Shown piece by piece: positions 1 to 64,000 of a DNA stretch of 64,000 nt. The notes beneath the pieces were generated by a model. The model did not search any database. It saw nothing but the letters and a program-made list of their open reading frames with translations, and was not told where the DNA came from. A program made the position numbers and the translations under genes. Position 1 is the stretch's first letter. The number at the start of each line of letters is the position of its first letter. This stretch comes from a virus, in the IMG/VR virus record IMGVR_UViG_3300044701_003953, positions 143,521 to 207,520 of that record, one strand, 5' to 3'.

Positions 1-116
1 CAGAAACGCTTGTTATCACGTTTCATCTTGAAGCGGATAGCATCGCCTAAGTATGCTTCTTTGTAACCACTGTCGCCTGCCATCGCATCAAGTGCTGTTT
101 GTTGTTTATCTGTCAA
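1..116 (-). CDS. N-terminal part of an unrecognised protein, cut by the window edge
   Basis: An open frame runs from a TTG at 116-114 to the left edge without a stop. GGAG lies 8 bases upstream of the TTG, which is why this start was chosen over the later in-frame ATG (codon 12), which has no such site. The 38 visible residues begin MTDKQQTALDAM and end in a basic stretch. It follows the DegT-like gene in the same direction with a 33-base gap. I recognise no family; only the first part is visible. Confidence 0.55.
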   Translation of the reverse strand, partial: MTDKQQTALDAMAGDSGYKEAYLGDAIRFKMKRDNKRF

Positions 117-149
117 TTTTATTTCTCCGAGTTATTGTCGTGGATGACG

Positions 150-728
150 TTAGATTATTCTTATTTTCCTGAGGTCAGGATACATTTTAGCACGAGGCTC
201 TTCATTATGCGAGCCCAACATTACCAAACCTTTTTCTGCTTCTTCGGGTGTGGGTCTGTAATGATATCCCACTTCGAATACTTGCTGTTCCTGCCATGGT
301 GATATATTTAGGTCGCGGCCGTCATATCGTTGGCGGATCACTTTATTATAGAACTGTTCGTCGTCTGTGAGGATAGCACCACCACGGCCGATCTCGAGTG
401 GTTTGTCGAAACCAAAGCTCAGGCATTGTAACATACCCGGACGATACATATCACGTCTGAGCAAGCGAGCCGAATCCCATACACGTGAAGAACGGAAGCG
501 ATACTCTCCTACCCATTCTTCGTCAATGAGCTGATACTCTATTCCTAATCTTTTAAAAATCATAGGGACAGACAGATAAGTGAATGCTGTGAACTCTACT
601 TTGCTGGGCTGGTCGTAGCGGAAACAAAGTTCGAGAGCGTGTGTACAACAGTCAGTCATGATAACATAAGGCGCCCCGGTGTAGTGCGCCAATGCTTGTT
701 CGAAATCTGCTATGCTCTTAAACGACAT
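150..728 (-). CDS. DegT/DnrJ/EryC1-type aminotransferase-like protein, truncated form
   Basis: DegT-family enzymes are PLP-dependent aminotransferases (or dehydratases) acting on nucleotide-linked keto-sugars. The family core is visible: a VWDSA segment with Asp85, where the PLP pyridine-binding Asp sits, and SFGFDKP with Lys109 at the Schiff-base lysine, followed by GRGGAILTDD. The protein has 192 residues against about 370-400 for the family, so the C-terminal domain is missing or reduced. The gene overlaps galE by 11 bases and sits at the end of a glycan gene run. Inference: a minimal sugar aminotransferase, or a PLP-fold protein reused for another purpose. Activity is uncertain because of the size. 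Confidence 0.7.
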   Translation of the reverse strand: MSFKSIADFEQALAHYTGAPYVIMTDCCTHALELCFRYDQPSKVEFTAFTYLSVPMIFKRLGIEYQLIDEEWVGEYRFRSSRVWDSARLLRRDMYRPGMLQCLSFGFDKPLEIGRGGAILTDDEQFYNKVIRQRYDGRDLNISPWQEQQVFEVGYHYRPTPEEAEKGLVMLGSHNEEPRAKMYPDLRKIRII

Positions 729-1689
729 CTCGGCGATACCATTCCCATGCGTGTTCGATCATTTCATATAGATCGTATTTAGGCCGCCAACTGCTGGCAC
801 TCATCAACTTGTCAGCACTGGCCGTCAGCAAAGCAGGATCGCCGGCACGCCGATCTCCATACTTTTCAGGCCAGCGTGTGCCAGTGACTTGTTCAGCAGT
901 CCTGACCACTTCTAAGTTGCTGGCACCACGATTGGTGCCGATGTTGTAGACACCATCGAGATCTTCTTCGATAGCCACACGGATGGCCGACGCGATATCT
1001 GCTACATGGATGTAGTCACGGACGCAAGTGCCGTCGGGCGTGTCAAAGTCAGTGCCATTGATCACGAATTCTTTTTCGTGTAGCACGGCTTCTAGGTATC
1101 TCGCGATGATGTGCGTGGCTTCTTTTTCTTGACCATGCCTGCTTCCAGGATCGGCACCACATACATTGAAGAAACGGAATGCGGTATACTTGAGCCCATA
1201 CGCCATCTTGTAGTCGGCGAGTATCTGTTCAAACATTAGCTTGCTCCAACCATAGGGAGAGATGGGCACAGTGGGTCCATCTTCCTTTAGCGGGACGATG
1301 CTGGGGTCGGGATTACCATATGTGGCCGCTGAACTAGCGAAAACGATCCTGGTCTCTGGACTGTGTTTACGGACCATATCCAAGAAACGGATGGAACGTG
1401 CCACGTTGTTTTCGTAATATTCGCCGGGGTCGGTCATGGAAGGACCTACTAGGCTAGTTCCAGCACAATGCACGATAGCACGTGGTCTATGTTCTTTAAT
1501 AGCATGTTCAACAGCCGCACTATCAAACCCATCCACGATGGTCTGGTGCCAGTTATTGGACACCGGGCGGCTGCGTCGATCTACACCGATGACCCAGTAT
1601 TTTTTCTGGTCCGCTAGTTCCAACCCAACCTGGCCACCGATGTATCCACCGGCGCCAGTGACTAGGATAGTATCAATACTTTGATTCAC
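718..1689 (-). CDS. galE: UDP-glucose 4-epimerase-like NAD-dependent epimerase
   Basis: This is an extended short-chain dehydrogenase/reductase of the GalE type, which interconverts UDP-sugars by 4-epimerisation. Visible motifs are the NAD-binding TGAGGYIG (residues 11-18), the SSAATYG segment (119-125), the catalytic YGWSK (Tyr146, Lys150), the FRFFNVCGAD segment and the VRDYIHVAD segment. The length of 323 matches the family. The start is a GTG overlapping the end of the upstream glycosyltransferase gene by 17 bases. The neighbours (glycosyltransferase, DegT-like, SDR) suggest a nucleotide-sugar pathway for decorating virion, DNA or host surface. The exact sugar cannot be read from sequence. 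Confidence 0.9.
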   Translation of the reverse strand: MNQSIDTILVTGAGGYIGGQVGLELADQKKYWVIGVDRRSRPVSNNWHQTIVDGFDSAAVEHAIKEHRPRAIVHCAGTSLVGPSMTDPGEYYENNVARSIRFLDMVRKHSPETRIVFASSAATYGNPDPSIVPLKEDGPTVPISPYGWSKLMFEQILADYKMAYGLKYTAFRFFNVCGADPGSRHGQEKEATHIIARYLEAVLHEKEFVINGTDFDTPDGTCVRDYIHVADIASAIRVAIEEDLDGVYNIGTNRGASNLEVVRTAEQVTGTRWPEKYGDRRAGDPALLTASADKLMSASSWRPKYDLYEMIEHAWEWYRRDVV

Positions 1690-2851
1690 TAGTATGCTTT
1701 CTGTAGTCTACGGTGTTGCGTAACCACTGCTCGCCTTGTCCTTCCAAGATGTCACAGATGCGATCGATGGTGCCATCGTTATAGTCTGAAATCTTGCCCA
1801 TGTCTGGATGGGGTGCTTCTAACAATGGCTTCAGTTTGTTGATAGCATCATCTAGGCTCCATGGAACGTAAAGTCGGCTAGCATCATTTGAAAAAGTTTC
1901 AGGAAAGCTACGATATGCAGGGTAAAGAACATTACACCCCAGAGTGTCGGCTTCGGATACAGTGTTAGATACCCAGTCTTGAAGAGCACAATTAAAGAGA
2001 ACACGACTATCATTAAGAAGGGCATAGTAATCATTTTTTTCCAAGTCCTCGTGTAATGACAGCAATCCGCGGGCCTGTAGGTCTCGTGTCCGCTTCATGT
2101 ATGAATCGTTGTTGCTACGCAATTTAGCGCCCGAGAAGATGGCAAACTCCACACCCGAATCGGGATAACGGCGATGCCATTCTTCGATGAGATCCATGTA
2201 AAAGTCAGGTTGCTTTTCTTGGTCCCAGCGAGCGGCAAAGCCAACCCGTAAGGCACGGTCCTGGAAAGGTTTCAATTCACCTGGCACACGGCCACGCACT
2301 TCGTCCTTGCCAAAAGCAAGTCCGGAGATGTTGTAGATTGGGGCTTCCCAGCCAGCGATTTTCATGTGTGCCACCATCTCTTCGTTGGTAGCCAGGACCG
2401 TGTCTACGAATGAGTCCACCATCTTTTCATAAGTTGACATCCACTTCTGCATGCCCCAGACATGAACGAAATCATCGGGGTCAATAGTTTGTGCAAGACA
2501 ACGAACGGCGATACGAGGGCGAAGAGCAGGATCGATTTGATCCATAATGTAAGGCAAGCTCTCGATACCGGGCTGGAACATATCTTCAAAATAGATGACA
2601 TCTTCTCCATTGACTTCTCCTGCTTTCATCTTTTTAACGAGATTCATGAGTTGGCTCATACCAAAGTAGGTTCTGCCATGAGCATCCAGGACCTGGCCAG
2701 TGACGATGGCCTTGTCGTTACTGAGTGTTTCACCTTCGACGATTTCGTAATCGATACCTCGACGCTCAAACACCGCACGATTCCACTCTTGTAACTGTAG
2801 AGTGTAACGTGCCTTGTAGGGCTCTAGGCCCATGTACCATAACTTACGCAT
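1673..2851 (-). CDS. GT-B-type glycosyltransferase-like protein
   Basis: A 392-residue protein with two Rossmann-like halves. The second half has the glycosyltransferase pattern: a strand and helix at RVGFAARWDQEKQPD, a segment for reading the donor site, and an acidic SEADTLGCNVLYP stretch resembling the donor-binding region of GT4-like enzymes. The ATG at 2851 was chosen over an upstream TTG because AGGA lies 6 bases before it. It overlaps the SDR gene by 8 bases and galE by 17, so the three genes are probably translationally coupled. Donor and acceptor are unknown. Phage glycosyltransferases of this kind may act on DNA, virion proteins or host lipopolysaccharide. Confidence 0.65.
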   Translation of the reverse strand: MRKLWYMGLEPYKARYTLQLQEWNRAVFERRGIDYEIVEGETLSNDKAIVTGQVLDAHGRTYFGMSQLMNLVKKMKAGEVNGEDVIYFEDMFQPGIESLPYIMDQIDPALRPRIAVRCLAQTIDPDDFVHVWGMQKWMSTYEKMVDSFVDTVLATNEEMVAHMKIAGWEAPIYNISGLAFGKDEVRGRVPGELKPFQDRALRVGFAARWDQEKQPDFYMDLIEEWHRRYPDSGVEFAIFSGAKLRSNNDSYMKRTRDLQARGLLSLHEDLEKNDYYALLNDSRVLFNCALQDWVSNTVSEADTLGCNVLYPAYRSFPETFSNDASRLYVPWSLDDAINKLKPLLEAPHPDMGKISDYNDGTIDRICDILEGQGEQWLRNTVDYRKHTSESKY

Positions 2852-3419
2852 TGTTTTTCCTGTAATTTCCAATGGTTAATTGCCTTACCACAAAAGGTTG
2901 ATCCAACACCGAATGCACGATGTATTTGGCCATCTTGTCGGAGTCGATCTTTGAAAGTCTAATACGATCATCAGTTGTCCTGGGAGTATCAACCAGTCCA
3001 GGCTTCACTAAGACCACATCACATCTTGCTTCGAGATCGTTCCACGCCCATTGTGATGCCATTTCTAGAGCAGCTTTTTCGGAAGCATAATGAGCCCGCC
3101 CTAAAGGGTGTTGTGGACTGTCGGGGCCCGATCTCATGTCGTTAACTATGCTGCCAATATTAACGATCTTCTTCGGCTGGTCTCTCCAACTACGCCAGAG
3201 CCTAGTAAAAATCTCAACCTGGAAAAAACGTTCATGGGCATTGTTAACGAACATGTCAGCATCGGCTGACATTTCCACGATTCTTTTTTGGGTTTCAACA
3301 TCTGATATATTAAACCCAGCACTCCGAGAGATACCGACCACGTCGTGACCGCGCTTACAAAATTCTTCAGATAAAGATTTTCCAATCCCCGAAGTATTTC
3401 CGGTCACGATGATTTTCAT
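2844..3419 (-). CDS. Short-chain dehydrogenase/reductase
   Basis: A classical SDR fold of 191 residues, shorter than the usual 250. It has the cofactor loop TGNTSGIG (6-13), the NNA motif (59-61), the catalytic Ser90 (NIGS), Tyr111 and Lys115 (YASEK), and a PG motif in VKPGLVDTPR. All catalytic residues are present, so it is likely active with NAD(P)H. The short length comes from a clipped region between strands 3 and 4 and a brief C-terminus. It starts four bases inside the upstream small gene (ATGA overlap) and leads into the glycosyltransferase gene. Substrate is unknown; a sugar or polyketide-like carbonyl is possible. Confidence 0.85.
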   Translation of the reverse strand: MKIIVTGNTSGIGKSLSEEFCKRGHDVVGISRSAGFNISDVETQKRIVEMSADADMFVNNAHERFFQVEIFTRLWRSWRDQPKKIVNIGSIVNDMRSGPDSPQHPLGRAHYASEKAALEMASQWAWNDLEARCDVVLVKPGLVDTPRTTDDRIRLSKIDSDKMAKYIVHSVLDQPFVVRQLTIGNYRKNNA

Positions 3420-3670
3420 CTCGGTTTCCTCTCAAAACGAGGTTTGTTAGGATCACGTGGCTTCCAGTACCACATATCGCGGGCCCAGCCTTTGCCACCA
3501 ATCTTGCGCTGGAACTCGCCCCAGGGACCAAACTCTTTGTAGAGCTTGGCTTCGTCGAACGGGTGGCCGTGCTCCACACAAAACGCACGGTATTGGTCGA
3601 GATCGTCAAAGATCTGGCTGACCTCAGGTTTCATCTTAAGGTATTTTTCCAACCACTTAGGATTAGACAT
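3416..3670 (-). CDS. Conserved-looking small phage protein, function unknown
   Basis: 84 residues, charged, with a Trp-rich middle (GPWGEF, DMWYWKP) and a basic tail. No domain recognised. The start is an ATG with AAAGGA 10 bases upstream. It is the first gene after a late-type promoter motif at 3685-3692 and overlaps the SDR gene by 4 bases, so it probably leads a late transcript through the SDR, glycosyltransferase, galE and DegT-like genes. Confidence 0.7.
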   Translation of the reverse strand: MSNPKWLEKYLKMKPEVSQIFDDLDQYRAFCVEHGHPFDEAKLYKEFGPWGEFQRKIGGKGWARDMWYWKPRDPNKPRFERKPR

Positions 3671-3684
3671 GCTACTTTCCTTTA

Positions 3685-3692
3685 TATTTAGA
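3685..3692 (-). promoter_or_regulatory. T4-type late promoter motif TCTAAATA
   Basis: The motif lies 15 bases before the ATG of the 84-residue gene at 3670, with the Shine-Dalgarno AAAGGA between motif and start. It overlaps the last codons of the T-fold gene. Confidence 0.55.
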
Positions 3693-4158
3693 CAGAAAGG
3701 GTTTGTGGACGGTGAGTTTCATATTTGATGAGGGCGCCGTTCTCACCATCTTCGGCAACCTCAATCCAGACGCTACGGCCAGGATACTTTTGTGCGATCT
3801 GGAGATACAGATCGTCAGCGATCATTTCACAGGATTTGTAGTTAAGGCTTAGAACTCCACCCTTATTATCGGGATTGGAGGGATTTCCCTGGGTATACAG
3901 GTTCTCCAGCCATCTTTTGAACTGGATGAACTCGATGTCTCGGTCGTTGTGGAACACATCGATCCACACCCTGAAATGGAAGATATGACGATGAGGATAA
4001 CCAAGGAACGAAACATCATATTCATCTCCGGTAGCGAGTTGTGGATCTTCGAGTGCCGCTGGGTATTTATGTATGCCTTCTCGGCGGAAAGTGACCCAGA
4101 TTTTGCGATCTGCTCGATCCATGATGCGTTCTACTGTGGCTCTTTGTTCTTGATTCAT
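3688..4158 (-). CDS. T-fold protein resembling 6-carboxytetrahydropterin synthase (QueD-like)
   Basis: 156 residues. The order of features follows the QueD/PTPS T-fold: a first histidine in REGIHKYP (His30), a YPHRHIFHF segment (His56, His58) equivalent to the LHGHSY zinc-binding motif, IEFIQFKRWL equivalent to the MDFxxLK segment, then SCEMIADDL equivalent to PTAENIA. The usual catalytic Cys just before the HxH motif is not seen, so the reaction may differ from QueD. The ATG at 4158 was preferred to an earlier ATG because it gives a 4-base ATGA overlap. A DpdA-like gene nearby supports a role in 7-deazaguanine chemistry; this is an inference and no QueC or QueE is seen here. Confidence 0.5.
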   Translation of the reverse strand: MNQEQRATVERIMDRADRKIWVTFRREGIHKYPAALEDPQLATGDEYDVSFLGYPHRHIFHFRVWIDVFHNDRDIEFIQFKRWLENLYTQGNPSNPDNKGGVLSLNYKSCEMIADDLYLQIAQKYPGRSVWIEVAEDGENGALIKYETHRPQTLSV

Positions 4159-4664
4159 TTTGTTTCCGTTGGGAACGGCCATCCGTTGTTGGGTTTATGT
4201 TGATAGGGTTTGATGTTTTCTTCTATAACTGTATTGTATGAATCTGCATCTACGATGTCAATCTTTACTGGACCCAAAATGTAGACACAGTCGTCTTCGA
4301 TCTCCCAATCGTGTTCTCCATCAAACAACCAGGCTGTGCCCCAACGCCCATCTTCATCTTCTACACCATCCCAGAGGCTTTGGATCTCGGCCTTTTCTTC
4401 TTCGGTGAAATCACCAAACCAAGAAAAATATACACTACACAGATCATCTAGCTCGCAACCCCACCCTACCCCGGGATCACATCTCACACGATCCACTTCG
4501 TTCGCCCAGACTTCGTCGTCCATGTCGCGGAAGCCTTGCCCCCAACGATAGGTCTCTGTGACATCAAATCCGCGCACGGTGCCATCGGGTAGGGTTTCGT
4601 AGACATCCACGAAGAACTCTACGCTTTTCTTTTCTAAAGGAGTGATGCGATATAGTTGTGCCAT
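4155..4664 (-). CDS. Acidic protein of unknown function
   Basis: 169 residues, strongly acidic and Trp-rich (for example CSVYFSWFGDFTEEE and DGEHDWEIEDD), with three Cys. No domain recognised. It lies between the T-fold gene (4-base overlap) and another unknown gene (1-base overlap), in a block ending at the DpdA-like gene. The acidity could suit a DNA mimic or a small structural protein, but nothing specific supports either. Confidence 0.65.
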   Translation of the reverse strand: MAQLYRITPLEKKSVEFFVDVYETLPDGTVRGFDVTETYRWGQGFRDMDDEVWANEVDRVRCDPGVGWGCELDDLCSVYFSWFGDFTEEEKAEIQSLWDGVEDEDGRWGTAWLFDGEHDWEIEDDCVYILGPVKIDIVDADSYNTVIEENIKPYQHKPNNGWPFPTETK

Positions 4665-5185
4665 TATTCTGAGACTTTGTCGTCTTGATATTTAGACCAC
4701 GGCGTGAACACCGCACGATTTTTCAAGTCATGTAGGCTGTGGCACCACACACCAGGATTGGTGGCCTGGAAATCTCGGTCATCGATCTTGATGGTGGTGT
4801 TGTAATTCCAGAGTTTGGCGTAAGGCAGTTTCACGGAGATCATGGGGATGAACAAGTCATGTTCGGTGAGTTTGCCCTCCAGCAAGCCCTCGGCACAACG
4901 AAGATCGAGATCTAATGTGCAGTAGTAACCTTCTTCCAAGAAAGGCCAGATCATGTTTTCCCAATCTTCCCAGGTCTGGAAATCGTCGAATTCGGGATTG
5001 GGGAAACTCTGATTGGCACCAAAGTAGATGTGCTTGATCTCGCGCTCAGCCATGGCCACTTGCACAGTGATCTCGCTAGTTGGCCGCAAGCCAACCACGA
5101 ATAGTGTCTCCATGCCCAAGGCAGGTGTGTGTTCTACTTCGCGACCATAAAAGTAAGTCGCTGTTTCGTGTCCTGGTCTATCCAT
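4664..5185 (-). CDS. Unrecognised phage protein with HIYFGANQSF and GVWCHSLHDL segments
   Basis: 173 residues, mixed alpha/beta by eye, with distinctive conserved-looking segments KHIYFGANQSF, CTLDLDL and NPGVWCHSLHDL that suggest an enzyme or binding protein rather than a structural filler. I cannot assign a family. It sits in the DpdA-like neighbourhood between the DUF465-like and acidic genes, with AAGAG as a weak ribosome site. A link to nucleoside modification is only positional. Confidence 0.65.
   Translation of the reverse strand: MDRPGHETATYFYGREVEHTPALGMETLFVVGLRPTSEITVQVAMAEREIKHIYFGANQSFPNPEFDDFQTWEDWENMIWPFLEEGYYCTLDLDLRCAEGLLEGKLTEHDLFIPMISVKLPYAKLWNYNTTIKIDDRDFQATNPGVWCHSLHDLKNRAVFTPWSKYQDDKVSE
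4689..4696 (-). promoter_or_regulatory. T4-type late promoter motif TCTAAATA
   Basis: It sits in the 3' end of the 4664-5185 gene, 24 bases before the ATG of the acidic protein gene at 4664. Confidence 0.45.
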
Positions 5186-5188
5186 TTT

Positions 5189-5395
5189 TTACTCTTCGTC
5201 GAAGTTGACTCGTTCGTGCTCTTCTTCCCATTGCTTCTTCTTCATTTTAGCGATTTCGTCTTTTAAGAGCAACTTCTTTTTCTTCAGAGTCTGGAGATGT
5301 TCGTCCGAAAAGTTTCCAGACGTCTCAAGTTTAACAATTTGTTCGTCCAAAAGGCGGTGTGCTTCTTCTAGATGGGCGATCCGATTTTCATACAT
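5189..5395 (-). CDS. DUF465/YdcH-like small coiled-coil protein
   Basis: 68 residues forming a helical hairpin: a first helix with HRLLDEQIVKLE, a short turn with a DEHLQTLKKKK sequence, and a second helix LLLKDEIAKMKKK. This matches the layout of the DUF465 family (small bacterial proteins of unknown role). The ATG at 5395 has GGAG 7 bases upstream, inside the end of the DpdA-like gene, which it overlaps by 8 bases. The longer in-frame reading that starts in that gene has no ribosome site. Confidence 0.7.
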   Translation of the reverse strand: MYENRIAHLEEAHRLLDEQIVKLETSGNFSDEHLQTLKKKKLLLKDEIAKMKKKQWEEEHERVNFDEE

Positions 5396-6944
5396 TTGGG
5401 TTCTCCTCGAGTTGATCAAGTTTCGATTCGTCAAGTTCGGGTTCTTCGGAAACCTCTTCTTCTACAGTCTCAAATAAAGCGTTAAACATGGTCATGGAGT
5501 TCTTGGCTTTCTTTCCAGAGAAGCCGCGTGTGCCTACGATCTCCATCCAATATTTGTCATACTTTTCGATTATAGCTTCGCTGGTAGCGCGATCCGGTGC
5601 AGTGAAGATCTCTTCTACGATGTCTTGGAAACGATCATGGCTGGGACCTGAGTAACGCATCATGGCAGGATATTCGCCGGCGTCAAAGCGTCTATTGGCT
5701 TCTTGGACGGCAGTGATATGCTGATAGACATTATGTCCCATGAGCAAAGCATACGAGAAACTATCCCAGGATGTCTTACCTTCTTTGCCCACTTTGTTGA
5801 GATCACCGGGCTTGTAGATACAGATGTCTTTCATGCGCAACAGGTCGCTGACTGGACTGTCTTGCCATATGGGATAGATGCCGTCAGCTATCACTCCTTG
5901 CCGCCACTGTCGGGTGTCGGTGGCGTATTTTTTGTCATCGGCTGAAGGAGCCATGCGGTACGACCATTTGGAGTCGTGTTCGAAGACGTTTTCGAAGTAG
6001 ACTTGTCCGTTCGCTGTTGCGAGGAATGGACTGGCGCAGTCAAAAGAGATGGTAAACGATGGGTTGACATATTTCCTCACGGCACGTTGTAAGATAGTGA
6101 GCAAGACTGCCCACTCCAATTTTGATGTTCCCAAGAAGTGCATCCAGTCATGTTTGCCCTCCTGTAGGAGTCCATCGTAGCGCAATGCCACCAAGCGTCG
6201 TAATACTAAGTGGACATCACACATATTCTGACCACCCATAGCCCAACCGTTGAAATGCGTGTCGGGATACTTTGCGGGATCACAATATTCTTTCATCGTT
6301 TCATACCAATCATCTGCTTCAGCGTGATTAGCACCTTGTAGCACGTTGAGGAATTTCACTCCACCGTTCTTGACACCCCGACGGTGGGTCATGAAATACT
6401 CGTTGTTGTATTTTGTAGCGTTGACTGCTTCTTCGTGTGTGGTGATACCACAGGCCCGAGATGCTTTTTCATCATGCACTACCCAGGTCGGGATATCAAG
6501 GATCATGCCGTAGTCGGCGATGCCATCCAACCATTTCAGCACCGCTTCTCGTTTCTTCTGCGCTTTGGGACAACCAGAACCGGCCTTCCAATCGCCTTCC
6601 CAGAGTCCTTTAGCGATCTGGAATCCACCCGAGTCACCTAGGATCAATGTGCCAGGATCACGGTTACGCACCATGTCCTCCGACCAGTCCTGCTTGTTGA
6701 GATCTAAGTTAGCGTGTCCACCCGAGTATAGACTCCACTTATAAGGGAAAAGTCCTTTGGCATCGTTGAGCCAGTTCAACTCTTCCATGTCCTTCATGCC
6801 CGGCGGGAAACGAGCAGGATCTACATAAGGGCCGTTTACAGGGTCGCGTTGCTTGCCTATGAACGTGGCATAGAAGCCCGAGATAGCCGGCAAAAACACA
6901 GCATAGTCATTTTGTTTGGAAGTCAGGTTATCTCGGTTTGTCAT
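5388..6944 (-). CDS. dpdA: DpdA-like DNA guanine transglycosylase (TGT-family)
   Basis: TGT-family enzymes swap guanine for a 7-deazaguanine; phage DpdA proteins do this in DNA. In this 518-residue protein LGDSGGFQ (Asp104 to Gln109) matches the TGT substrate-binding DSGGFQ. LQG at 202-204 and GWAMGGQ at 233-239 sit where TGT has VQGG and GxAxGE. FDCASPF with Asp302 matches the nucleophile segment FDCVxPTR, followed by NGQ as in TGT. The zinc Cys cluster of tRNA TGTs is not seen. The C-terminus is longer than in tRNA enzymes and ends in an acidic tail. The start overlaps the sulfotransferase gene. Inference: the phage DNA carries 7-deazaguanine derivatives. Confidence 0.75.
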   Translation of the reverse strand: MTNRDNLTSKQNDYAVFLPAISGFYATFIGKQRDPVNGPYVDPARFPPGMKDMEELNWLNDAKGLFPYKWSLYSGGHANLDLNKQDWSEDMVRNRDPGTLILGDSGGFQIAKGLWEGDWKAGSGCPKAQKKREAVLKWLDGIADYGMILDIPTWVVHDEKASRACGITTHEEAVNATKYNNEYFMTHRRGVKNGGVKFLNVLQGANHAEADDWYETMKEYCDPAKYPDTHFNGWAMGGQNMCDVHLVLRRLVALRYDGLLQEGKHDWMHFLGTSKLEWAVLLTILQRAVRKYVNPSFTISFDCASPFLATANGQVYFENVFEHDSKWSYRMAPSADDKKYATDTRQWRQGVIADGIYPIWQDSPVSDLLRMKDICIYKPGDLNKVGKEGKTSWDSFSYALLMGHNVYQHITAVQEANRRFDAGEYPAMMRYSGPSHDRFQDIVEEIFTAPDRATSEAIIEKYDKYWMEIVGTRGFSGKKAKNSMTMFNALFETVEEEVSEEPELDESKLDQLEENPNV

Positions 6945-7554
6945 AGAAATGTGTAGAATTTATTAGTTCATAATCGATCGAAAAAGCATTTACTAATTTT
7001 GCCACCAATGGCGGATTCTGTTGTAACCGCTCTTTCATGAATTTTGAAATCTGTTTCGTGTCATAGTTATTCTCCGAAACATTATCCTCGACGCTGATAT
7101 CATTGATCTCGACACCAAGAAGCCATCGTATCTGATCGAGTAAGTTATGATTATACTTGAGTAATATCGGGTCAGTCAACTGTGATATATAGATGCTTTG
7201 TGGCGCGGTATGATCATCAAAGTATACGGTGTCAAAGATGATCCTTTCAGTGAGATCCGTGTAGTCTTCAACGAAGTGGTCACTACCGAAGTTCTGGCTA
7301 CATAAGTGTAAGGTAGCATATGTGGCGAAACCACTGACCCAGCGATCTACAGGATCTCTCACGAAGGCGAACATTTTTTCAAAGTGATCGCTGTCCTTGA
7401 GTATATGTAGTTCCCACCCGTTCGCTAACAAAACATTCGTGAGATAAGTGCTGGCATTCTTAGGTATGTTAAGACAAAAGGCCTTCCCATCGGGCGATCT
7501 CATCCCTCCTCCGGGCTGATAGCCTTTAGTCTTTAACCAATCGAATGATATCAC
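6928..7554 (-). CDS. Sulfotransferase-like protein (PAPS-binding P-loop type)
   Basis: 208 residues. IPKNASTYL (30-38) is the 5'-phosphosulfate loop as in carbohydrate sulfotransferases of the sulfotransfer_2 group, and FAFVRDPVDRWVSGF (63-77) is the 3'-phosphate-binding segment. The family transfers sulfate from PAPS to a hydroxyl or amino group, usually of a glycan. The start is a GTG sharing bases with the TGA of the sliding clamp gene (GTGA overlap). Together with the sugar genes at 0-3 kb it suggests sulfated glycans on virion or host surface; no substrate can be read. Confidence 0.75.
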   Translation of the reverse strand: MISFDWLKTKGYQPGGGMRSPDGKAFCLNIPKNASTYLTNVLLANGWELHILKDSDHFEKMFAFVRDPVDRWVSGFATYATLHLCSQNFGSDHFVEDYTDLTERIIFDTVYFDDHTAPQSIYISQLTDPILLKYNHNLLDQIRWLLGVEINDISVEDNVSENNYDTKQISKFMKERLQQNPPLVAKLVNAFSIDYELINSTHFYDKPR

Positions 7555-8282
7555 TTAGTTTGGGCTGGGATGATGTAAGAGTAGTCAGCGATACCAGAAT
7601 CTACAGTGATCATGGCAGCACCTTCGTCGCTGATTTTGAAAGTCTTGTCTCCGGGCAAGCTCAGGATAGCAATCACCGCCGACACAGGCCAGCTCCATGC
7701 TTTGGTCAATGAGCCCGACACACCTTGTTCAAACACGAATTCACCAGCGTGGCTGGCAGCATCGCCAAAGTAGAACTTGAGCTTGTCACCGTCGGTCTTG
7801 GCCACGAATGTGGTCTCCTCGCTGTTGGCTTGTGCCTGGAACTTGAGACGTTGGATGGATGCGGCACTGGGAACGATGTCTACGTTCCACTTCACGCCAC
7901 GGAATTTCACTGCCTTGAGTTTTTCGTTGATGATCTCAGCAGTCATGAAACGATAGTCGTTCTTGAAGTCACCGGCTTTGTTTTCAAAGTGGATACCAAC
8001 AGGAACTTTTTCTCCGTTACGATCCTGGCGCGTCACAGAGATACTGGCGTCTTCGCGATACTCGCTGATGTTGAGAACTGTGTTGAGTTTGGCCAAGTTG
8101 GGCATGCCGAATGTGCCTACGAATTCGGCCACAGGCTGTTTGAAACTGGCTTCCAGTATTACGCTACGATCTTCTGCGATAGCGTTGATGGCAGTACCAG
8201 CAGAGTCGCCGGTGACTTTGACCAGGTCGATGTTGCCTAAGCCATGTGTGTGTTGAACGATGTCTTGTAAAAAGTCTTTCAT
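7551..8282 (-). CDS. gp45: DNA polymerase sliding clamp, T4 gp45 type
   Basis: The trimeric ring tethers the DNA polymerase and, in T4, also activates late transcription. The 243 residues (T4 gp45 has 228) show the gp45-type segments DYRFMTAEIINEKL, VKFRGVKWNVDIVP and the C-terminal ADYSYIIPA. GGAGG lies before the ATG. The upstream region holds both a sigma-70-like promoter and a late motif, fitting a protein needed early and late. It is separated from the polymerase gene by two modification-type enzymes, unlike the T4 order. Confidence 0.85.
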   Translation of the reverse strand: MKDFLQDIVQHTHGLGNIDLVKVTGDSAGTAINAIAEDRSVILEASFKQPVAEFVGTFGMPNLAKLNTVLNISEYREDASISVTRQDRNGEKVPVGIHFENKAGDFKNDYRFMTAEIINEKLKAVKFRGVKWNVDIVPSAASIQRLKFQAQANSEETTFVAKTDGDKLKFYFGDAASHAGEFVFEQGVSGSLTKAWSWPVSAVIAILSLPGDKTFKISDEGAAMITVDSGIADYSYIIPAQTK

Positions 8283-8305
8283 ATAGAGCCTCCAGTGATA
8301 GTTAG

Positions 8306-8335
8306 ATTATAGATGATTGTATTTAGATTTGTCAA
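8306..8335 (-). promoter_or_regulatory. Sigma-70-type promoter for the sliding clamp gene
   Basis: On the minus strand TTGACA (8335-8330), an 18-base spacer and TATAAT (8311-8306) form a near-consensus host promoter, 24 bases before the clamp ATG. Confidence 0.7.
8320..8327 (-). promoter_or_regulatory. T4-type late promoter motif TCTAAATA inside the clamp promoter spacer
   Basis: The motif lies within the 18-base spacer of the sigma-70-type promoter of the clamp gene, giving a compact early/late double promoter. Confidence 0.5.
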
Positions 8336-8338
8336 TGA

Positions 8339-9442
8339 TTATACCAATAAAATTCTTCGTTTGGCGAAATTTTGGACTTCTTTGGGCAATAGATCAAACA
8401 TTCGATCTCCTCGTAGTTTATCCATCATCAACGTATGTGCAATGGTATGGTGGAACAGATCTTCTGTGTTGCCTATCATTGATCGAGCCTGCTGATAGAC
8501 ACGTCGATTGTGATTTTGATTTCTGTCCGGCGCAAAATCAATTTCAGGCAGGAGGTCCTTTAACTCATAGGGCAAAGTCGACAAAGAAAGGAAATCCGGT
8601 CCTTCTAATACTGATGTATTTAGAGTTATAGATTTATCTCGGCACCAATCTACCAATTCTTGTAGGAACCATATATTCAGTAGTCCCAGTGTGCAAAAAA
8701 CAAATATTTCTGTGTCGGGTCTTTGCTTCCGATATGCCAGTAGAGATTCTATATTTTTTTCTGCACGATCCCAGTCTAATCCCGATCTTACCATCTGCCC
8801 GGGCTCTCCGATAGCTTCCAGACTGGCATAGACTCTTGTCTTCTTAAAATGTTTCCAAAGTTCGGTGACTTCTTTTCCTCGGTAGTTTAAAGTAGTGAGG
8901 TTGGTATTGTATCTCAATGAAATGTTTCTGCTCCGACCATTTTCGATCAATGTATCTAACAATTTCCAATGATCGGGGTTTAGCATAGGTTCGCCGCCAG
9001 TGAAATAGATTTCTGTAAGTTCTTCGTTAGTGATTCCCTCTAACATAGGCCATACATTGAATCTTTCAAATTCGAGATCTCCGACCAAACTAGTCCAACT
9101 GCTACTGAAGTTGGGACTACAGATACGGCAAGTGAGATTGCAGGTGTTGTTGTTTCTGAGGTCGAGATATTTTATCGAATCTCTTTGCCCAACATCGTCA
9201 CCATAGTTTTTCCTGTAGGATTCTAAACCATTTTGCTCGTCTTCCCAACAACCTCGACAGCCTTGGGGACATGACCCCGATAACATCTCTTGCTGTAGAT
9301 CCTTAAAAGTATCTACCCCTTGGAAATTTTCCCCAGATCTGGCTAACTTGTAATCATAGATACAGCAAGGAGCAATCTTACCGTCGGGGTAGACAGTGAT
9401 GCTATTCCAAACGGCATTACAGATAAAAGGCTTGCCTGTCAT
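8339..9442 (-). CDS. Radical SAM enzyme with an N-terminal twitch-like Cys cluster
   Basis: 367 residues. The radical SAM iron-sulfur motif CNLTCRIC (Cys101, Cys105, Cys108) is followed by the SAM-binding YFTGGEPML segment. Before it lie further Cys residues (8, 26, 27, 58, 62, 65) in the pattern of an auxiliary cluster domain, as in twitch/SPASM enzymes that modify peptides or small molecules, but placed at the N-terminus. The gene starts directly at the stop of a methyltransferase gene, so the two are probably co-expressed. Substrate is unknown. It does not look like QueE, which is shorter with a different Cys motif. Confidence 0.8.
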   Translation of the reverse strand: MTGKPFICNAVWNSITVYPDGKIAPCCIYDYKLARSGENFQGVDTFKDLQQEMLSGSCPQGCRGCWEDEQNGLESYRKNYGDDVGQRDSIKYLDLRNNNTCNLTCRICSPNFSSSWTSLVGDLEFERFNVWPMLEGITNEELTEIYFTGGEPMLNPDHWKLLDTLIENGRSRNISLRYNTNLTTLNYRGKEVTELWKHFKKTRVYASLEAIGEPGQMVRSGLDWDRAEKNIESLLAYRKQRPDTEIFVFCTLGLLNIWFLQELVDWCRDKSITLNTSVLEGPDFLSLSTLPYELKDLLPEIDFAPDRNQNHNRRVYQQARSMIGNTEDLFHHTIAHTLMMDKLRGDRMFDLLPKEVQNFAKRRILLV

Positions 9443-10375
9443 TTAATTGTTAGGTTTGATTGTACCCAAGACTTGGTGTGCTTTAACAGTAGTAAGTTCG
9501 CCGGGTCGTTTAAGTTCTATCCAACTTACAGCCGGTTCGAAGTCTTGGTGATTGATGATCTCAAAACCCAACATCTCGCACATAGGTATCAGCAGACTTT
9601 TTGGCATATATGTCATGTAGTATCTTTCGGCATATTCGGCCGCGGCCGGTAAGTCTCCGTTGTTGTAACTGAACAAGACCTTACCACCCGGCTTTAGCAA
9701 GTTGTATATCTGTTGTAGATAATGCTTGATGGTGTCGAGACTAAGATAGTTAAAATGGTTCCAACTAAATACGAACCCAAACTGTTCCTGTGGTAACATA
9801 GAAAAATTTTGATCCTTAATTAGATATGGGCGTATGCGACGCTGATAATCCGTGTTAAACGCTTTGACGGTAGAGTCAAGGAATTCTTGGTGAACATCTG
9901 TGACATACAAAGGGTCTCCAGCCACCAGATGTTTAGTGAACTCTCCGTCTCTGCATCCAATCTCTAGAGTGGCATATCTCCAATCAAGGTTAGCATCGAT
10001 TCTGCTCATCAATATGGGCTCAGCATGTTGCGGTATATAAAGAATACGAGCTTGCCTTACACCTTCTGCTTCGTTGTAAACAAATTCAGTTTCGTAGTTA
10101 GCGGCAAAAAACTTTTTAGTGAGTTCTTCGATATCCTGCAAGAGATTATTTGTCAGCAGGGTTTTTCTTGATTCAATGATATCAAGTTCAGCAAGTTTGA
10201 TATCAATAAGCTGTATGGTGTTATTGACTATGCTAGAATAATTTTCAGTGAGTTCATATCGATCGATGATCAATTCTAGTTTCTTTCGCAGATCTGCCAT
10301 GGCAGCAACGACTTTGCTAACATCAAAAGCTAGATCGGCGTCGTTTTTTAGTGAGACTAGTTTATTGAGTTTCAT
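9443..10375 (-). CDS. Class I SAM-dependent methyltransferase
   Basis: 310 residues: a helical, probably coiled-coil N-terminal 120, then a Rossmann methyltransferase domain with motif I TLEIGCRDGEF, an acidic strand-2 end (VTDVHQEF), motif IV-like FVFSWNHFNYL and the LKPGGKVLFSY loop typical of small-molecule methyltransferases. The stop abuts the start of the radical SAM gene. An AATAAATA late motif lies 12 bases before the ATG. The pair may carry out successive steps on one substrate; the acceptor is not known. Confidence 0.75.
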   Translation of the reverse strand: MKLNKLVSLKNDADLAFDVSKVVAAMADLRKKLELIIDRYELTENYSSIVNNTIQLIDIKLAELDIIESRKTLLTNNLLQDIEELTKKFFAANYETEFVYNEAEGVRQARILYIPQHAEPILMSRIDANLDWRYATLEIGCRDGEFTKHLVAGDPLYVTDVHQEFLDSTVKAFNTDYQRRIRPYLIKDQNFSMLPQEQFGFVFSWNHFNYLSLDTIKHYLQQIYNLLKPGGKVLFSYNNGDLPAAAEYAERYYMTYMPKSLLIPMCEMLGFEIINHQDFEPAVSWIELKRPGELTTVKAHQVLGTIKPNN

Positions 10376-10387
10376 AATATACGCCGT

Positions 10388-10395
10388 TATTTATT
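10388..10395 (-). promoter_or_regulatory. T4-type late promoter motif AATAAATA
   Basis: It overlaps the last codons of the DNA polymerase gene and lies 12 bases upstream of the methyltransferase ATG. Confidence 0.5.
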
Positions 10396-13051
10396 GCCAC
10401 TCAAACAAGCTGTCGAAAGTTGTTTTAATCTGTGTGTGTTCTTCTATCTTCCAATCTAGCACACCTAGCAGATTCTCTACCTTTTGATCCACGATAGTGG
10501 ACTCCATGTTATCGTCGTCGAAGGGCAATTCTTTGAACCAATTTGGGATATGTAACTCGTCGGTAGGGTAAGCTACGGAAGTATATCCGAGTGGATTATC
10601 TCGGAGTTTACAGACGATGACTTTCATGCCGTCCACGATCTGCATGGAATAATTGTCTCCGTGCATTCTCTTGAGGTTATTCCAATTCATACCGGCTCTC
10701 ACGTGTCCTGGCATGTTGGCTTTGCCCAGGCGTGCTTCTTCGGCTGTGTATTTGGTCAAGTTGTTGACACGCTTGGGTGTACCTTTTTCCCAAGCCGGCC
10801 TTTCTGTGAATAACAGTTTAAAGTCCCGGACCTTCTCAATGATCTCGTCCCTGCCGGATCCTGTTAGGACCATAGTGAGCAATTCGCTGAGGAACTCTTG
10901 TACCACCTTGGGGGTGTCTGAACGCTTGAGGTCCAAGCCCATGGCCTTGACCTTGCCGGGTTTGCCGTGCGTATCCAGTCGCACACCTTCGAGATCGTAG
11001 ATCAGAACAGCGTAGCGTTTTTTCTTGATGAACAAGCCCTTGGATGCCACTAGTTCACGACCGGCAGCGATGATGGCCCCCATGTCTCTGGGACAATGGC
11101 AGGCACGTTCCATGAACGCCGGGAACGAAGCGTTTACAGAATCGGCGATAGTGTCATACAGTTGTACGCAGATCTCGCGATTCCATTCCATGCGCCCGGC
11201 CTCGACCTCGTCCTTGATAGCGGGCCAAGCAGAGAAGTACACCGAGTCGGTGTCTCCGTAGATCACGCTCTTGCCCACGTGGTCATATTCGCCAGTGATA
11301 CATTCATTGACGAACGAGTCCATGTGCTTGGCGATGATACGGCCTGTCAGTGTCGTTGATTGTCCGATACGATGGTCGAAAAAGCGACAGCCCGGATTCA
11401 AGATAGCGCCGTATAGCGAGTTCAAGTTAATCTTCTTGACTAACTGACGCTTGTCCCAGAACGCTTTGTCTTCGGGAGTCTCGGCATCTTTTTTCTTGGC
11501 TTGTAGTTCTTTGCGTTCAGCATACCATCTTTCTAGCAAACCGGGGACGATACCTTTAGCATCGTACTTGAAAATAGTGCCGTTGGCACTGAGAGTCCAG
11601 GGCTGATTACTGTCGAATACCAAGCGCCATACATTGGCTGCCGATGTGACATCCGTGGTCCCATCCTCCCAGTCGATGGTGATCTCGGTGCCAGGCTCCA
11701 TATTCATGACTGATTGATATTCGAGACTTCCGAACATGTTTTCCCAGGCGTCTGCGAAACTGCTGCCGCCAGCCATCTTGTCCTTGATATATCGATCCGT
11801 CATGATAGGCCGCAGTTGGCCCACGATGGTCTCGGGTCCCATGTTTAAAGCACGGATGGTAGAAGGATACAGACTGTTCAAGTCGATGGCGCCGATGTAT
11901 TCGTGTATGCCACGCTTGGGGTAGGCCACATAAGCACCCGCGGCTTGTGTCTCACCTTGGTCATCACGGCTGCGACGATTGGGCACCACCATGCCGCGTT
12001 GGTGTGCTTCATTGATGATGGCTTGTTCTGTGACTGCCACTGCGCCCATGGTAGTGGGCAGTAACACGGTGTTGTCGTGTGCTAGTTCGTTGGCTAGATC
12101 CAGGAACCGGAGCTTCTTGTCGATTTTGACCAAGAGCATGACGTCTTGTCGGTTGTAGTCGATGAACTTGGGGAAGTCTTTGTTGTAGAGTTGGTCCAGA
12201 GTTCCTTCATAGGCCACCTTTGATTCACCGACTTCGTATTCTCCGATGGCATCCAGACTATAGGAGTGTCGTTCTTCATAAGTGTATTTACGATACAGTT
12301 GCATATAGTCCATATGTACTCGACCGATGATGTCAAAGGTCAAGTTCTCAGCACCAAAACGTTCGAAGGTACGTTGCTTAGGATACTGTCCCCACAAGCA
12401 GAATCGTCGCGTGTCGTCTTTGCTGAGAACACGATTCACTCGCATTACGGTATACGGGATATCAAAGCCTTCTGAGTTCCACCCTGTCAGGATATCTGCG
12501 TCTTCGATGAGATCAAGGAATGTATCTAACATATCCTCTTCTCGCTCAAACAAGAAGCAATTATCAAACCCATCACAGATCTCTTGCGCCGTCTCCCAGG
12601 AATAACTCTTAGGCGGGACCACTAGCGTGACGAGTCGGTCCAACCAGTCTAAGTAAACCGTGATGGATGTGATAGGATTGAAAGGATCTTCGGGTTTGGA
12701 ATATCCGCGTTCGGGGTCGAAGTCGACCTCGATGTCGAAGAAACAAGTCTGTAGTTTAGGAGATGTCGCTCCTAGATAGTTTTCTTCGAGGCAGCGGAAG
12801 ATGGGATTGATATCTGATTCCCAGAGACGTTTTCCGGAGTTGATCCGCATCTCTTTGTGGAACTCTTTGCTGTTGCGTGTGGAAAATCTACTGACAGGAG
12901 TGCCGTAGATAGTACGGAACTTGCCTTTGTTATCGTCGTAATAGAACACATACTTGGCCGGGAACTCGCGATATTCGCGGCTACCGTTTATACGTTCCAC
13001 GACATGGATAGTATCACGCTCTCTATCAAAGAGCGCATCAATATAACTCAT
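10391..13051 (-). CDS. gp43: Family B DNA polymerase, T4 gp43 type
   Basis: Replicative polymerase with proofreading. The 886 residues compare with 898 in T4 gp43. Visible are the exonuclease motif FFDIEVD (104-110) with a second acidic motif GWNSEGFDIPY, polymerase motif A DLNSLYPSTI, motif B around KKINLNSLYGA, and motif C YGDTDSVYF. The C-terminal residues end in a short helix (DSLFEWQ), as expected for clamp-binding tails. AGGAGG stands before the ATG. No intein or intron is seen. The leader holds an extended -10 promoter and a small hairpin at 13091-13105. Confidence 0.95.
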   Translation of the reverse strand: MSYIDALFDRERDTIHVVERINGSREYREFPAKYVFYYDDNKGKFRTIYGTPVSRFSTRNSKEFHKEMRINSGKRLWESDINPIFRCLEENYLGATSPKLQTCFFDIEVDFDPERGYSKPEDPFNPITSITVYLDWLDRLVTLVVPPKSYSWETAQEICDGFDNCFLFEREEDMLDTFLDLIEDADILTGWNSEGFDIPYTVMRVNRVLSKDDTRRFCLWGQYPKQRTFERFGAENLTFDIIGRVHMDYMQLYRKYTYEERHSYSLDAIGEYEVGESKVAYEGTLDQLYNKDFPKFIDYNRQDVMLLVKIDKKLRFLDLANELAHDNTVLLPTTMGAVAVTEQAIINEAHQRGMVVPNRRSRDDQGETQAAGAYVAYPKRGIHEYIGAIDLNSLYPSTIRALNMGPETIVGQLRPIMTDRYIKDKMAGGSSFADAWENMFGSLEYQSVMNMEPGTEITIDWEDGTTDVTSAANVWRLVFDSNQPWTLSANGTIFKYDAKGIVPGLLERWYAERKELQAKKKDAETPEDKAFWDKRQLVKKINLNSLYGAILNPGCRFFDHRIGQSTTLTGRIIAKHMDSFVNECITGEYDHVGKSVIYGDTDSVYFSAWPAIKDEVEAGRMEWNREICVQLYDTIADSVNASFPAFMERACHCPRDMGAIIAAGRELVASKGLFIKKKRYAVLIYDLEGVRLDTHGKPGKVKAMGLDLKRSDTPKVVQEFLSELLTMVLTGSGRDEIIEKVRDFKLLFTERPAWEKGTPKRVNNLTKYTAEEARLGKANMPGHVRAGMNWNNLKRMHGDNYSMQIVDGMKVIVCKLRDNPLGYTSVAYPTDELHIPNWFKELPFDDDNMESTIVDQKVENLLGVLDWKIEEHTQIKTTFDSLFEWQ

Positions 13052-13090
13052 AGTCCTCCTGTGGTTTATGGCCCACTGGCCGTTCTACAT

Positions 13091-13105
13091 GCTGGTTGAG
13101 CCAGC
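13091..13105 (-). other. Small hairpin in the DNA polymerase mRNA leader
   Basis: GCTGG-TTGAG-CCAGC is a 5-bp stem with a 5-base loop, 40 bases before the polymerase ATG. T4 gp43 represses its own synthesis by binding a leader hairpin; whether this one has such a role is a guess, because it does not reach the ribosome site. Confidence 0.3.
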
Positions 13106-13111
13106 GACTCT

Positions 13112-13120
13112 ATTATAACA
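13112..13120 (-). promoter_or_regulatory. Extended -10 promoter for the DNA polymerase gene
   Basis: TGTTATAAT on the minus strand is a TGnTATAAT extended -10 element, 60 bases before the ATG. No good -35 hexamer is visible. Confidence 0.45.
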
Positions 13121-13127
13121 GGATCGT

Positions 13128-13388
13128 TTACAGCGTACGACCAACAGTCTCAAGGATGGTGGTCAACTCTTCGTGTTCGTGAGTGGTTTCACCGAACTTG
13201 CTCTTTTGTGCGATCTTGATCGCTTTTTTCAAGATAGCAGGTTTGACTTCTAGTTCTTCTGCGATGGCCTTGATGGTGTCATTGAGGCCGGCGCTGAGGT
13301 CTTCGACTTCTTGTAGCACAGCGATGCCTTCATTGATGAGTTGTGTGAGCTTGGCTTTCTGTTCGCCGGAAAACATTCTTGAGGACAT
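13128..13388 (-). CDS. Small helical protein, possibly DsbA-like double-strand DNA binding protein
   Basis: 86 residues, all helical by eye, with KLTQLINEGIAVLQEVE, a central IAEELEVKPAILKKAIKIA segment reminiscent of a helix-turn-helix, and a C-terminal helix. The size and layout resemble the T4 DsbA group (double-strand DNA binding, late transcription), but the assignment is tentative. AAGGAG precedes the ATG and the gene has its own sigma-70-type promoter. It sits directly upstream of the polymerase gene. Confidence 0.5.
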   Translation of the reverse strand: MSSRMFSGEQKAKLTQLINEGIAVLQEVEDLSAGLNDTIKAIAEELEVKPAILKKAIKIAQKSKFGETTHEHEELTTILETVGRTL

Positions 13389-13412
13389 TCAAATCTCCTT
13401 GATAAAAAACAC

Positions 13413-13441
13413 AGTATAGATACTTATTTTAAGATAGTCAA
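13413..13441 (-). promoter_or_regulatory. Sigma-70-type promoter for the DsbA-like gene
   Basis: TTGACT (13441-13436), a 17-base spacer and TATACT (13418-13413). The -35 box overlaps the end of the PP-loop gene. Confidence 0.65.
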
Positions 13442-14607
13442 CCCTGGAAACTTTCTAATAGTTCCATAGCCGCTTCAGTGACTCCGGGTTCCCAGGTATG
13501 GTATCCTACCCAATCATGATCGTAATACATCGGGGAGATCCACACTATTCTGCGCTCGAAATCGGGACTTTTAGATGCCACTTTGATTTTTTGGTCGGCA
13601 TAAGAACGATTGCCATCAAACTCGAAAATATATCGTTTAGCTTCGAGTTTCACACCGGCACGGCCCTTGTGTACATGTTCGAAATGATGCTGTAAATTAC
13701 TGTAACTCCATTGCACGAATTCGTCTGTATTAAAATAACTGTACTGTGCATAATCACTATGGTGTTTTCTGTCGATCGGCTTCTTGAAATCTTTGCGAAG
13801 GTGCATAAATGGTCTCACTATTGCGGTAGCCCATTTAAAATTTACATAATGCCACCACCACCAATCTGAGATAGTCTTGACATTTTCGGGATTGACTTCT
13901 ATGAGGTTTTCGGTGATCCTTCTTACATACCATTGACCGAATTCTGGATCGGCATTGATGCTTTGATCACGATCAAAGAAACTAGCGATGAGATGCTGAT
14001 TGTCTTTAAATGGTAGGAGATGTTGATCGTTATTGACCAGATGCTTGAACGCCGGAAGAGTTGGCCCAAACACAGCGTCGCCTGGATCGCCATGTATGAG
14101 TATGTATTTTTCTAAGGTTTCATTGCACATCTCAAAATCTAACAGTTGTATGTATCGGAATCTTCCTGATATATATTTTCTAAAAAAGTCAAAGTTTTCG
14201 ATGATCGATTCGGTGCTCATGACTATATCAATGATCCCTAAATCGGATTCGGAAAGATTCTTTAAGAATGAAACTAATACAGCAGTAGAATCAATTCCGC
14301 CGCTCCACATCAGTGCTATTCTTTTGTTTGCCTTTTTAGCGTAGTTAAAGACTTCTATAGCTCGTTGATCAAACAAGTCGTGTAACTTATAGTCGACAAA
14401 TTTAAGTTCAGGCATAGGATAATGATGATCGTATGGTGCTTGCCATGGAGTGGAAAAATTTCCAGTCCTGGCACGCAGATCTTTAGCGCCTATCACCAAG
14501 TGCGCAAACTTTGACCATAGGTGCCCGCTTCGGTGCTTGATATCAAGTTCGGCTACTAGATGATTGTCAACAGCTAGGCTGTTTTTTATACCTTCAACAT
14601 GGTTCAT
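13438..14607 (-). CDS. Asparagine-synthase-type PP-loop ATPase, copy 1 of a duplicated module
   Basis: 389 residues. ALMWSGGIDSTAVL contains the PP-loop SGGIDS (102-107) of AMP-forming N-type ATP pyrophosphatases such as asparagine synthase, which adenylate a carboxylate before amide formation. There is no glutaminase domain (no N-terminal Cys), so ammonia or another nucleophile must come from elsewhere. An LIHGDPGDAVFGPT segment and a DWWWW cluster are shared with copy 2 at 15285-16445, as are RARxGxFxTPWxAP and the C-terminal AKRYIFE. It overlaps its partner gene by 14 bases. Substrate unknown; too divergent to be a true asparagine synthase. Confidence 0.75.
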   Translation of the reverse strand: MNHVEGIKNSLAVDNHLVAELDIKHRSGHLWSKFAHLVIGAKDLRARTGNFSTPWQAPYDHHYPMPELKFVDYKLHDLFDQRAIEVFNYAKKANKRIALMWSGGIDSTAVLVSFLKNLSESDLGIIDIVMSTESIIENFDFFRKYISGRFRYIQLLDFEMCNETLEKYILIHGDPGDAVFGPTLPAFKHLVNNDQHLLPFKDNQHLIASFFDRDQSINADPEFGQWYVRRITENLIEVNPENVKTISDWWWWHYVNFKWATAIVRPFMHLRKDFKKPIDRKHHSDYAQYSYFNTDEFVQWSYSNLQHHFEHVHKGRAGVKLEAKRYIFEFDGNRSYADQKIKVASKSPDFERRIVWISPMYYDHDWVGYHTWEPGVTEAAMELLESFQG

Positions 14608-15277
14608 TTTTTAGAAGTTCAATTGATTTATTGATCGATTCGGTGAAATAGTATGCACTAATAGGTATCAGTCTGATCTTTTTCTCGATGTCTGCTTTAA
14701 TCTCATTGAGAGGACGACTATAATCTAGATCCGATAAAATGCGAAAAAGTATGCCTTGGAATTCTTCGAGTATTTTTTTCGGTACATCTTTGTTGATTAT
14801 TTCTCGATCGACAAACTCTTGTACAGCGACATCATTGGGCACTGTCAAGGATATAAACTTTTTAAACACTCTTAGACCTTTTTTGAGAGTCTCGACCTGT
14901 CGTAGATCCCTATCAAGTATATGATAGTTATGATCTCTAGATTTTTGTATAAAATCAAAAAGGAAATGCATTTTTTCTTTATACTCTATATCGTCCTGCG
15001 TGAACTTAGTCCTTGCTGGCACGAGCCTATATGAAGGATTTGTAAAATACATGTCGATCTCTATCCGTATTTTTTCTCCATTGGCTATAGTGACGTTCAT
15101 GCATCGATCATTGTTCAGGAGATTTGGTCGGTAGTTAACGATGCCGTTTAAATCTACTAGATACAGCAATTCATGGTTCATGGTTATCAACTGCAAATAT
15201 TTTAAACTTTCGTAATCACTGTTAACCATAATGAATCTATTACGAAACGTATTGAACAATGCATATTCATTTGACAT
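14594..15277 (-). CDS. Partner protein of the PP-loop ATPase, copy 1
   Basis: 227 residues from the ATG at 15277, chosen because AAGGA lies 10 bases upstream and because it starts just after the previous stop; longer in-frame starts run deep into the upstream gene. No known domain. It is homologous to the protein at 16442-17179: both share a RFIMVNSDYESLKYLQ-like N-terminus and a central FISLTVPND...FVDREI segment (FVKLTIPND...FVDWEI in the other). The rest is helical and basic. Constant pairing with a PP-loop ATPase suggests a substrate-presenting or carrier subunit. Confidence 0.65.
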   Translation of the reverse strand: MSNEYALFNTFRNRFIMVNSDYESLKYLQLITMNHELLYLVDLNGIVNYRPNLLNNDRCMNVTIANGEKIRIEIDMYFTNPSYRLVPARTKFTQDDIEYKEKMHFLFDFIQKSRDHNYHILDRDLRQVETLKKGLRVFKKFISLTVPNDVAVQEFVDREIINKDVPKKILEEFQGILFRILSDLDYSRPLNEIKADIEKKIRLIPISAYYFTESINKSIELLKNEPC

Positions 15278-15284
15278 AAAACTA

Positions 15285-16445
15285 TTATCCTTTAAAAGTT
15301 TCAAGTCGATAACAAACTTGCTCATTGAGATAGTCTTCCCAACGAAAGTAGCCTTTCCAATTTCGATCAAAGCATATCGGGTTGTCGGATGAAGTGCGAG
15401 TAATGACGTCGGGTGGGGCACCGGCTAACTTTGGTTTATTCTCAAAATAGAATTCATTTTTATCGAGCTCGAAAATATATCGTTTGGCTTCGATCTTGTG
15501 AGACTTCATGCCGTCCTTTAAAAGATTTTTGAGATTGCTATAACTCCAATGCTGGAAGTATTCGGTGTTATAGAAAGTATTTTCTGCGAACGTTTTTTGA
15601 TTTTCGATGCTGATGCCTTTTTTTACATCTTTTTGGGAAAAGATAAAAGGTCTCTGGCAGCTGAATTCCCATTTGTAATTGTAATATGTCCACCACCACC
15701 AATCACTGACGGTAGTCACGTTGTCGGGGTTCACTTCTTCGATGTTATCGGTTATTTTTTTGACTATCCAATTTCCAAAATTTGGAACAGAGTACGGCAG
15801 ATGTTTACCGGGCTGACAGAGATCAATGAGTTTTTTAAAATGTTTTTTATAACTTTCTTTATGTTCGCCACTGATTATCAACTCTCGATATGCAACAGTA
15901 GTTGGGCCGTAGAGACAATCTGCTGGGTCGCCATGCACTAAAATATTTTTATCAAGAAAATCGTCATTAAGGTCTAACAACGAGTAATGGAAACATTTTA
16001 TTTTATTAGAAATAAATTTCATATAAAATTCAAAATTTTCCACCATTGAGCCAGTGTTCATCACCACAGTCAATAATTCGAGATCTGTGCTACTTAGATT
16101 TTTAATAAAAGACGCCAAGACTGCGGTAGAGTCAATACCACCACTCCAAAGTACAAATATTTTTTTATTTGTTTTTTTGGCCACAGAAAATATTTCTAAT
16201 GCTCTTCGATCTAATAGATCTGAGAGAGAATCGTTGATGAATTTGAACTCGGGCGCAGAATAAAAACTATTGCTAGGAGCATTCCACGGAGTAGTGAAAG
16301 TACCCAATCGTGCTCTTAGGTCGTGTACTCCGATAAAACTATCTAGAGTCGATTTCCACATTTTTCCGTAGGGATTTTTTAGGTTGCCGGCAATGTTGAA
16401 GTTGCGCACGTCAACCATGATGGAATCTTCTATTTTTATAGTCAT
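15285..16445 (-). CDS. Asparagine-synthase-type PP-loop ATPase, copy 2 of a duplicated module
   Basis: 386 residues with the PP-loop SGGIDS at 101-106, the LVHGDPADCLYGPT segment, the DWWWWTYYNYKW cluster and the same overall layout as copy 1. By eye the two copies share the active-site blocks but differ widely between them, so the duplication is not recent. It starts 4 bases inside its partner gene (ATGA overlap). The gene is noticeably AT-rich compared with the neighbouring isocitrate lyase gene. Function as for copy 1; different copies may act on different substrates. Confidence 0.75.
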   Translation of the reverse strand: MTIKIEDSIMVDVRNFNIAGNLKNPYGKMWKSTLDSFIGVHDLRARLGTFTTPWNAPSNSFYSAPEFKFINDSLSDLLDRRALEIFSVAKKTNKKIFVLWSGGIDSTAVLASFIKNLSSTDLELLTVVMNTGSMVENFEFYMKFISNKIKCFHYSLLDLNDDFLDKNILVHGDPADCLYGPTTVAYRELIISGEHKESYKKHFKKLIDLCQPGKHLPYSVPNFGNWIVKKITDNIEEVNPDNVTTVSDWWWWTYYNYKWEFSCQRPFIFSQKDVKKGISIENQKTFAENTFYNTEYFQHWSYSNLKNLLKDGMKSHKIEAKRYIFELDKNEFYFENKPKLAGAPPDVITRTSSDNPICFDRNWKGYFRWEDYLNEQVCYRLETFKG

Positions 16446-17179
16446 TGTTCTTTTAACACTGATAGTAAGGTTTTTTTAAAAACATCAGATAAGAATATTT
16501 TTTTCCAATTGGTATTGACGTAGTCCAACTTACCAAATTCCAATGAGTTTATTTTTTCTTCGATGATTTTTTTTGCATCGTCTTTTCGATAGTTTACGTT
16601 AATCAATAAATTTATTATATCTGATTTAAATGGTCTTGCTCGTCGAATAGCGTTGTTTCTAATTTCAATTTCCCAGTCAACAAAGTTATCGATGTTTTCG
16701 TCGTTTGGTATAGTGAGTTTTACAAACTCTTTTAACTCGATAAACCCGTTGATTTCATCGCGGAACCTTCTTTTTTCTTGTTCCTCAAATTCGTCGACGA
16801 TTTTTTCCAGGACGTGCAAAATTTTCTGCAATAACAATAAGTTGGATCTCAATATAGGGTCTGGAGGCGAATGCGAGTCCACGATTTTAGTTAGATGCAT
16901 ACCGGGGTCGGCGTCGAGTTTGATGTGTTTTACTGCTTTTGGTATACAGCCGAACTCATGACAGTTGTTATTGTCTATATTGGAAGTATCTTTTTCAGAT
17001 TCGAATTTTGATATGTTGATACAGAAAAAAAACTTCTGTTTCATAAGCACGAACTGTAACAGCTTCATGACTTTATGATTATCATCTATTAGATAAAAGC
17101 AATTTTCGGGCAACCCAAGAAGACCATATACGTCGGCATCGGATTCGAATCTTCTAAAAAAGGGAAAATGTGCTGTCAT
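16442..17179 (-). CDS. Partner protein of the PP-loop ATPase, copy 2
   Basis: 245 residues, AT-rich gene, first in the four-gene PP-loop operon and preceded by its own sigma-70-type promoter. It has a NCFYLIDDNHKVMKLLQ segment and the FVKLTIPND/FVDWEI block homologous to copy 1. A central insertion not obvious in copy 1 contains Cys, His and Asn residues (NIDNNNCHEFGC). No known domain. The ATG overlaps nothing upstream and lacks a strong Shine-Dalgarno. Confidence 0.65.
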   Translation of the reverse strand: MTAHFPFFRRFESDADVYGLLGLPENCFYLIDDNHKVMKLLQFVLMKQKFFFCINISKFESEKDTSNIDNNNCHEFGCIPKAVKHIKLDADPGMHLTKIVDSHSPPDPILRSNLLLLQKILHVLEKIVDEFEEQEKRRFRDEINGFIELKEFVKLTIPNDENIDNFVDWEIEIRNNAIRRARPFKSDIINLLINVNYRKDDAKKIIEEKINSLEFGKLDYVNTNWKKIFLSDVFKKTLLSVLKEQ

Positions 17180-17207
17180 TTAATTTCTAACTCAACGGTA
17201 GTTTTCT

Positions 17208-17236
17208 ATTTTACTATCTTTTAAAAGATTAGTCAA
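17208..17236 (-). promoter_or_regulatory. Sigma-70-type promoter for the PP-loop operon
   Basis: TTGACT (17236-17231), a 17-base spacer and TAAAAT (17213-17208), 29 bases before the first ATG of the four-gene operon. Confidence 0.7.
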
Positions 17237-17256
17237 TAGACTTATGGTAGATTGTG

Positions 17257-17274
17257 CTGGGCCCGAGGGCCCAG
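17257..17274. terminator. GC-rich perfect inverted repeat after the isocitrate lyase gene
   Basis: CTGGGCCC-GA-GGGCCCAG, an 8-bp stem, lies 34 bases after the isocitrate lyase stop. There is no U-run, so it may be an mRNA 3' end stabiliser or a weak terminator rather than a classic intrinsic terminator. Confidence 0.4.
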
Positions 17275-17308
17275 GTTATGCTAAAATGGTTTTTCTAATA
17301 CGACTTGT

Positions 17309-18592
17309 TCAGTGGAACTGCTCTTCCTCTGTGGAACCTTTGAGGGCTTGTGTGGATGCGTCAGCTTCGATGGTCGTAGTGACAGCGTCGAAGTAACCTG
17401 TGCCTACTTCCCTTTGATGCTTAACAGCTTCAAAACCACGGCTCGCATCCGCGAACTCACGTTCTTGTAACTCCACGAAAGCAGACATACCGTTCCTAGC
17501 ATAACCATGAGCAAGGTCAAACATGCCATGATTAAGAGCATGGAATCCAGCAAGTGTGATGAATTGAAAACGGTAGCCCATTGCTCCAAGTTCACGTTGG
17601 AAACGGCTAATTGTGTCTGCATCTAAGTTCTTCCTCCAGTTGAATGATGGCGAGCAGTTGTAGGCTAACATCTTACCTGGATGGTGCTTGTGTACTTGCT
17701 CTGCGAATTCCTTCGCGAATTGTAAGTCGGGCTTTCCTGTTTCACACCACACGAGGTCTGCGTAAGGTGCGTAGGCGACGGCTCTGCTGACTGCTTGATC
17801 GATTCCGTTACGGGTTCTGTAGAATCCTTCAACAGTTCTTTCACCAGTAAGGAAAGGCTTGTCGTTGTCATCAATATCGCTAGTGATAAGGTCACCGGCT
17901 TCGGCATCAGTTCGTGCAATAACAAGAGTAGGCACGCCCATAACATCACTAGCGAGGCGAGCGGCAACAAGTTTATTGATGGCTTCTCTGGTTGGTACAA
18001 GGACTTTTCCTCCCATGTGTCCGCATTTTTTAGCAGACGCTAATTGGTCTTCGAAGTGTACACCAGCGGCACCAGCTTCGATCATGGCCTTCATCAGTTC
18101 AAATGCGTTTAACACGCCACCAAAGCCGGCTTCGGCATCAGCTACGATGGGTGCGAAGAAGTCGTGATCATCTTTACCTTCCATCCACTGTATCTGATCG
18201 GCACGACGAAACGTGTTGTTGATCTTGCGGACCACGGCGGGCACAGAGTTCACTGGATACAAGCTCTGATCAGGATACATCTCTCCGGCCAAGTTGGCAT
18301 CACCTGCCACTTGCCAACCGCTTAGGTATATGGCTTTGAGTCCTGCTTTGACTTGCTGTAACGCCTGCATGCCTGTCAACGCACCCAAGGTGTTGACATA
18401 GTCCTCAGTGGTCAGTAGGTTCCATAATTTCTTGGCTTGGTCTATCGCGAACTGATCGGGATATACACGACTGCCTTGCAAGCGAACTACATCATCGGCG
18501 GTGTAGTCTCGTTTGATGCCCAACCACCTTGGGTTGGTACTCCAATCCTGTTGTATCTGATAGGCTTTCCAGCTACGAGTGTTTTCAGACAT
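17309..18592 (-). CDS. aceA: Isocitrate lyase
   Basis: It cleaves isocitrate to glyoxylate and succinate, the first step of the glyoxylate shunt. The 427 residues (E. coli AceA has 434) carry the catalytic signature KKCGHMGGK with Cys190, the SGWQ segment (91-94), the metal-binding DAEAGFGG region, the CSPSFNW block and TLAGFH, all intact. GAGGAG lies 8 bases before the ATG and a perfect TATAAATA late motif lies upstream, so it is set up as a late phage gene. No malate synthase is seen in the window. The gene appears less AT-rich than the PP-loop genes beside it, which fits acquisition from a proteobacterial host. Confidence 0.95.
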
Positions 18593-18618
18593 TAGTTGAT
18601 CTCCTCAGTGTTCTTAGA

Positions 18619-18626
18619 TATTTATA
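18619..18626 (-). promoter_or_regulatory. T4-type late promoter TATAAATA for isocitrate lyase
   Basis: Perfect T4 consensus 26 bases before the isocitrate lyase ATG, with the ribosome site GAGGAG in between. Confidence 0.7.
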
Positions 18627-18710
18627 TTGCTCTGCAATAGCAAATTTCAATGTTGGCCGTACGGGTTTTTTCCGAACCCAGGAGCAGGCCATACCAAATA
18701 TAGATCAGGG

Positions 18711-18863
18711 TTACTGTTCTGCTGATTCTCGGCAGCTAGGACACCCGCATTCTGTACAGGAGTCGCAGTCGAGGCAACTGTGTCCGCAGTGTTTTGTGCA
18801 TCCACAGGGGCATTTTGGCAAGAGTCGTTGGTAGGCTTCGATATCATCGATGTAATTCTCCAT
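18711..18863 (-). CDS. 50-residue Cys-rich miniprotein
   Basis: AAAGGAG lies 7 bases before an ATG at 18863, opening a 50-residue frame with ten Cys and two His between residues 18 and 44, in CPCGC, CGHSC, LDCDSC, ECGCPSC spacing. The N-terminus is acidic and uncharged by Cys. The spacing suits binding of two zinc ions or an iron-sulfur/metal cluster; metallothionein-like binding or a zinc-ribbon adaptor are options. It lies between the isocitrate lyase and DUF3008 genes and has a late motif immediately upstream. A 66-codon ORF in another frame overlaps it but has the weaker start. Confidence 0.7.
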   Translation of the reverse strand: MENYIDDIEAYQRLLPKCPCGCTKHCGHSCLDCDSCTECGCPSCRESAEQ

Positions 18864-18881
18864 GTCCGGCTCCTTTTTGTT

Positions 18882-18889
18882 TATTTACC
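18882..18889 (-). promoter_or_regulatory. T4-type late promoter motif GGTAAATA
   Basis: 18 bases before the ATG of the Cys-rich gene. It lies in the loop of an imperfect inverted repeat, 18863-18869 with 18888-18895. Confidence 0.5.
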
Positions 18890-18903
18890 GGGACACTGGA
18901 CTA

Positions 18904-19443
18904 TTACTCGACTTTACCCCAACCCGTTTTGGCACGGATGGCAAAGGCCAACTCTCGCATACGACCATATTCGGGACTGCCCTTGGGATGTGGCCCTGAC
19001 TTTTTAAGTGCGTTGTAGGCTTTGACAAGTTCCGATTTGGTCTTGCCAGCATACTTGCCACGCTCTTCGGGGCCGACTTGTGTGTCTGTGCCCCATTTTT
19101 CTGCTAATGCCTTAGGGTTCTTGGCTAGAGCGATGCGATCGGCGAAAGTGACACGATCCTTGGGCGGGGCCAGTTTCGCGAGTTGTTCGCGGTCTAAGGC
19201 TTCTTGGGGTTTCTTTTCAGGGAGACCTTTATGTGGTGTCTTGGCGAAATCCTTGACATCACTTTTCTTCATGGTGCGAGCAGTTTGTTTGAGTTCCTTG
19301 CTGGCGCCTGGAATACGCTCGCCTTTTTGCATGGCATGCACCATGCCCATGTAACGCTGTTGGGCTTTGCTGACAGCACGCTCGGCCAGAGCGATTGCAG
19401 CACGCAGTTCGCGTGCCTCGTTGATGAATTCTTGGCTTTTCAT
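18904..19443 (-). CDS. DUF3008-containing small basic protein
   Basis: 179 residues. SKAQQRYMGM...GASKELKQTARTMKKSDVKDFAKTPHKGLPEKK (given in parts; residues 25-78) matches the DUF3008 family, short basic proteins found in bacteria and phages with unknown role. The rest is a Lys/Pro-rich linker with DREQLAKLAPP and a C-terminal region rich in Gly and Lys. AGGAGG precedes the ATG. The basic composition suits nucleic-acid or capsid interior binding, which is an inference. It is in a row of small late proteins next to dps. Confidence 0.7.
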   Translation of the reverse strand: MKSQEFINEARELRAAIALAERAVSKAQQRYMGMVHAMQKGERIPGASKELKQTARTMKKSDVKDFAKTPHKGLPEKKPQEALDREQLAKLAPPKDRVTFADRIALAKNPKALAEKWGTDTQVGPEERGKYAGKTKSELVKAYNALKKSGPHPKGSPEYGRMRELAFAIRAKTGWGKVE

Positions 19444-19461
19444 TACGCCCTCCTTGGCGTG

Positions 19462-19896
19462 TTATTTGAGACTTGCTCTCAACATCCAGGAGTGTTTGCG
19501 GTGTGCGTCCATGCGCTCGGCCAGGAAGTTGGCAAGACCGTCTTCCCCAGCTTCAGTGGCCATGTCAAATACACGCTTAAGGATCTTGACCATCTTGTCA
19601 GAATCTTCTAGCAGTTCTTGGCACATGTCTTCAGCGGCTAGGATAGCAGTCTCGTCATCGACCATGCTGAGCATGGAGAAGCGGGTGAACGAGCCCGGGG
19701 TATAAGAATCTAGCTTGCGTATGTTTTCCGCGAACAGATCGATGCTACCGTATACTTCTTCGTAGATACCTCCAAACAGTTCGTGGAACTGTGCGAAGTG
19801 TATGCCTTCCACGTTCCAGTGGAAGTTGTGTGCTTTTAGATAAAACGCGAACTCGGATGAGAACGCGATCTTCATGGCTTTTTTAAGCTCGTCCAT
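19462..19896 (-). CDS. dps: Dps-like ferritin-fold DNA/iron protection protein
   Basis: Dps dodecamers oxidise iron at subunit interfaces and protect DNA. In this 144-residue protein the ferroxidase ligands have exactly the Dps spacing: His26 (HNFHWNV), His38 (FAQFHELF), Asp53 and Glu57 (DLFAENIR). That gives 12, 15 and 4 residues between them, as in E. coli Dps. The N-terminal DNA-binding lysine tail is short and the protein is somewhat smaller than E. coli Dps (167). It is located among late-type small genes and may be packaged or made to limit oxidative damage during infection. Confidence 0.85.
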   Translation of the reverse strand: MDELKKAMKIAFSSEFAFYLKAHNFHWNVEGIHFAQFHELFGGIYEEVYGSIDLFAENIRKLDSYTPGSFTRFSMLSMVDDETAILAAEDMCQELLEDSDKMVKILKRVFDMATEAGEDGLANFLAERMDAHRKHSWMLRASLK

Positions 19897-19908
19897 AGTA
19901 ATCAGTCC

Positions 19909-20697
19909 TTAGATGTCGTAGCCGGATTCTTTCATCTCGGCCAAGTATTTACTGACCTCTTCAGCTGTGACACTACGGCTTTCGTTGGATCGTACTGACC
20001 AGTCTACTTTGATGTCTTTGACAGTCTTGCCTTGTTTGGCGAAATGCTGTTTGATCATGTCTGTGTAGCCTTCGTCACTGCGAAGTCTCACTGTGACTTT
20101 GCTACCATCGTCGAAAGTGACTTCGGCTTCATGATGTTCACCGGGGCGCAGGCTTTCGTTGGTTTCGATGTCACCCTCGCTATATTCGTCTACGATTTTA
20201 TCCCAAAGTATCTCGATCATCTTGTCGTGGTCGTTGATGACATCCGTCATGCCTTTTGCGGCCAACTCGTCTTTGAGTTCTTCCATCATGTTTTGTAGGA
20301 CATCTGCTGTACCTGGTCCTAAGTCACCTTCGAGAGCAGCGATCAGATCTTCTTCATCACCGCGTGTAGCCAAGGCATGTAGATCGATATCGATTTCGCT
20401 CATAAAGCCTTCCGCTACACCTTGCTCTGCGCTTTCCCTTGGGCCCATGCTCTGTAGTGTGCGTTCCACTTGTTTGACCCATCCGCTGACGTCGGAGGTG
20501 CCGATCTCTTCAGTGTCACCCACGAAGTCTGCTACGTCGTCGATGGCAGCGATCACTTTGTCGACGCCATAGGTCTTGATGAGGTCAAGGTGTTGACCCA
20601 TGATGCGACGTGCTACAGCACCGGCTACAGCATCACGGTCTTCCTTGACCACTACTCGAGTCTTGAGTCTGAATGGTCCAAATTCATCTAAAAGCAT
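19909..20697 (-). CDS. Unknown phage protein with an EQGVAEG segment
   Basis: 262 residues, acidic and helical with a beta-rich C-terminal third (HHEAEVTFDDGSKVTVRLRS). No domain recognised. Residues 91-97 read EQGVAEG, followed by GFMSEIDIDL, a small polar linker that could be a flexible joint or cleavage site. AGGA lies upstream of the ATG. It sits between the dps gene and a small Ala/Gln-rich protein gene, in a run of presumably late genes. Virion or scaffold role is possible but not shown. Confidence 0.6.
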   Translation of the reverse strand: MLLDEFGPFRLKTRVVVKEDRDAVAGAVARRIMGQHLDLIKTYGVDKVIAAIDDVADFVGDTEEIGTSDVSGWVKQVERTLQSMGPRESAEQGVAEGFMSEIDIDLHALATRGDEEDLIAALEGDLGPGTADVLQNMMEELKDELAAKGMTDVINDHDKMIEILWDKIVDEYSEGDIETNESLRPGEHHEAEVTFDDGSKVTVRLRSDEGYTDMIKQHFAKQGKTVKDIKVDWSVRSNESRSVTAEEVSKYLAEMKESGYDI

Positions 20698-20699
20698 TT

Positions 20700-21044
20700 T
20701 TATTGTCCTGTCTTCTGTTGTGCTTTTTGTAGTGTATTCTTGATCTGTGGAGCAAGGGTAGGATCGGCTAATGCTTTTTCTACCGCCCCAGCGATACCTG
20801 CGGCATTGGCGGGATCTTCAGCATCTTTGTTGGGATCGATTTCGACACCAGCTCCTTTGAGTTGGTTGAGATTTTGTTTGAGTTTCTGTGCTTGCTGTGC
20901 AGCCTGCGCGGGATCAGAAGTCGTAGTTTGAGCATTGTCTGCTCCAAACTCACGCACACGCTTGATGGGTTTCTTGAATAAAGGTGTGGCTACTGTAGCG
21001 ATAGCGCCGGAAGTTGTTTCTTTGATGATGTCGGTGATTTTCAT
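20700..21044 (-). CDS. Ala/Gln-rich small protein of unknown function
   Basis: 114 residues from the ATG at 21044. The N-terminus MKITDIIKETTSG is followed by a low-complexity Ala/Gln stretch (QAAQQAQKLKQNLNQL) that may be a coiled coil. A TATAAATA motif ends 5 bases before this ATG and no Shine-Dalgarno is present, so a leaderless transcript is likely. Longer in-frame starts would run into the previous gene and cross the promoter. No domain recognised. Confidence 0.6.
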   Translation of the reverse strand: MKITDIIKETTSGAIATVATPLFKKPIKRVREFGADNAQTTTSDPAQAAQQAQKLKQNLNQLKGAGVEIDPNKDAEDPANAAGIAGAVEKALADPTLAPQIKNTLQKAQQKTGQ

Positions 21045-21049
21045 AACAA

Positions 21050-21057
21050 TATTTATA
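21050..21057 (-). promoter_or_regulatory. T4-type late promoter TATAAATA placed against a start codon
   Basis: Perfect consensus with only 5 bases (TTGTT) between its last A and the ATG at 21044. Confidence 0.65.
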
Positions 21058-21066
21058 ATCCCAGAA

Positions 21067-21372
21067 TTAAATAGAAAACTCGAAATTTGCTGGTTGATCA
21101 TTGATACGCACATTACTGATTCTCAGCATATCTCGTGGATCATTAAGTTTTTCTACCTTTAAGCGATGCGCCCCTGGCCCCAGCTTTACTGTGATCAGTT
21201 CTTCAACATAAGTGTCTTCGTGTTGCCAGACATAGGTACGTTCAGTCAAAAGATCCGAGTCCACATATATGCGATAGGCAGGTCGATACACATAAGCACC
21301 AGTTAACCCATGGGGTATATCTTCGCCGGACCAGCGTACATCAATACGTATCTCTATCTGCCGGTCATTCAT
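21067..21372 (-). CDS. Small beta-rich phage protein, function unknown
   Basis: 101 residues, predicted all-beta by eye, with alternating hydrophobic strands (EIRIDVRW, RTYVWQHE, ELITVKLGPGAHRLKVEKLND). It resembles the small immunoglobulin- or jelly-roll-like accessory proteins common in virions. The ATG overlaps the nucleotidyltransferase gene by 8 bases. The protein at 22733-23236 has a comparable LSIRFLNKT region and may be related in role. No family assigned. Confidence 0.6.
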   Translation of the reverse strand: MNDRQIEIRIDVRWSGEDIPHGLTGAYVYRPAYRIYVDSDLLTERTYVWQHEDTYVEELITVKLGPGAHRLKVEKLNDPRDMLRISNVRINDQPANFEFSI

Positions 21373-22702
21373 CGCTGAAAATCCCTGGTGGGATTCCTCG
21401 TGCTCCTACTCCGCCTTTTTTCCTAAGAGCGGATAGGTCTCTGTAAGCCTTTAGCAAAGCATCGAGCATGACGGGCATCGGAGATTTCTGTAACAGATAT
21501 TGTGCCTGACGAACTTGGTCGGCATCCATGCTAGACATCCTGTCTGACAGATCTTTAAAGTTATTTGCCAGTTTTTTATGTAATGTCGCGATAGTCAGGC
21601 GTCCGTACCCGGGTATCAATACTTCACTGTCGGACATTGGATTTGTGGGATCCTTAGCGTATAAACTTTCGATAAGGTTGAACGCTTTCATCATCTTTTT
21701 CAATGTATTTGTTTTTACATCAACAGTCATCGAAGTGCTGTATCTTGGATCGCGGGCCATCTTTTTATTTGATGCTACGACACCGACTCCGGCCGCATCT
21801 TCATTAGAATGACGTCGATTTAGCCAATCTTTTTCTTGGTGGGCATCTCGACCGTTTCTTCCTAATATCCTGCTGGCATTCCGGTCCCCGCGAGCTATGG
21901 CCCGGATTTCTTGATCTATCTCGCCCTTTACTGAGTCTTTGCTGATATTTTGAATATTTTTCGCTGTGCGTAACGCGATTAATGCATCACGTGCTGTACC
22001 GGCATCAGTGGTGGCACAGCCCGGAGTTCCTGCGACGCATGCGGCCACTGCCGCGGCACCGAGAGCTTGCTTCCATCCTTCGGTAACGACCAGTTTCTGG
22101 TCCATGATGTGCTTTGCTTCTTCACTATAGCGTCCAAACAAGTCGGCGATTATCTGCTTACGAGTCGCAGGGTCGGCATCTTTGTACTGCTGTCGCACTT
22201 CTGTTGCTGACCGCATAGGCGCCCCAAGAACGGTGAAGTCCACCGTAGGTACCGTTAGGATATAGCCCGTCTTGTCGAATGTATCGGCATCTTTTAGATC
22301 TGCGGGCAGAGGCTGGAAATATGTTGGGCTACCGTCTTTTTTAGTTCCCATACGGAAACGAGGATCTTCGGCCATGTCTTTTTCGCTGACCGCGAAGATC
22401 AATATAGTCGATTCTGCTGGATAATTTGCTGTTAGCTCAGGGACCTTGTAGGGTTCACGGCTTTCGATCACACGATCCATTGGCACCCCTGTGAGCGCCA
22501 TGAACACGGATTTGTCTGAAAAGTTGAAAGGACTCTTGGGGGGATCTACTTTGTTGCTGGTAGCGATGTAGACGCGATCTCGGCCAAATTTCTTGACGAG
22601 ATAGTCATACACCGCTTTATGCCCTTTGTGGAAGGGTTGGAAGCGTCCGGGGTAGACTACGACAAGATTTTGCGTGTCTTCAAATAAATCAGCAACAAAC
22701 AT
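21365..22702 (-). CDS. Nucleotidyltransferase (HxGH type) fused to a long C-terminal region
   Basis: 445 residues. The N-terminal 200 form a cytidylyltransferase-like adenylyl/cytidylyltransferase domain: PGRFQPFHKGH (18-28) with the HxGH motif, and RSATEVR (164-170) in place of the family ISGTxxR. Such domains make CDP- or NAD-type products. The C-terminal 240 residues are not recognised. At 212-230 a hydrophobic Ala/Val stretch ending in TPGC resembles a lipoprotein signal placed inside the protein, and further on DPRYSTSMTVDV looks like a conserved phage segment. The C-terminus ends in a Gly/Pro tail. A late motif lies upstream. Confidence 0.75.
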   Translation of the reverse strand: MFVADLFEDTQNLVVVYPGRFQPFHKGHKAVYDYLVKKFGRDRVYIATSNKVDPPKSPFNFSDKSVFMALTGVPMDRVIESREPYKVPELTANYPAESTILIFAVSEKDMAEDPRFRMGTKKDGSPTYFQPLPADLKDADTFDKTGYILTVPTVDFTVLGAPMRSATEVRQQYKDADPATRKQIIADLFGRYSEEAKHIMDQKLVVTEGWKQALGAAAVAACVAGTPGCATTDAGTARDALIALRTAKNIQNISKDSVKGEIDQEIRAIARGDRNASRILGRNGRDAHQEKDWLNRRHSNEDAAGVGVVASNKKMARDPRYSTSMTVDVKTNTLKKMMKAFNLIESLYAKDPTNPMSDSEVLIPGYGRLTIATLHKKLANNFKDLSDRMSSMDADQVRQAQYLLQKSPMPVMLDALLKAYRDLSALRKKGGVGARGIPPGIFSDE

Positions 22703-22723
22703 GTGGATTCCATTTCGTTGCTG

Positions 22724-22731
22724 TATTTATG
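22724..22731 (-). promoter_or_regulatory. T4-type late promoter motif CATAAATA
   Basis: 21 bases before the ATG of the nucleotidyltransferase fusion gene. Confidence 0.6.
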
Positions 22732-22732
22732 G

Positions 22733-23236
22733 TTAGAGATTCTCTAGCAACCAGATATAAAAAGGGCTACCGAACTTGATATCGTACGATCCGTTCCATC
22801 CCATATGCCGTATACCGGGTATTTCTGTGACTCCGGATTCACCTTTGTAAGTGACTGGCTGATCGAGTTTGTAGATGCCATATCTTGCTTCGTCACCGTA
22901 ATCTGCACCAATTGGAATATCAACGGTATCTATTTCAAGATTTTCAACGACTAATAACATGTCTTTGGCTATAGACATATTTTCTTCGGTGTAGTCATCG
23001 GCTTTAACTGTTTGATCGGGAGTTTTATTTAAAAAACGTATCGATAAAATATGATCAGTTGATTCCCGGAATTCTTTTGCAAATTCGTGATATTCAACTT
23101 CCCCACTGGGCGCAGTTATTTCTGATTCCTTGATAACTTCACCGTTAACGAGTATCTGGAAGAGTGGCTTTTTATCCCAGTATATACCCGATAAACCTAT
23201 TTTTATTAAAAGTTTTTCTGAAAATTCTTTTGACAT
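22733..23236 (-). CDS. Unknown beta-rich phage protein
   Basis: 167 residues from the ATG at 23236, which has AAGGA 9 bases upstream; a TTG further upstream has none. The sequence has beta-type patterning (KPLFQILVNGEVIKES, HILSIRFLNKT, MLLVVENLEIDTVDI) and ends in a hydrophobic PFYIWLLENL. It resembles small virion-associated beta proteins. No family recognised. Confidence 0.6.
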   Translation of the reverse strand: MSKEFSEKLLIKIGLSGIYWDKKPLFQILVNGEVIKESEITAPSGEVEYHEFAKEFRESTDHILSIRFLNKTPDQTVKADDYTEENMSIAKDMLLVVENLEIDTVDIPIGADYGDEARYGIYKLDQPVTYKGESGVTEIPGIRHMGWNGSYDIKFGSPFYIWLLENL

Positions 23237-23241
23237 TTTTC

Positions 23242-24063
23242 TCAATCCTTGGTATTTTGCTGCGACATAGTCATGGCTAGTGCTGCCGGTAAAGATACGT
23301 TATCGGGGTTCTGAGACGCATCAATTTTTTGGAATTTAGGCATCTGGTCGAGATTTCCGGCGAATTCGTGATGCCCGATATGATTCAACAACACTTTTCC
23401 GTGTGCCCATATTTCTCCACCTAGGGCTTGCCAACGACGACAAAAAGTCCAATCCTCACTGAGATAGTGTCCTTTTTCGTCGATGATAGTATCGAAGATA
23501 GAATACATGTAAGGCTCGTACTGTTTGCCCAGATTCACATCGTCAACGTATTTACATTCGGGGTGTGCGGAGCAAAGTTTTTCATAAACATGACGTTTGA
23601 ATAGCAAGAACCCGGTGCCGGCGGTATCTACAGTAAACATATCTCCGGATACTTTAGTGGTCTCGGCAAGATTGATCACATAGTTGGACGGAAGACTTTT
23701 CTTGGGATATAATCCTGCGACGACGTCGCGATCCTGTATTATCATCTGGAATATCGACTCGGGCTGGAATCTGATATCGGCGTCAATGAACATGAAATGG
23801 GTCGCTTCTGTGTTGGACATCATTTTCGCCATGAGATTGTTCCGGGCTCTCGTGACCAGACTCTCATTAACCATAGTATCAAGACTCCATCGCATGCCGA
23901 TGTTCTGGGCGAACAACACAAATTTCAAAAAACTTGTGAATGTGGGTTCGCTAATTTGCCCACCATAGCACGGTATTCCAACATGGAGATTTATTTTTGA
24001 AAAATCAAAGTTGGGGGTATTGGGCACAGCCGCAGGTTTGCTAGATTTACTCTTTTTAGACAT
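23242..24063 (-). CDS. GT-A-type glycosyltransferase-like protein
   Basis: 273 residues. HVGIPCYGG opens a GT-A Rossmann half, MFIDADIRFQPE contains a DxD-like motif (DAD) for metal and nucleotide-sugar binding, and DWTFCRRW is in the place of the ED catalytic motif of GT2-like enzymes. The N-terminal 20 residues are basic and Pro-rich. Upstream is a 54-residue gene with a late promoter. Such proteins often modify glycans on tail fibres or host receptors; the substrate is unknown. Confidence 0.7.
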   Translation of the reverse strand: MSKKSKSSKPAAVPNTPNFDFSKINLHVGIPCYGGQISEPTFTSFLKFVLFAQNIGMRWSLDTMVNESLVTRARNNLMAKMMSNTEATHFMFIDADIRFQPESIFQMIIQDRDVVAGLYPKKSLPSNYVINLAETTKVSGDMFTVDTAGTGFLLFKRHVYEKLCSAHPECKYVDDVNLGKQYEPYMYSIFDTIIDEKGHYLSEDWTFCRRWQALGGEIWAHGKVLLNHIGHHEFAGNLDQMPKFQKIDASQNPDNVSLPAALAMTMSQQNTKD

Positions 24064-24080
24064 TCGGTGACTTTGGGGTA

Positions 24081-24245
24081 TTAAGCGATTTGTAGTTCGA
24101 CCAATGATCTTTCACCGGCGAGCTCTTGGACCACTTGTTCCAAGCTCCTTAGATCTGGGTTGCCCAATAAAGGATGCTCTTCTTCGGTGTCTTTGAGTAG
24201 TCGGCTGATTTTAATCACCAACACTTGTTCTTGGAGTTTTGCCAT
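24081..24245 (-). CDS. 54-residue small acidic/helical protein
   Basis: An ATG at 24245 with AAGGA 7 bases upstream opens a 54-codon frame: MAKLQEQVLVIKISRLL then DTEEEHPLLGN and SLEQVVQELAGERSL. Predicted two helices with an acidic linker; no family recognised. The late promoter AATAAATA at 24270-24277 lies 24 bases upstream. This frame fills what would otherwise be an empty 200-base stretch. Confidence 0.7.
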   Translation of the reverse strand: MAKLQEQVLVIKISRLLKDTEEEHPLLGNPDLRSLEQVVQELAGERSLVELQIA

Positions 24246-24269
24246 TTTGCGTTCCTTGAATAATAGTAG

Positions 24270-24277
24270 TATTTATT
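24270..24277 (-). promoter_or_regulatory. T4-type late promoter motif AATAAATA
   Basis: 24 bases before the ATG of the 54-residue gene. Confidence 0.6.
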
Positions 24278-24974
24278 CTACCGTCACGATCTCGTGGACA
24301 TTTGTGATTATGCCCGGGCTGATCAACTCAACGAATGTGTTTATCGAAATATCGTTGGTGTAATAATATACTCCCCAAAATGAAGAGTAAGACGAAGACA
24401 GCATTTTCCTTGGTGCCGCGGGCAGGCTGACAAGGTCCTCCATCGAAAGCAGGTAATTCAATAAGCTAGATTTCGATGCGGTATCTAATCTACCATCTCG
24501 TAACAATACTTTATAACGGTATTGGTTCCTTCGTGATTTCCTGAGTATCTTGTTTTCTTGTAACATCGGGATATGTTCAGGGCGTGGCACGCTGATAGAA
24601 AACACTCGCGACTGATCGACAGCAGTAAAATGCTCGATCACTTTTTTCAATGAGGTTTCATCCTCTGCGTAGACTTGTATGTACGGTTCTTCGACCCTTA
24701 ACTTGATAGTGTCATCTTTGAGCAGATCCTTGAACACTTCAAGCTGTGCGAGACTAGATTGGTCGAGCGATTTATTGTTACGATATATCCAGCTACCGCC
24801 ATGGTTCCTATGTACCACTCGTGTGTTTATAGATGATGATATATCCTCGTCGTGGATGGCCCTGCCGCCGGGGCAAAACACCCTCATGCGGCACAGATAT
24901 TTTTTAAAAAATATTTTCCGTGTCTCTTCGAAGACGACGACGGAGTTAAGATTGATCCAGTACAATATATCCAT
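24273..24974 (-). CDS. Unknown phage protein
   Basis: 233 residues from the ATG at 24974, picked because GGA lies 5 bases before it; an earlier in-frame start lies further inside the clpA gene. The sequence mixes charged helical and beta segments (VVHRNHGGSWIYRNN, LRVEEPYIQVYAEDETSLK, YRYKVLLRDGRLDT) and ends PGIITNVHEIVTVE. It overlaps the end of clpA by 29 bases. No family recognised. Confidence 0.6.
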   Translation of the reverse strand: MDILYWINLNSVVVFEETRKIFFKKYLCRMRVFCPGGRAIHDEDISSSINTRVVHRNHGGSWIYRNNKSLDQSSLAQLEVFKDLLKDDTIKLRVEEPYIQVYAEDETSLKKVIEHFTAVDQSRVFSISVPRPEHIPMLQENKILRKSRRNQYRYKVLLRDGRLDTASKSSLLNYLLSMEDLVSLPAAPRKMLSSSYSSFWGVYYYTNDISINTFVELISPGIITNVHEIVTVE

Positions 24975-27231
24975 TGTTGTCCACGGCTGGTTGTAGTTTA
25001 TAGTCGCCTTTAACATCAAAGACTACTTCATGATCGACGACACTAACTACTACTGTTGATCCCGGCGATAGCTTTTCAAACAAGATCTTCTTGCTAAGTG
25101 GGACCTTCACCATTTCGTTGATTTTGCGAGCTAACGGACGAGCACCCAACTTGGGATCATACCCAACCTCTGCGAAATAATTAACCGCGGTCTCTGTGAA
25201 ATGCACACGCAGATTCTTATCACTGAGCAGTTCATTCATTTCCGACATGAGCTTGATCACGATCTTCTTCATGCTGAGATGATCCAATTTGCCGAATTTA
25301 CAGATGCCGTCGAGTCGATTGCGGAACTCTGGCTTGAAAAAGTCTTTGACTGCTTTATCATCTTCGCCGACTTTCTGGAAATTCCTACCTATACCGATGG
25401 CATTCTTTTCTGAGTCTGCGGCACCCAGGTTGGAAGTCAATATCACGATAGTGTTGCGGCAATCGGCTTTCTTACCATTGCTGGAAGTGATCATACCCTC
25501 ATCCATGAGGTTCAGTAAGACATTAGTGACATCGGGGTGTGCTTTTTCGATCTCATCAAACAGGATAACAGAGTTAGGATTCTTCTCTACATCGCTGATC
25601 AAGAGTCCGCCACCGAGATTACTATCGTCGTAGCCTACATAGCCCGGGGGAGCACCAATCAGCTTAGATGCCGAATGCTTCTCTTGATATTCGCTCATGT
25701 CATAGCGTAATAATTTCATGCCCAAGTTATCAGCCAGGGCTTTCGCTAGTTCTGTCTTACCTGTGCCAGTGGGGCCGATAAACAGGAAATTGCCAATTGG
25801 TTTGTTGATAGCCTTGAGTCCGGCTTTGCTGACATAGATCTTTTCCAATACTTGGTCAACCACCGAATCTTGTCCAAATACACGATCTTTAATACGATTT
25901 TCAAAATCATCGACGTCCTTGATCTCGTCGCTATCTCCGATCTGATCTGCAGGAATCTTGGTAAACTTGCTGATGGCTTCTACGATCTGGCTCTTGCCCA
26001 CGATCCAATCATTGAGATGTATCTTGGATTTGGCGCAGGCTGTGTCAATAAGATCGATAGCCTTGTCTGGTAGTTTCTTGTCAGTCTGGTATCTCACGCT
26101 GAGATCTACAGCGGCATCGATAGCTTCGTCGGTAATCTTACCTCCGTGAAATTCTTCAAAGTAATTACGCAATCCTCGTAATATGTCTTTGGCCACAACC
26201 GGACTTGGCTCCTCGATCGCCAACCTATGGAATCTGCGCATAAGAGCTCGATCTTTCTCGAAACTCTGTGTGAATTCTTCCCAGGTAGTAGATGCGATTA
26301 CTTTGATGTGACCTTTGCTTAGGGCCGGCTTAATCATGTTAGCAAAGTCTACGCTGGAGTTAGATCCCGAACCGGCACCTCTCATCTGATGCGCTTCGTC
26401 AATGAATAGTATGCACTTACCGATAGCATGTAAAGCCGCGATTACTTCTTTGAGTTTTTCTTCGAATTCGCCACGATATTTGCTGCCGGCTAGTAGTCCG
26501 CCGATGTCGAGATTGTAAACAGTGAAGTCTTTGAGATAATCAGGCACTTCACCGTTGATGATGTTTAATGCTAACCCTTCGGCTATCGCGGTTTTGCCTA
26601 CACCAGGATCGCCCACCATCAAGACATTGCTCTTGTTGCGCTTGGCTAGGATTTGTGTAATTTCGGCTATCTCGACTTCGCGACCAATCACGGGATCGAT
26701 CTTGCCTTTTTCTGCCATCTCATTGAGATTGTCACAGAACTCCTTTAGTATTTCTGCTGCCTTGGCCTTGTTTGATGCCCCGGCTTCTTTTCGTTTGTCT
26801 TGCCAATTTTCGTTGTAATAGTCGACTAATCCGCTGCGGTCGATGCCGTACTTCATCAGAAAATAAGTAGCATGGCTGTTGCCTTCTTGCCATATGCTCA
26901 ACACCAAATCGATGACTTGTATATGAGTGCGTCCCGAGAATAACACCTGAGTGAATGCTCGATTAAACACACGCTCGAGCGCATGTGTTTTTTTAGGAAC
27001 ATCGTCTTTGTCTGCCGAAGCTAGATGCTCTTGTGTTGTCAAGTACATCAACAACTCGTTGGACATGCCCTCGACGTTTACACCATAATTGTTTAGAAAT
27101 TCATTAAAAGGTTTATAGGTCAAAAGACCCTGTAATAGATGCTCTACAGTCACGTATTTGTGTCGTAGTTGGCGTGCTGCTGTAGTGGCATATTCTACGA
27201 TCATTTCTATTTCAGGATTGGGTTGTATCAT
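24946..27231 (-). CDS. clpA: ClpA-like AAA+ unfoldase
   Basis: ClpA unfolds substrates and passes them to ClpP. At 761 residues it matches E. coli ClpA (758). It has an N-terminal Clp repeat domain (1-145), two AAA+ modules with Walker A motifs GDPGVGKT and GPTGTGKT, Walker B FIDEAH and LFDEIE, and PEFRNRLD near the sensor-2 region. Where E. coli ClpA has the ClpP-contacting IGL loop, this protein reads AIGIGRN, so ClpP docking may be kept with an IGI tip. No clpP is in the window; it would use the host peptidase. A late motif lies upstream inside the J-protein gene. Confidence 0.9.
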   Translation of the reverse strand: MIQPNPEIEMIVEYATTAARQLRHKYVTVEHLLQGLLTYKPFNEFLNNYGVNVEGMSNELLMYLTTQEHLASADKDDVPKKTHALERVFNRAFTQVLFSGRTHIQVIDLVLSIWQEGNSHATYFLMKYGIDRSGLVDYYNENWQDKRKEAGASNKAKAAEILKEFCDNLNEMAEKGKIDPVIGREVEIAEITQILAKRNKSNVLMVGDPGVGKTAIAEGLALNIINGEVPDYLKDFTVYNLDIGGLLAGSKYRGEFEEKLKEVIAALHAIGKCILFIDEAHQMRGAGSGSNSSVDFANMIKPALSKGHIKVIASTTWEEFTQSFEKDRALMRRFHRLAIEEPSPVVAKDILRGLRNYFEEFHGGKITDEAIDAAVDLSVRYQTDKKLPDKAIDLIDTACAKSKIHLNDWIVGKSQIVEAISKFTKIPADQIGDSDEIKDVDDFENRIKDRVFGQDSVVDQVLEKIYVSKAGLKAINKPIGNFLFIGPTGTGKTELAKALADNLGMKLLRYDMSEYQEKHSASKLIGAPPGYVGYDDSNLGGGLLISDVEKNPNSVILFDEIEKAHPDVTNVLLNLMDEGMITSSNGKKADCRNTIVILTSNLGAADSEKNAIGIGRNFQKVGEDDKAVKDFFKPEFRNRLDGICKFGKLDHLSMKKIVIKLMSEMNELLSDKNLRVHFTETAVNYFAEVGYDPKLGARPLARKINEMVKVPLSKKILFEKLSPGSTVVVSVVDHEVVFDVKGDYKLQPAVDNNGYIVLDQS

Positions 27232-27310
27232 TGGGTTCCTATTCCGTTGAAAATTTAAGATAGCGTTGATTGATTTTACGACAAATCAAAAAAATACACA
27301 ACCTTTGTGA

Positions 27311-27318
27311 TATTTATT
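27311..27318 (-). promoter_or_regulatory. T4-type late promoter motif AATAAATA before clpA
   Basis: It overlaps the last codons of the J-protein gene and gives an mRNA leader of about 75 bases to the clpA ATG. Confidence 0.5.
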
Positions 27319-28162
27319 GACCTTTTTTGAGTTCTTCTAACAATTCTTTCCGGTGGTGATCGGTCTCTTTGGGAATATAGACTTCGACTTCAACTAAGAG
27401 ATTCCCCCGCGCCCCATTAGTTGAGTATAGTCCTTGATCTTTGATCCTTAATTTAGTTCCGTATTGTGTGCCCGGTGGCACTGTTAATAAAAAAGTCTTG
27501 TTTTCGAGATTGGTTATTTCTCTCTGTGTGCCCAGGATCGCATCGTAGGCTGATATTTTAAGCGAGCAAACGATGTCTGAGTGATGTACTCGGAACCTTG
27601 GGTGCGGAATTAGGCGCACCAATACATAGAGATCTCCGCGCGGCAAGGTACTAAAAAAGTTGTCGCCTAACCCGGGATATTTGATCATTGATCCGTCTTC
27701 GACACCGCGGGGGATATTGATGTTGATTGTTTCTCGGTAACCATTGGTAGTTTGTATCTGTATGGTTTTTCCGACGGGATTTAAAGTTTCCTCAAGACCC
27801 AATCCCATTTCTATCCTGATGTCTTTGTTGCGCCGCGGCTGACGCATGCGTTCAAAGGGATCTTCAGAACGATTCCGGAACCCGAAGTTAAATTGAGTGA
27901 ATATGTCGTCGAGATCGGGCATACCGTCGGTGTCTTGATTCCAACGAAATTGCGGACCGCCGCCAAAACCTTTTCTTTCGAGATCGTATCGTTGTCGAGA
28001 TTCGGGATTACTAAGCACACGATATGCTTCTTCGATACGCTGGAACTCATCCGTATTACCACCTTTATCGGGGTGATGTTTGGACGCTAGGCGGCGATAG
28101 GCTTTTTTAATCTCTTCGGGCGTAGCCGTTTCGGTTACTTTAAGGGTGTCGTAGTGAGACAT
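27314..28162 (-). CDS. dnaJ: J-domain co-chaperone, CbpA/type II DnaJ
   Basis: 282 residues. J-domain at the N-terminus with the HPD motif (30-32, KHHPDKGG), a Gly/Arg-rich linker, then two C-terminal substrate-binding domains with [15 protein letters not shown] and [17 protein letters not shown]. No zinc finger, so it belongs to the CbpA/type II group. It stimulates the host DnaK and lies next to the clpA gene. The ATG lies 6 bases after a TAAAAT -10 box and lacks a Shine-Dalgarno. Confidence 0.9.
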
Positions 28163-28168
28163 CCATGT

Positions 28169-28198
28169 ATTTTATGACAAAAGATGTGCGGAAGTCAA
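28169..28198 (-). promoter_or_regulatory. Sigma-70-type promoter directly against the dnaJ start
   Basis: TTGACT (28198-28193), an 18-base spacer and TAAAAT (28174-28169), 6 bases before the ATG. The -35 box lies in the terminator hairpin of the preceding holin gene. Confidence 0.6.
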
Positions 28199-28211
28199 CA
28201 AACTTCCGCAC
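28186..28211 (-). terminator. Intrinsic terminator after the holin-like gene
   Basis: GTGCGGAAGT-loop-ACTTCCGCAC forms a perfect 10-bp stem with a 6-base loop. On the minus strand it is followed by ATCTTTTGT, a short T-rich run. Confidence 0.7.
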
Positions 28212-28220
28212 GATCTTGAT

Positions 28221-28688
28221 TTACTTGATACCAAAATCCATTGGCGCTGGCTTAGCGACTGGTGGAATCGTTGGTGCTGGGTCTGCCGCTGGCATTGGTG
28301 CTGGCGCTGGTGCTGTGCTCGCCGTGTTGCCACCTAGCGGTGCGCTACCACTACCAAAGCTGGGTTTAGGCATAGCTGGTGCGTCTGTGGCTGATGAACC
28401 ACCGGTGACTCCGGCCATCTTCTCTTGACCGCGGCTCCAAGCAGTGATACCAAGTACGGCACCCATAGCCATATGGAATAGACCTGCGCCTTGTAGCGTC
28501 AGTGGCTGCCATTGGCGGAATGCGTCGTTGGCCGCTTGTGTCTCCCAGAATTGGACGATGGTGAACATAACTGGAAATACTATGAAGTCGAAAGCGCAGA
28601 CTGTCATGTACATCATGGCCATCATTGGACGCCATTTTTTCTGCATCCAGTCTTCGGTTTTCTTGTCGGGTTTTGCTTGATCGCTCAT
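28221..28688 (-). CDS. Holin-like membrane protein
   Basis: 155 residues. An N-terminal basic segment (KKWRPMMAMMYM) leads into two strongly hydrophobic membrane segments (about residues 22-47 and 66-85), followed by a long Ala/Pro-rich tail. This layout resembles phage holins that open the inner membrane for an endolysin. It lies at the head of the lysis cluster. Its leader is unusual: the late motif sits at the tip of a hairpin that also covers the ribosome site GGAG. Confidence 0.7.
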   Translation of the reverse strand: MSDQAKPDKKTEDWMQKKWRPMMAMMYMTVCAFDFIVFPVMFTIVQFWETQAANDAFRQWQPLTLQGAGLFHMAMGAVLGITAWSRGQEKMAGVTGGSSATDAPAMPKPSFGSGSAPLGGNTASTAPAPAPMPAADPAPTIPPVAKPAPMDFGIK

Positions 28689-28690
28689 TG

Positions 28691-28730
28691 AATAGCTCCT
28701 TTTTTTAGTATTTACTAAAAATGGGCTATT
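28691..28730 (-). other. Inverted repeat around the holin late promoter and ribosome site
   Basis: AATAGC at 28691-28696 pairs with GCTATT at 28725-28730, and between them TACTAAAAA-like and TTTTTAGTA arms fold further. The ribosome site GGAG (28699-28696) lies inside one arm and the AGTAAATA late motif at the tip. Confidence 0.6.
28709..28716 (-). promoter_or_regulatory. T4-type late promoter motif AGTAAATA before the holin gene
   Basis: 20 bases before the holin ATG. It is part of a near-perfect palindrome TTTAGTAAATACTAAA. Confidence 0.55.
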
Positions 28731-28968
28731 TGTCGCTCGTGAGGGTGTAAGTTATGGGGCGATCGCTTTTGATGATAGTGGCTTTTTTAGTGCCATAATC
28801 TTGGTATATTATACAGTTATCGGCCTTTTCTTTGAACGCCGACACCCATACTGTGTAGAGCTCTCCGTTGAGCCAATACTGTAGCAAGAAGCGACTGCGG
28901 AACAGTTTCGCTAACCATCCCAACTCGGGGATCTCTGGGATGCTGATCGCTTCTTGATTGTCGCTCAT
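28726..28968 (-). CDS. Small phage protein, function unknown
   Basis: 80 residues, predicted mixed alpha/beta: an N-terminal acidic helix, then FLLQYWLNGELYTVWVSAF and DNCIIYQDYGTKKATII. No domain recognised. It overlaps the next upstream gene by 4 bases and its stop lies inside the inverted repeat of the holin leader. Part of the lysis-region transcript. Confidence 0.6.
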   Translation of the reverse strand: MSDNQEAISIPEIPELGWLAKLFRSRFLLQYWLNGELYTVWVSAFKEKADNCIIYQDYGTKKATIIKSDRPITYTLTSDK

Positions 28969-29213
28969 AGTAGTGCTGGTAAATTAGTGACCAATTGGAA
29001 TATCTTGGCTACTTGATACTCTTCGTCGGCGGTACGGCACATGCCTTTGAGAGTCTCGATGTCTGCCATCAAGTCGTTGTATTCGTTTTGCGAGATTTCG
29101 CGATTAGCCAATGCTTGACCATAGATTATAGCCTTCCCGGCGAATTCAGCGATAGCTGAATTTTCATGTGCGCAGAATATGTTGAGTTCTGCGATAGTCT
29201 GTTCAAAGCTCAT
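28965..29213 (-). CDS. Small helical phage protein, function unknown
   Basis: 82 residues, helical throughout, two Cys, with a FAGKAIIYGQALANREIS segment. No domain recognised. It overlaps genes on both sides by 4 bases, which indicates a single translationally coupled transcript from the lipoprotein genes through to the 80-residue gene. Confidence 0.6.
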   Translation of the reverse strand: MSFEQTIAELNIFCAHENSAIAEFAGKAIIYGQALANREISQNEYNDLMADIETLKGMCRTADEEYQVAKIFQLVTNLPALL

Positions 29214-29611
29214 TCTCTTTTCTCCCCACTAGATGATCGCAGTATCTCTGCGGCCTTGACTATGTTCTTGCTACGCTCTTTACAAAAGAATGCTGACATG
29301 GTTTCTCGCTTGGCTGTGTCCTCGACCATGCTCAATAACTTGCCATTGAGTTCTAAGGTGCGTTTGTTATAAGGACGACCTTCTAAGTATGCTTGGTGAT
29401 ACTTTAACTGGGAAGCCATGTGTGTGATAGTGGCTTTATAATCACCGGGCGTCGAGCATTTGGCTTCTAGTCCACGGGCTGTGACTAACTGTGCTACCGC
29501 ACGATCATACTCGATGGGATCATAGTTGTGATAGTTGCCCATGATACCATCGATCAATGTTGAGCAACCTGTCAGTACTACGAATATTGGGACGATCAAC
29601 AGCTTTTTCAT
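29210..29611 (-). CDS. Small lipoprotein of the lysis region
   Basis: 133 residues with a signal peptide MKKLLIVPIFVVLTGC ending in the lipobox LTGC (Cys16), so it is an outer- or inner-membrane lipoprotein. The mature part is helical with two further Cys. GGGAG lies before the ATG. It sits between a small membrane protein gene and two small unknown genes in the lysis cluster, so a role in envelope disruption or superinfection exclusion is possible. Confidence 0.75.
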   Translation of the reverse strand: MKKLLIVPIFVVLTGCSTLIDGIMGNYHNYDPIEYDRAVAQLVTARGLEAKCSTPGDYKATITHMASQLKYHQAYLEGRPYNKRTLELNGKLLSMVEDTAKRETMSAFFCKERSKNIVKAAEILRSSSGEKRE

Positions 29612-29621
29612 TTTTCTCTCC

Positions 29622-29780
29622 CTACCAATGTCTTATAACACCAGCGATAATAAAAATATTAGTAACAATATAGAATAGAACGATAACAGTTCGTACCAGC
29701 GCCACCCTGTCTGCTTCTTGTTCGTCCTTGCCACTCTTTTCTCCTAGAGCCTTGGCCCACACACGCCAGAGAGATTTCAT
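29622..29780 (-). CDS. 52-residue single-span membrane protein
   Basis: ATG at 29780 overlaps the TGA of the spanin-like lipoprotein gene by 4 bases. The protein begins MKSLWRVWAKALGEKSG, has an acidic/basic loop, one hydrophobic segment (VRTVIVLFYIVTNIFIIAGVI) and ends RHW. It is shorter than usual ORF cut-offs. Its place between lysis lipoproteins suggests an antiholin- or spanin-accessory role; this is positional inference only. Confidence 0.75.
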   Translation of the reverse strand: MKSLWRVWAKALGEKSGKDEQEADRVALVRTVIVLFYIVTNIFIIAGVIRHW

Positions 29781-30199
29781 TTCTTGGAGTCGTCTTTTTT
29801 AGGCTCGTAATATTCTTTGTATTTGATGATGATAGCTCTTTGTGTGTTAATCAGATTCCTGAGGTCACCGATCGTCATCGCTAATTGCTGATAACCATCA
29901 CTGGTTATAGCGAATAACACTACATCTTGGCCTTTTTCTTCGAGTTTCTTGAAAACGGCATCTGCGTTCTCCGGTGTGACTACCATCCATTCGATCGGCT
30001 TGGTCTTGATCGGATCAGGAAGAGGAATATCTAGGTTGGTTCTTTCGACCGGCTTGGTCGTTATCTCAATAGGCTTTTCTCTCTTACCGAAGAGATCAAA
30101 ACTGGCGCATCCGCTGAGACTACTGACCAGAAACAGGCTGGTAGTTAGGATTAGCCAACGAGGGACATTCTTTGTTGATTTCACTTGGTTTAGTTGCAT
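29777..30199 (-). CDS. Outer-membrane spanin-like lipoprotein
   Basis: 140 residues with a signal sequence and lipobox LSGC (Cys31). A Pro-rich segment (DIPLPDPIKTKPIEW) is followed by a helical C-terminus. The start lies inside the coding region of the inner-membrane spanin candidate, the overlapping Rz/Rz1 layout. Together they would fuse the membranes in the last step of lysis. It is larger than most Rz1 proteins, so the assignment leans on context. Confidence 0.65.
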   Translation of the reverse strand: MQLNQVKSTKNVPRWLILTTSLFLVSSLSGCASFDLFGKREKPIEITTKPVERTNLDIPLPDPIKTKPIEWMVVTPENADAVFKKLEEKGQDVVLFAITSDGYQQLAMTIGDLRNLINTQRAIIIKYKEYYEPKKDDSKK

Positions 30200-30620
30200 T
30201 TTTCTCTGTGTCCGTTAAAGGTGCGCCGCTGGCTATTTCTAGACAACGGAGTGCGTTTACGGTACCTCGGTTGATAGCACGTTCTAGACTAGACGGCTTG
30301 GCCGCGGCTGTCTTTCCGAAGTCTCGTTTTTGACCATTGGCACTAGTATTGAATCTGTCAGAGAGATTCTGTAGATCCTTGTTCTGTAACTTTATGGTCG
30401 TGTTGAGTTCGGAGTTGATATCTTTTATTTTTTGTGCGTCTGCCTGGACTTGTTTGATCGCTTCTTGCTGTTGCTGTACAGCCTCGGTGAGTTTTTTAGT
30501 GTTCTCTTGGCTGATGGCCAGATCCGCACGAAGTCCAGTGACGTACCACAAACCACCGGCGCATACTAGCACGATGACTAGTGCGACGATGGCTTTGACG
30601 ACGGCACTTATCCCGAACAT
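30120..30620 (-). CDS. Inner-membrane spanin-like (Rz-type) protein
   Basis: 166 residues: an N-terminal membrane span (residues 8-28), then a long periplasmic coiled coil rich in Gln/Lys (KKLTEAVQQQQEAIKQVQ) and a loose C-terminus. This is the Rz layout. Its 3' part overlaps the lipoprotein gene by 80 bases and it starts 3 bases after the endolysin stop. Spanins are required for disruption of the outer membrane in Gram-negative hosts. Confidence 0.75.
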   Translation of the reverse strand: MFGISAVVKAIVALVIVLVCAGGLWYVTGLRADLAISQENTKKLTEAVQQQQEAIKQVQADAQKIKDINSELNTTIKLQNKDLQNLSDRFNTSANGQKRDFGKTAAAKPSSLERAINRGTVNALRCLEIASGAPLTDTEKNATKPSEINKECPSLANPNYQPVSGQ

Positions 30621-30622
30621 GA

Positions 30623-31252
30623 TCAGACGTTATCGTAAAGTATGTTCAAGCAATGGATCAGATGCTGTTTGCGATCTTCCAAGCCAATGGTGCCACCGTT
30701 GATTCGTTTGGTCATCTTGGTGTTGTCACGCTCGTCGGCCATAGCATTGAGACCGTTCTTGTACCAGAACCAGCAAGCAGATTCTACGGCACCACGTAAT
30801 GTCTCTAGATACTCGACTACGCTGTCGATGTCTGCTCCGATGTCGGCAGCAAATCTTGCGTAATTGTCATGACCAGTCAATTGGATAGCACCACGTCCGC
30901 GATACTTCCAACCATCACCGGACGCTTCGTCGCCGTTGCCCATGCGGTTAGCATAAGCGCGGTTAGCGATAGCTTCTGGATTGCGATTATATTGATCCTT
31001 GTTGGATTCATTGAAGTAACGTGGCCATACGCGGCAAAGCGAATCACCAGAGTAGTTCAAGTTTTCTTTAAGGATAGTGAAGTCGGCACTCTCGTGCCCG
31101 CATTGTGCCAAGAAGGCGGCTACGCGGTCGCGTGTGACGATTTCGTATTTAGGGAGCAGTTCGCACATGACGGCATAGAGTTCTGTGACGTCGGGGTTAC
31201 GATGTAAGCATTCTGTTAGTTTTTCTTGGGTAAAGTCAAAATCGAAGCTCAT
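30623..31252 (-). CDS. GH19 chitinase-type endolysin
   Basis: 209 residues. CGHESADF with catalytic Glu54, the second acid near Glu63 (KENLNYSG), and the YRGRGAIQLTG motif identify the glycoside hydrolase 19 lysozyme-like fold used by many phages to cut peptidoglycan. No signal peptide, so it needs the holin. GAGG lies 9 bases before the ATG and a GCTAAATA late motif lies 33 bases upstream. It leads the endolysin, spanin and lipoprotein gene order. Confidence 0.9.
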   Translation of the reverse strand: MSFDFDFTQEKLTECLHRNPDVTELYAVMCELLPKYEIVTRDRVAAFLAQCGHESADFTILKENLNYSGDSLCRVWPRYFNESNKDQYNRNPEAIANRAYANRMGNGDEASGDGWKYRGRGAIQLTGHDNYARFAADIGADIDSVVEYLETLRGAVESACWFWYKNGLNAMADERDNTKMTKRINGGTIGLEDRKQHLIHCLNILYDNV

Positions 31253-31280
31253 GTTTGTATACCTCAGGTTAAAATTTTGA

Positions 31281-32093
31281 TTAAGTATTTAGCCCTTTTG
31301 TTGCGAGCCAATGTTTCCAACGATCGAATTGGTCAGCCGTGATGAGTTTGCGGGCTTCTCGGTGTATGCTGACAGTCAGCGTATCTTCGCGTTTCATTTC
31401 CTCAAATAATCTTTCAAAATCGTGTTCTTCGCCATGTGTGATATTGACCGGGCGGAATCGCTGTGTCTGGCTATAAGGGCTGTAATCTTTGTGTATCATC
31501 AATACCATGGCAGAATAGAGATTAAACTCAGTTATGAAGTTTGGCTCCATGACGTTTTCGCAGAAAAATTCTACCAAGTTGGGTTTGGCGTAATGTCCGA
31601 TGGTGTTCACGACCCGCCGATCCATGAGATACGGGACACCGCCCGGGCCGACTATCTGATCGATATAAGGTAACCCAAAGTGCTCGAGCAAAAACCTCCA
31701 ACCATGCTCAAACACTGGCTGTATTTTTTGTGTCCTTATGTCGATCTTGCCATCGGGCCCGATGAAGGTATCTAAAGAAAATTCTCGCACGAACCAAGTC
31801 TTGGTGTCTAATACCAACGCCCACTCAGTCGATTCTTTAGCGGCCATGATCTTAGAGATCTGTTGTTGATCCCAGCCAGATGACATTTTAGGTATGCCGT
31901 AATATGTGTAATGCTTTATGTCTACGCGGTCTTGATATCTACCCCACCATGCGGGGTCTATCACGTAATCGTCGTCGTCATTGATGACCACACGTATGCG
32001 ATTTATATCACGTGCGTATAAGTGTATGCTTTGTGCTTGTGTTTTTAATAGATCTAGTTCGTCACGGAATACTACCGTGACTAGGTCCATCAT
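31281..32093 (-). CDS. Glycosyltransferase-like protein (DUF6492-like)
   Basis: 270 residues. An N-terminal Rossmann-like start (DLVTVVFRDELDLLKTQAQS), WDQQQISKIMAA and WALVLDTKTWFV resemble the DUF6492 glycosyltransferase group, with DTK in the DxD position. The family assignment is from memory of the pattern. It overlaps the next upstream gene by 4 bases. Acceptor is unknown. Confidence 0.55.
   Translation of the reverse strand: MMDLVTVVFRDELDLLKTQAQSIHLYARDINRIRVVINDDDDYVIDPAWWGRYQDRVDIKHYTYYGIPKMSSGWDQQQISKIMAAKESTEWALVLDTKTWFVREFSLDTFIGPDGKIDIRTQKIQPVFEHGWRFLLEHFGLPYIDQIVGPGGVPYLMDRRVVNTIGHYAKPNLVEFFCENVMEPNFITEFNLYSAMVLMIHKDYSPYSQTQRFRPVNITHGEEHDFERLFEEMKREDTLTVSIHREARKLITADQFDRWKHWLATKGLNT
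31286..31293 (-). promoter_or_regulatory. T4-type late promoter motif GCTAAATA before the endolysin
   Basis: 33 bases before the endolysin ATG, overlapping the end of the preceding gene. Confidence 0.6.
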
Positions 32094-32656
32094 CGGATAC
32101 CGGCGGCGATCCTTAGACTCTCGGTATATTCGTTTTTAGGAGCTTGAGATTCTACAGGTAGGCCGGCCGCCAGCTTGATGTCATTGATTTCTTTTTCTCC
32201 AACGCGACTAGCGTATTCGTCAGCGGTAGTTGGCACCACTTTAGAGATTTCTTCGCTAGTGACAGCGAATTCGCCGGGAACTCGATGATAATGGAAATGC
32301 CATTCGCTGATGTCTTGGGATGTGAGATTAACGAGATCATTGAGCAGGCTCACGATGTTGTCGGGCAAGTCTGCGTCTCGCTCGATCTCAACGAATACCA
32401 AGTAGTCACCGTCGTCCATCTCACCAGAGCTGACATCGGCGTCGATGACCCAGCTGTAGCCTTTTTCCACGAATGATGCCAGATCCTGTGCGGGGTCTTT
32501 GCCTGAGACTTTGAAACTGAGCACACAGACATCTTCGTCGCGGCCCATCTTGCTGCGGAACTCGTCGATGTGCAGTTCGGGATGGACTAGTCGAGCTAGG
32601 TCGCCTTGCTCGTTGCCTTCGGTGATGATGTTAGGCTGCTGGTTGTTGCTCGGCAT
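32090..32656 (-). CDS. Unknown acidic phage protein
   Basis: 188 residues from the ATG at 32656, where AAGG lies 8 bases upstream; earlier in-frame starts lie deep in the previous gene. Beta-rich middle (VCVLSFKVSGKD, YLVFVEIERDADLP) with a small C-terminal helical region and an ESQAPKNEYTESLR tail. It overlaps the previous gene by 26 bases. No family recognised; possibly a virion component. Confidence 0.6.
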   Translation of the reverse strand: MPSNNQQPNIITEGNEQGDLARLVHPELHIDEFRSKMGRDEDVCVLSFKVSGKDPAQDLASFVEKGYSWVIDADVSSGEMDDGDYLVFVEIERDADLPDNIVSLLNDLVNLTSQDISEWHFHYHRVPGEFAVTSEEISKVVPTTADEYASRVGEKEINDIKLAAGLPVESQAPKNEYTESLRIAAGIR

Positions 32657-33170
32657 TTTCCTGACCTTCTTCACTTTGATAGACATCCTCGTCGGCACCA
32701 GTTTCGTAGGCCTGCTCGATGTCCTCGGCGTCGATGCTTTCGCCTTCGAGCTCGAGGCTACCACGGTGTATCTCTTGCATGAGACGCTTGGGCATGACTA
32801 TCTCGACCAGCCACACAGGAACGTGCTTCATCTTGGGCATCTTGGTGCCGGCTTCGAAATCGTCGAGGGATTCTATTTTTTGTGGCACTTCCAGCTGATC
32901 TTTTTTGTAAAACACTTCGCAGCCGTACTCTAAGAGACGCTCGCCGCCCCTGGGGTCGGGCATCATCTTGTAGGGCCACATGAACACACAAGTCACGAAA
33001 TACTTTTCGTAGTGTGGTCCCTGTACCAGCTCACCTTTTTTCCAGTTGTCAAAAACATAGATGTCGAGCTCGTCGATCACACGCTCAAAATCTAGGAGCG
33101 TGTTGAGACTGCTGTCGGTGAGATAGATCTCTCGGGTGTTTTCAATGATGTCTGCGATACTTTGTGCCAT
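32631..33170 (-). CDS. Unknown phage protein with acidic tail
   Basis: 179 residues: a globular part (FERVIDELDIYVFDNWKKGEL, KYFVTCVFMWPYKMM) and a very acidic C-terminal tail. No domain recognised. The ATG at 33170 is only 7 bases after a CATAAATA late motif and has no ribosome site. It starts a late run with the acidic protein and glycosyltransferase-like genes. Confidence 0.6.
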   Translation of the reverse strand: MAQSIADIIENTREIYLTDSSLNTLLDFERVIDELDIYVFDNWKKGELVQGPHYEKYFVTCVFMWPYKMMPDPRGGERLLEYGCEVFYKKDQLEVPQKIESLDDFEAGTKMPKMKHVPVWLVEIVMPKRLMQEIHRGSLELEGESIDAEDIEQAYETGADEDVYQSEEGQENAEQQPAA

Positions 33171-33177
33171 AGTACTG

Positions 33178-33185
33178 TATTTATG
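33178..33185 (-). promoter_or_regulatory. T4-type late promoter motif CATAAATA placed against a start codon
   Basis: 7 bases (CAGTACT) separate the motif from the ATG at 33170. A TTGACA also lies about 16 bases upstream of the motif. Confidence 0.6.
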
Positions 33186-33210
33186 CTGATCTAGTTTTTG
33201 TCAAGCATAA

Positions 33211-33236
33211 AAAAATGCCCCTTGCGGGGCATTTTT
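33211..33236 (-). terminator. Intrinsic terminator after the TctC-like genes
   Basis: AAAAATGCCCC-TTGC-GGGGCATTTTT, an 11-bp stem with a T-run on the minus strand. It overlaps the stop codon of the first TctC-like gene. Confidence 0.85.
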
Positions 33237-34071
33237 ATTTGGCGACATAACTCTTGATATATCGATCAATCCACACTTCGACACGATCTAGCAGTGCTTT
33301 ATCGCTGGTGGTGGTTCTTGCTACATAATTTCCTTGGTCTAGTAGACCCACAAATCCCTTGGACTCTAGTGCCGACTTGACTCGAGCACGTTGATCTGCG
33401 CTGTCAACGCCATTGACTAATACCGTGACAGGGATACGCAAATCGGGAATTTTCATCTTAAGCTGTTTTCCGATGTAGTTTTGATCCACAGGATTGGTAC
33501 TGGCCACACATTCAATGGCACCCGAGGACTCTTGTTTCTGCGCAGCAGAAGCACCCAATAGGCCTAGGTCAAGGTCGCCGCTCATGATCTGCAGCAAGAC
33601 ATCCTTGCTGCCTGAAAATGGTAGAGCTTTGATGCTGGTGCCATTTTGTGCATTGATGTCAGCCACGATGGGTCCGGGTTGCATCACTGATGGAATACCA
33701 AAAGTGGCATTGGCAGAACGGAAATTCTTGCCGGATCCTTTTTTGGTGCAGATCTTGAAAAATTGTTCGCCGTAAAACACGATGTTCTTTTCTGTGATCT
33801 GTGGTTTGCAAATCTGCCCTTTGGCAACAGATGCAAAAGCCAGGCTGGTGCCATACACCAGAACACTGTCCTTGGTATCCTGGAACTTCTTGACGCCGTC
33901 GAGACAACTATCAGCTTGGTAAAACTTCGAGCCCGCAAGATTTTCTTGAAGAGTCATAGCAACAGTAGTGGTTGGACTGTTCCTTGATGAAGTAGAAATC
34001 ACTGTGATGTCGGAGGCTTGAGCCATCAAGGGCATAAAGGCAGCAATTACAGCCAATTTGATTTTTTTCAT
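33235..34071 (-). CDS. TctC/Bug-type periplasmic solute-binding protein, paralogue 1
   Basis: 278 residues with a clear signal peptide (cut after AQA) so periplasmic. TctC-type proteins deliver tricarboxylates or other acids to TctA/TctB. It has the family-like two-lobe pattern with MQPGPIVADINAQNGTSI and LLQIMSGDLDLGLLG. It is shorter than the usual 320. It shares long identical DNA stretches with paralogue 2 although other parts differ widely. The ATG is just after the stop of paralogue 2. Ligand unknown; citrate-like acids are typical of the family. Confidence 0.7.
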   Translation of the reverse strand: MKKIKLAVIAAFMPLMAQASDITVISTSSRNSPTTTVAMTLQENLAGSKFYQADSCLDGVKKFQDTKDSVLVYGTSLAFASVAKGQICKPQITEKNIVFYGEQFFKICTKKGSGKNFRSANATFGIPSVMQPGPIVADINAQNGTSIKALPFSGSKDVLLQIMSGDLDLGLLGASAAQKQESSGAIECVASTNPVDQNYIGKQLKMKIPDLRIPVTVLVNGVDSADQRARVKSALESKGFVGLLDQGNYVARTTTSDKALLDRVEVWIDRYIKSYVAK

Positions 34072-34074
34072 TTA

Positions 34075-34902
34075 TTATTTCCCGTAGTTTGAATGAGATC
34101 GTTGGATATATGCATTTACATTCTTTACCAGTTCCTCGGAACCTTGGTAAGTCACATTTGCATACTCACCTTTATTTAATAGAGTTTTTACGTCGTTGGA
34201 AATAATTCCTTGTTGTACCAGAGACAGAGCCTTGCTATCTTTGATGTTGTGAAGTATCAAAGTTTGTATGCGGATATCGGGCTGTTTCATTTTCAAAGCA
34301 CTACCTAAAAACTTCGAGCTTTTGGGATCTGTGGATGCGATACACTCGATGGTGCCTAGTTTTTCCTGGGAGGCTGCGGTGCTGGTTCCGATCAGACCGA
34401 GATCAAGGTCGCCGCTCATGATCTGCAGCAAGACATCCTTGCTCCCGGCAAAAGGCACAGGGCGTAGCGTAGTGGCGTTTTGTGCATTGATGTCGGCCAC
34501 GATGGCGTCTACAGGTTGCACAGAGGCCATCCCAAAAGTGGCATTGGCAGAACGGAAATTCTTGCCGGATCCTTTTTTGGTGCAGATCTGATAGTACTGC
34601 TCGCCATAGAACAAGATATTATTGGCTCGGATACTGGTGTCACAGGGTTTGTTTTTTCTCAAACCCGTGATGGCCAAATTGGTTCCATAGACTAGTAGAC
34701 TGTTGTTGGTGCTTTCATATTTGGCCACAGCAGCCTGGCAGCTTTCGCCCTGATGGTACGCACTACCAGGGATATTTTTTTGCACAGTCATGGCCAAAGT
34801 GGCCACCGGCGATGTTTTTGCTTGTGGATTGATTACAAGGGTTTCAGCAGCTACCGAGACCAGCGGCAGGCATGCTAGAGCGGATAAGATGATTTTTTTC
34901 AT
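34075..34902 (-). CDS. TctC/Bug-type periplasmic solute-binding protein, paralogue 2
   Basis: 275 residues with a signal peptide (cut after VAA), middle gene of the TctA, TctC-like 2, TctC-like 1 operon. It has the same fold elements as paralogue 1 (VADINAQNATTL, LLQIMSGDLDLGLIG) and the shared ICTKKGSGKNFRSANATFG block. AAGGA precedes the ATG. Two different binding proteins with one TctA is a known arrangement for Bug-family systems and would widen the substrate range. Confidence 0.7.
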   Translation of the reverse strand: MKKIILSALACLPLVSVAAETLVINPQAKTSPVATLAMTVQKNIPGSAYHQGESCQAAVAKYESTNNSLLVYGTNLAITGLRKNKPCDTSIRANNILFYGEQYYQICTKKGSGKNFRSANATFGMASVQPVDAIVADINAQNATTLRPVPFAGSKDVLLQIMSGDLDLGLIGTSTAASQEKLGTIECIASTDPKSSKFLGSALKMKQPDIRIQTLILHNIKDSKALSLVQQGIISNDVKTLLNKGEYANVTYQGSEELVKNVNAYIQRSHSNYGK

Positions 34903-34920
34903 GGTATTTTTCCTTTTGAA

Positions 34921-36207
34921 TCAGATAGTGGAGATGACCTGTAGAGCAGTCCATATGACTTTGTCCCCCAGGATAAACGCGAATAGCATGGGAATAGGAT
35001 CGATGTTCTTTTTATCTAGTGCATAACCGATCGCGCTAAAAAACAAGAACAAGCAAACATATTTCAATGCTCCCAACTCTGAATAGTAGAAATCTATCAA
35101 CCCCAGGCCTGCTATCAACAACAACAGTATGAATCTAAATCTCGACTGTAGAAACAACAGGGCACGAGCATAGACGTCCAACAAACTGGTACTCAGGAAG
35201 TAGTAGATCACAGCCAGCAACACACAGGCCAGTTGTATGGTCAACAACATACGACCCACTTCTTCGAGATTGGCCAGGTCCGGCCAGTCAATGAGTTTGG
35301 TCTGCAGGATCTGTAACACTATGACTTCACCCACAGTGATGGGTATGCCCACGATCAACAACGGTAACATGCTAGTGATCATGGCCGAGTTGTTGGCCGA
35401 TTCTGCCGAAGTGACTTTTTTACTCAAATCTTTTTCGGTGTGGAACGCCAAGTTGCTGCTCAAAGTCGCCGACGGTCCTGGTATGAGCCCGATCATGCTG
35501 CCAATGACGCCGCCTTTGACAGCACTGGTCCATGGCATATCACCAATCACAGATTCAGCATTACGAGATTGCCATATTTCACTGTCATATTTTTTAAACA
35601 GCTCGGGCACGATCAACAAGCCCAAGGCCATGGAAAAAAACGTGGTGTTCTGGAAAGTCTCTTGTAAGTGATACCAGGCTTCTGGCAAAGCATAATTGTT
35701 TTTTGGGCCCAGTAGAATACCAAACATCACTAACACCAATGCCACCGGTCTGTTTTTACTGAGTAATACAAAAAACAACAATGCGAATCCGAAGATCACG
35801 GCCTTGACCCAGATTTTGTTGAACCAAAACATGAAATCGTACGACCCCAGCACAAACACAGCCACACATGCCACTGATGCAGCCACAGATGCTACCACTG
35901 ATCCACGTGCGGTGTATTTGATCAGTTTGATACGATCTTTGATGCCCAAGGGTTTGATCGAATTCAAGTAGATCAAACTCGACGTTTCGCCAGGTACACC
36001 AGTGGTTATGGCAGCCACGCTGCCAAAATACTGCGACCCAATGATCACGGCTGCCCAGTATAGGAATATGTCAAACACCGACATGAATTCCACAAACGGG
36101 AACATCAACATCATGCCCAAAGCAATAGGCATGGCCGGGAAAAGTCCTACCAACATCCCGGCCATGATTCCTGAAACAAAAGTTATGATTGTTGAAAGTT
36201 CGATCAA
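34921..36207 (-). CDS. tctA: TctA-like membrane subunit of a tripartite tricarboxylate transporter
   Basis: 428 residues, about ten to twelve hydrophobic segments, with the family repeats VGLFPAMPIALGM and GLIPGPSATLSSNLAF (two half-repeat motifs around a GLxPG core). TctA usually has about 500 residues, so some loops are missing. The start is a TTG with weak AGAG upstream; later ATGs would remove the first membrane segment. No TctB was found. The operon continues into two TctC-like genes and ends in a terminator. In bacteria this is the secondary transporter for citrate-type acids. Confidence 0.8.
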   Translation of the reverse strand: MIELSTIITFVSGIMAGMLVGLFPAMPIALGMMLMFPFVEFMSVFDIFLYWAAVIIGSQYFGSVAAITTGVPGETSSLIYLNSIKPLGIKDRIKLIKYTARGSVVASVAASVACVAVFVLGSYDFMFWFNKIWVKAVIFGFALLFFVLLSKNRPVALVLVMFGILLGPKNNYALPEAWYHLQETFQNTTFFSMALGLLIVPELFKKYDSEIWQSRNAESVIGDMPWTSAVKGGVIGSMIGLIPGPSATLSSNLAFHTEKDLSKKVTSAESANNSAMITSMLPLLIVGIPITVGEVIVLQILQTKLIDWPDLANLEEVGRMLLTIQLACVLLAVIYYFLSTSLLDVYARALLFLQSRFRFILLLLIAGLGLIDFYYSELGALKYVCLFLFFSAIGYALDKKNIDPIPMLFAFILGDKVIWTALQVISTI

Positions 36208-36265
36208 TTGATTTCTCTATTCGATGTAAAAATTTATCAATGGAAAATCACTGGTGCGCCCCACT

Positions 36266-36955
36266 TCAGTGGGTGGGTTTGAGAGCGCCGGTCTTGCTGG
36301 CCAAGATGAGTTGTGTGCGGTTCTGCACACCGTATCGTCGAATGATGGCCGATACATGACCTTTGACGGTGTCTTCGCTGACCTGTAAGATCTCAGCTAT
36401 CTTGCGATTGGGCAGGCCGCGTTGTGTGATCAACTTGAACACTTCGGCCTGGCGATCCGTGAGACCGATCTCTCGCTTGCGCACCACTGCTCGCTGGAGT
36501 TCGGGTTTGACCACGATGCTGGGCCAGTGGCTTTCACCGCGGGCCAGAGTCTGATATGCTGTCACTGAATGTTCAGCATCAAAGAATCGCATGCCCGGAA
36601 TCACGCCTAGAACATCGTTGCGTTTGAGTTTGGCCAAGAGATCGGCGTCCAGGAGTTCGGGTACTACCACAGCGATGTCCACCCGCTGGCGCTCGGCCAC
36701 GAAGCGCGACAACGATGACAGCATGCTCAACACTTCGTCGATCATCATGTCATTGCGTTCCAGACAGTCCAAGCGGAACACCACCAAGGCGTCCTCGGGC
36801 TCTTCGAGCTGGCGCATGAGATTGGGCCAGCCGGCTGTGATGGTTATGGCGATGCCTACCGCGGCATGATGGTCGACCACACGCTGGATAGACTCCAACT
36901 CGACCTCAGAATCGGTGCTGGGCGAGAAGTAAATGATTTTTCGGGATTTGGCCAT
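36266..36955 (-). CDS. LuxR/NarL-type transcription regulator
   Basis: 229 residues. The C-terminal helix-turn-helix (about 168-222) reads LTDRQAEVFKLITQRGLPNRKIAEILQVSEDTVKGH in pieces, the classic LuxR/NarL four-helix unit. The N-terminal part resembles a receiver domain fold, but no clear phosphoacceptor Asp and Lys pattern is visible, so it may be a pseudo-receiver. It lies directly upstream of the TctA operon in the same direction. The gene is less AT-rich than its neighbours. A sigma-70-type promoter sits against the ATG with no ribosome site. Confidence 0.85.
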   Translation of the reverse strand: MAKSRKIIYFSPSTDSEVELESIQRVVDHHAAVGIAITITAGWPNLMRQLEEPEDALVVFRLDCLERNDMMIDEVLSMLSSLSRFVAERQRVDIAVVVPELLDADLLAKLKRNDVLGVIPGMRFFDAEHSVTAYQTLARGESHWPSIVVKPELQRAVVRKREIGLTDRQAEVFKLITQRGLPNRKIAEILQVSEDTVKGHVSAIIRRYGVQNRTQLILASKTGALKPTH

Positions 36956-36962
36956 TTTGTTG

Positions 36963-36992
36963 ATTTTACTATGACCTGGTGTTGCCTGTCAA
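36963..36992 (-). promoter_or_regulatory. Sigma-70-type promoter against the LuxR-type gene start
   Basis: TTGACA (36992-36987), an 18-base spacer and TAAAAT (36968-36963), with 7 bases to the ATG at 36955. Confidence 0.65.
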
Positions 36993-37088
36993 GGCCGTAA
37001 ATGCGGGTATGGAGGAATTTGGTTAGCCAAATATTTAGTAGTCAGTGACAAAAAAGAACTCTTCTGTTTTTATACGAGCATATGGGTA

Positions 37089-37096
37089 CCTAAATA
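37089..37096 (+). promoter_or_regulatory. T4-type late promoter motif CCTAAATA, plus strand
   Basis: 30 bases before the TTG start of phoH, on the plus strand, with AAAGGAGG in between. Confidence 0.55.
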
Positions 37097-37126
37097 TCTG
37101 TGTCACTTCCGCCAAAGGAGGCACAC

Positions 37127-37870
37127 TTGACCAAAAGAAAACATCGCGACTCATATTCGCATCATCCGCAAGCCCTTCAACAACAGCACATAGACTACGA
37201 ACATTATCGATCAAATCGACAAAATATACAGCTCATCCCTAAGAGTCTTGGGCAAGAGAGGTATATAGAGTTGCTGACCGACCCAGCACGAACGATCATA
37301 TTCGCCACAGGCCCAGCCGGTACTGGCAAGACCATGTTGGCGGTGTTGGCAGCACTGCGAGCACTCAAGAATGGCGAGTGCAAGAAGATAGTGATCACTA
37401 GACCGGCAGTGGGTGTAGATGACGAGAAGCACGGTTTCCTACCCGGAGACTTGAACCAAAAGATGGAACCCTGGACCCGTCCCATATTCGACTACATGGG
37501 CGAATATATGAGACCCCAGGAAATCGCAAGGATGCTAGACGAACAGATCGTGGAAATTTCCCCACTGGCATTCATGAGAGGACGCACATTTAAAAATGCG
37601 TGGATCATCGCAGACGAAATGCAGAATGCCACGCCCTCGCAGATGAAGATGCTGCTTACGCGACTCGGCGAAGGTTCCCGTATGGTAGTAACTGGTGACA
37701 CGAAACAAGCAGATCGCCAGGACCCTGACAACGGACTACTTGATTTCAAGAAAATAGTAGCAGATTATGATGGAAAATTACTACATATTTCCGGTGTAGA
37801 GTTTGATTATCGTGATATAAAGCGCCACCCAGCGGTGTCAGAAGTACTAAAACTTTACGGTGAAATCTAA
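37127..37870 (+). CDS. phoH: PhoH-like ATPase
   Basis: 247 residues. Walker A FATGPAGTGKTML, the ITRPAVGVDDEKHGFLPG segment and MVVTGDTKQADRQ identify the PhoH P-loop NTPase family, common in phages and linked to RNA metabolism or phosphate response in bacteria. The start is the TTG at 37127, because AAAGGAGG lies 5 bases upstream. An earlier in-frame GTG at 37100 has no such site. It is on the plus strand with its own late motif, back to back with the LuxR-type gene. Confidence 0.9.
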   Translation: MTKRKHRDSYSHHPQALQQQHIDYEHYRSNRQNIQLIPKSLGQERYIELLTDPARTIIFATGPAGTGKTMLAVLAALRALKNGECKKIVITRPAVGVDDEKHGFLPGDLNQKMEPWTRPIFDYMGEYMRPQEIARMLDEQIVEISPLAFMRGRTFKNAWIIADEMQNATPSQMKMLLTRLGEGSRMVVTGDTKQADRQDPDNGLLDFKKIVADYDGKLLHISGVEFDYRDIKRHPAVSEVLKLYGEI

Positions 37871-37886
37871 AGGTTTTTGCCATAAT

Positions 37887-37894
37887 CATAAATA
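37887..37894 (+). promoter_or_regulatory. T4-type late promoter motif CATAAATA, plus strand
   Basis: 33 bases before the ATG of the DctP-like gene. Confidence 0.6.
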
Positions 37895-37927
37895 AAGTTA
37901 TCATATCACTCAATGGAGACTTCCCCA

Positions 37928-39016
37928 ATGACACAATTAACTGGAAAAAATGGACGTAGAAAAGTCCGTTGGATCATAGCTCACTTCCCACTAGAACTGT
38001 TTGTTCGTGCGGCCAAGGCATTTCAGCTCGAAATTGAAAAACTTTGCCCCGGGCAGTTCGACATCGAGATCCATACTATCGGTTCTTATCTAAGAGCTTA
38101 CGGTAACGAACTCACTGAAGAACAGAAAAAGAATCTTGGATTCGTGGCCCCACGTATTCCTGGACTCGAAGATCCCAAGAACACAGTTGCAACTAAAAAC
38201 CCAGACAGCCTAGTTTTTGCTAAAGACTTCAACCAACTCAAAGTTTGGTGGAAGACATTGTTTGAGGTGATGAAAGAGCAGAAGTTTGAGATGAGCCAGA
38301 CACAGGTCAACATCGTTGGTAGCCATCTGCACACCAACTTCCATGCCATCGATCTTCCTTACCTTTTCAAAGATCACGATCACGTAGCTAAAGTACTCGA
38401 CGGCGAAGTCGGACAAAAGATCAGCGACCAAGTAGCAAAAGACACTGGTGTAAAAGCACTGGGTTACACATACTCGGGCGGATATCGAATCATCGGTAGT
38501 ACCGAGGGTATTACAAAACTTGATGATCTTAAAGAAAAGAAATTCATCAGCTTTACTGCACCTAGCAATATGTTGTTCAGACTCGCAGACGTACCACGTC
38601 TTCCACGTTACCTCACAACAGCAGAAGACCTCGGTGATATCGCTGAGCAAGGTGGTGCCATTGAGACCACATATCTGCGCTTTGCTGGTAAGAATGTTCT
38701 TAAAACAAACCACAGCATGTTCATGACATCGATCCTGACCAGCGAAAACTTCATAAATTCGTTAACAGAAGACCAGCGTGCCGCTTTTACAGAAGCTGCA
38801 CATCGTGTTGCCAAAATCGAAAGACTTTGGTCTGTTGAAGATGCCGCCAAGTATGAGCAGGATGCTGAAAGCCGTGGCGTTACTATCGTTCCAGTTAACG
38901 AAGAAGACGACACAAGACTCAGAACAGCAGCCAAGGAAATTTACAAGAAAGAAAATCTTGAGAAGATTGGTATCGACTACACATTAGTAGAAGAAATCAT
39001 CAAACTCGGTAAGTAA
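37928..39016 (+). CDS. DctP-like TRAP transporter binding-protein fold without signal peptide
   Basis: 362 residues from the ATG at 37928 (GGAG 9 bases upstream; an ATG five codons earlier has none). The layout follows the DctP family: YTYSGGYRIIGS with KLDDLKEKKF, then an LKTNHSMFMTSI region and the long C-terminal helix with LTEDQRAAFTEAA. DctP proteins bind dicarboxylates in the periplasm. Here the first residues are basic and not a signal peptide, so it would remain in the cytoplasm or be exported another way. A shared terminator follows. It may have a new role, for example as a cytosolic metabolite binder. Confidence 0.65.
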   Translation: MTQLTGKNGRRKVRWIIAHFPLELFVRAAKAFQLEIEKLCPGQFDIEIHTIGSYLRAYGNELTEEQKKNLGFVAPRIPGLEDPKNTVATKNPDSLVFAKDFNQLKVWWKTLFEVMKEQKFEMSQTQVNIVGSHLHTNFHAIDLPYLFKDHDHVAKVLDGEVGQKISDQVAKDTGVKALGYTYSGGYRIIGSTEGITKLDDLKEKKFISFTAPSNMLFRLADVPRLPRYLTTAEDLGDIAEQGGAIETTYLRFAGKNVLKTNHSMFMTSILTSENFINSLTEDQRAAFTEAAHRVAKIERLWSVEDAAKYEQDAESRGVTIVPVNEEDDTRLRTAAKEIYKKENLEKIGIDYTLVEEIIKLGK

Positions 39017-39031
39017 TATTCTTGCACTAAT

Positions 39032-39057
39032 AAAAAACCGCCTCCGGGCGGTTTTTT
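39032..39057. terminator. Bidirectional intrinsic terminator between convergent genes
   Basis: AAAAAACCGCC-TCCG-GGCGGTTTTTT, an 11-bp stem with T-runs on both strands, between the DctP-like gene (plus) and the HAD-like gene (minus). Confidence 0.9.
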
Positions 39058-39643
39058 ATTGGCCGACTACTAGCTCGTATATCTCTCGCCAGTCCTTGAC
39101 TTTAGGAATGTCTTCGTGATAGTAGTGCATATTATGACCGTGCTCGACTAGTATCGGTTTAAGTCCTAACATCCAGCCCAATTCGGCATTTGTGACTTTG
39201 TCCTCGATCCACCACAGCCCGGTCTTGCGATAAGGTGCCAGTGCTTCGTCTTTGTCAGCACCAGTATCCAAGCACACTATCTTTTCGAAAACAGTCTCCC
39301 CAAACAGTTTGGCGAGATTCATCTCGCGGAGTCTCTGTGCGTTCCTGTCTAAGCTCAATGACGTGATACAGTGGAATACGAATCCGTGTTCTTCGTGTAG
39401 CCTCTTCACGTAATACATAGCATCACGGAGTGGTGGGAGGAACCCAATAGCGGCACTTTCGTTGAACATCTTGATCAGCTTCTTGCCTTGTGTTTTCGTG
39501 ATGCCGTAACGTTCGCCGATGTCATAGTTGAGTTCTCCACCGGGCACCATCTCGAAGCCATGGTCCTCCATCCAAACAGAAAAGGCATACTCCCAGTTAA
39601 GGAGCACGCCGTCGCAGTCAGTTAAAATAATCCTATTCGTCAT
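39056..39643 (-). CDS. HAD-like phosphatase
   Basis: 195 residues with the HAD motif I DCDGVLLNW (nucleophile Asp9, Asp11), a cap-like insertion, motif II-like CITSLS, and a C-terminal WWIEDKVTN that resembles motif IV. HAD enzymes dephosphorylate nucleotides, sugars or other metabolites; similar proteins in phages are often called 5'-nucleotidase-like. It overlaps the next gene by 4 bases. Confidence 0.8.
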   Translation of the reverse strand: MTNRIILTDCDGVLLNWEYAFSVWMEDHGFEMVPGGELNYDIGERYGITKTQGKKLIKMFNESAAIGFLPPLRDAMYYVKRLHEEHGFVFHCITSLSLDRNAQRLREMNLAKLFGETVFEKIVCLDTGADKDEALAPYRKTGLWWIEDKVTNAELGWMLGLKPILVEHGHNMHYYHEDIPKVKDWREIYELVVGQ

Positions 39644-40395
39644 AACACCTTTACACGATTGAGTTGGGTTGAGTCGTCACGATGTGCTTTCACCGTGCCT
39701 TGTATTTTAAGTTTCGCTCCAGCGGCCAGTTGCTCGCGGTAGCTGAAGAAAATCATTTTGCCATCGCCGGTGATAGCATTGTTGAACCATACGTTCCACT
39801 TCTGGCTGTAATTGCTACGAATCACTTCCACATCCAGCGACACCTTGTCACCTTCGGCACCGATGTGCCCACCGGTGCTACGCTCACGGGCATCTTCTTC
39901 CCGGCGTCCGTGCGTATACGAACGGATCTGGCTGGGCACCAGGCTCAGGGCATAGCGATCAGCACGGGTGTCAAAGTTGTCAAGATTGATCATATCCATC
40001 ATGGAGCGATCAAAGTCTGACAGATTGCCTTTGAGGCTCTTGAGCGTGAGATTCTTCTGGTGCCACTCGCGCACGGCACGACCTTCGGCCTGGTCTGCTT
40101 CTGACACACCGGTGTTCAGGGCATCTAGCATGAGATCTCGGTTGGTACGATTTTTGGTCACATACTGATCGTTCTCGATCTGTACATTGGGCACCTTGTA
40201 ATAGTTGCCACCATTAACCCTATCAGCCACTACTGCCGCACCCCAGACTTGATCCGCGGTGTAGAGAACGCTCACGGGCTTAGCCGATGCTCGACGGCTT
40301 CTTTTTTCTGTGGGAGTATCTTCGTCGTCGTCCATCTGCCCGAGACGTTTGATCTCGAGCGAAGTCCAACCAGTCACGTCAACGAATCCAGACAT
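39640..40395 (-). CDS. Unknown phage protein with OB-like C-terminal segment
   Basis: 251 residues. The C-terminal 50 (KMIFFSYREQLAAGAKLKIQG and TVKAHRDDSTQLNRVKVL, given in parts) resemble the beta-rich end found in some phage replication or single-strand-binding proteins. The N-terminus is charged with a short EDTPTEKRSRRAS linker. No family named with confidence. It lies between the HAD-like and a short conserved gene in the early-type region. Confidence 0.55.
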   Translation of the reverse strand: MSGFVDVTGWTSLEIKRLGQMDDDEDTPTEKRSRRASAKPVSVLYTADQVWGAAVVADRVNGGNYYKVPNVQIENDQYVTKNRTNRDLMLDALNTGVSEADQAEGRAVREWHQKNLTLKSLKGNLSDFDRSMMDMINLDNFDTRADRYALSLVPSQIRSYTHGRREEDARERSTGGHIGAEGDKVSLDVEVIRSNYSQKWNVWFNNAITGDGKMIFFSYREQLAAGAKLKIQGTVKAHRDDSTQLNRVKVL

Positions 40396-40408
40396 AGTTG
40401 CTCCTTGA

Positions 40409-40753
40409 TTAATCTAAACGGCTACCAGCATAAGCACGGAAACCATATTTCTCGAATACCTTCTGGGCCGCGTATGCGCCAGCCTCTTTGGTATCGACAT
40501 TCTGTACTGGCATACCACTCGGGTCCCAGATCGAAAAACATTTTTTATAGTCTGAGCGGTCAACACCAGCGGCTTTCAACATCTTGCCTAATCGGGTGTT
40601 GCCTTTGATGCCATAGATATCAACCCAGGCGAAACCACAGGCATATTGATCTTGGCCGTTCAATTTCTCTTGGAAGAATCGATCAGCGGCTTTACGTGCG
40701 GCCACTTTGGCCTCGGCTACTATATCGTTGATTTGCTCTTGTGTATATTCCAT
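40409..40753 (-). CDS. Small conserved-looking phage protein
   Basis: 114 residues from the ATG at 40753, with GGAG 6 bases upstream; a TTG four codons earlier has no site. Helical with CGFAWVDIYGIKGNTRLGKML and a C-terminal KYGFRAYAGSRLD segment. No domain recognised. It is the first gene of an early-type transcript with its own TTGACC-17-TACAAT promoter, so it may act early in infection. Confidence 0.65.
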   Translation of the reverse strand: MEYTQEQINDIVAEAKVAARKAADRFFQEKLNGQDQYACGFAWVDIYGIKGNTRLGKMLKAAGVDRSDYKKCFSIWDPSGMPVQNVDTKEAGAYAAQKVFEKYGFRAYAGSRLD

Positions 40754-40784
40754 AATCTGCTCCAATCTTTTACTGTATGCTTAT

Positions 40785-40813
40785 ATTGTAGCAAAATGGA
40801 AATTTCTGGTCAA
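40785..40813 (-). promoter_or_regulatory. Sigma-70-type promoter for the 114-residue early gene
   Basis: TTGACC (40813-40808), a 17-base spacer and TACAAT (40790-40785). Confidence 0.75.
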
Positions 40814-40818
40814 CCGGG

Positions 40819-41988
40819 CTATTTTTTGGTGAAAATATAGATTCCTTCGTGCTTGAAACCATTGGATTTTTTATTATTACCTTGCCCTGGGCGCACATTC
40901 AACATCATCTTGATTTCACGTTGATACTGAAATCCACACTTTTCGCTTAATTCACGCCAGCGATCTACTATTTCAAACTTTTCTTTACCAGTACGATAAT
41001 CTGCTATGTTTACAGCATATACACCATCATCATCAAGAGCACGATGGATCATATTAAGAGTGGGTTCTACATAGAGTTCAAACCAAGCGTCAAGATTGCT
41101 ACAACGATTCATACACTGGGTAGGTTCGTCGCTATAGGTTTCAAGATTAAAATAAGGTGGGCTACTGAAAGCGGCCTGATAAAATCCTGGTTCGGGATCA
41201 AAATCTTCGCTAGGCATGCAATTCATATCATATCCGTTGCCCTGCCCGCATTCGGTTAGAAGTTCTCCTAACGCTACCAGACCTTCATAGGTTTTGGTAT
41301 TTGGGTCGATACCTGTGTAATGGTATCTCATGCGGCTAGTCATGGCTCCCATCATACGACCGCCATATCCTGAACTGAAGTCTAATAGATTTCCAAACAA
41401 TGTAGGACAGATATATTCCCACACCGCCCGAGCATTCATAGGTTTGAAATTCTGTATACTACCGCCTGATACCAAATCAAAGGCTCGACGCAGATTTTTC
41501 GGCACTACCGCCAAATCTCCTTCATCTCTATGTTTGTAACAGAGATTGATAGCACGACGTAGTTTATTGTCATTCATGAATCTACCACGCAGACTGACCT
41601 CTGTATTGTCTCTGGTATATGCATCTTGAATGTTTTCGAACCAGAACCTGCCCAAGGTTAGTCCTTCATTGTTACCAACCTGCAGGATGCCATTGTCTAT
41701 CCTTTTTTGTTGTCGGGCTAGATCAAATATGGCCTCCTGGCAACCTTCGAGATTGAAGTAATATATGGGAAGGATGTTCTTGTTGCGATAGATATCAAAA
41801 ACTTCTTGTTCGATATCCTCCTTGCCAGCATCGTCTGCAGCCAGCCATGCTTCTTTGCTCAACTGATGCAATCTCGGCATTTCAACTTCGTAGCCGGTAC
41901 ATATCTTATCCGTGGGAGTATAACCCCATCGTTGGCACAGTTGGTTGTAATAATCTAGTATTTTTTGATTAGTTGTAATACTTGTCAT
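40819..41988 (-). CDS. DNA adenine/cytosine methyltransferase-like protein with SPPY motif
   Basis: 389 residues from the ATG at 41988 (AAAGAGA upstream). Motif I appears as LLDFSSGYGGRMMGA and motif IV as SSPPYFNLETY, in the alpha/gamma order of amino-methyltransferases. The N-terminal 170 form a helical domain that may bind DNA. It is the last gene of a cassette with a helicase-nuclease and a second methyltransferase-fold protein and overlaps it by 20 bases. Probable role: modifying phage DNA; the base and site are unknown. Confidence 0.75.
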   Translation of the reverse strand: MTSITTNQKILDYYNQLCQRWGYTPTDKICTGYEVEMPRLHQLSKEAWLAADDAGKEDIEQEVFDIYRNKNILPIYYFNLEGCQEAIFDLARQQKRIDNGILQVGNNEGLTLGRFWFENIQDAYTRDNTEVSLRGRFMNDNKLRRAINLCYKHRDEGDLAVVPKNLRRAFDLVSGGSIQNFKPMNARAVWEYICPTLFGNLLDFSSGYGGRMMGAMTSRMRYHYTGIDPNTKTYEGLVALGELLTECGQGNGYDMNCMPSEDFDPEPGFYQAAFSSPPYFNLETYSDEPTQCMNRCSNLDAWFELYVEPTLNMIHRALDDDGVYAVNIADYRTGKEKFEIVDRWRELSEKCGFQYQREIKMMLNVRPGQGNNKKSNGFKHEGIYIFTKK

Positions 41989-43171
41989 ATATCTCTTTGA
42001 CTTTGGCAAGATACTTAATGTTAGGTATCTTGCTCCAAAAATCTTTGGTATGGGTTTTGACCAACACAGTTTTGAACAGTATATTGTAGCACAGTTCGTT
42101 GTTGATTGCATCCGTCAGTTTGTCGAATTCTCTTTTACTCATAGCGACCCAGGGTACTTGAGCACTACAAGCTAGTTCTCCTTTGGCATCATAATAAAAG
42201 TTTGGAATACGACCGGGATTTCCATTTTTTGGTACCATGAGTTTAGGAACACCATACCCCATCCTATCAGTGACATCACGTTTACTGATCATCATGATTT
42301 TGACTTTGTGCTGTTTGTTATAAGTAGTTTTTAGTTTTTTACCACTAATAACATCATCTAACCATTCACGAAATACTAATGGAACAGATCCCGCTGCGGG
42401 ATTGAATTTTGAGTTATCTTCAGGGCCTGATTCAGAACGATAACCTTCAAACCCTGTCTGTAAAACTTCTTGAACAAACTCGAATCCAGCAGCATCTTCA
42501 GTGGGCACTGTTTTTGGATTATCGATTACCAGAGAATTTTTTCCGCAGATGAATTTTACTTTTTTATTCTTTTTAATGGCAGGTACATGGATCAGGCACA
42601 TAGGAGTCATTTTGACTCGACGAAGAAACTGATAGGTGTTGATTTCAGTTAATTTGCTTTCGACATATCGATGCGAATTTGATTTTGTGATTACGATAAC
42701 ATGTTCACTTAAATTTTTATAGTGTTCAATAAATTCATTTGTTGTGTCAAAATCGATGGATCCAAATGTATAAGTGGTTTTCTTTTCATTTTGGAAACAA
42801 TCTTGTACCTCGATATTAGGCTCAAAAGACATATCGCCCACCGCATGCTTGATATTGGCTCGGGCGATCCTGGCCTGGATAGGTTCTTTATCGCCCAAGA
42901 AAATCTGATTCTTGAAAATATGCCATAACCTATCCTGTTCATCGGGGATGGCATCCTGGAGATCGATCATCAATTGTTCGGCTAAGATCAGGGCATCAAG
43001 ACCCGTGCCGCATTGACTGTCCTGGTATGTAGTAGCAAGATTCCGTCGATCCTTCACTGGAATCATCGCCACTAGTTTACGAGCATCACCTTCGTTGGTG
43101 ATGCTCTGTGCACCGGACCTGTTGAAGTACGGAATCTTTTCGATCTGCCGAGAAATCTTGTTAGATAGCAT
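41969..43171 (-). CDS. Methyltransferase-fold protein lacking the NPPY catalytic motif
   Basis: 400 residues. YQDSQCGTGLDALILAEQL is a good motif I of N6-adenine methylases (SAM-binding DxxCGTG), and the C-terminal half (PKLMVPKNG, VPWVAMSKREFDKL) resembles target-recognition parts of Eco57I-like enzymes. The expected NPPY is not found; the region reads GSIDFDTTNEFIEHY. It could be a specificity or regulatory subunit. It overlaps the helicase gene by 11 bases. Confidence 0.6.
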   Translation of the reverse strand: MLSNKISRQIEKIPYFNRSGAQSITNEGDARKLVAMIPVKDRRNLATTYQDSQCGTGLDALILAEQLMIDLQDAIPDEQDRLWHIFKNQIFLGDKEPIQARIARANIKHAVGDMSFEPNIEVQDCFQNEKKTTYTFGSIDFDTTNEFIEHYKNLSEHVIVITKSNSHRYVESKLTEINTYQFLRRVKMTPMCLIHVPAIKKNKKVKFICGKNSLVIDNPKTVPTEDAAGFEFVQEVLQTGFEGYRSESGPEDNSKFNPAAGSVPLVFREWLDDVISGKKLKTTYNKQHKVKIMMISKRDVTDRMGYGVPKLMVPKNGNPGRIPNFYYDAKGELACSAQVPWVAMSKREFDKLTDAINNELCYNILFKTVLVKTHTKDFWSKIPNIKYLAKVKEIYDKYYN

Positions 43172-45449
43172 TGAATTGTCCTAACGCAAGATCCATACCG
43201 ATCACATCAATAGCAGGCAAAATCGTCTTCCATTCTCTGGGCATCAATCCTGTGATCGCTACTACCAGTCCGGGATCCTTGAAGTTCACGACATCATACA
43301 TGGATCCTATTTTTAATCCATCGCCTTGCGCTATCTGAGATAGCTCATAGACTTGTTTCAATGCGTAGCGTATCCTGAGTTCGGTGAGATCTTGTTCTTC
43401 TTGTGTTGTGGTGCCACCGGGTTTGTTCTTTTTGCCTTTCTTTTGATTGGAGCCCCGTACGAGATCATTTTCATTGAGCTGTGTGGTAGCTGACACAGAA
43501 TTTGAGTCTTTGTTCTTATCGGCCATCAATTGTTTGATCTCGTCGGTGATGCAGGCGGATTTCACGAAACTACCGATTCGTTCTATGTAATTTCCTATGT
43601 TACTGAGGAATCTCTGCTTGAGATCAACACCGTCGACAATGTTCCAACCATTGTCAGTGTAGTCATAGATGTCACTGCATTCGCCAAACTCAGCGGCCAC
43701 TTGCTCGGGATCACGACCGGTTGCGTCGGCCTTTCGTTGTATATGCTGATACATCACGCTCACGAAGCGTTCGGGGTTGTAGTCAAACACGATGACTTCT
43801 TGTTTGTCGCCGTCGGACCATGGAGTCTTGCAACGGAACGAACCTTGGAAATAGTCTTCGGCGCTCTTGGCATCATTGATCTGATGTACAGCCCACCATT
43901 GCTTAATGCTGGTGCCTTCCAGGAAACGTCCACAGGTAAGTGTGATGGTCCCGATGAAGTCGCTCTTACCTGATTCTACAGCATCGATACGGGTCTGTAC
44001 GTCACCGATATCACTTACACTTGCTATATTGTCTTTGTTGCCTTTATCTGTGGCCAGAATGATGTCATACTTCTTGAAGTAAGGGTGTTCCTGTAGCATC
44101 CGAGCCACTGCTTTGATAGCCTTTACATTTTTAGGCAGGACCCATAGCGTGTGCTTGGTGACTTTTTCCACAATGTTTTCAAACTTTGGTGGCAGATTTT
44201 TATAACCACGTAGCCGGACATGATTGATGAGTTCGTTTACCGCGTCTCGATATACCAGCTGATCGCCTTGGGTAGAAAAGATACCACGGGCGCCGAGATT
44301 GAAGTTCTCGTCATTGACCAGAGATCGGATCTTTGCAGGTACAGAGATCAAGGCCCAATTGATACGAGACTTGTAACGGAACTGTCGAGTCTGTTCGTCA
44401 TCAAGGTCATTGACAGCCAGTAACTCATCACGGATTTTCTGCTCGTCGATGTAATCAAAACTGTAGATGGATTCTTCTGGGAAACGATTGCTCAGCAGGG
44501 TTTTGTAAGGTGTGCCGCTGAGTTCGATCCAGAATTTGGATGTGAGATTGTCCCAAAACTTTTTGGTCTTTTCGGTGTTGGTGGCAAAGTGTTGCTCATC
44601 AAAGATCACTAGATCCCAGTCCGTAGACACGATCTGTTTCAGCAGATCGCTGGTGTTGGTTTCTAGATGCTTGGCGGCAAACTGCAGACTGATGGCCACA
44701 AGATCACATTCACCTGTACCAAACTCAATCTTGGATTTTTTGAGATCATCGTAGTTGTGGAAGATGTAGTCACAGTAGTCCACATGCTCTTCCTCTCCGC
44801 CGCGGGCCAGCACAGTCCAACTGGGGATAGCACCGGGTTTACCCGTGACGATCAATACCTTTTTGAACCCCAATGCCTTGACGATGGCATGGGAGATCAG
44901 GCATTTGCCTGCCCGCATGATGGCGTTGATCAGTATGGCTCGATCGCCAGCTTTGAAACGTTCGCCGGCCCAATCAATGATCTTGCGCTGATAGTCAAAT
45001 AAGAGATAATTGGTGATGGCGGATTTACCGGTGAGGATTTTGTTGATCAAACGATCCATAATTTCCATTGCTTCTTCACTGGTCTTGCAATCAGTGAAGT
45101 AAATCCACTCACGATCTTTGTCATCTCGATTTTTCGGATAACCGAGTTTTTTCAATTGAGCATGAAGGTACTTGTCGCGGTATTGCACAGGAATATGCCA
45201 TTGTTTGAGAACAACCGGAGTTTCTGCTACACCGGTGGTGTCTGTCTGCGCGATGCGAACCTCGGCACGATATTCCTTAGTTTCGCCGACCTTGGCAAGT
45301 ACTGGAAAAATCTTACCGTCTTTAGTACGACGTGTTTCGTCCTTGTACCGCTCAGTACTCCACATATAGATGGTGTGCATCTTGCCTGCGTTAGGTTGCT
45401 TAGAAAATTGACGTTTGGCAGATAGTGCCCGATCGGTGAGTTTTGCCAT
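43161..45449 (-). CDS. T5orf172/GIY-YIG-like nuclease fused to an SF2 helicase
   Basis: 762 residues. Residues 20-145 follow the T5orf172 (GIY-YIG-like) pattern: HTIYMWS, AKVGET, an LHAQLKKLGYP segment and REWIYF. The helicase follows with motif I AIMRAGKCL (Cys in place of the Ser/Thr of GK[ST]), motif II FDEQH, motif III LSGTPYKTL, and C-terminal LTCGRFLEGTSI and FQGSFRCKTP. Such fusions act as restriction or recombination translocases. First gene of the cassette with methyltransferase-fold genes and its own sigma-70-type promoter; no ribosome site before the ATG. Confidence 0.7.
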   Translation of the reverse strand: MAKLTDRALSAKRQFSKQPNAGKMHTIYMWSTERYKDETRRTKDGKIFPVLAKVGETKEYRAEVRIAQTDTTGVAETPVVLKQWHIPVQYRDKYLHAQLKKLGYPKNRDDKDREWIYFTDCKTSEEAMEIMDRLINKILTGKSAITNYLLFDYQRKIIDWAGERFKAGDRAILINAIMRAGKCLISHAIVKALGFKKVLIVTGKPGAIPSWTVLARGGEEEHVDYCDYIFHNYDDLKKSKIEFGTGECDLVAISLQFAAKHLETNTSDLLKQIVSTDWDLVIFDEQHFATNTEKTKKFWDNLTSKFWIELSGTPYKTLLSNRFPEESIYSFDYIDEQKIRDELLAVNDLDDEQTRQFRYKSRINWALISVPAKIRSLVNDENFNLGARGIFSTQGDQLVYRDAVNELINHVRLRGYKNLPPKFENIVEKVTKHTLWVLPKNVKAIKAVARMLQEHPYFKKYDIILATDKGNKDNIASVSDIGDVQTRIDAVESGKSDFIGTITLTCGRFLEGTSIKQWWAVHQINDAKSAEDYFQGSFRCKTPWSDGDKQEVIVFDYNPERFVSVMYQHIQRKADATGRDPEQVAAEFGECSDIYDYTDNGWNIVDGVDLKQRFLSNIGNYIERIGSFVKSACITDEIKQLMADKNKDSNSVSATTQLNENDLVRGSNQKKGKKNKPGGTTTQEEQDLTELRIRYALKQVYELSQIAQGDGLKIGSMYDVVNFKDPGLVVAITGLMPREWKTILPAIDVIGMDLALGQFNAI

Positions 45450-45478
45450 TGTTGTTTGTTTTGATTACTATATCTTAT

Positions 45479-45507
45479 ATTATAACCGAAATGCGATTAC
45501 TGGTCAA
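45479..45507 (-). promoter_or_regulatory. Sigma-70-type promoter for the nuclease-helicase cassette
   Basis: TTGACC (45507-45502), a 17-base spacer and a perfect TATAAT (45484-45479), 29 bases before the ATG at 45449. Confidence 0.8.
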
Positions 45508-45529
45508 CTAATAGAAAAGTTAGTATACA

Positions 45530-46084
45530 CTAACCTATCACTAAGTGCCGGAAATAGTCAAAATGCTGTTCTAGGGTCCAGGCATCGGGATCAATGGCTC
45601 GTCCATCGTAGGTCTCGAACTGGGCTTCGAACACTTGTGTATACCTCCGGAATGGAAACCAAACATCCGGGGTGTGGCTGGCCCACCCCGCTTCTTTGAG
45701 TGCGTGATGTTTGGTACGGCTCAGCGTCACAGTAGGACAATTGAGTGCTTCGTCTATGGTGATTACTCCGGCGATCATCATATCTCTGATACGAGCCGCC
45801 GGGATCAAGTGCTCAAAGTCTGCGTCCTGATCCACGCCCACTTCTCGATAGTGTGCGCCGATGTTTTCCTTGATGGCGTAGCCGTGATAACGTCTCAGCA
45901 AGTTGTCCATGTCGTCGCGTACTAATCTCAGGGTTTGTTGGTCGTTGGTGGAGTTGCGATAGATCTCCAGTATCTCGGACAACCTACCCGAACAGTAGCG
46001 GTAGGTAGCACGATAACTCTCGGAGTTCCTGGGTGTGCGCCCATATACTGGCGCCACGAAGTTCTCGACTAGATTGCGATCCAT
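45530..46084 (-). CDS. Unknown phage protein with EHLIPA segment
   Basis: 184 residues, Arg/Tyr-rich N-terminus, then FEHLIPAARIRDMM and a long C-terminal region with WFPFRRYTQVFEAQFETYDG. The EHLIPA segment slightly resembles the first strand of some HNH-like nucleases, but the other ligands are not clear. It overlaps the HNH gene by one base. Function not assigned. Confidence 0.6.
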   Translation of the reverse strand: MDRNLVENFVAPVYGRTPRNSESYRATYRYCSGRLSEILEIYRNSTNDQQTLRLVRDDMDNLLRRYHGYAIKENIGAHYREVGVDQDADFEHLIPAARIRDMMIAGVITIDEALNCPTVTLSRTKHHALKEAGWASHTPDVWFPFRRYTQVFEAQFETYDGRAIDPDAWTLEQHFDYFRHLVIG

Positions 46085-46497
46085 TATTTTACTTCCTCGA
46101 AATGTTTATAAAACATGGGATTGACTATCCGATATCTTTGCGTATTGTCTTTAAAAATCTTGGTTTTTTTGTTGTGACAATTGGCACACAATACTACTAG
46201 ATTATCCTGATTGTCGTTGTGTTTATTACCATCCCAATGGTCAATAGTAAGACTGTCTGTATTTGGATCACCGCATACCCAACCAAGTCTACCATCTTGA
46301 TTTTCACAACCGCCACGACTCTTCATGAACATGTCACGACTGATTTTTTTAACCGTGCGGTGTGGATCACAAAAAGTTTTCCATTTAACGCCGATCGTGC
46401 CATCTGCTTTGATCCATTTCTTGTGATAACCAACATGATCGTTACAATCAGGCATAGCGCACTTCGGCGCCCAATTTTTTATGATATTGTGTTTCAT
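46084..46497 (-). CDS. HNH endonuclease
   Basis: 137 residues. LTIDHWDGNKHNDNQDNL followed by LCANCHNKKT gives the HNH core (His, Asn, His) with Cys pairs, plus further Cys in the N-terminal part (CAMPDC, CDPH) for structural zinc. Free-standing HNH proteins in phages are often homing endonucleases or packaging-associated nickases. No split gene is seen beside it. It overlaps neighbours by one base each. Confidence 0.85.
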   Translation of the reverse strand: MKHNIIKNWAPKCAMPDCNDHVGYHKKWIKADGTIGVKWKTFCDPHRTVKKISRDMFMKSRGGCENQDGRLGWVCGDPNTDSLTIDHWDGNKHNDNQDNLVVLCANCHNKKTKIFKDNTQRYRIVNPMFYKHFEEVK

Positions 46498-47534
46498 CAG
46501 AACAACCCCGGGGCGATCACGCCCTCTTCGATGCCCATCTTAGAGCCATCGCCATGGAATGGTAACTTCAATGACCCACCTTTGACCATGTGTACTTCGC
46601 GCAAGAAGTTGCTCATAGCAGTAGGGGCGGTCCATGTAGAACCATCGCCTTTGTAGTAGGCCCATTGTGCTCGACCTTTGGCGTGTACGACAGAACTGTC
46701 CGACCATACACTGGAGATGCTCTTGAGCAGAGTATCCATCCAGTCATCGGGCAGTATCAAGCCAGCAGTACCAGCCAGTCGGCGCAGTTCGTAGAGTCCG
46801 ATGAACACACCTTGATCGATCTCTTCGTTGTTGGGAAAGTTGTCGCGGATGGCTTTCAGGATGCGATACAGCACCTTGCCCGACACATCAGCATCGATGG
46901 CTTTTTGGGCGTACTTGAAGTGGCTGAAGAAATACTTGTTGTCGCCACGTAGTGCTTCGCTCTTCCGGGTGTTCTTGTCTTCCAAGTCGATGCCCAGATT
47001 GTTGAACTGTTCTTGGGTGTTCCATGCTTTGACGTTCTTGATGTCGCGGCTACCGTTCTTATAACGCACCAATGCGTTACGATGTAAGTCGCCAGGACCC
47101 AGACGCTTGACGCCAGTGTCGTTGAGCATCTCGAAAGCATAGGAAGGAAAGTTGGGATCATCCGTGGGCACGATAGCGCAAGGCACTTCAGTGAAGCCCA
47201 ATATTGCCGCGGCCAGGGTACGATGTTGTCCGTCGTATGTATCCACCGTATCGCGCCCTGTGACACGACAAGCCGACACAGGCGAACAGATGCGTGGGTC
47301 CCACTTTTTCATGATCCGCATCACGTGCTTATGGATCACGTCACGCTGGACTTCGTAGTCGATCCACAATAAGTCGATGGGCGCCATCGTGGATTCGGGG
47401 AATGATTGGGGGAGGTTACGAGCTCGGTGTCGCCAGGAATCTAGTTCTCGGTCCGAGACTTCGAATTCTCGTTTGATAGTGGCTTCTACTTCTTTAGCCA
47501 CATCTGTGAGTTTACGGGTAAGACGCTTCGACAT
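46497..47534 (-). CDS. ParB/Srx-fold protein
   Basis: 345 residues from the ATG at 47534, with AAAGGAG 6 bases upstream. TVDTYDGQHRTLAAAILG is the ParB/sulfiredoxin nucleotide-binding signature (DGQHR). The rest is helical with a C-terminal extension. Such phage proteins include ParB-like nucleases and ADP-ribosyl/DNA-binding factors. First gene of an early-type transcript with a TTGACA-17-TAATAT promoter. Function not certain. Confidence 0.75.
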   Translation of the reverse strand: MSKRLTRKLTDVAKEVEATIKREFEVSDRELDSWRHRARNLPQSFPESTMAPIDLLWIDYEVQRDVIHKHVMRIMKKWDPRICSPVSACRVTGRDTVDTYDGQHRTLAAAILGFTEVPCAIVPTDDPNFPSYAFEMLNDTGVKRLGPGDLHRNALVRYKNGSRDIKNVKAWNTQEQFNNLGIDLEDKNTRKSEALRGDNKYFFSHFKYAQKAIDADVSGKVLYRILKAIRDNFPNNEEIDQGVFIGLYELRRLAGTAGLILPDDWMDTLLKSISSVWSDSSVVHAKGRAQWAYYKGDGSTWTAPTAMSNFLREVHMVKGGSLKLPFHGDGSKMGIEEGVIAPGLF

Positions 47535-47589
47535 ACTTTTCTCCTTTCGATGCCCGTACAATACGGGATTAGTTTCAGTATGAGTATGT

Positions 47590-47618
47590 ATATTAACAGG
47601 AAATGATTTTTATGTCAA
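47590..47618 (-). promoter_or_regulatory. Sigma-70-type promoter for the ParB-like gene
   Basis: TTGACA (47618-47613), a 17-base spacer and TAATAT (47595-47590), 55 bases before the ATG. Confidence 0.6.
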
Positions 47619-47687
47619 CCTAATACTTTCGTATAACTTTTTCGGAACGGGACTTATTGGCATCGCCCGTTACGCACACGGCAGGGG

Positions 47688-47930
47688 TTATTTGCTGTCG
47701 CCACGCATGTGGGTCATGTAATTACGGATACCGTCCACGTAATCGCCCAGACGACGGAGACGAGATTCTTGTTCCTGTATACGTCTTTCCAGGATAGCGA
47801 TCTTTTCTTCTTGGGTCTTGATTGTGGTCTGTGTTTCTTTGATGGTCTTTTCGTGGCTAAGGAGATTGGGCCGCGGTGGTGCGTTTGGATCGACCGGTCT
47901 CTTTAGTTTACGGATATACATGCTTTTCAT
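47688..47930 (-). CDS. Small coiled-coil protein
   Basis: 80 residues: a basic Pro-rich start (RKLKRPVDPNAPPRPN) and a heptad-rich coiled coil (TIKTQEEKIAILERRIQEQE) ending at GDYVDGIRNYMTHM. No family recognised. The ATG overlaps the gene before it by 4 bases. Expressed with the clamp loader genes. Confidence 0.6.
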   Translation of the reverse strand: MKSMYIRKLKRPVDPNAPPRPNLLSHEKTIKETQTTIKTQEEKIAILERRIQEQESRLRRLGDYVDGIRNYMTHMRGDSK

Positions 47931-48334
47931 GACTCGGCCTTTTCAGTCTCCGCAGGTGGCGGAGTGCCTACTTCCGACTCGGTGGCGGTTTCTTCTTCCT
48001 GCGAATACTTCTCGATGAACGCTTTGAGGAACTCGGGGTTAGCGATAGACATGGCCTTGGTCATATACTCGTTGTAGTTCTCAAGGAAGTAGCCAAACAG
48101 TTTATCGAACTCACGTTCCCCAGTCCAGCCATTCTGTTCTACTACGGCTTTCGACAAATTAAGGATCACTTTAGCCTGGCGGTCGCGATTCTTCAATCCA
48201 GCGACGACAGCGATGTTCTCATCGTACTGGATGTTGGCCGGATTAGTCATCCAACCAGCTTTAGCTGTGCGAACATGTTGTTTGGGTCGCATCACGTAAT
48301 GCGCCACTAAGTAAATATCCTTGGGTCTGCTCAT
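47927..48334 (-). CDS. Unknown protein in the place of the clamp-loader small subunit
   Basis: 135 residues following the gp44-type gene. In T4 the small clamp-loader subunit gp62 sits beside gene 44, and this gene occupies that position, but the sequence (DIYLVAHYVMRP, NPANIQYDENIAVV, a C-terminal acidic tail) does not clearly match gp62. It may be a fast-evolving gp62 or another replication accessory. Confidence 0.5.
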   Translation of the reverse strand: MSRPKDIYLVAHYVMRPKQHVRTAKAGWMTNPANIQYDENIAVVAGLKNRDRQAKVILNLSKAVVEQNGWTGEREFDKLFGYFLENYNEYMTKAMSIANPEFLKAFIEKYSQEEETATESEVGTPPPAETEKAES

Positions 48335-49258
48335 TTATTTTCCGATCTGTGTGAGTTCTACCAGCGTGGCTGATAAGTTGATTTCTGGATCTGCTACTTG
48401 GCTGTGGTTGACCATGCCTTTGCGGATGGCCAAGATGGCTTCGTCCTGCCCTTCAGGCTTGGCGCTCCATAGTTCTAGATTGTCATACATCCAACGGAAG
48501 ATCTCTTCCATGTCGTCGATCGATGCTTGGCTGCAGATCAGTTGCCGCCCTTCTCGGATCTTGCCAGTCTTGAACATGTTTACGGCGTCTAGTTTCCAGT
48601 CCCTTACAGCGACATCTCCTTCGCCGGGTGCTTTCAGCGAGCCCGACGTCGAATTCGCTTGTACGAGATTCAAGCATTTGCGTAGATCCGGATAAGTGGC
48701 CTTGACGTAGCTGTCTAAGGTATCAAGGTCAAACTCGACTCCTTCGGTGACCAGGATAGTAGCGACACGAGCAGTGAACTCAGTGAGGTCTGTGCGATCG
48801 ATATGGAAACCCTGGCAACGACTGTGTAGGGCTGGCATGATCTTGTGCGGCATGTTACAGGTCAGGATGAATCGACATTGTGCGTGATACGTCTCCATGA
48901 GTCCACGCATGATGGCCTGTGCGTTGTGTGACAAGTAATCAGCCTCGTCCATGAGCACTACTTTGAATTCGCCAAACGGTAGTGTGCTGGCGAACCCTTC
49001 TACTTTGCTTTTAAGGAAGTCCACACCGTTATCTCGGCTGGCGTTGATCTGTAAGACATCATAGTCCTGGATACCGAGCTCGTTGATCAATACCTTGGCT
49101 AGTGTGGTTTTGCCGGTCCCAGGGGAACCGCTTAACAAGATATGAGGGATTGACCCCTCACGCACCCAAGACTCAATCTGTTCGCGTTGCCGCTCATCAG
49201 TGAAGACATAGTCTCCTAGTTTCTTTGGGCGGTATTTTTCAGTCCAGAGTTCTTTCAT
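48335..49258 (-). CDS. gp44: Clamp loader ATPase, T4 gp44 type
   Basis: 307 residues (T4 gp44 has 319). AAA+ motifs: LSGSPGTGKTTLAK (Walker A), VVLMDEADYL (Walker B), sensor 1 FILTCN and the SRC arginine finger (ALHSRCQGF). It loads the gp45-type clamp (gene at 7551-8282). It is in one run with the putative small subunit and a membrane protein gene upstream. Confidence 0.9.
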   Translation of the reverse strand: MKELWTEKYRPKKLGDYVFTDERQREQIESWVREGSIPHILLSGSPGTGKTTLAKVLINELGIQDYDVLQINASRDNGVDFLKSKVEGFASTLPFGEFKVVLMDEADYLSHNAQAIMRGLMETYHAQCRFILTCNMPHKIMPALHSRCQGFHIDRTDLTEFTARVATILVTEGVEFDLDTLDSYVKATYPDLRKCLNLVQANSTSGSLKAPGEGDVAVRDWKLDAVNMFKTGKIREGRQLICSQASIDDMEEIFRWMYDNLELWSAKPEGQDEAILAIRKGMVNHSQVADPEINLSATLVELTQIGK

Positions 49259-49521
49259 TTAGTACCTTTGTTGGATCGTTGATTACGGATTTTTTCTAGA
49301 TGTTCTCTTAGTTCTTGGTATTCACTGTCAGTGATGTCTGTTAGCATATCGGGGCCATGGCCAGTGAATAGAGTGAAGCTATCCTTGGAAAAGATAGTAG
49401 TTGGCTTCCAGTACTTGTTGAAAAGATTATTGATGGCTAACACGCCAATCGCTAACGCCACGACCGCCAATGCGAATAAGATCGATCCCGACAAGAATGC
49501 GGATGCTTGGTCTAGATTCAT
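49255..49521 (-). CDS. Single-span membrane protein
   Basis: 88 residues: a hydrophobic segment SGSILFALAVVALAIGVLAI near the N-terminus, then an amphipathic, charged cytoplasmic part (YQELREHLEKIRNQRS). No family recognised. It overlaps the gene upstream (ATGA) and the clamp loader gene (ATGA), so it is co-translated with both. Confidence 0.65.
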   Translation of the reverse strand: MNLDQASAFLSGSILFALAVVALAIGVLAINNLFNKYWKPTTIFSKDSFTLFTGHGPDMLTDITDSEYQELREHLEKIRNQRSNKGTK

Positions 49522-49685
49522 ACCATCTCCTCTACGATTCCTAGTACTTCCGCGGCGACGATCAGTCCGCCGGCTAATGCGAAATGAGAAAAGCCTAGTG
49601 CTAAGCCGGCGAGCATGCGCACACCACTCTTTACGAGGCTGACATAAAAATGACCTTTGCTAGGGTCTTTTGGTTGTATTTCCAC
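49518..49685 (-). CDS. 55-residue membrane protein from a GTG start
   Basis: A GTG at 49685 with AAAGGA about 9 bases upstream opens a 55-codon frame: a short polar start (EIQPKDPSKGHFYV) and a hydrophobic Ala/Gly/Leu/Val-rich segment ending in VLGIVEEMV. Its stop shares ATGA with the next membrane protein. It is missed by size-limited gene finders but the coupling and ribosome site support it. Confidence 0.65.
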   Translation of the reverse strand: MEIQPKDPSKGHFYVSLVKSGVRMLAGLALGFSHFALAGGLIVAAEVLGIVEEMV

Positions 49686-49830
49686 GATTGAACCATCCTT
49701 TGATTGTTTTCAATAGATTATAGAATCTTAGGCTGTGCGTGTCAAGCCAAGCGGGATGATTCGGGCATCTGCCTTGCCGCCAATCGCAAGTCACAGAATA
49801 CTCTTTGCCGCATGTATTACAGTTTGCCAT
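49660..49830 (-). CDS. Small zinc-ribbon-like protein
   Basis: 56 residues from the ATG at 49830 (AAAGAG upstream). CNTCGKEY, CDWRQGRCPNH give two CxxC-type pairs and a His, likely one zinc ion. The C-terminus is amphipathic with two Trp. Longer in-frame starts run into the GroES-side gene. Unknown role; similar small zinc ribbons occur widely in phages. Confidence 0.65.
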   Translation of the reverse strand: MANCNTCGKEYSVTCDWRQGRCPNHPAWLDTHSLRFYNLLKTIKGWFNRGNTTKRP

Positions 49831-50062
49831 GTGGATCTCTTTTGAGTAATTGTAAAGTCCGTTCTTTGTACCACTCATCTTCGATCTGTCCGAAATTTGG
49901 ACATTTCGCTATCTGATCTTCGATATACCATTTGAGTTTGACTAGATCTTCTTTGTAACGGCAAGAGACGAATCCGGTGTCGTAAGTGTCGTTAGCTTTG
50001 TGAGTGAGATATCGTATGTGGTCATGGACCACGTTGATATCATTGTGTACTTTTTTCAACAT
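49817..50062 (-). CDS. Small unknown protein coupled to the co-chaperonin
   Basis: 81 residues starting at ATG 50062, which shares ATGA with the GroES-like gene stop. Helical start (KVHNDINVVHDHIRYL), a Cys in VSCRYKEDLVK and a basic tail. No domain recognised. Upstream in-frame extension would run over the whole end of the co-chaperonin gene. Confidence 0.6.
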   Translation of the reverse strand: MLKKVHNDINVVHDHIRYLTHKANDTYDTGFVSCRYKEDLVKLKWYIEDQIAKCPNFGQIEDEWYKERTLQLLKRDPHGKL

Positions 50063-50415
50063 CAGACAGCGTCGCTGATGGTCTCGTCGGCTGGTGGTGC
50101 TTCGTCGCTGGCTATCATAATATCTTTGCTGTCTACCCGACGTATAGTCATTTCTTCGCCGTCGATTTCTACCTTCGTGCCACGTGACCATCGACCGTGC
50201 GCGACCAAGATCCATTGTCCTTCTTGTATATCTTTCTGTTCGGGCCCCACAGCGAATACTTTGGCCCAGCGTGGACGGATACCGGAGCTCTTACCGTCGT
50301 CACTAGGAAGGATGAGTCCGTATTGTAGCTTACGTTCACCGAAGTTCATGTCGCGCACTAATACGTGATCACGGATAGGGCGTATTGATTTTAGTTTGAT
50401 AGGGTCGAAACTCAT
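50062..50415 (-). CDS. GroES/gp31-like co-chaperonin
   Basis: 117 residues with the GroES pattern: IRPIRDHVLVRDM, a mobile-loop-like region (LQYGLILPSDD), VFAVGPEQKDIQEGQWI and RRVDSKDIMIA. T4 gp31 is 111 residues and replaces host GroES so that GroEL can fold the capsid protein. The C-terminal tail is acidic. It implies use of the host GroEL. It lies beside the structural and replication genes. Confidence 0.85.
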   Translation of the reverse strand: MSFDPIKLKSIRPIRDHVLVRDMNFGERKLQYGLILPSDDGKSSGIRPRWAKVFAVGPEQKDIQEGQWILVAHGRWSRGTKVEIDGEEMTIRRVDSKDIMIASDEAPPADETISDAV

Positions 50416-50417
50416 CT

Positions 50418-50903
50418 TTAGATTCTCGTCGGTCCTTTTGGTCTACGGGGGTCTGGCATCTTTTCTTGTACCACAGTAGTTTCTTTAGCCATAGAATCAG
50501 CTAGATTACCACGTAATTTTTTATCGGGCGGCACAAAAGTTTCCGTTTCCGCTTCGTTGGTGGTAGTCGGATCTTGATTGTTTGAAAGGGAGGGTTGATC
50601 ATTTTCTTTTTGCATAAACATATCTTCCGTCGGATTAGATTTTTTTACTGCTTTCGATCGTGAAGTTTTTGCCCCAGCGATCTGTTGTCTTTTTAACTTG
50701 TCTTCCCTTGATTCTGTGCCACCAATCTGGTAATGATCGGCGATAGCTGAATTCCGTGGGTTTTGTATGGTACCACCGGGTCCCAGTTGATCTCCACGAG
50801 CATTGACCTTCATATTGCCGACAGCGATAGTTTCCTCACCGACTGCTTTGAGTCCTTCAAAATCAATTTGTTTGCCCATGGCTGTAGTATACATTTTTTT
50901 CAT
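50418..50903 (-). CDS. Unknown low-complexity phage protein
   Basis: 161 residues: a short ordered start (MYTTAMGKQIDFEGLKAVGEE, in two parts) followed by Gln/Asn/Lys/Thr-rich disordered sequence with many polar linkers. It might be an internal virion or scaffold protein. The ATG at 50903 follows the DnaE-like gene. No family recognised. Confidence 0.55.
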   Translation of the reverse strand: MKKMYTTAMGKQIDFEGLKAVGEETIAVGNMKVNARGDQLGPGGTIQNPRNSAIADHYQIGGTESREDKLKRQQIAGAKTSRSKAVKKSNPTEDMFMQKENDQPSLSNNQDPTTTNEAETETFVPPDKKLRGNLADSMAKETTVVQEKMPDPRRPKGPTRI

Positions 50904-50912
50904 ATTCGTCCT

Positions 50913-51425
50913 TTACTTCAAGAATTCTTTTATATCAAGATCGTAATACATGCTATCAATGAGGTGCACCTCCATGAGATACAACACATAACTGGCTACA
51001 CTGGAGCCTCTTCCTACACCACAAACTACTCCATTTGATTTCATGGTATCTGCGAAATATTTAAGATATTTTAAAAGAGGCATGAGATTTCTTTCCTGGT
51101 ACAACAGCAGTTCTTCGCCACACCTTTGTAGTTGTTCTTGTGTGCGGCACTGGGATAGTATCCATGCCGCGATGTCCAAGTCTTGATATTCTTTGGGCAT
51201 GTACCAGTTGCTCTGACATATCTCGTCGAATTCTTCTGGGCTAACCGACAAAGGCTGATACTTTTGCAGATCTGAAAATTCTCTCCAGTATTTTTCATTG
51301 CTGGAATTAAACTTCTCCGGATCGTCAATCAGCAAGTTAGACATGTCTATGTCGGGGATCTGATATATCAGATCAACGACGTCTTTTTCGTCGAATACCT
51401 TGCGTCCGTATTGATCTTTGATCAT
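50913..51425 (-). CDS. DnaE-like fragment: polymerase III alpha segment without the catalytic Asp residues
   Basis: 170 residues. The C-terminal half reads GVGRGSSVASYVLYLMEVHL and MYYDLDIKEFLK (in parts), matching the PolIII alpha segment GPGRGSxxGSLVAYAL...DLLFERFL that lies just before the catalytic PDFDVDF. The protein stops exactly there, so it has no polymerase active site. The N-terminal part is helical and acidic. The gene overlaps the next one by 4 bases and looks intact, not a recent truncation. Function unknown. Confidence 0.6.
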   Translation of the reverse strand: MIKDQYGRKVFDEKDVVDLIYQIPDIDMSNLLIDDPEKFNSSNEKYWREFSDLQKYQPLSVSPEEFDEICQSNWYMPKEYQDLDIAAWILSQCRTQEQLQRCGEELLLYQERNLMPLLKYLKYFADTMKSNGVVCGVGRGSSVASYVLYLMEVHLIDSMYYDLDIKEFLK

Positions 51426-51670
51426 TGTATGTCAATTATGCCCTTGAATCCCCGTCCCGATTGCTCGGCACGCTTTTCCATCTCTTCCATTTTGCGTCGA
51501 TTGCGCTCATTGATTTCCCACTGGTAATCCTCGATTATCATCTGTATCTGCGGCACGATTTCAAAAGGCCCAAATCGAGAAGCCTGCAGGAGTTTTCGTT
51601 GCAGTTCTCCCAATTTCTTCTGCAATTCGTCGTCTCCGATGCCGGTAAGGTCTTGTCCCAATGGATGCAT
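51422..51670 (-). CDS. Small helical phage protein behind a terminator-embedded promoter
   Basis: 82 residues from the ATG at 51670. Helical: a GDDELQKKLGELQRKLLQ segment, then VPQIQMIIEDYQWEINERN and a basic tail. A GTG 15 codons earlier would put the start inside a terminator hairpin. The -10 box TATACT ends 9 bases before the ATG and no ribosome site is visible, which fits a leaderless mRNA. No family recognised. Confidence 0.65.
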   Translation of the reverse strand: MHPLGQDLTGIGDDELQKKLGELQRKLLQASRFGPFEIVPQIQMIIEDYQWEINERNRRKMEEMEKRAEQSGRGFKGIIDIQ

Positions 51671-51679
51671 ATATTTGTT

Positions 51680-51709
51680 AGTATAGACGAAAACGCCAGT
51701 GGGTGTCAA
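51680..51709 (-). promoter_or_regulatory. Sigma-70-type promoter with -35 box in a terminator loop
   Basis: TTGACA (51709-51704), an 18-base spacer and TATACT (51685-51680). The -35 box is in the loop of the terminator at 51694-51720. Confidence 0.65.
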
Positions 51710-51720
51710 TGCCACTGGCG
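51694..51720 (-). terminator. Intrinsic terminator after the fibre gene run
   Basis: CGCCAGTGG-loop-CCACTGGCG, a 9-bp stem with a 9-base loop, followed on the minus strand by TTTTCGTCT. It follows the stop of the 305-residue virion protein gene. Confidence 0.7.
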
Positions 51721-51741
51721 ATATTTTGGTTGAAATAACTG

Positions 51742-52659
51742 TTAAGCGAAAGTGGCGCCGTTATTACCGATGCAATACCATTTTCCGGTCACAAACTGTA
51801 GTTGACAGGCTTGTCCTACTTCAGTGAATGTTATCGTACCTAATTGCGGCACGGCAGGAGTTCCTTGGCTTTCTTTCCAACCTGCGCTGTCTACAGCAAT
51901 AGACATGGTGCCGGATTCGCTGGTCATGATGAAAGTTTTAGTTTGCCCTTCGTTGCCGTCGGCCAATGATGAATTTTCTGTGGGCAATGAAGTAGCAAAT
52001 GTAGTCACGGAAGTCGTGCCACTGGCAGATTCGCCATCGTCGATGTCATCGCGCGAAAATTCGTTGGAGTTACGAGACAAGTCAGCGATGTAAAAAACGC
52101 TACCGTTATAAGAGCTCACTTCTAGTAGATAATCGCCTATTTGATCGAATATCACAGTATCAATACCGTCGTAGCCTTTGATCTTAGTGATTCCACGCAC
52201 GATATCTCGTGGAAATTTAACGGCATGTCCCGGTGAAGTGACTTCAACTAGCAGACAGATAGTGGCCCAACCTGCGTTCGTTCCGATTGGGAAACCAGAA
52301 AAAGTCAAACTCACTAATTCTTCGCTGGTTTTAATGTGATGGAAATTTCCCGCGGTAAAATCAGCATTAACGCTGTCGCCGGCTGGGATATGTGGAACTA
52401 TACGCTGATACCAAGCCTTGAGTTGTGGGTTAGAAAGTATAGTTCCCGCGAGATCGTTGTAAGTGGGATCGTTGACAGATCCGCCACTGAGTGGGCGTTT
52501 CAGCAAAACTTTGTTTTGCAGGTCTTCGATTTCACTCTTCGTGAACACCAGATTATTACGAGTGTTGGTAAAGTTATCTCGAAACCCTTGGCTGTCATTG
52601 TCTTGTCCGGCAATGGGGTAATTACCGTTGATATTGTATGGGTTAATGGAACTTGGCAT
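51742..52659 (-). CDS. Virion structural protein, probable
   Basis: 305 residues. It starts with PSSINPYNINGNYPIAGQDN and has beta-rich, Gly/Ser/Thr-rich middle regions with a C-terminal CQLQFVTGKWYCIGNNG that resembles the end domains of tail or fibre proteins. It directly follows the 1588-residue protein gene and ends at a terminator, so it closes the structural block. Exact location in the virion is unknown. Confidence 0.65.
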   Translation of the reverse strand: MPSSINPYNINGNYPIAGQDNDSQGFRDNFTNTRNNLVFTKSEIEDLQNKVLLKRPLSGGSVNDPTYNDLAGTILSNPQLKAWYQRIVPHIPAGDSVNADFTAGNFHHIKTSEELVSLTFSGFPIGTNAGWATICLLVEVTSPGHAVKFPRDIVRGITKIKGYDGIDTVIFDQIGDYLLEVSSYNGSVFYIADLSRNSNEFSRDDIDDGESASGTTSVTTFATSLPTENSSLADGNEGQTKTFIMTSESGTMSIAVDSAGWKESQGTPAVPQLGTITFTEVGQACQLQFVTGKWYCIGNNGATFA

Positions 52660-55600
52660 TTATTCAAATACTCCAATTTGTGGGAATTTCAAGTATTTAT
52701 CATCTGTTTCGGGCCCTTGATAGTTATCCCGATTATCAAAGAATCGTGTACCATTTCTGTCAAATACGGTGTATCCGCCACTGGTCTCCACGTCTGTTTT
52801 CCAGCGTCGGTAAGTGGGTACAGTCTGGCTTCCGCTGATATTGGTGTCGTAGACCATGAATGTAAAACCATTGGTGACTCCGTTTAATACCTTGATTTTT
52901 TCACCGAACACTACTTCGCGAACAAATTCCAGCGTGACTAAATCTTCGTCGCTGATGTTTATCCTCCAGATTCCCCCTCGCTGGTTATCTATCTCGTAAC
53001 TGATTACTGTGCCCGGGGACACCGCTGATAAGTCATTGTTAGTGATTAATATGTTGTCCCTGACATCAACTACATAGGTATTTGCAGGAATCTTTGGCCC
53101 AAATAATCTCATACCATTAGAAATTCCCAATGGTATCCGGTCAACGGCTACGCCATATGTTATTGTTTCGGCATCGAGGTCATAATTTTCATCAAAAGAT
53201 ACCGATGTCACCGTAGATCTTAGTAAAATCGTTATGCCCGGGCTGACGCTTTTTACAAGTGGTTTGTTCAGAGTCACTGAGACTTCGTTGTTTTCATAGT
53301 TTATCGACTGTGCGATTATTTGTGTCCCGTCGGCGATTCCTAGCGCCGATACAGACTTACCGAGATAAGATACTCCTAATAACCAAGGTAGCACGAGTTC
53401 TGTGTCGCCAGCATTGGCACCGGCTCTTAGCATTTGACTTTCGACCGTCAGAGCTTTATTTTTTATTCCGGGTATCACACTATAAGCATCAAATCCAAAT
53501 TTAGTATCGGTCCCTTCAGAGTCTTGCCCAACGGCTTCGATGTCGCTGCCGTCATTGGGTATATCTCCAATATAAAAGTTTTGATAATCAACCCAGCCAT
53601 CAAAAGGTCCAGTGGGGTTATCATATTCTTCTTGCCTCGCGAATACCAAAAGTTCTCCATGCTCGAAACTCTTGATGCCATCGATTCCGCCGTTATCTTT
53701 TATATATTGCACGGTTCGTTTGTTGATAGAATCGAATGATTGCTCGACAGCATACTCAACGATTCCTCCGCCATGTACTCCCGGGCCCAGTGTAAGTCTG
53801 TCAAACGTGGTCTCTTTGCTGTTCTTGAATTCTCCGATGCTAGGCACAAAATACTTACTAAGAGCACTATCGAGTTGATATCTATCAATGGTGAATTCGA
53901 CTTCGTCAAACCTAATGCCTTTGTTCTTGAGTCGATAAGCGATGAGTTTAGCCGCACCGGGTACAGTATAGGCCAATACCACTGCACGACGGAATCCTAA
54001 CACAGTTCTATCGGGTTGCACCGACGTCATCCAGTCTGGGAATACGCCACGAGCTTGATAACCGAGAGCGTTGATCAGATTATTGTTCATGTTAGCGAAA
54101 GTACTGGGGTAAATCGTCTGATTTTCGAATTGATAAGTTAAATTGGTTTTAGATGTAAAGGTTGGCACAGGACGGCTCACTGTTACCAAACTTTCAGAGA
54201 CTGATAATATTTTAGTCCCTGGCAATATGCCCGGTCCTGTTAAAGTTGCACCAACGATGTCTTCGGAGGGGGATCTATAAAGATTGATCTGTGACCCCGA
54301 CGACGACTGGGCCACGAGTATACCGTTATGTCCGATGTAAGGTTTCCCTCTCAACTCAACTTGTTCGCTAACGGGGGCTTCGGATAGATTGTTGGGGTCA
54401 ATGATTTCTATGTATACTACTTCATATTTGGTATTATAGAATTCATCGACAGCCACAGCAGTTTTGATCTCGCCGAAGTTAATTTGTTTCCAGTAATGAT
54501 TTTTCTCGATAGCAGCGATATAATCGTTTAGATCGCTGGCATTGATTCCGGCCGCCGACAAGAATTTAATAGTAGTCGCCTTGCCAAACCATGGATCCGA
54601 TCTTCTATAGATCAATTCGTCGGGGAATATATCTTGATCATTGATAATCTCAAAAAACTTTTGTCTTTGTTCCAGCGTCGGAAATGCTTTGAAGTAGAGA
54701 TTTTCAAAAGGTTTCTTGTGTACTGGGTCGAGTCGAAGCTTAAATCTCTTGACCGACGAAACCACACCGTCAAGTATATAAACCAAATCTCCTTCCCTGA
54801 TTTCGCCTAACAACAATTGATTTAAAATTAGTTCAGTATAAACTGCTCCGTTGTCGTCGATTTTCTTAAACTGACCTACAATAATAGTGTTTGGAGAAAT
54901 GTTTTTTCCACTAATTTCTTTCAGTCGGAAATCGCTAGATCCCGAATAGGCCAAAAAGATTTTATTAGGATAGGATACTTCTGTCCAGCTAACTGTAGAC
55001 GTGTAGCCATCGAGGCTGATTGTTTCGGATACTTTCTTGGGCGACACGTTCAGGCCCGAAGATTTATAGATTTTCTTAATATTAGCTGTTTCGGCTTTGA
55101 CATCAAATTGATAAAGATTATCAAATCTAGTGCGATTTTTGTCAAAGGTGGTGTTATCTTTATCTAATTGGAAATATCGGAAAGTAGCCCGGCCCGATAT
55201 GATACCATCGTTGATGAGTTGCAAACTCAATGCCTGTGGTAGACGACTCTCGGGGCCCGAAACAAGGCTGTATTTTACTGTCTGCCCTAGTTCACTGACA
55301 GCTTCGATCTTGAGTTCGCTGATTGATCCATTGACGACCGAACCGAGATTTTCGGGAGTTTTCCATATTATACGATCAGTGAGACTTCCTAACACAGTCA
55401 GGCTATACTGTATAGGTTCACTACGATATAAACCTTCGGCAGTGGAAGATCTCAAGATAACGATATCGCCAACTCCGATATCAGAAATCAGTGCTTGGTC
55501 AAGGACGACCCGGGTGATCATTGCTGGATCATCGATCGTGCCGGTATTGACGATCTCTTCTCTGAGGATCTTAGTGCCTTCTGGTATACCGCCTACAATG

Positions 55601-57426
55601 ATAGATCGTCCAACCGTTGATGTACCCGGTACATAAGAAAGATCGAGTATAAAACTCTCTGCTTGAGCAGGAGATAACACTTTTCTCTGCGAAATTAATT
55701 TCTTTTCCGCTGTAATGATAAATTCATATGTTTTGATTTCTTCTTGCTGTGGTTCAAGGTACCCGTGCAACCAACCGTTTTCATCTAACGACAACGCCGG
55801 AGGCAATTTACTTTCTCCTTCGTCGAATACGGTACCGTCACGATCAAAACCTATTCCTGTTTCGTTTGCTGGATCTATCTCGGGGTAGGTCAAAGTCAAC
55901 CCAACAAAATATTTCCCTTGGGGCAACGGATCTGTAAATTTGAGTTGCTGTCCGCGATCCAGCACAACATAGTCAACATCGACGTCGAGCTCAACGATAT
56001 CGGGATCTTGGTCATCGTCCTCTTCGCTGTCGGGTTTAAATAATCCAAAAATATTAAATTCTGCGACTTCGGGAAAATTAGAATAAATGTTAACCGATGT
56101 GTTTCCGAGGTTCTTTAATGTGTAATTGGAACTGACATCAGGAGGATAATTTAGCAAGGAAACGTGATCTTGATTGACTTGATAAATTATTTCTCGATGG
56201 CTGATTATTTCACCTTCCTTGTAGTTCTTTGCTGGAGTCCATTCGGGTATACCAGCCAACAAAAGATTGTCGGTGCTACCATCAGAATAAAATTCTACGT
56301 ATGTGTCTTGGGAAAACCCAATTGATCTTACTGCGTTTTTATCGAAACCGGATCCGCCACTAGTAGAGATCGACCAAGTCAAATCGTCTCCATTGAAATC
56401 AATGGCATCAAATTTAAAAGCAAAATTGTTTTCTTGCCGAAGAGTTGGTAAATTTCCGGCTGGCGTAATGATCACTGGTAAGTAACGATTATCGTGGTCG
56501 ACAGTGAGAGAATTGTTATCGGCGGTGATAGCGATTTTTTGTATCTGATACAAACGATAGATCGACGATGTATCGGGCGTGATATCTTCACGCGATAGCA
56601 CATCTTCGTTAGCGACATAAAGCAGATCTTGATATCTTAATATCGTACCACGTGTGTATGGCGTGTTAGGTCTCCACTTGTAGATCACTCCGTTAATAAA
56701 GTGATCTTGGTCGGCTGTAAATAGACCTTTTGATGCTACGCTGATGACGTAATTCAAGGAGTCGACGTTAGCACCGTCTGAAACTTCGACAGTAAAAGTA
56801 TAGGCTCGGTTTCTAGATTTCCCCAATGAATCGTATGGTACATCATCGAAGAAAGTCCTCACCGACGCATTGTTAGGATTATAGGTATCGTAGCCCGGTG
56901 TTATCGAGGCATATTCGTCGGTTTCTCTTAGTATGTAACCTGAGATGAGCCCCGAGCTCGACATGATTACTCCGGGTGGCAACTGTCCTTTTGTGATTTT
57001 CCATTTTAAGTCGGCATTAGGATTCTCTTCTACCGCACGTAATTGCTTTTGGAAATAAGTCCCGTCGAATACATTGCCAAGGTTGTTTATCCTGGGAGTA
57101 ATCACCGGAGGAAAAACATTATTGACTGAAAGGAAAAATGTTCGATCGACTACGGTGCCTTGTTGTGTGGTTGCACGGATAGTGAAACGATATTCTCTTG
57201 TTTCGTCGACTTCGATGGGATCAAGTACTACTGGTACACCCTGTAGCATTCCGGAGCGCACTATTTGTATACCGGGAGGTAGTTCTCCAGATTGGAATGT
57301 AAATCTCACAGATTCATCGGCTGTTGACGATCCGTCGGTACTTACTTCTAATCGTTTTTCATAGAAAAACAACTCGGGTATTGATCCCAAGTTTCCCGCG
57401 GCGGTGATCCAACGGGGTCTAGACAT
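52660..57426 (-). CDS. Very large tail or fibre protein with putative Ig-like repeats
   Basis: 1588 residues from the ATG at 57426 (GGGAG 6 bases upstream). The N-terminal 200 have two repeats of a putative Ig (He_PIG) type: PPGIQIVRSGMLQGVP and PPGVIMSSSGLISGYI. Further Ig-like and beta-rich segments run through the protein, with Gly/Pro/Asn-rich links. Such proteins form long tail fibres or baseplate wedges and bind host surfaces. It follows the two fibre genes in the same direction and its stop abuts the 305-residue gene. Confidence 0.75.
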   Translation of the reverse strand: MSRPRWITAAGNLGSIPELFFYEKRLEVSTDGSSTADESVRFTFQSGELPPGIQIVRSGMLQGVPVVLDPIEVDETREYRFTIRATTQQGTVVDRTFFLSVNNVFPPVITPRINNLGNVFDGTYFQKQLRAVEENPNADLKWKITKGQLPPGVIMSSSGLISGYILRETDEYASITPGYDTYNPNNASVRTFFDDVPYDSLGKSRNRAYTFTVEVSDGANVDSLNYVISVASKGLFTADQDHFINGVIYKWRPNTPYTRGTILRYQDLLYVANEDVLSREDITPDTSSIYRLYQIQKIAITADNNSLTVDHDNRYLPVIITPAGNLPTLRQENNFAFKFDAIDFNGDDLTWSISTSGGSGFDKNAVRSIGFSQDTYVEFYSDGSTDNLLLAGIPEWTPAKNYKEGEIISHREIIYQVNQDHVSLLNYPPDVSSNYTLKNLGNTSVNIYSNFPEVAEFNIFGLFKPDSEEDDDQDPDIVELDVDVDYVVLDRGQQLKFTDPLPQGKYFVGLTLTYPEIDPANETGIGFDRDGTVFDEGESKLPPALSLDENGWLHGYLEPQQEEIKTYEFIITAEKKLISQRKVLSPAQAESFILDLSYVPGTSTVGRSIIVGGIPEGTKILREEIVNTGTIDDPAMITRVVLDQALISDIGVGDIVILRSSTAEGLYRSEPIQYSLTVLGSLTDRIIWKTPENLGSVVNGSISELKIEAVSELGQTVKYSLVSGPESRLPQALSLQLINDGIISGRATFRYFQLDKDNTTFDKNRTRFDNLYQFDVKAETANIKKIYKSSGLNVSPKKVSETISLDGYTSTVSWTEVSYPNKIFLAYSGSSDFRLKEISGKNISPNTIIVGQFKKIDDNGAVYTELILNQLLLGEIREGDLVYILDGVVSSVKRFKLRLDPVHKKPFENLYFKAFPTLEQRQKFFEIINDQDIFPDELIYRRSDPWFGKATTIKFLSAAGINASDLNDYIAAIEKNHYWKQINFGEIKTAVAVDEFYNTKYEVVYIEIIDPNNLSEAPVSEQVELRGKPYIGHNGILVAQSSSGSQINLYRSPSEDIVGATLTGPGILPGTKILSVSESLVTVSRPVPTFTSKTNLTYQFENQTIYPSTFANMNNNLINALGYQARGVFPDWMTSVQPDRTVLGFRRAVVLAYTVPGAAKLIAYRLKNKGIRFDEVEFTIDRYQLDSALSKYFVPSIGEFKNSKETTFDRLTLGPGVHGGGIVEYAVEQSFDSINKRTVQYIKDNGGIDGIKSFEHGELLVFARQEEYDNPTGPFDGWVDYQNFYIGDIPNDGSDIEAVGQDSEGTDTKFGFDAYSVIPGIKNKALTVESQMLRAGANAGDTELVLPWLLGVSYLGKSVSALGIADGTQIIAQSINYENNEVSVTLNKPLVKSVSPGITILLRSTVTSVSFDENYDLDAETITYGVAVDRIPLGISNGMRLFGPKIPANTYVVDVRDNILITNNDLSAVSPGTVISYEIDNQRGGIWRINISDEDLVTLEFVREVVFGEKIKVLNGVTNGFTFMVYDTNISGSQTVPTYRRWKTDVETSGGYTVFDRNGTRFFDNRDNYQGPETDDKYLKFPQIGVFE

Positions 57427-58322
57427 TACCAACTCCCAGTGTCTTTGGGAAATCTAATCCATTGAGTGTCGGCATAGATGTAAAAATAATTTTCGTCCCA
57501 AGATAATTGTCCAGGTGTGCCGCTGTCTGACGATGAGGACGGTATATAAAAATTTGCCACAGATACATTAGACAAAAACTTGGCTGTGCCGCCAATGTTT
57601 AAATTCCCAGTGATACCAGCACCGCCACGCACTTGTAAGGACCCAGAGTTAATATCAGTTGATGGACTGTTTCCTGAACCGACGATAGTACCGCCTATCA
57701 ATCGACTGGCTTGATTGATGCCATATCCTGGCTCCATCACGATATTTCCGTTAAACCATCTTGTAGTTCCGTTGATCAATCCAGTTAAATTTATATCAGT
57801 AGTATCTAATGTACCAACAAACACGCTTCCTGCAGCCGACAGATTACCCTCAAGGATTGTATCGACGTCAATAGTCAATGAAGCGTCGGATGTAATTTTT
57901 TCTATGCTTATCAATCTCGCAGAGATTTCATCTGATGTGGCCAAGGTTGATGTAATCGTTCCAGTATCAACACTGGCTGTGGTCACTTTCTGTACGGAAA
58001 CATTTCCACCAATAGTAAGGTTTCCGGAGATTGTCGCAGATCCGCCAATATTGAGGTTTCCAGCTATACCGGTTCCGCCGTTAACGATCAATGCTCCGCT
58101 ATTAACATCGGTACTGGCGCTGGGATCTAGTATTTCAACGGCACTGGTCACAGTCCCGCCGGAAAATGTTGCTTCGATATCTCTCACAGATTCGCTGATT
58201 TGCTCAATGATATAGGTATCATAGAGTTCGGTAAAATTGCTGTTGACTGCATCAAAGGCTTCCTTGATGCTCATACCAGCGCCCGAGTTAGATGGTGTGT
58301 TTCTAATTACTATTCTTGCCAT
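57426..58322 (-). CDS. Fibre protein with repeated short motifs
   Basis: 298 residues. GIAGNLNIGGSATISGNLTIGG and GGAGITGNLNIGGTAKF (in parts) are near-repeats typical of beta-helical or triple-stranded fibre shafts. The N-terminus carries SIKEAFDAVNSNFTELY, also seen in tail-fibre N-termini, matching FEKINQNFANI of the next protein. The C-terminus ends with DTGSW. CATAAATA lies upstream. Likely part of a multi-component fibre with the 999-residue protein. Confidence 0.75.
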   Translation of the reverse strand: MARIVIRNTPSNSGAGMSIKEAFDAVNSNFTELYDTYIIEQISESVRDIEATFSGGTVTSAVEILDPSASTDVNSGALIVNGGTGIAGNLNIGGSATISGNLTIGGNVSVQKVTTASVDTGTITSTLATSDEISARLISIEKITSDASLTIDVDTILEGNLSAAGSVFVGTLDTTDINLTGLINGTTRWFNGNIVMEPGYGINQASRLIGGTIVGSGNSPSTDINSGSLQVRGGAGITGNLNIGGTAKFLSNVSVANFYIPSSSSDSGTPGQLSWDENYFYIYADTQWIRFPKDTGSW

Positions 58323-58343
58323 GTTTATGTCATCCGTTTTTGA

Positions 58344-58351
58344 TATTTATG
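58344..58351 (-). promoter_or_regulatory. T4-type late promoter motif CATAAATA
   Basis: 21 bases before the ATG of the 298-residue fibre gene. Confidence 0.6.
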
Positions 58352-58352
58352 G

Positions 58353-61352
58353 TTACCAAGTATCGCTTCCCCATGCCACACGCCGCCAGATATCGGTGAC
58401 ACCATCGTAGTCAGAGGTACAGTAGTAGTGATAGTTGGCGTCATTTGCGATCATACCTGTGACATCACCTGCTTGTCCTAGGCTGGTCACGGGAACAGTT
58501 GTTACTTTAGAAACTTGATCGATTAGTGCTACAGCAGTACCAGATACCAAGAGTTCTCCAGTGGATGTGACTGCTAATGCGTTGGCAGGGGCGTCTTGGT
58601 CAAACGTCAACCATGCATGACCGAGAGCGTCGTTCTTGAAGATACCAAATCGTGCATGTTCGGTGGTGTCGCTGGTATTGCTGCCAGCACCAATGCCGTC
58701 GTTCCAATCCCATTGCAGAGAAGCAGTTCCAGAAATATTGTCGTTGCCATACGTGATAGCGACACCAACAGTGGGTTCGCTGTCATTGACTGATCCGATA
58801 TGTAGAGTCAAACCTGGGTTGCTTTGTTTGATACCGACTCGATCGTTCATGACGATTTCGCCTGCACCATTGGCATCAATGGTGATGCTACTATCCGTAG
58901 TGGATACACCAATGGTGTTGTTGGCGAAGGTAAAATTGCTGGTAGGCTTGTTGACGAGATCGTTGTAGTCACCGCTGGTGGCTACGGTTGCTAAGACTGG
59001 AGCACCAGCGAGACTGGAATACTGACCATCAAAGGCATCGGTGATTCCATAGCCATCAAGAGTGGATGGCAAACCAGTGAGTTTTGCGAAGGCCAATTCT
59101 GAATCTGCGGTGAGATATGATCCCAGATCTGAGATCTGGCTTTCTGTGATAGAGATGTTGGCCTGATGTTGCGTGACGCTAGAAGAACTGACGTAAGAGT
59201 CAGGTACGGTAGCCCAAGTCACTGCGGCTGTGAGATCATTGGTTTCTGTATAGGATGTGAGATAGTTAGCGTCGTTGACAAAAGAACTTACATTAGTCGG
59301 CAGATCTTCGAGATCGAGGTAACTGCCCGAAGTGGCGACTGGCGCTAAAGATACAGCATCGACCTTGCCAGCGACGTCGCTGGCTACTAGATAACCTGCA
59401 TCGTTGCTGAACACACTGACTACCGAAGGGATAGTCGGTATCGTGGGAAGATTATTTAGATCATTATAGTTATTAGTTGTAGCAACAAGAGATAAATCGG
59501 CTATGTTGGCTTTGAGTGCTAATCCACTGGTCGCGGATGCAGAAAGATTAGTGATGGCATTGTTGAGGTTGCTGTCGGCTCCCTGGAATGCAGCTACTAT
59601 TTCTGCTAGTGAATCGAGTGCGGCCGGATCGACATTGTTGGTAATATTATCAATCTGATCTTGTAGCTCTTGGTCAGCCGAGGATCTCTGTGACGCTTCG
59701 TCATCTAACGACGATTGTGTCACCAAATCCTGTGGAATTTCTTTGAGTTGGTTATAATATCCTGAAAATGCCTGTCCATCACCAAAAATGATGCTTTGCC
59801 CGACGATCAATGAGTTGTTAGTCGTTATGTCACCGGCATTGTAAAGAATAGCAGTAGGATCTTCAGAGAGTATGCTGTAACGATTTTCGATCACAGAAGT
59901 ACCCAATGATCTCGCCCACGAATTTGAACTATTGCTACGATAAGGCAGATAAAGTCCTGCGGCATTTTTTACCGTAGCTGCACCGGTGGAGTTGTCAGTC
60001 AATATAGATGGTACAAATCCAGCAGCAACATCCACTATGGAATCCTCGTCGCTGGTTGACATCAACTGGGCTCCAGCGATAAATCCCACTAGCATTCCTT
60101 TGTCGGTGTCGGTGTCTCCGGTGGTCGTGGTGTCGATTACATCTAGCGCACCAGTGGTAGGTTTAGCGAATGCGAAAGATGAACCTCCCGATAGTTGGCT
60201 GATCGTACCTTTTCCGATGGCACTAGCTGAAAATGCTGTTCCTGATATCGTAGCAAACTTAGTCCATGCGTCCCAAGTTTGGCCATCTAGTATAATGTCA
60301 ACTGTTGAGTTGAAACCTCTTAGTCTGTCATACTTAGTAAGATCTTCAGTGACACGCACTTGCGTGACGAAACTATGACCAATTTCGGTATAGTTTTGTG
60401 TATTTGTAGAACCGTTGCTGACTAAATCTTTAGCTGTTACAAATAATGCACCAACAGGATCGTAGGTCTTGAAAAAAGTATCGCTGTAAGATGTTCCTTC
60501 GCTAGAGACATCAAGAGAGGCTCCGTTGGTTATCACCAACCGACCTTGCTGATCGATCGTGACGAAATTTCCCTGTTGGGCGATTATATCTTCGACTTCA
60601 GTTCGATCAACTTTGTCTGCGAGCGCCTGATCAATGGCCTCTACTGTTGATATGCTGGCCTTGGTCGCAAGTTCGTCGATTATGTCATTGACTGTTGATG
60701 TGTTGGCCTTGGTCGCAAGTTCGTCGATTATGTCATTGACTGTTGACACATCGGCCTTGTTGTTTTCTAATAGAGTGTCATTAGCCTGCAAAGATGCAAC
60801 ATTGGCAGATATAGCAGTTATTTGTATTTGTAAATCAGTGTCGCTAGAAATCCTAGCGGAAATTTCTTCATCAAGGCCAGAACTGGTTCCGATACTCAAG
60901 GACTCGATGCTGCTTTCAACGGCATAAATTCGGCTGGAAATATTGGCTGCGAATCCAGCATCGTCATTTAATGCCTCTGCTAGTTCTCTGAGGCTGTTTA
61001 GGTTGCTGGGTGCTGAGTCGATCAGATTGCTGATCGATGTTCCGATCTTGTCATCGATCACAGACGATAGCAGAGATACTTTATTATCGGTGTAGTTCCT
61101 TGATGCAGCGATAGCGTACTCGGCTTTGGTGTCTGCGTATCCTTGAGATGCCGCCCCAGTGATATCCGATACTGTGAGTAAAACATCGCCAACTTGGTCG
61201 TTTACGCTCATCACCGCAGAATTAACAGTGATTTCAAATCTGCTTTCTGCTATGTTAGCGAAATTCTGGTTGATCTTTTCAAAGGCCCTACGCAGAGAAT
61301 CGCCGTCCCCGGTACTGTTACCTGAACCGATGTTTACGTTCGAAAATGACAT
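58353..61352 (-). CDS. Long tail fibre protein
   Basis: 999 residues. Repeats typical of fibre shafts: TVNDIIDELATKA twice in tandem, then NDLNNLPTIPTIP, VFSNDAGYLV and SFVNDANYLT as found in phage fibre/collar repeats. The N-terminus shares a FEKINQNFANIAES segment with the 298-residue fibre protein. The ribosome site AAAGGATGG is part of an inverted repeat around a late promoter. Host-recognition fibre likely; receptor unknown. Confidence 0.8.
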   Translation of the reverse strand: MSFSNVNIGSGNSTGDGDSLRRAFEKINQNFANIAESRFEITVNSAVMSVNDQVGDVLLTVSDITGAASQGYADTKAEYAIAASRNYTDNKVSLLSSVIDDKIGTSISNLIDSAPSNLNSLRELAEALNDDAGFAANISSRIYAVESSIESLSIGTSSGLDEEISARISSDTDLQIQITAISANVASLQANDTLLENNKADVSTVNDIIDELATKANTSTVNDIIDELATKASISTVEAIDQALADKVDRTEVEDIIAQQGNFVTIDQQGRLVITNGASLDVSSEGTSYSDTFFKTYDPVGALFVTAKDLVSNGSTNTQNYTEIGHSFVTQVRVTEDLTKYDRLRGFNSTVDIILDGQTWDAWTKFATISGTAFSASAIGKGTISQLSGGSSFAFAKPTTGALDVIDTTTTGDTDTDKGMLVGFIAGAQLMSTSDEDSIVDVAAGFVPSILTDNSTGAATVKNAAGLYLPYRSNSSNSWARSLGTSVIENRYSILSEDPTAILYNAGDITTNNSLIVGQSIIFGDGQAFSGYYNQLKEIPQDLVTQSSLDDEASQRSSADQELQDQIDNITNNVDPAALDSLAEIVAAFQGADSNLNNAITNLSASATSGLALKANIADLSLVATTNNYNDLNNLPTIPTIPSVVSVFSNDAGYLVASDVAGKVDAVSLAPVATSGSYLDLEDLPTNVSSFVNDANYLTSYTETNDLTAAVTWATVPDSYVSSSSVTQHQANISITESQISDLGSYLTADSELAFAKLTGLPSTLDGYGITDAFDGQYSSLAGAPVLATVATSGDYNDLVNKPTSNFTFANNTIGVSTTDSSITIDANGAGEIVMNDRVGIKQSNPGLTLHIGSVNDSEPTVGVAITYGNDNISGTASLQWDWNDGIGAGSNTSDTTEHARFGIFKNDALGHAWLTFDQDAPANALAVTSTGELLVSGTAVALIDQVSKVTTVPVTSLGQAGDVTGMIANDANYHYYCTSDYDGVTDIWRRVAWGSDTW
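60656..60746 (-). repeat. 48-bp in-frame direct repeat in the fibre gene
   Basis: 43 bases at 60656-60698 are identical to 60704-60746, 48 bases apart. They encode tandem STVNDIIDELATKA units, so the fibre shaft can lengthen or shorten by 16 residues by recombination. Confidence 0.9.
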
Positions 61353-61355
61353 ATT

Positions 61356-61391
61356 ACCATCCTTTTATATACTATTTATCGAAAGGATGGT
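61356..61391 (-). other. Inverted repeat flanking the late promoter of the long fibre gene
   Basis: A perfect 10-base inverted repeat: ACCATCCTTT at 61356-61365 and AAAGGATGGT at 61382-61391. The minus-strand copy near the start contains the ribosome site AAAGGATGG; the other copy lies upstream of the late promoter. Confidence 0.7.
61373..61380 (-). promoter_or_regulatory. T4-type late promoter motif GATAAATA before the long fibre gene
   Basis: 20 bases before the fibre ATG at 61352, between the arms of the inverted repeat. Confidence 0.65.
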
Positions 61392-61436
61392 GGTTCGTGG
61401 AATTGGTGGGATTTAAACTGGGTGTTTAATGAGCTA

Positions 61437-61988
61437 TCAAGTACGTTGATTGATCACGGACCAATCCATGATCTTCCAGAGTGAATCGATATATTTTTTC
61501 TTGTCGCTGTGATAATCCATCTGGAAAGCGTGTTCCCACATGTCGATGATGATGACTATGCCGTCGCTGGGAATACGATGATTCTTGATTTGTTTGAGCT
61601 TGCCTTGACGATTCACATACACCCAGCCCGACCCTTGTACTTTCATGCACTCTTCAGTGATGGCTTTTTTGAAAGTGACAAAATCACCATACTCCCTGTT
61701 GATCATGTCTAGGATTCGCCCAGTGGGGCGATTACTGGCTGAACGTGTTTTGAACTGGCTAAAATAAAGATCGTGTAAGCGGGCCCCGGCTTCGTTGAAA
61801 GTGCAATCACCTTCCTTGGCATTGTAGCGGGTGACATAGCCCTTGTAGAGTTTTCCATAATGCAGTTGCATCAAGGCCGAACTCAATACAGGAGTGAAAC
61901 TGTTCATGCCCCCAGGCAGTTTGACCATTTCCAGGGTTTGGGAGTTCTTTGATTCTAGTAGATCAATGATTTCACGTATTTCATTCAT
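61437..61988 (-). CDS. sodB: Fe/Mn superoxide dismutase
   Basis: 183 residues with the SOD metal ligands His43 (QLHYGKLYKGYV), His72 (LHDLYF) and the DMWEHAF motif with Asp149 and His153 (DxWxH), plus GGMNSFTPVLSSAL before. About as long as bacterial SodB (192). It dismutates superoxide in the cytoplasm. The ATG lies 7 bases after an AATAAATA late motif without a ribosome site. Next to infA. Metal preference (Fe or Mn) cannot be told from these residues alone. Confidence 0.85.
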   Translation of the reverse strand: MNEIREIIDLLESKNSQTLEMVKLPGGMNSFTPVLSSALMQLHYGKLYKGYVTRYNAKEGDCTFNEAGARLHDLYFSQFKTRSASNRPTGRILDMINREYGDFVTFKKAITEECMKVQGSGWVYVNRQGKLKQIKNHRIPSDGIVIIIDMWEHAFQMDYHSDKKKYIDSLWKIMDWSVINQRT

Positions 61989-61994
61989 GATCTA

Positions 61995-62213
61995 TTATTT
62001 ATTGCGATATGTTATACGTCCTCGATTGAGATCGTAAGTACTCATCTCAACGTCAACTGTATCGCCCATGAGTATCTTGATGTTATGCTGTCTTAGTTTG
62101 CCGCCCAAATATGCGACTATGACGTGTTTGTTTTCTAATTCCACCTTGAACGTAGCATTAGGTAGTAGTTCAAGAACAGTACCAGTTACTGTGAGAGTGT
62201 CATCTCTTGCCAT
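61995..62213 (-). CDS. infA: Translation initiation factor IF-1
   Basis: 72 residues, the same length as E. coli IF-1. The OB-fold pattern is typical: [22 protein letters not shown] then [18 protein letters not shown] and [10 protein letters not shown] (in parts), ending [11 protein letters not shown]-1 binds the ribosomal A site during initiation. A late motif and AGGAG lie upstream. As a phage gene it may bias initiation toward leaderless or phage mRNAs; this is an inference. Confidence 0.9.
61996..62003 (-). promoter_or_regulatory. T4-type late promoter motif AATAAATA placed against the sod start
   Basis: 7 bases (ATAGATC) lie between the motif and the ATG at 61988. It overlaps the infA stop codon region. 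Confidence 0.6.
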
Positions 62214-62243
62214 GTGTTAGTTTTAATCTCCTGATAAAGTATG

Positions 62244-62251
62244 TATTTAAT
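62244..62251 (-). promoter_or_regulatory. T4-type late promoter motif ATTAAATA before infA
   Basis: 30 bases before the infA ATG, overlapping the end of the metallophosphoesterase gene. Confidence 0.5.
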
Positions 62252-63065
62252 CTAACTCTATTAATTTGGGCTGGAAAGTCTGGGCTTGTGACTCATATCC
62301 CATATAACCGCGCGGATTACACACGATACGGGTATCTCCGATCATGTAATCGAAATCAAAATGGGTATGACCGTGTGTCCACAGCGCGATGTCGGGTCGG
62401 TCTAGGATGAACTCGTCCATGTCGCTGTGGAACGCACCGTTCATGACTTTGTCATGGCGATACAGATCGTGGATGCTCTGTAGGCTAGGGCTATGGTGTG
62501 TGACTACCACTACACGACGGTCGATGATGCCCCAGCCATGTCGCTCTTCGATCACATGCTTGATGTAGGCTCGCATCTGGCGATGGTCTTCTGCGGTATG
62601 TCGTGGCAGTAGTTTCCACACGTTCGTGTCGTTGGTATTCTTACACGCACGATAGTCGTTCATCAATGCTTCTACGGAATGTACGGTGATGGGGTCGCCG
62701 CGGTTCAGGTCAGTCCAGAGAGTGCCACCGATGAAGGTATAGCCCCCGATGTCCACGGAGCTTTTTTCTAGCAAATGGATGTTCCGCAATTCTAGCTGAT
62801 CGAATATATCTTGTAGTTGGCTCTGGCTTTTAGCGAAGTCACCGGAGTAATGTTCATGGTTGCCCATGACATAGATCACGTGGGGGAAGTCCCGGGAGAC
62901 ACGCTGGAAGAAATTCCTGTAGCGTTCGCCACGCTCGGAATCTTTGTTGATGTGATGTGCCGTACAGATATCGCCGCCAAGGATGAGCACATCCACTCCA
63001 TCGCGGTTTTCAATGTTTAAGTCTGCGAACTCAAGGTGTAGGTCGCTGGTTTGATACAGTTTCAT
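62247..63065 (-). CDS. Calcineurin-like metallophosphoesterase
   Basis: 272 residues. The five metal-binding blocks are clear: SDLHLEF, LGGDICT, VMGNHEHY, VVTHHSPS and THGHTHFD. The family includes phosphodiesterases acting on nucleotides, RNA ends or cyclic dinucleotides. The protein might remove signalling nucleotides used in anti-phage defence, but the substrate cannot be read. It overlaps the upstream small gene by 35 bases. Confidence 0.9.
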   Translation of the reverse strand: MKLYQTSDLHLEFADLNIENRDGVDVLILGGDICTAHHINKDSERGERYRNFFQRVSRDFPHVIYVMGNHEHYSGDFAKSQSQLQDIFDQLELRNIHLLEKSSVDIGGYTFIGGTLWTDLNRGDPITVHSVEALMNDYRACKNTNDTNVWKLLPRHTAEDHRQMRAYIKHVIEERHGWGIIDRRVVVVTHHSPSLQSIHDLYRHDKVMNGAFHSDMDEFILDRPDIALWTHGHTHFDFDYMIGDTRIVCNPRGYMGYESQAQTFQPKLIELD

Positions 63066-63306
63066 TTTTTTCCATCTCTTGTTTCATCTTGTTCATCATC
63101 GAAGCCATCTTGGATATCGCTTGGTCGATGTCTACTTCGGCCCGGACGTTCTCGGGCATACACACCGCACGTCCCAGTGACGAATTTGAGCTATTAAACG
63201 TCTTCGCGAAAGATTCGCATTGTGTCTGTGTTTTGAACTGTGCGAAGTGCTGGATCTTGCCATCGTTGGTAAACAACACCAACACGAAAATGAGTTTAGT
63301 CATCAT
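63031..63306 (-). CDS. Small possibly exported protein
   Basis: 91 residues. A hydrophobic N-terminus (KLIFVLVLF) could be a signal or anchor; then two Cys and a charged, Lys/Met-rich C-terminus (MNKMKQEMEKNE) that may form a short coiled coil. No family recognised. It overlaps the metallophosphoesterase gene by 35 bases. Confidence 0.6.
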   Translation of the reverse strand: MMTKLIFVLVLFTNDGKIQHFAQFKTQTQCESFAKTFNSSNSSLGRAVCMPENVRAEVDIDQAISKMASMMNKMKQEMEKNETVSNQRPTP

Positions 63307-63316
63307 GTCAGTCTCC

Positions 63317-63448
63317 TTAACCGAACCATTTGCGACAACCCGGGAAACGATCTTTCACTGGTTCCCAGATATGCCTTTCTACTCGGCCGAACACAGCGGG
63401 CCTGGGGATCAACCAACCTACAGCGATACCTACGATCAATGTAAACAT
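63317..63448 (-). CDS. 43-residue membrane protein
   Basis: GGAG 6 bases before an ATG at 63448 opens a 43-codon frame: MFTLIVGIAVGWLIPRPAVF (a single span) then RVERHIWEPVKDRFPG and CRKWFG, a basic amphipathic tail. It lies between the two small unknown genes and is too short for usual gene lists. Confidence 0.65.
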   Translation of the reverse strand: MFTLIVGIAVGWLIPRPAVFGRVERHIWEPVKDRFPGCRKWFG

Positions 63449-63450
63449 CG

Positions 63451-63861
63451 TTATCTCCTCATGTGTGCGATGGCTACCGCTTCTTCGTCAGAAAAGATAG
63501 GTACCGCGTTGGATTTATGTAGAGTGCCGATACCTTTGATCTTGTCGCCGGTATAGACTTTCTGTGGGGGTAATGCCGCTACACCACCACCCGAATCACG
63601 ACTAGGTATGACTTGTGGCTCACGTCCAGGCGGATACTTAGGCCCGGACTGTAATGGGCGGAACGCACCGCGTGGCATCTGTTGTGCTGGCGACTTGTTC
63701 GAAAAGCGTGGAGCGAGTTTATCCCACGACTTCTGTAGTTCTTCCCACTCACGAGCTTCGCGCTCGGCCTTTTGCTTGGATTCCGAAGATGCCCACTTCT
63801 TGTGTGCCTTCTTAGAATACTTGGTGGTGGTCATCCAAGGGCCTTCAAGATGCATCGTCAT
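63451..63861 (-). CDS. Unknown basic phage protein
   Basis: 136 residues, Lys/Arg-rich and Pro-rich, with a predicted helix KSDKAEREAREWEELQ-like in the first half and a Pro/Gly-rich middle. GAGGAG lies 7 bases before the ATG at 63861; a second ATG nine codons in is also possible. It overlaps the gene upstream by 17 bases. Function unknown. Confidence 0.6.
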   Translation of the reverse strand: MTMHLEGPWMTTTKYSKKAHKKWASSESKQKAEREAREWEELQKSWDKLAPRFSNKSPAQQMPRGAFRPLQSGPKYPPGREPQVIPSRDSGGGVAALPPQKVYTGDKIKGIGTLHKSNAVPIFSDEEAVAIAHMRR

Positions 63862-64000
63862 GCTTCTTCTCCTCTTCGTACTGTCGGATCATACGGTAAA
63901 CAGGTTCCATGCGTTCGGCGAACACTTCGGGAACCGCGTCTGACGCTCTTTGCATATCCCACTCTGTTGGGTAGTGTCGCAACAGTCGTCGGGCTTCGCC
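63845..64000 (-). CDS. C-terminal part of an unrecognised protein, cut by the window edge
   Basis: The frame is open from the right edge to a TGA at 63847-63845 and gives 51 residues, ending MIRQYEEEKKHDDAS. Upstream is REARRLLRHYPTEWD-like sequence with helical character. The start lies outside the window. It overlaps the next gene by 17 bases. Confidence 0.55.
   Translation of the reverse strand, partial: GEARRLLRHYPTEWDMQRASDAVPEVFAERMEPVYRMIRQYEEEKKHDDAS

Follow-up and report, generated by a model that had tools for sequence, protein, structure and literature searches.

Asparagine-synthetase relatives without a glutaminase domain have only recently been shown to make amide-linked bases in phage DNA (PMC12783734). 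The case described is CmoY of Synechococcus phage S-B43, a glutaminase-less asparagine-synthetase homologue which joins glycine to the 5-carboxymethylcytosine of DNA once CmoA and CmoX have produced the carboxylated base. It provides a precedent in T4-like phages, and further uncharacterised ligase clusters, possibly using other amines, occur in phages as well (PMC12783734). Our literature search on cupins, asparagine synthetases and hypermodification returned this paper alone. PP-loop ATPases also take part in phage base modification through the 7-deazaguanine systems of QueC/Gat-QueC and DpdA (PMC6884629). Here, we describe a module (PA-PP) that is real, conserved and previously undescribed, and that probably represents an undescribed phage route to amide bonds. 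Relative to the known phage asparagine-synthetase-like amide ligases, its novelty lies in a partner family, tandem paralogy and a rapid divergence of the partner. PA-PP forms a family separate from CmoY and larger, with a dedicated partner whose fold has no PDB match, amplification to three tandem copies and bacterial cousins, linked to cupins, from many phyla.

The window (the whole stretch of DNA analysed, 64,000 bases) is the end of a 207,520-base IMG/VR virus record, which may be incomplete. On its minus strand, from 17236 to 13438, a promoter-like site is followed by PA1, PP1, PA2 and PP2 (partner–ATPase–partner–ATPase), all co-directional (table 1), and the module is placed between a sigma-70-type promoter and the gene preceding the DNA polymerase gene gp43. 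The tandem arrangement put forward by the first-pass annotation is confirmed by four co-directional minus-strand ORFs (13438–17179), and the motifs it had listed (SGGIDS, HGDPxDxxxGPT and DWWWW in both ATPases, a common core in both partners) are all present. PA2 starts with Met-Ser-Asn-Glu-Tyr-Ala at 15277; the ORF listed for it reaches 15421 because the frame merely stays open. Successive genes are tightly spaced (PA1/PP1, 4-bp overlap; PP1/PA2, 7-bp gap between the PP1 stop and the PA2 start; PA2/PP2, 14-bp overlap), which suggests that they are translationally coupled. PP1 and PP2 share 42% identity across 386 aa (E 6e-111), and PA1 and PA2 20% (E 4e-8), in agreement with the proposed duplication as a unit.

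Table 1. Features of the module and of its boundaries (window positions).
Feature	Position	Strand	Basis
Sigma-70-type (early-type) promoter TTGACT-17-TAAAAT, upstream of module	17208..17236	-	sequence match
PA1, partner protein, 245 aa	16442..17179	-	ORF, PA1/PA2 comparison, predicted structure
PP1, asparagine-synthetase-like ATP pyrophosphatase, 386 aa, without glutaminase domain	15285..16445	-	PP1/PP2 comparison, predicted structure, hhalign to AsnB family
PP1 PP-loop SGGIDS, aa 101-106	16128..16145	-	alignment of 95 homologues
PP1 HGDPADCLYGPT, aa 171-182, counterpart of AsnB SGEGSDEVFGG	15900..15935	-	alignment with AsnB
PP1 DWWWW, aa 248-252	15690..15704	-	homologue alignment
PP1 Lys337-x-Lys339	15429..15437	-	Lys337 in 95/95 homologues
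PA2, partner protein, 227 aa, PA1 paralogue	14594..15277	-	ORF, start choice, PA1/PA2 comparison
PP2, PP1 paralogue, 389 aa	13438..14607	-	ORF, motifs, PP1/PP2 comparison
PP2 PP-loop SGGIDS, aa 102-107	14287..14304	-	motif common to both ATPases
PP2 HGDPGDAVFGPT, aa 172-183	14059..14094	-	motif common to both ATPases
PP2 DWWWW, aa 248-252	13852..13866	-	motif common to both ATPases
Next promoter TTGACT-17-TATACT, lower boundary of module	13413..13441	-	sequence match, conserved in relatives

The family of the ATPase was established from profiles, predicted structure and active-site residues. No match above cut-off was obtained for PP or PA in Pfam, PHROGs or NCBIfam, PP being sub-threshold to PP-loop families. 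The structure model of PP, built from 61 sequences (pLDDT 93.2, pTM 0.92), had as its best Foldseek matches in the PDB the TsnB9 amidotransferase, human asparagine synthetase, carbapenam synthetase and AsnB, which aligned with the greater part of PP at weak scores (E 4e-3 to 1e-2, probability up to 0.99, TM-scores 0.2–0.4). When the phage and bacterial PP sequences were compared with an AsnB alignment by hhalign, they matched with probability 94.7 and E 6.4e-8, in a register that placed SGGIDST on SGGLDSS and HGDPADCLYG on SGEGSDEVFG. A PDB sequence search gave chance-level matches only; its prion-protein rows are meaningless, reflecting composition-like matches at E 0.16 and above.

Residue counts over 95 homologues (61 from phages, 34 from bacteria) point in the same direction. 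SGGIDS is invariant save for Ile104 (93/95), as are Lys317 and Lys337, the latter being, from its order and position in a weakly aligned region, the probable counterpart of AsnB Lys449. Asp173, which aligns with AsnB Glu348 (mature numbering, checked), is Asp in 54 and Glu in seven of the 61 phage sequences and Glu in all 34 bacterial ones, and Asp176, counterpart of AsnB Asp351, is found in 89 of the 95. In neither PP1 nor PP2 does the ATP site have a glutaminase domain in front of it: with the class II N-terminal glutaminase and its catalytic Cys1 missing and a score of 14.7 bits against a cut-off of 267, PP falls outside AsnB itself. Neither the PP nor the PA family keeps a cysteine in more than about 64% of its members (the best-conserved Cys column of PP is occupied in 39/61 phage sequences and is Gln in 34/34 bacterial homologues), which speaks against both glutaminase and persulfide chemistry. 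We are thus confident that PP is a remote relative of asparagine synthetase without glutaminase, on the amide-forming branch of the PP-loop ATPases. This supports the first-pass annotation, which saw PP-loop ATPases lacking a glutaminase domain in a superfamily whose known members make amides or modify nucleobases. This relationship makes it probable that PP forms acyl-adenylates and then amides, with an amine that would not come from a built-in glutaminase.

Among characterised systems, CmoY, whose phage's genes we compared with the module, is the nearest analogue of PP in its proposed mechanism. Both are phage-encoded, lack a glutaminase domain and carry an SGGxDS motif and a G..GxD..YG block, and for both, carboxylate adenylation followed by joining to an amine is proposed. 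However, CmoY has 271 aa, an Ile at the Glu348 position and no known partner, and sits with CmoA and CmoX, whereas PP (386–389 aa) has additional N- and C-terminal parts, an Asp at that position, the partner PA and neither CmoA nor CmoX. The PP profile gives CmoY 3 bits, with superfamily motifs alone in common, and phmmer gives no match; by sequence and gene company PP is therefore not assigned to the CmoY family, though its chemistry would resemble that of CmoY. AsnB, beta-lactam synthetase, carbapenam synthetase and TsnB9 share with PP the synthetase-domain fold and the order of active-site blocks, but PP differs from them by the absence of an N-terminal glutaminase-type domain, by about 17% identity and by a separate partner gene. 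The fused glutaminase-like N-terminal domain of lasso-peptide/macrolactam cyclases is likewise absent from PP. As regards the QueC/DpdA systems, PP does not match the QueC model, and a full preQ0 pathway was not found: the 207,520-base record contains one QueD-like PTPS protein but no QueC (PF06508) and no DpdA/TGT relative (PF01702), so that a preQ0/7-deazaguanine route is not supported. Of the two neighbours mentioned in the first-pass annotation, the radical SAM gene is real (8339–9442), whereas the DpdA-like gene was not found.

PA1 and PA2 both contain an F[VI]xLT[IV]PND...FVDxEI core, and the PA model (pLDDT 89.4, pTM 0.85) consists of an alpha/beta N-terminal part of approximately 100 residues followed by a long helical hairpin. 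The fold search found no PDB match (best E 2.2), so that PA does not turn out to be an unrelated known protein, and in the viral library it was matched by uncharacterised proteins of uncultured phages only (best E 5.9e-7). PA also changes quickly. Between the window and its relative L004, identity is 92% for gp43 but 60% and 69% for PP1 and PP2, and 42% and 45% for PA1 and PA2. Between L003 and L004, the dN of the three partners is 0.37, 0.26 and 0.11, against 0.14, 0.12 and 0.03 for their cognate ATPases and 0.03 for gp43, i.e. a non-synonymous divergence roughly two to four times higher in PA than in its cognate PP within each module. Its evolution is too fast for single partners to serve as queries: virus-contig searches with them brought no new members.

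The association of PA with PP is nearly constant. In 22 whole records (about 2.2 Mb), all 30 partner matches adjoin an ATPase match and none lies elsewhere, the co-occurrence in other phages that had been set beforehand as a test. As the partner profile was derived partly from the loci tested, their recovery was expected, and the informative part is the zero matches elsewhere. Among the first 72 loci, 65 of the 112 ATPase ORFs are directly preceded by a partner that the profile recognises, and a majority of the divergent ATPase ORFs have a similar-looking ORF in that place. This makes the proposed two-component system probable, but the constant pairing of the first-pass annotation is not absolute: an ATPase without partner was seen in four of the 22 records (two of these four share the same module), and L006/L018, L040–L048, L053 and L055 carry a PP with no recognisable PA, which indicates that PA is not indispensable to every PP.

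The two proteins have also diverged together. PA and PP trees of cognate pairs agree, and PA and PP distances over 56 cognate pairs are correlated (Spearman 0.717, permutation p 0.0005). When modules are swapped only inside individual phages, this correlation falls to 0.648 +/- 0.016 (p 0.0005), so that the divergence is module-specific and not merely phage-specific. In the PP tree, the PP1 type (support 0.86), the PP2 type (0.997) and a third type (0.997) each form their own clade across phages; the duplications are thus older than the split of these phages.

The module seems frequent in uncultured viruses. Scanning IMG/VR with a single protein gave 16 loci; with a profile, 247 related stretches were recovered, from which 72 loci were kept. 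These relatives have a single copy of the module or a tandem array of two or three, generally placed immediately upstream of an 86-aa-type gene and the DNA polymerase, while divergent members are located elsewhere in their own genomes. By contrast, a set of 50,697 phage records contained nothing that matched the ATPase, and a tblastn search of phage isolates with PP1 and two other members gave no relevant match. Being common in environmental virus contigs and missing from the isolated-phage records searched, the family would have gone unnoticed in work on cultured phages. The sole exception in the isolate search, a match at 25%, came from Pseudomonas phage Cygsa01 and carries the annotation mnmA. 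Separately, L075, a Polynucleobacter contig with a terminal PP fragment, was discarded as a host clue: it has chromosomal genes and low coverage, and is probably chimeric.

Homologues of PP also exist in Bacteroidota, Gammaproteobacteria, Planctomycetes, Verrucomicrobia and candidate phyla. Those of Tenacibaculum, Aquimarina, Neolewinella, Planctomycetes and Candidatus Kaiserbacteria are full-length and have the same invariant residues, but unlike the phage module they usually have a cupin neighbour (Candidatus Kaiserbacteria being without one) and a different small upstream gene. The proteins encoded by these upstream genes gave a single suggestive alignment to PA, with a divergent phage member (E 0.001, probability 20%), too little to claim homology.

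Taken together, these results lead us to lean, with modest confidence, towards each PA-PP pair being a two-component, early-expressed amide ligase that diverged after an ancient duplication. In this scheme, PP would activate a carboxylate as an acyl-adenylate and join it to an amine, either free ammonia or a small amine such as an amino acid. PA would bind its own PP and probably supply or position one substrate in place of the missing domain. The whole pair would have been duplicated or triplicated anciently, and the copies would have diverged, most likely towards different substrates of one pathway. If PA sets specificity, the tandem copies would be a natural experiment on how amide ligation can be redirected. 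A broader and more tentative proposal is that these paralogous two-subunit ligases, each with its own fast-evolving new-fold specificity subunit, may link different amines or acids to a single target class early in infection, in a system that would be common among uncultured T4-like phages and lacking in isolates. As to what such a ligase would act on, a phage DNA base and a small metabolite or peptide appear about equally likely, with a host protein or RNA next.

A first possibility, which we regard as plausible but still on the unlikely side, is DNA hypermodification, the module adding amines to a carboxylated phage DNA base whose handle enzyme went unrecognised. The CmoY precedent in T4-like phages and the existence of other phage ligase clusters with possible other amines (PMC12783734) favour it, as does the position of the module beside gp43 with an early-type promoter. 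On the other hand, beyond the missing QueC and TGT/DpdA, the record, incomplete as it may be, has no CmoA (TIGR00740) and no C5-methyltransferase (PF00145); phmmer found no match to CmoA, CmoX or CmoY, whether in this genome or around the PP loci; and the resemblance of PP to CmoY stops at the superfamily motifs. A nucleobase target may still apply, but this genome offered no positive sign of one.

With a comparable, rather low degree of belief, the module may instead serve amide synthesis on small molecules or peptides, in a metabolic or natural-product-like pathway whose ancestral setting would be that of the cupin-linked bacterial homologues. Indeed, a cupin gene lies at or near the ATPase in 28 of 46 bacterial loci and adjoins PP in 10 divergent phage loci, and the surroundings of divergent phage PP genes include Rieske, VOC, TctC/TctA and DctP genes (these names, like those of cupins, were partly read by eye outside the window and not all assigned by profile). 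The genome itself codes for isocitrate lyase and TctA, together with two proteins that are probably TctC-like and three DctP-like ones. However, it has no cupin of the kind linked to bacterial PP, and the proximity of DctP to PP does not depart from chance over all records (p 0.19), reaching p 0.018 in the divergent subgroup only, post hoc.

Somewhat less probable is a role in host take-over or counter-defence, with the module modifying a host protein or RNA and PA acting as a fast-evolving target-recognition subunit. The faster divergence of PA than of PP and gp43, seen in both comparisons with L004, would fit a substrate- or target-facing role, and the early-type promoter and the lack of tRNA genes in this phage are in line with it; yet relaxed constraint or exchange by phage–phage recombination would also explain such rapid change, and nothing links the module to any particular host target. 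Sulfur transfer or other ATP-pyrophosphatase chemistry of the LarE, MnmA, ThiI or TilS type is improbable: LarE shares the ATP-pyrophosphatase core and forms the next group of structural matches (ATP core only), and NCBIfam LarE and CysD match PP weakly, but PP lacks the conserved sacrificial cysteine of LarE, PA has no conserved cysteine either, and asparagine synthetase is the better fit on the Glu348-type block and on the alignment over the full length. Finally, PA might inhibit PP or act as its antitoxin instead of being an enzyme subunit, as its upstream gene, faster evolution and cognate-specific divergence would allow. Against this stand the tandem pairs, of which a phage may have as many as three, and the several phages in which PP occurs without PA, and we give it very little credence.

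Concerning the early-type operon of the first-pass annotation, the promoter upstream of the module is recovered, with similar sites (10–12 of 12 matches, against 8.1 +/- 0.8 in control windows) upstream of the module in L005, L007, L013, L009, L035, L049 and L051, whereas promoter-like matches counted over the entire region are about as frequent as chance predicts (16 versus 15.1). The promoter at the lower boundary, whose -35 element overlaps the PP2 stop codon, serves the 86-aa gene before gp43, and its type is kept 56–64 bp ahead of the 86-aa-type gene in L007, L009, L010, L012, L013 and L014.

Immediately 5' of the module formed by the glutaminase-less PP-loop ATPase genes (PP) and their partner genes (PA) lies an isocitrate lyase gene, a metabolic function seldom expected in phages, and ORFs resembling it occupy the matching position in two PP-bearing loci (L004 and L005).

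Features of the phage record and of a related locus (window, the 64,000-nt stretch; G000, the whole record in its own numbering; L122, a locus)
Feature	Location	Strand	Match
Isocitrate lyase gene	window 17309-18592	-	Pfam ICL, E 8e-108
TctA-family permease and two similar ORFs beside it	window 33235-36207	-	TctA: Pfam, E 5e-34
DctP-family (TRAP) binding protein, first of three	window 37913-39016	+	
DctP-family (TRAP) binding protein, second of three	G000 16360-17307		
DctP-family (TRAP) binding protein, third of three	G000 about 130930-131898		
DNA methylase-like protein, ResIII helicase, HNH protein and ParB-like protein	window 40819-47561	-	
QueD/PTPS-like protein	G000 138525-138995	-	
Phage ORF resembling a cysteine-synthase-like protein	L122 660-1553	-	

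Transport genes are also present. The two ORFs adjoining the TctA permease resemble TctC binding proteins and have signal-peptide-like starts, and together the three genes possibly constitute a phage-borne tripartite tricarboxylate transporter. The DctP-family proteins, with matches in 15 of the 22 related phage records, all lack an evident signal peptide and are therefore apparently cytosolic.

Other PP genes are found in different neighbourhoods. In L006 and L018, a lone PP gene adjoins a Rieske-type oxygenase and a methyltransferase (both assigned by eye), while the opposite strand carries TctC- and TctA-like genes. In four phage clusters (L057, L058, L070 and L071), between two and four distinct PP-loop ATPases occur together with PA and a cupin; one cluster also has a SET-domain-like ORF and some have a VOC-like protein. 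These gene sets look like a biosynthetic cluster.

As for DNA-related functions, the methylase-like to ParB-like cluster may represent an island for DNA modification or for countering host defences. For the QueD/PTPS-like protein, neither QueC nor TGT partners were found in the whole record.

Bacterial connections were observed as well. In two Xanthomonas loci (L097 and L107), a PP homologue with a small gene upstream adjoins tail and baseplate genes of phage type, an arrangement like that of a prophage or tailocin. Finally, the L122 ORF shares roughly 45% identity with a cysteine-synthase-like protein of bacterial type encoded on a Polynucleobacter contig.

Follow-up and report, generated by a model that had tools for sequence, protein, structure and literature searches.

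A perfect inverted repeat with a late promoter in its loop precedes the gene for a 999 aa virion/tail-fibre-type protein in the final 64 kb of a virus record of 207,520 bases (this stretch of 64,000 nucleotides, analysed at its full length, is referred to as the window). The most probable function of this hairpin, to which we assign a probability of about 0.78, is that of a promoter-gated translational lock on the fibre-type gene. RNA arriving from the upstream genes would contain both arms of the repeat, form a 10-bp hairpin and bury the Shine-Dalgarno (SD) sequence of the fibre-type gene. RNA initiated at the late promoter would begin near position 61367, without the 5' arm, and would leave the SD open. 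With the SD free in the late RNA alone, translation of the fibre-type gene would be confined to the transcript of its own late promoter. Such promoter-gated hiding of the SD had been proposed in a preliminary description of this DNA, and both the predicted folds and the covarying arms reported here support it. The mechanism itself is already known from bacteriophage T4.

The window carries DNA polymerase and clamp loader families of the T4 type, and a homologue of the late sigma factor gp55 (phrog_234, E 9.9e-24, at G000:C1 69574-69873) is encoded elsewhere in the genome; the gp45 clamp family, phrog_223, was not found in the genome. In the jumbo phage CBB, a gp55-like sigma factor and an ATAAATA late motif in front of structural genes have been described, and gp45 was not detected (PMC5259590). 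In the genome analysed here, the TAAATA hexamer peaks 25-29 nt before start codons (12 of 212 genes fall in that bin); across the whole window, the 7-mer ATAAATA is not enriched (13 occurrences, with 10.4 expected). A 229-aa protein encoded at 36266-36955 on the minus strand, distinct from the gp55 homologue, shows weak matches to sigma factor families (phrog_1740, phrog_3282).

Anatomy and predicted folding of the leader

Read along the minus strand, the leader has the order ACCATCCTTT-c-GATAAATA-gtatata-AAAGGATGGT-aat-ATG. The two arms (61356-61365 and 61382-61391) are 10 nt each, 100% complementary and separated by a loop of 16 nt. The 5' arm, or anti-SD, ACCATCCTTT (61382..61391, minus strand) lies 5' of the late promoter box and would be present in read-through RNA only. 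The box, GATAAATA (61373..61380, minus strand; core TAAATA, 61373-61378), is located in the loop between the arms. The 3' arm, AAAGGATGGT (61356..61365, minus strand), includes the SD sequence AAAGGA and ends 3 nt 5' of the start codon, with the ATG at 61352. A perfect 10-base repeat around the late motif, with the SD within one arm and the other arm 5' of the promoter, is what the preliminary description had claimed, and the sequence bears it out. The transcript start claimed near 61367 likewise coincides with the minus-strand position predicted from the core at 61378-61373 and the T4 spacing of 6 nt past the last A.

The controlled open reading frame occupies 58353..61352 on the minus strand and begins with a DGTGDPLRxAFxKINQNF domain that is also present in proteins of cultured phages annotated as baseplate wedge or tail fibre connector. 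A tblastn search with the whole 999-aa protein against cultured phages gave no match. For this gene, 'fibre' is a weak label, given that the PHROG family matches are weak and partial.

Upstream of the fibre-type gene, and co-directional with it, are genes for an Fe/Mn superoxide dismutase (SOD; 61437..61988, minus strand) and translation initiation factor IF-1 (61995-62213, minus strand). A terminator scan of the minus strand found no intrinsic terminator from SOD/IF-1 to the fibre-type gene. That such read-through RNA exists, when it is made and how it affects the protein are, like the start site, inferred from T4. The presence of a phage-encoded IF-1 beside a translation-controlled gene may be a coincidence. 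Late-like boxes precede both IF-1 and SOD and could themselves feed late-time read-through RNA; the lock might then act within the late period, with output tied to the gene's own promoter. Elsewhere in the window, 12 sigma70-type promoter matches (TTGAC..TATAAT like) lie between 4.2 and 51.7 kb on the minus strand, against none on the plus strand, and several share a GTTGAC...TATAATATAAG-like form. These minus-strand matches likely represent the early/middle promoter class. From 51.7 kb to the contig end (window position 64000), the minus strand contains no match to the strict sigma70-type pattern.

Folding of the two transcript forms, which the preliminary description had called for, favours the lock. 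In the long transcript, a 10-bp stem is predicted over AAAGGATGG, and exposing the SD-AUG region is predicted to require 11.5 kcal/mol in read-through RNA vs 2.4 kcal/mol in RNA starting at 61367 and approximately 6.9 kcal/mol when the upstream part is shuffled. A scan of start positions places the transition between 61391, at and above which starts cost about 11 kcal/mol, and 61387, at and below which the site is freed at a cost of about 3 kcal/mol or less (2-3.2). The fold of the 55-nt RNA (-12.7 kcal/mol, z -2.86) was equalled by 4 of 200 shuffles, and the helix formed with the SD region by 1 in 3000 shuffles of the upstream part. The opening cost taken alone is weaker evidence at this site (p 0.03-0.04). 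The hairpin has no match above the gathering score among Rfam families. As in the gated ribosome-binding site (RBS) hairpins of T4, the SD falls in a predicted stable helix, and the late transcript, from its predicted start, lacks the 5' strand of that helix.

Conservation of pairing among relatives of the fibre-type gene

Relatives were collected as viral contigs with homologous N-termini. The layout of arms around a late box, spelled in different letters, is kept in L017 (AAATCTGTCCTC/GAGGATAGATTT), L060 (ATAACCTATAGT/ACTATAGGTTAT), L008 (GTAACCTA/TAGGTTAC), L058 (ACCCAGT/ACTGGGT), L064 (GAGGTTTC/GAAACCTC), L065 (AAATACCCTA/TAGGGTATTT), L042 and L035. Between L008 and L060, both sides of a pair have changed (G-C to A-T). 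In the fibre set, own arms pair better than arms swapped between loci (-8.0 vs -5.9 kcal/mol; z -5.3; 0 of 20,000 permutations). Of 30 candidate partners for the window site, its own 5' arm ranks first. Comparison of the arms across related phages, which had been suggested as a check, therefore came out in favour of the lock: the arms vary among relatives yet remain complementary.

The strict helix cut-off was passed by 8 of 43 fibre clusters, compared with 1.0 among swapped and 2.4 among shuffled controls. A strong stem is missing from many relatives; the device thus recurs at the fibre-type gene without being universal there. In the close relative L014, a change weakens the stem, and in a large related group, the MILSNVNIG type, the late box is present but no hairpin surrounds it. 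Members of this group (L023, L024, L036, L041, L044, L054 and others) share TATAATACAGTAAAAC immediately 5' of the start codon; this may be a promoter of host type, with which a lock would serve no purpose. No significant association was found in the fibre set between the lock and a co-directional upstream gene (7/33 vs 1/10, p 0.66). A direct DNA pattern search of viral contigs for the arm plus promoter returned 4 chance-like matches only, and no relatives emerged when the SOD gene was used to probe synteny.

These comparisons bear on two other explanations of the repeat. It could have arisen by chance and do nothing at the fibre-type gene, as the modest significance of the window's opening cost and the many stemless relatives might suggest; we hold this to be very unlikely, in view of how rarely shuffling matches the helix, the rank of the window's own arm among the 30 and the homologous genes that share the layout with different arms. 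Alternatively, the repeat could be a DNA operator at which a dimeric repressor or activator binds around the late promoter. The perfect symmetry around the promoter is what such a site would show, the arms being true halves of a DNA palindrome. A protein-binding site would be expected to keep its sequence, so the drift of the arms speaks against an operator: arm sequence, spacing and register all vary among relatives while pairing is kept. The 3' arm is also tied to the SD, and internal mismatches lean towards G-U over A-C (17 to 7, p 0.06), which points weakly to RNA. Overall, we regard the operator explanation as highly improbable.

Putative locks at the predicted holin and neck adaptor genes

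In the same genome, a clear lock was found in 3 of 32 genes preceded by a late box, namely, the fibre-type gene, a holin gene and a head-tail adaptor (neck) gene. With just these clear cases, a rule covering the late genes of the genome was rejected. One further candidate (G000 30304+, p 0.045) is doubtful, since the last part of an upstream coding frame overlaps its box.

The second lock, AATAGC..TTTTTAG-TAAATA-CTAAAAA..GGAGCTATT (28691..28730, minus strand), precedes the predicted holin gene (28221-28688, minus strand; phrog_3427). Here, the opening cost is 1.3 kcal/mol in late RNA, 8.9 in read-through RNA and about 4 in shuffled sequences (p 0.015-0.035). Most holin relatives have no late box (it is present in 2 of 48), and they do not conserve the hairpin. 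The arrangement recalls the control of T4 lysozyme.

The adaptor lock (G000:C1 26191, minus strand; L094:5519-6391, minus strand), in front of the gene for the head-tail adaptor Ad2, a member of the T4 gp13 family (phrog_211), is arguably more striking than the fibre-type case. Dozens of diverged phages share it, and its arms covary strongly among them (relatives L181-L260; cultured L265 and L268-L275). For the 48 loci with an analysable box, median opening costs are 1.8 kcal/mol in late, 14.0 in read-through and 4.9 in shuffled RNA, with p <= 0.05 in 34. Own arms again outperform swapped arms (30 clusters, z -9.7, 0 of 20,000 permutations). In a fixed-register alignment of 12 adaptor sequences, two-sided changes are found at 12 of 16 pairs, and the covariation score is 0.600, compared with 0.233 in shuffled controls and no more than 0.19 after sliding. 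Some adaptor leaders (L188, L189, L191, L200, L214, L218) contain, besides the outer SD stem, an inner stem tight around the box, such as GTTCAA-TAAATA-TTGAAC or TGTAG-TTATAAATA-CTACA.

Among cultured jumbo phages, the neck lock is found in GAP32, CBB, XbC2, XaC1, EJP2, PHA46, fENko-Kae01 and pEa_SNUABM_19, all eight with opening costs of 17-23 kcal/mol in read-through vs 3-6 kcal/mol in late RNA; PA5oct has a weaker lock (2.6 late, 9.4 read-through, p 0.015). The neck genes of Atu_ph07 and Vibrio phage 2.275.O have no lock. In both phages, the gene next upstream is encoded on the other strand; two cases are too few to count.

The adaptor set is also where a third explanation finds some footing, namely, that the hairpin, with the late promoter in its loop, serves mainly to terminate or insulate the operon upstream, and that occlusion of the SD is a by-product. 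A T tract follows the stem in cultured jumbo phages and in part of the adaptor set (GAGGTGCTTTTTTATG, AGAGGATTTTTTTTATG), and at some neck genes of jumbo phages this explanation fits. It does not fit the window site, where the 3' arm is followed by AATATG, with no T tract, and where the terminator scan does not call the hairpin. Moreover, among 48 strong helices, at least 5 T in the next 8 nt occur in only about one-fifth, whereas the SD is included in 44, and many loops, at 15-33 nt, are long for a terminator. We therefore consider termination unlikely to be the main role of the hairpin and retain the translational lock as the preferred reading.

Relation to T4 and biological significance

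Hairpins that hide the RBS until a late transcript frees it are documented for T4 genes e, soc, 49 and I-TevI (PMC3014915), and the same control is documented for segB, mobE and I-TevII/III (PMC2988022); the T4 precedent that the preliminary description had cited for e and soc is therefore correct. Several of these cases, known from experiment or inference (PMC3014915, PMC2988022), served to calibrate our predictions. With the same code, the late and read-through opening costs (kcal/mol) are 0.4 and 9.7 for soc, 2.7 and 16.5 for 49, 0.3 and 13.4 for I-TevII, 1.0 and 15.7 for e, and 5.7 and 16.1 for segB, and the values at the window site fall in the range of these known cases. No lock was detected by this code at the T4 late genes 6, 9 and 18. 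The divergent T4 pair 4/53 also shows a fold, which arises because two late promoters face each other.

The closest parallel is T4 e, in which, as in the window, the SD is in the 3' arm, the late promoter lies where the 5' strand is encoded and the late RNA lacks that strand (PMC3014915). The two differ in that e is a lysis gene whose promoter box itself forms part of the 5' arm, whereas the window hairpin guards a virion/fibre-type gene and has its 5' arm just upstream of the box. In T4 soc, 49, I-TevI/II/III and segB and in Aeh1 mobE, too, the RBS is locked in early/middle read-through RNA and freed in late RNA (PMC3014915, PMC2988022); the genes and arm sequences are different, and the window case is a computational prediction. 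The split-RBS hairpins of T4 38 and 25 are likewise located at the translation start of late genes (PMC3014915). In contrast to the window, where the SD is inside the stem, they lie between SD and AUG and aid translation.

We found no report of this device on a fibre-type gene or a jumbo-phage neck gene in a literature search conducted mostly outside subscription journals; with few of those covered, the absence of reports is weak evidence of novelty. It appears reasonably likely that, in a large set of jumbo phages and relatives of T4, the loop-promoter hairpin is a standing rule that silences particular virion genes outside their own late transcript, above all the gp13-family adaptor and sometimes a fibre gene. 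If so, it would constitute a conserved layer of assembly timing that is absent from T4's own gene 13, upstream of which there is no TAAATA box. The benefit of blocking neck-protein synthesis from read-through RNA then becomes a concrete question for cultured jumbo phages such as CBB and 121Q. The covariation shows that the device is built anew time and again, the arms changing in sequence while the promoter stays fixed, and a type of control familiar in T4 mainly from lysis, accessory and homing genes would extend to the virion genes of its relatives, both cultured and uncultured.
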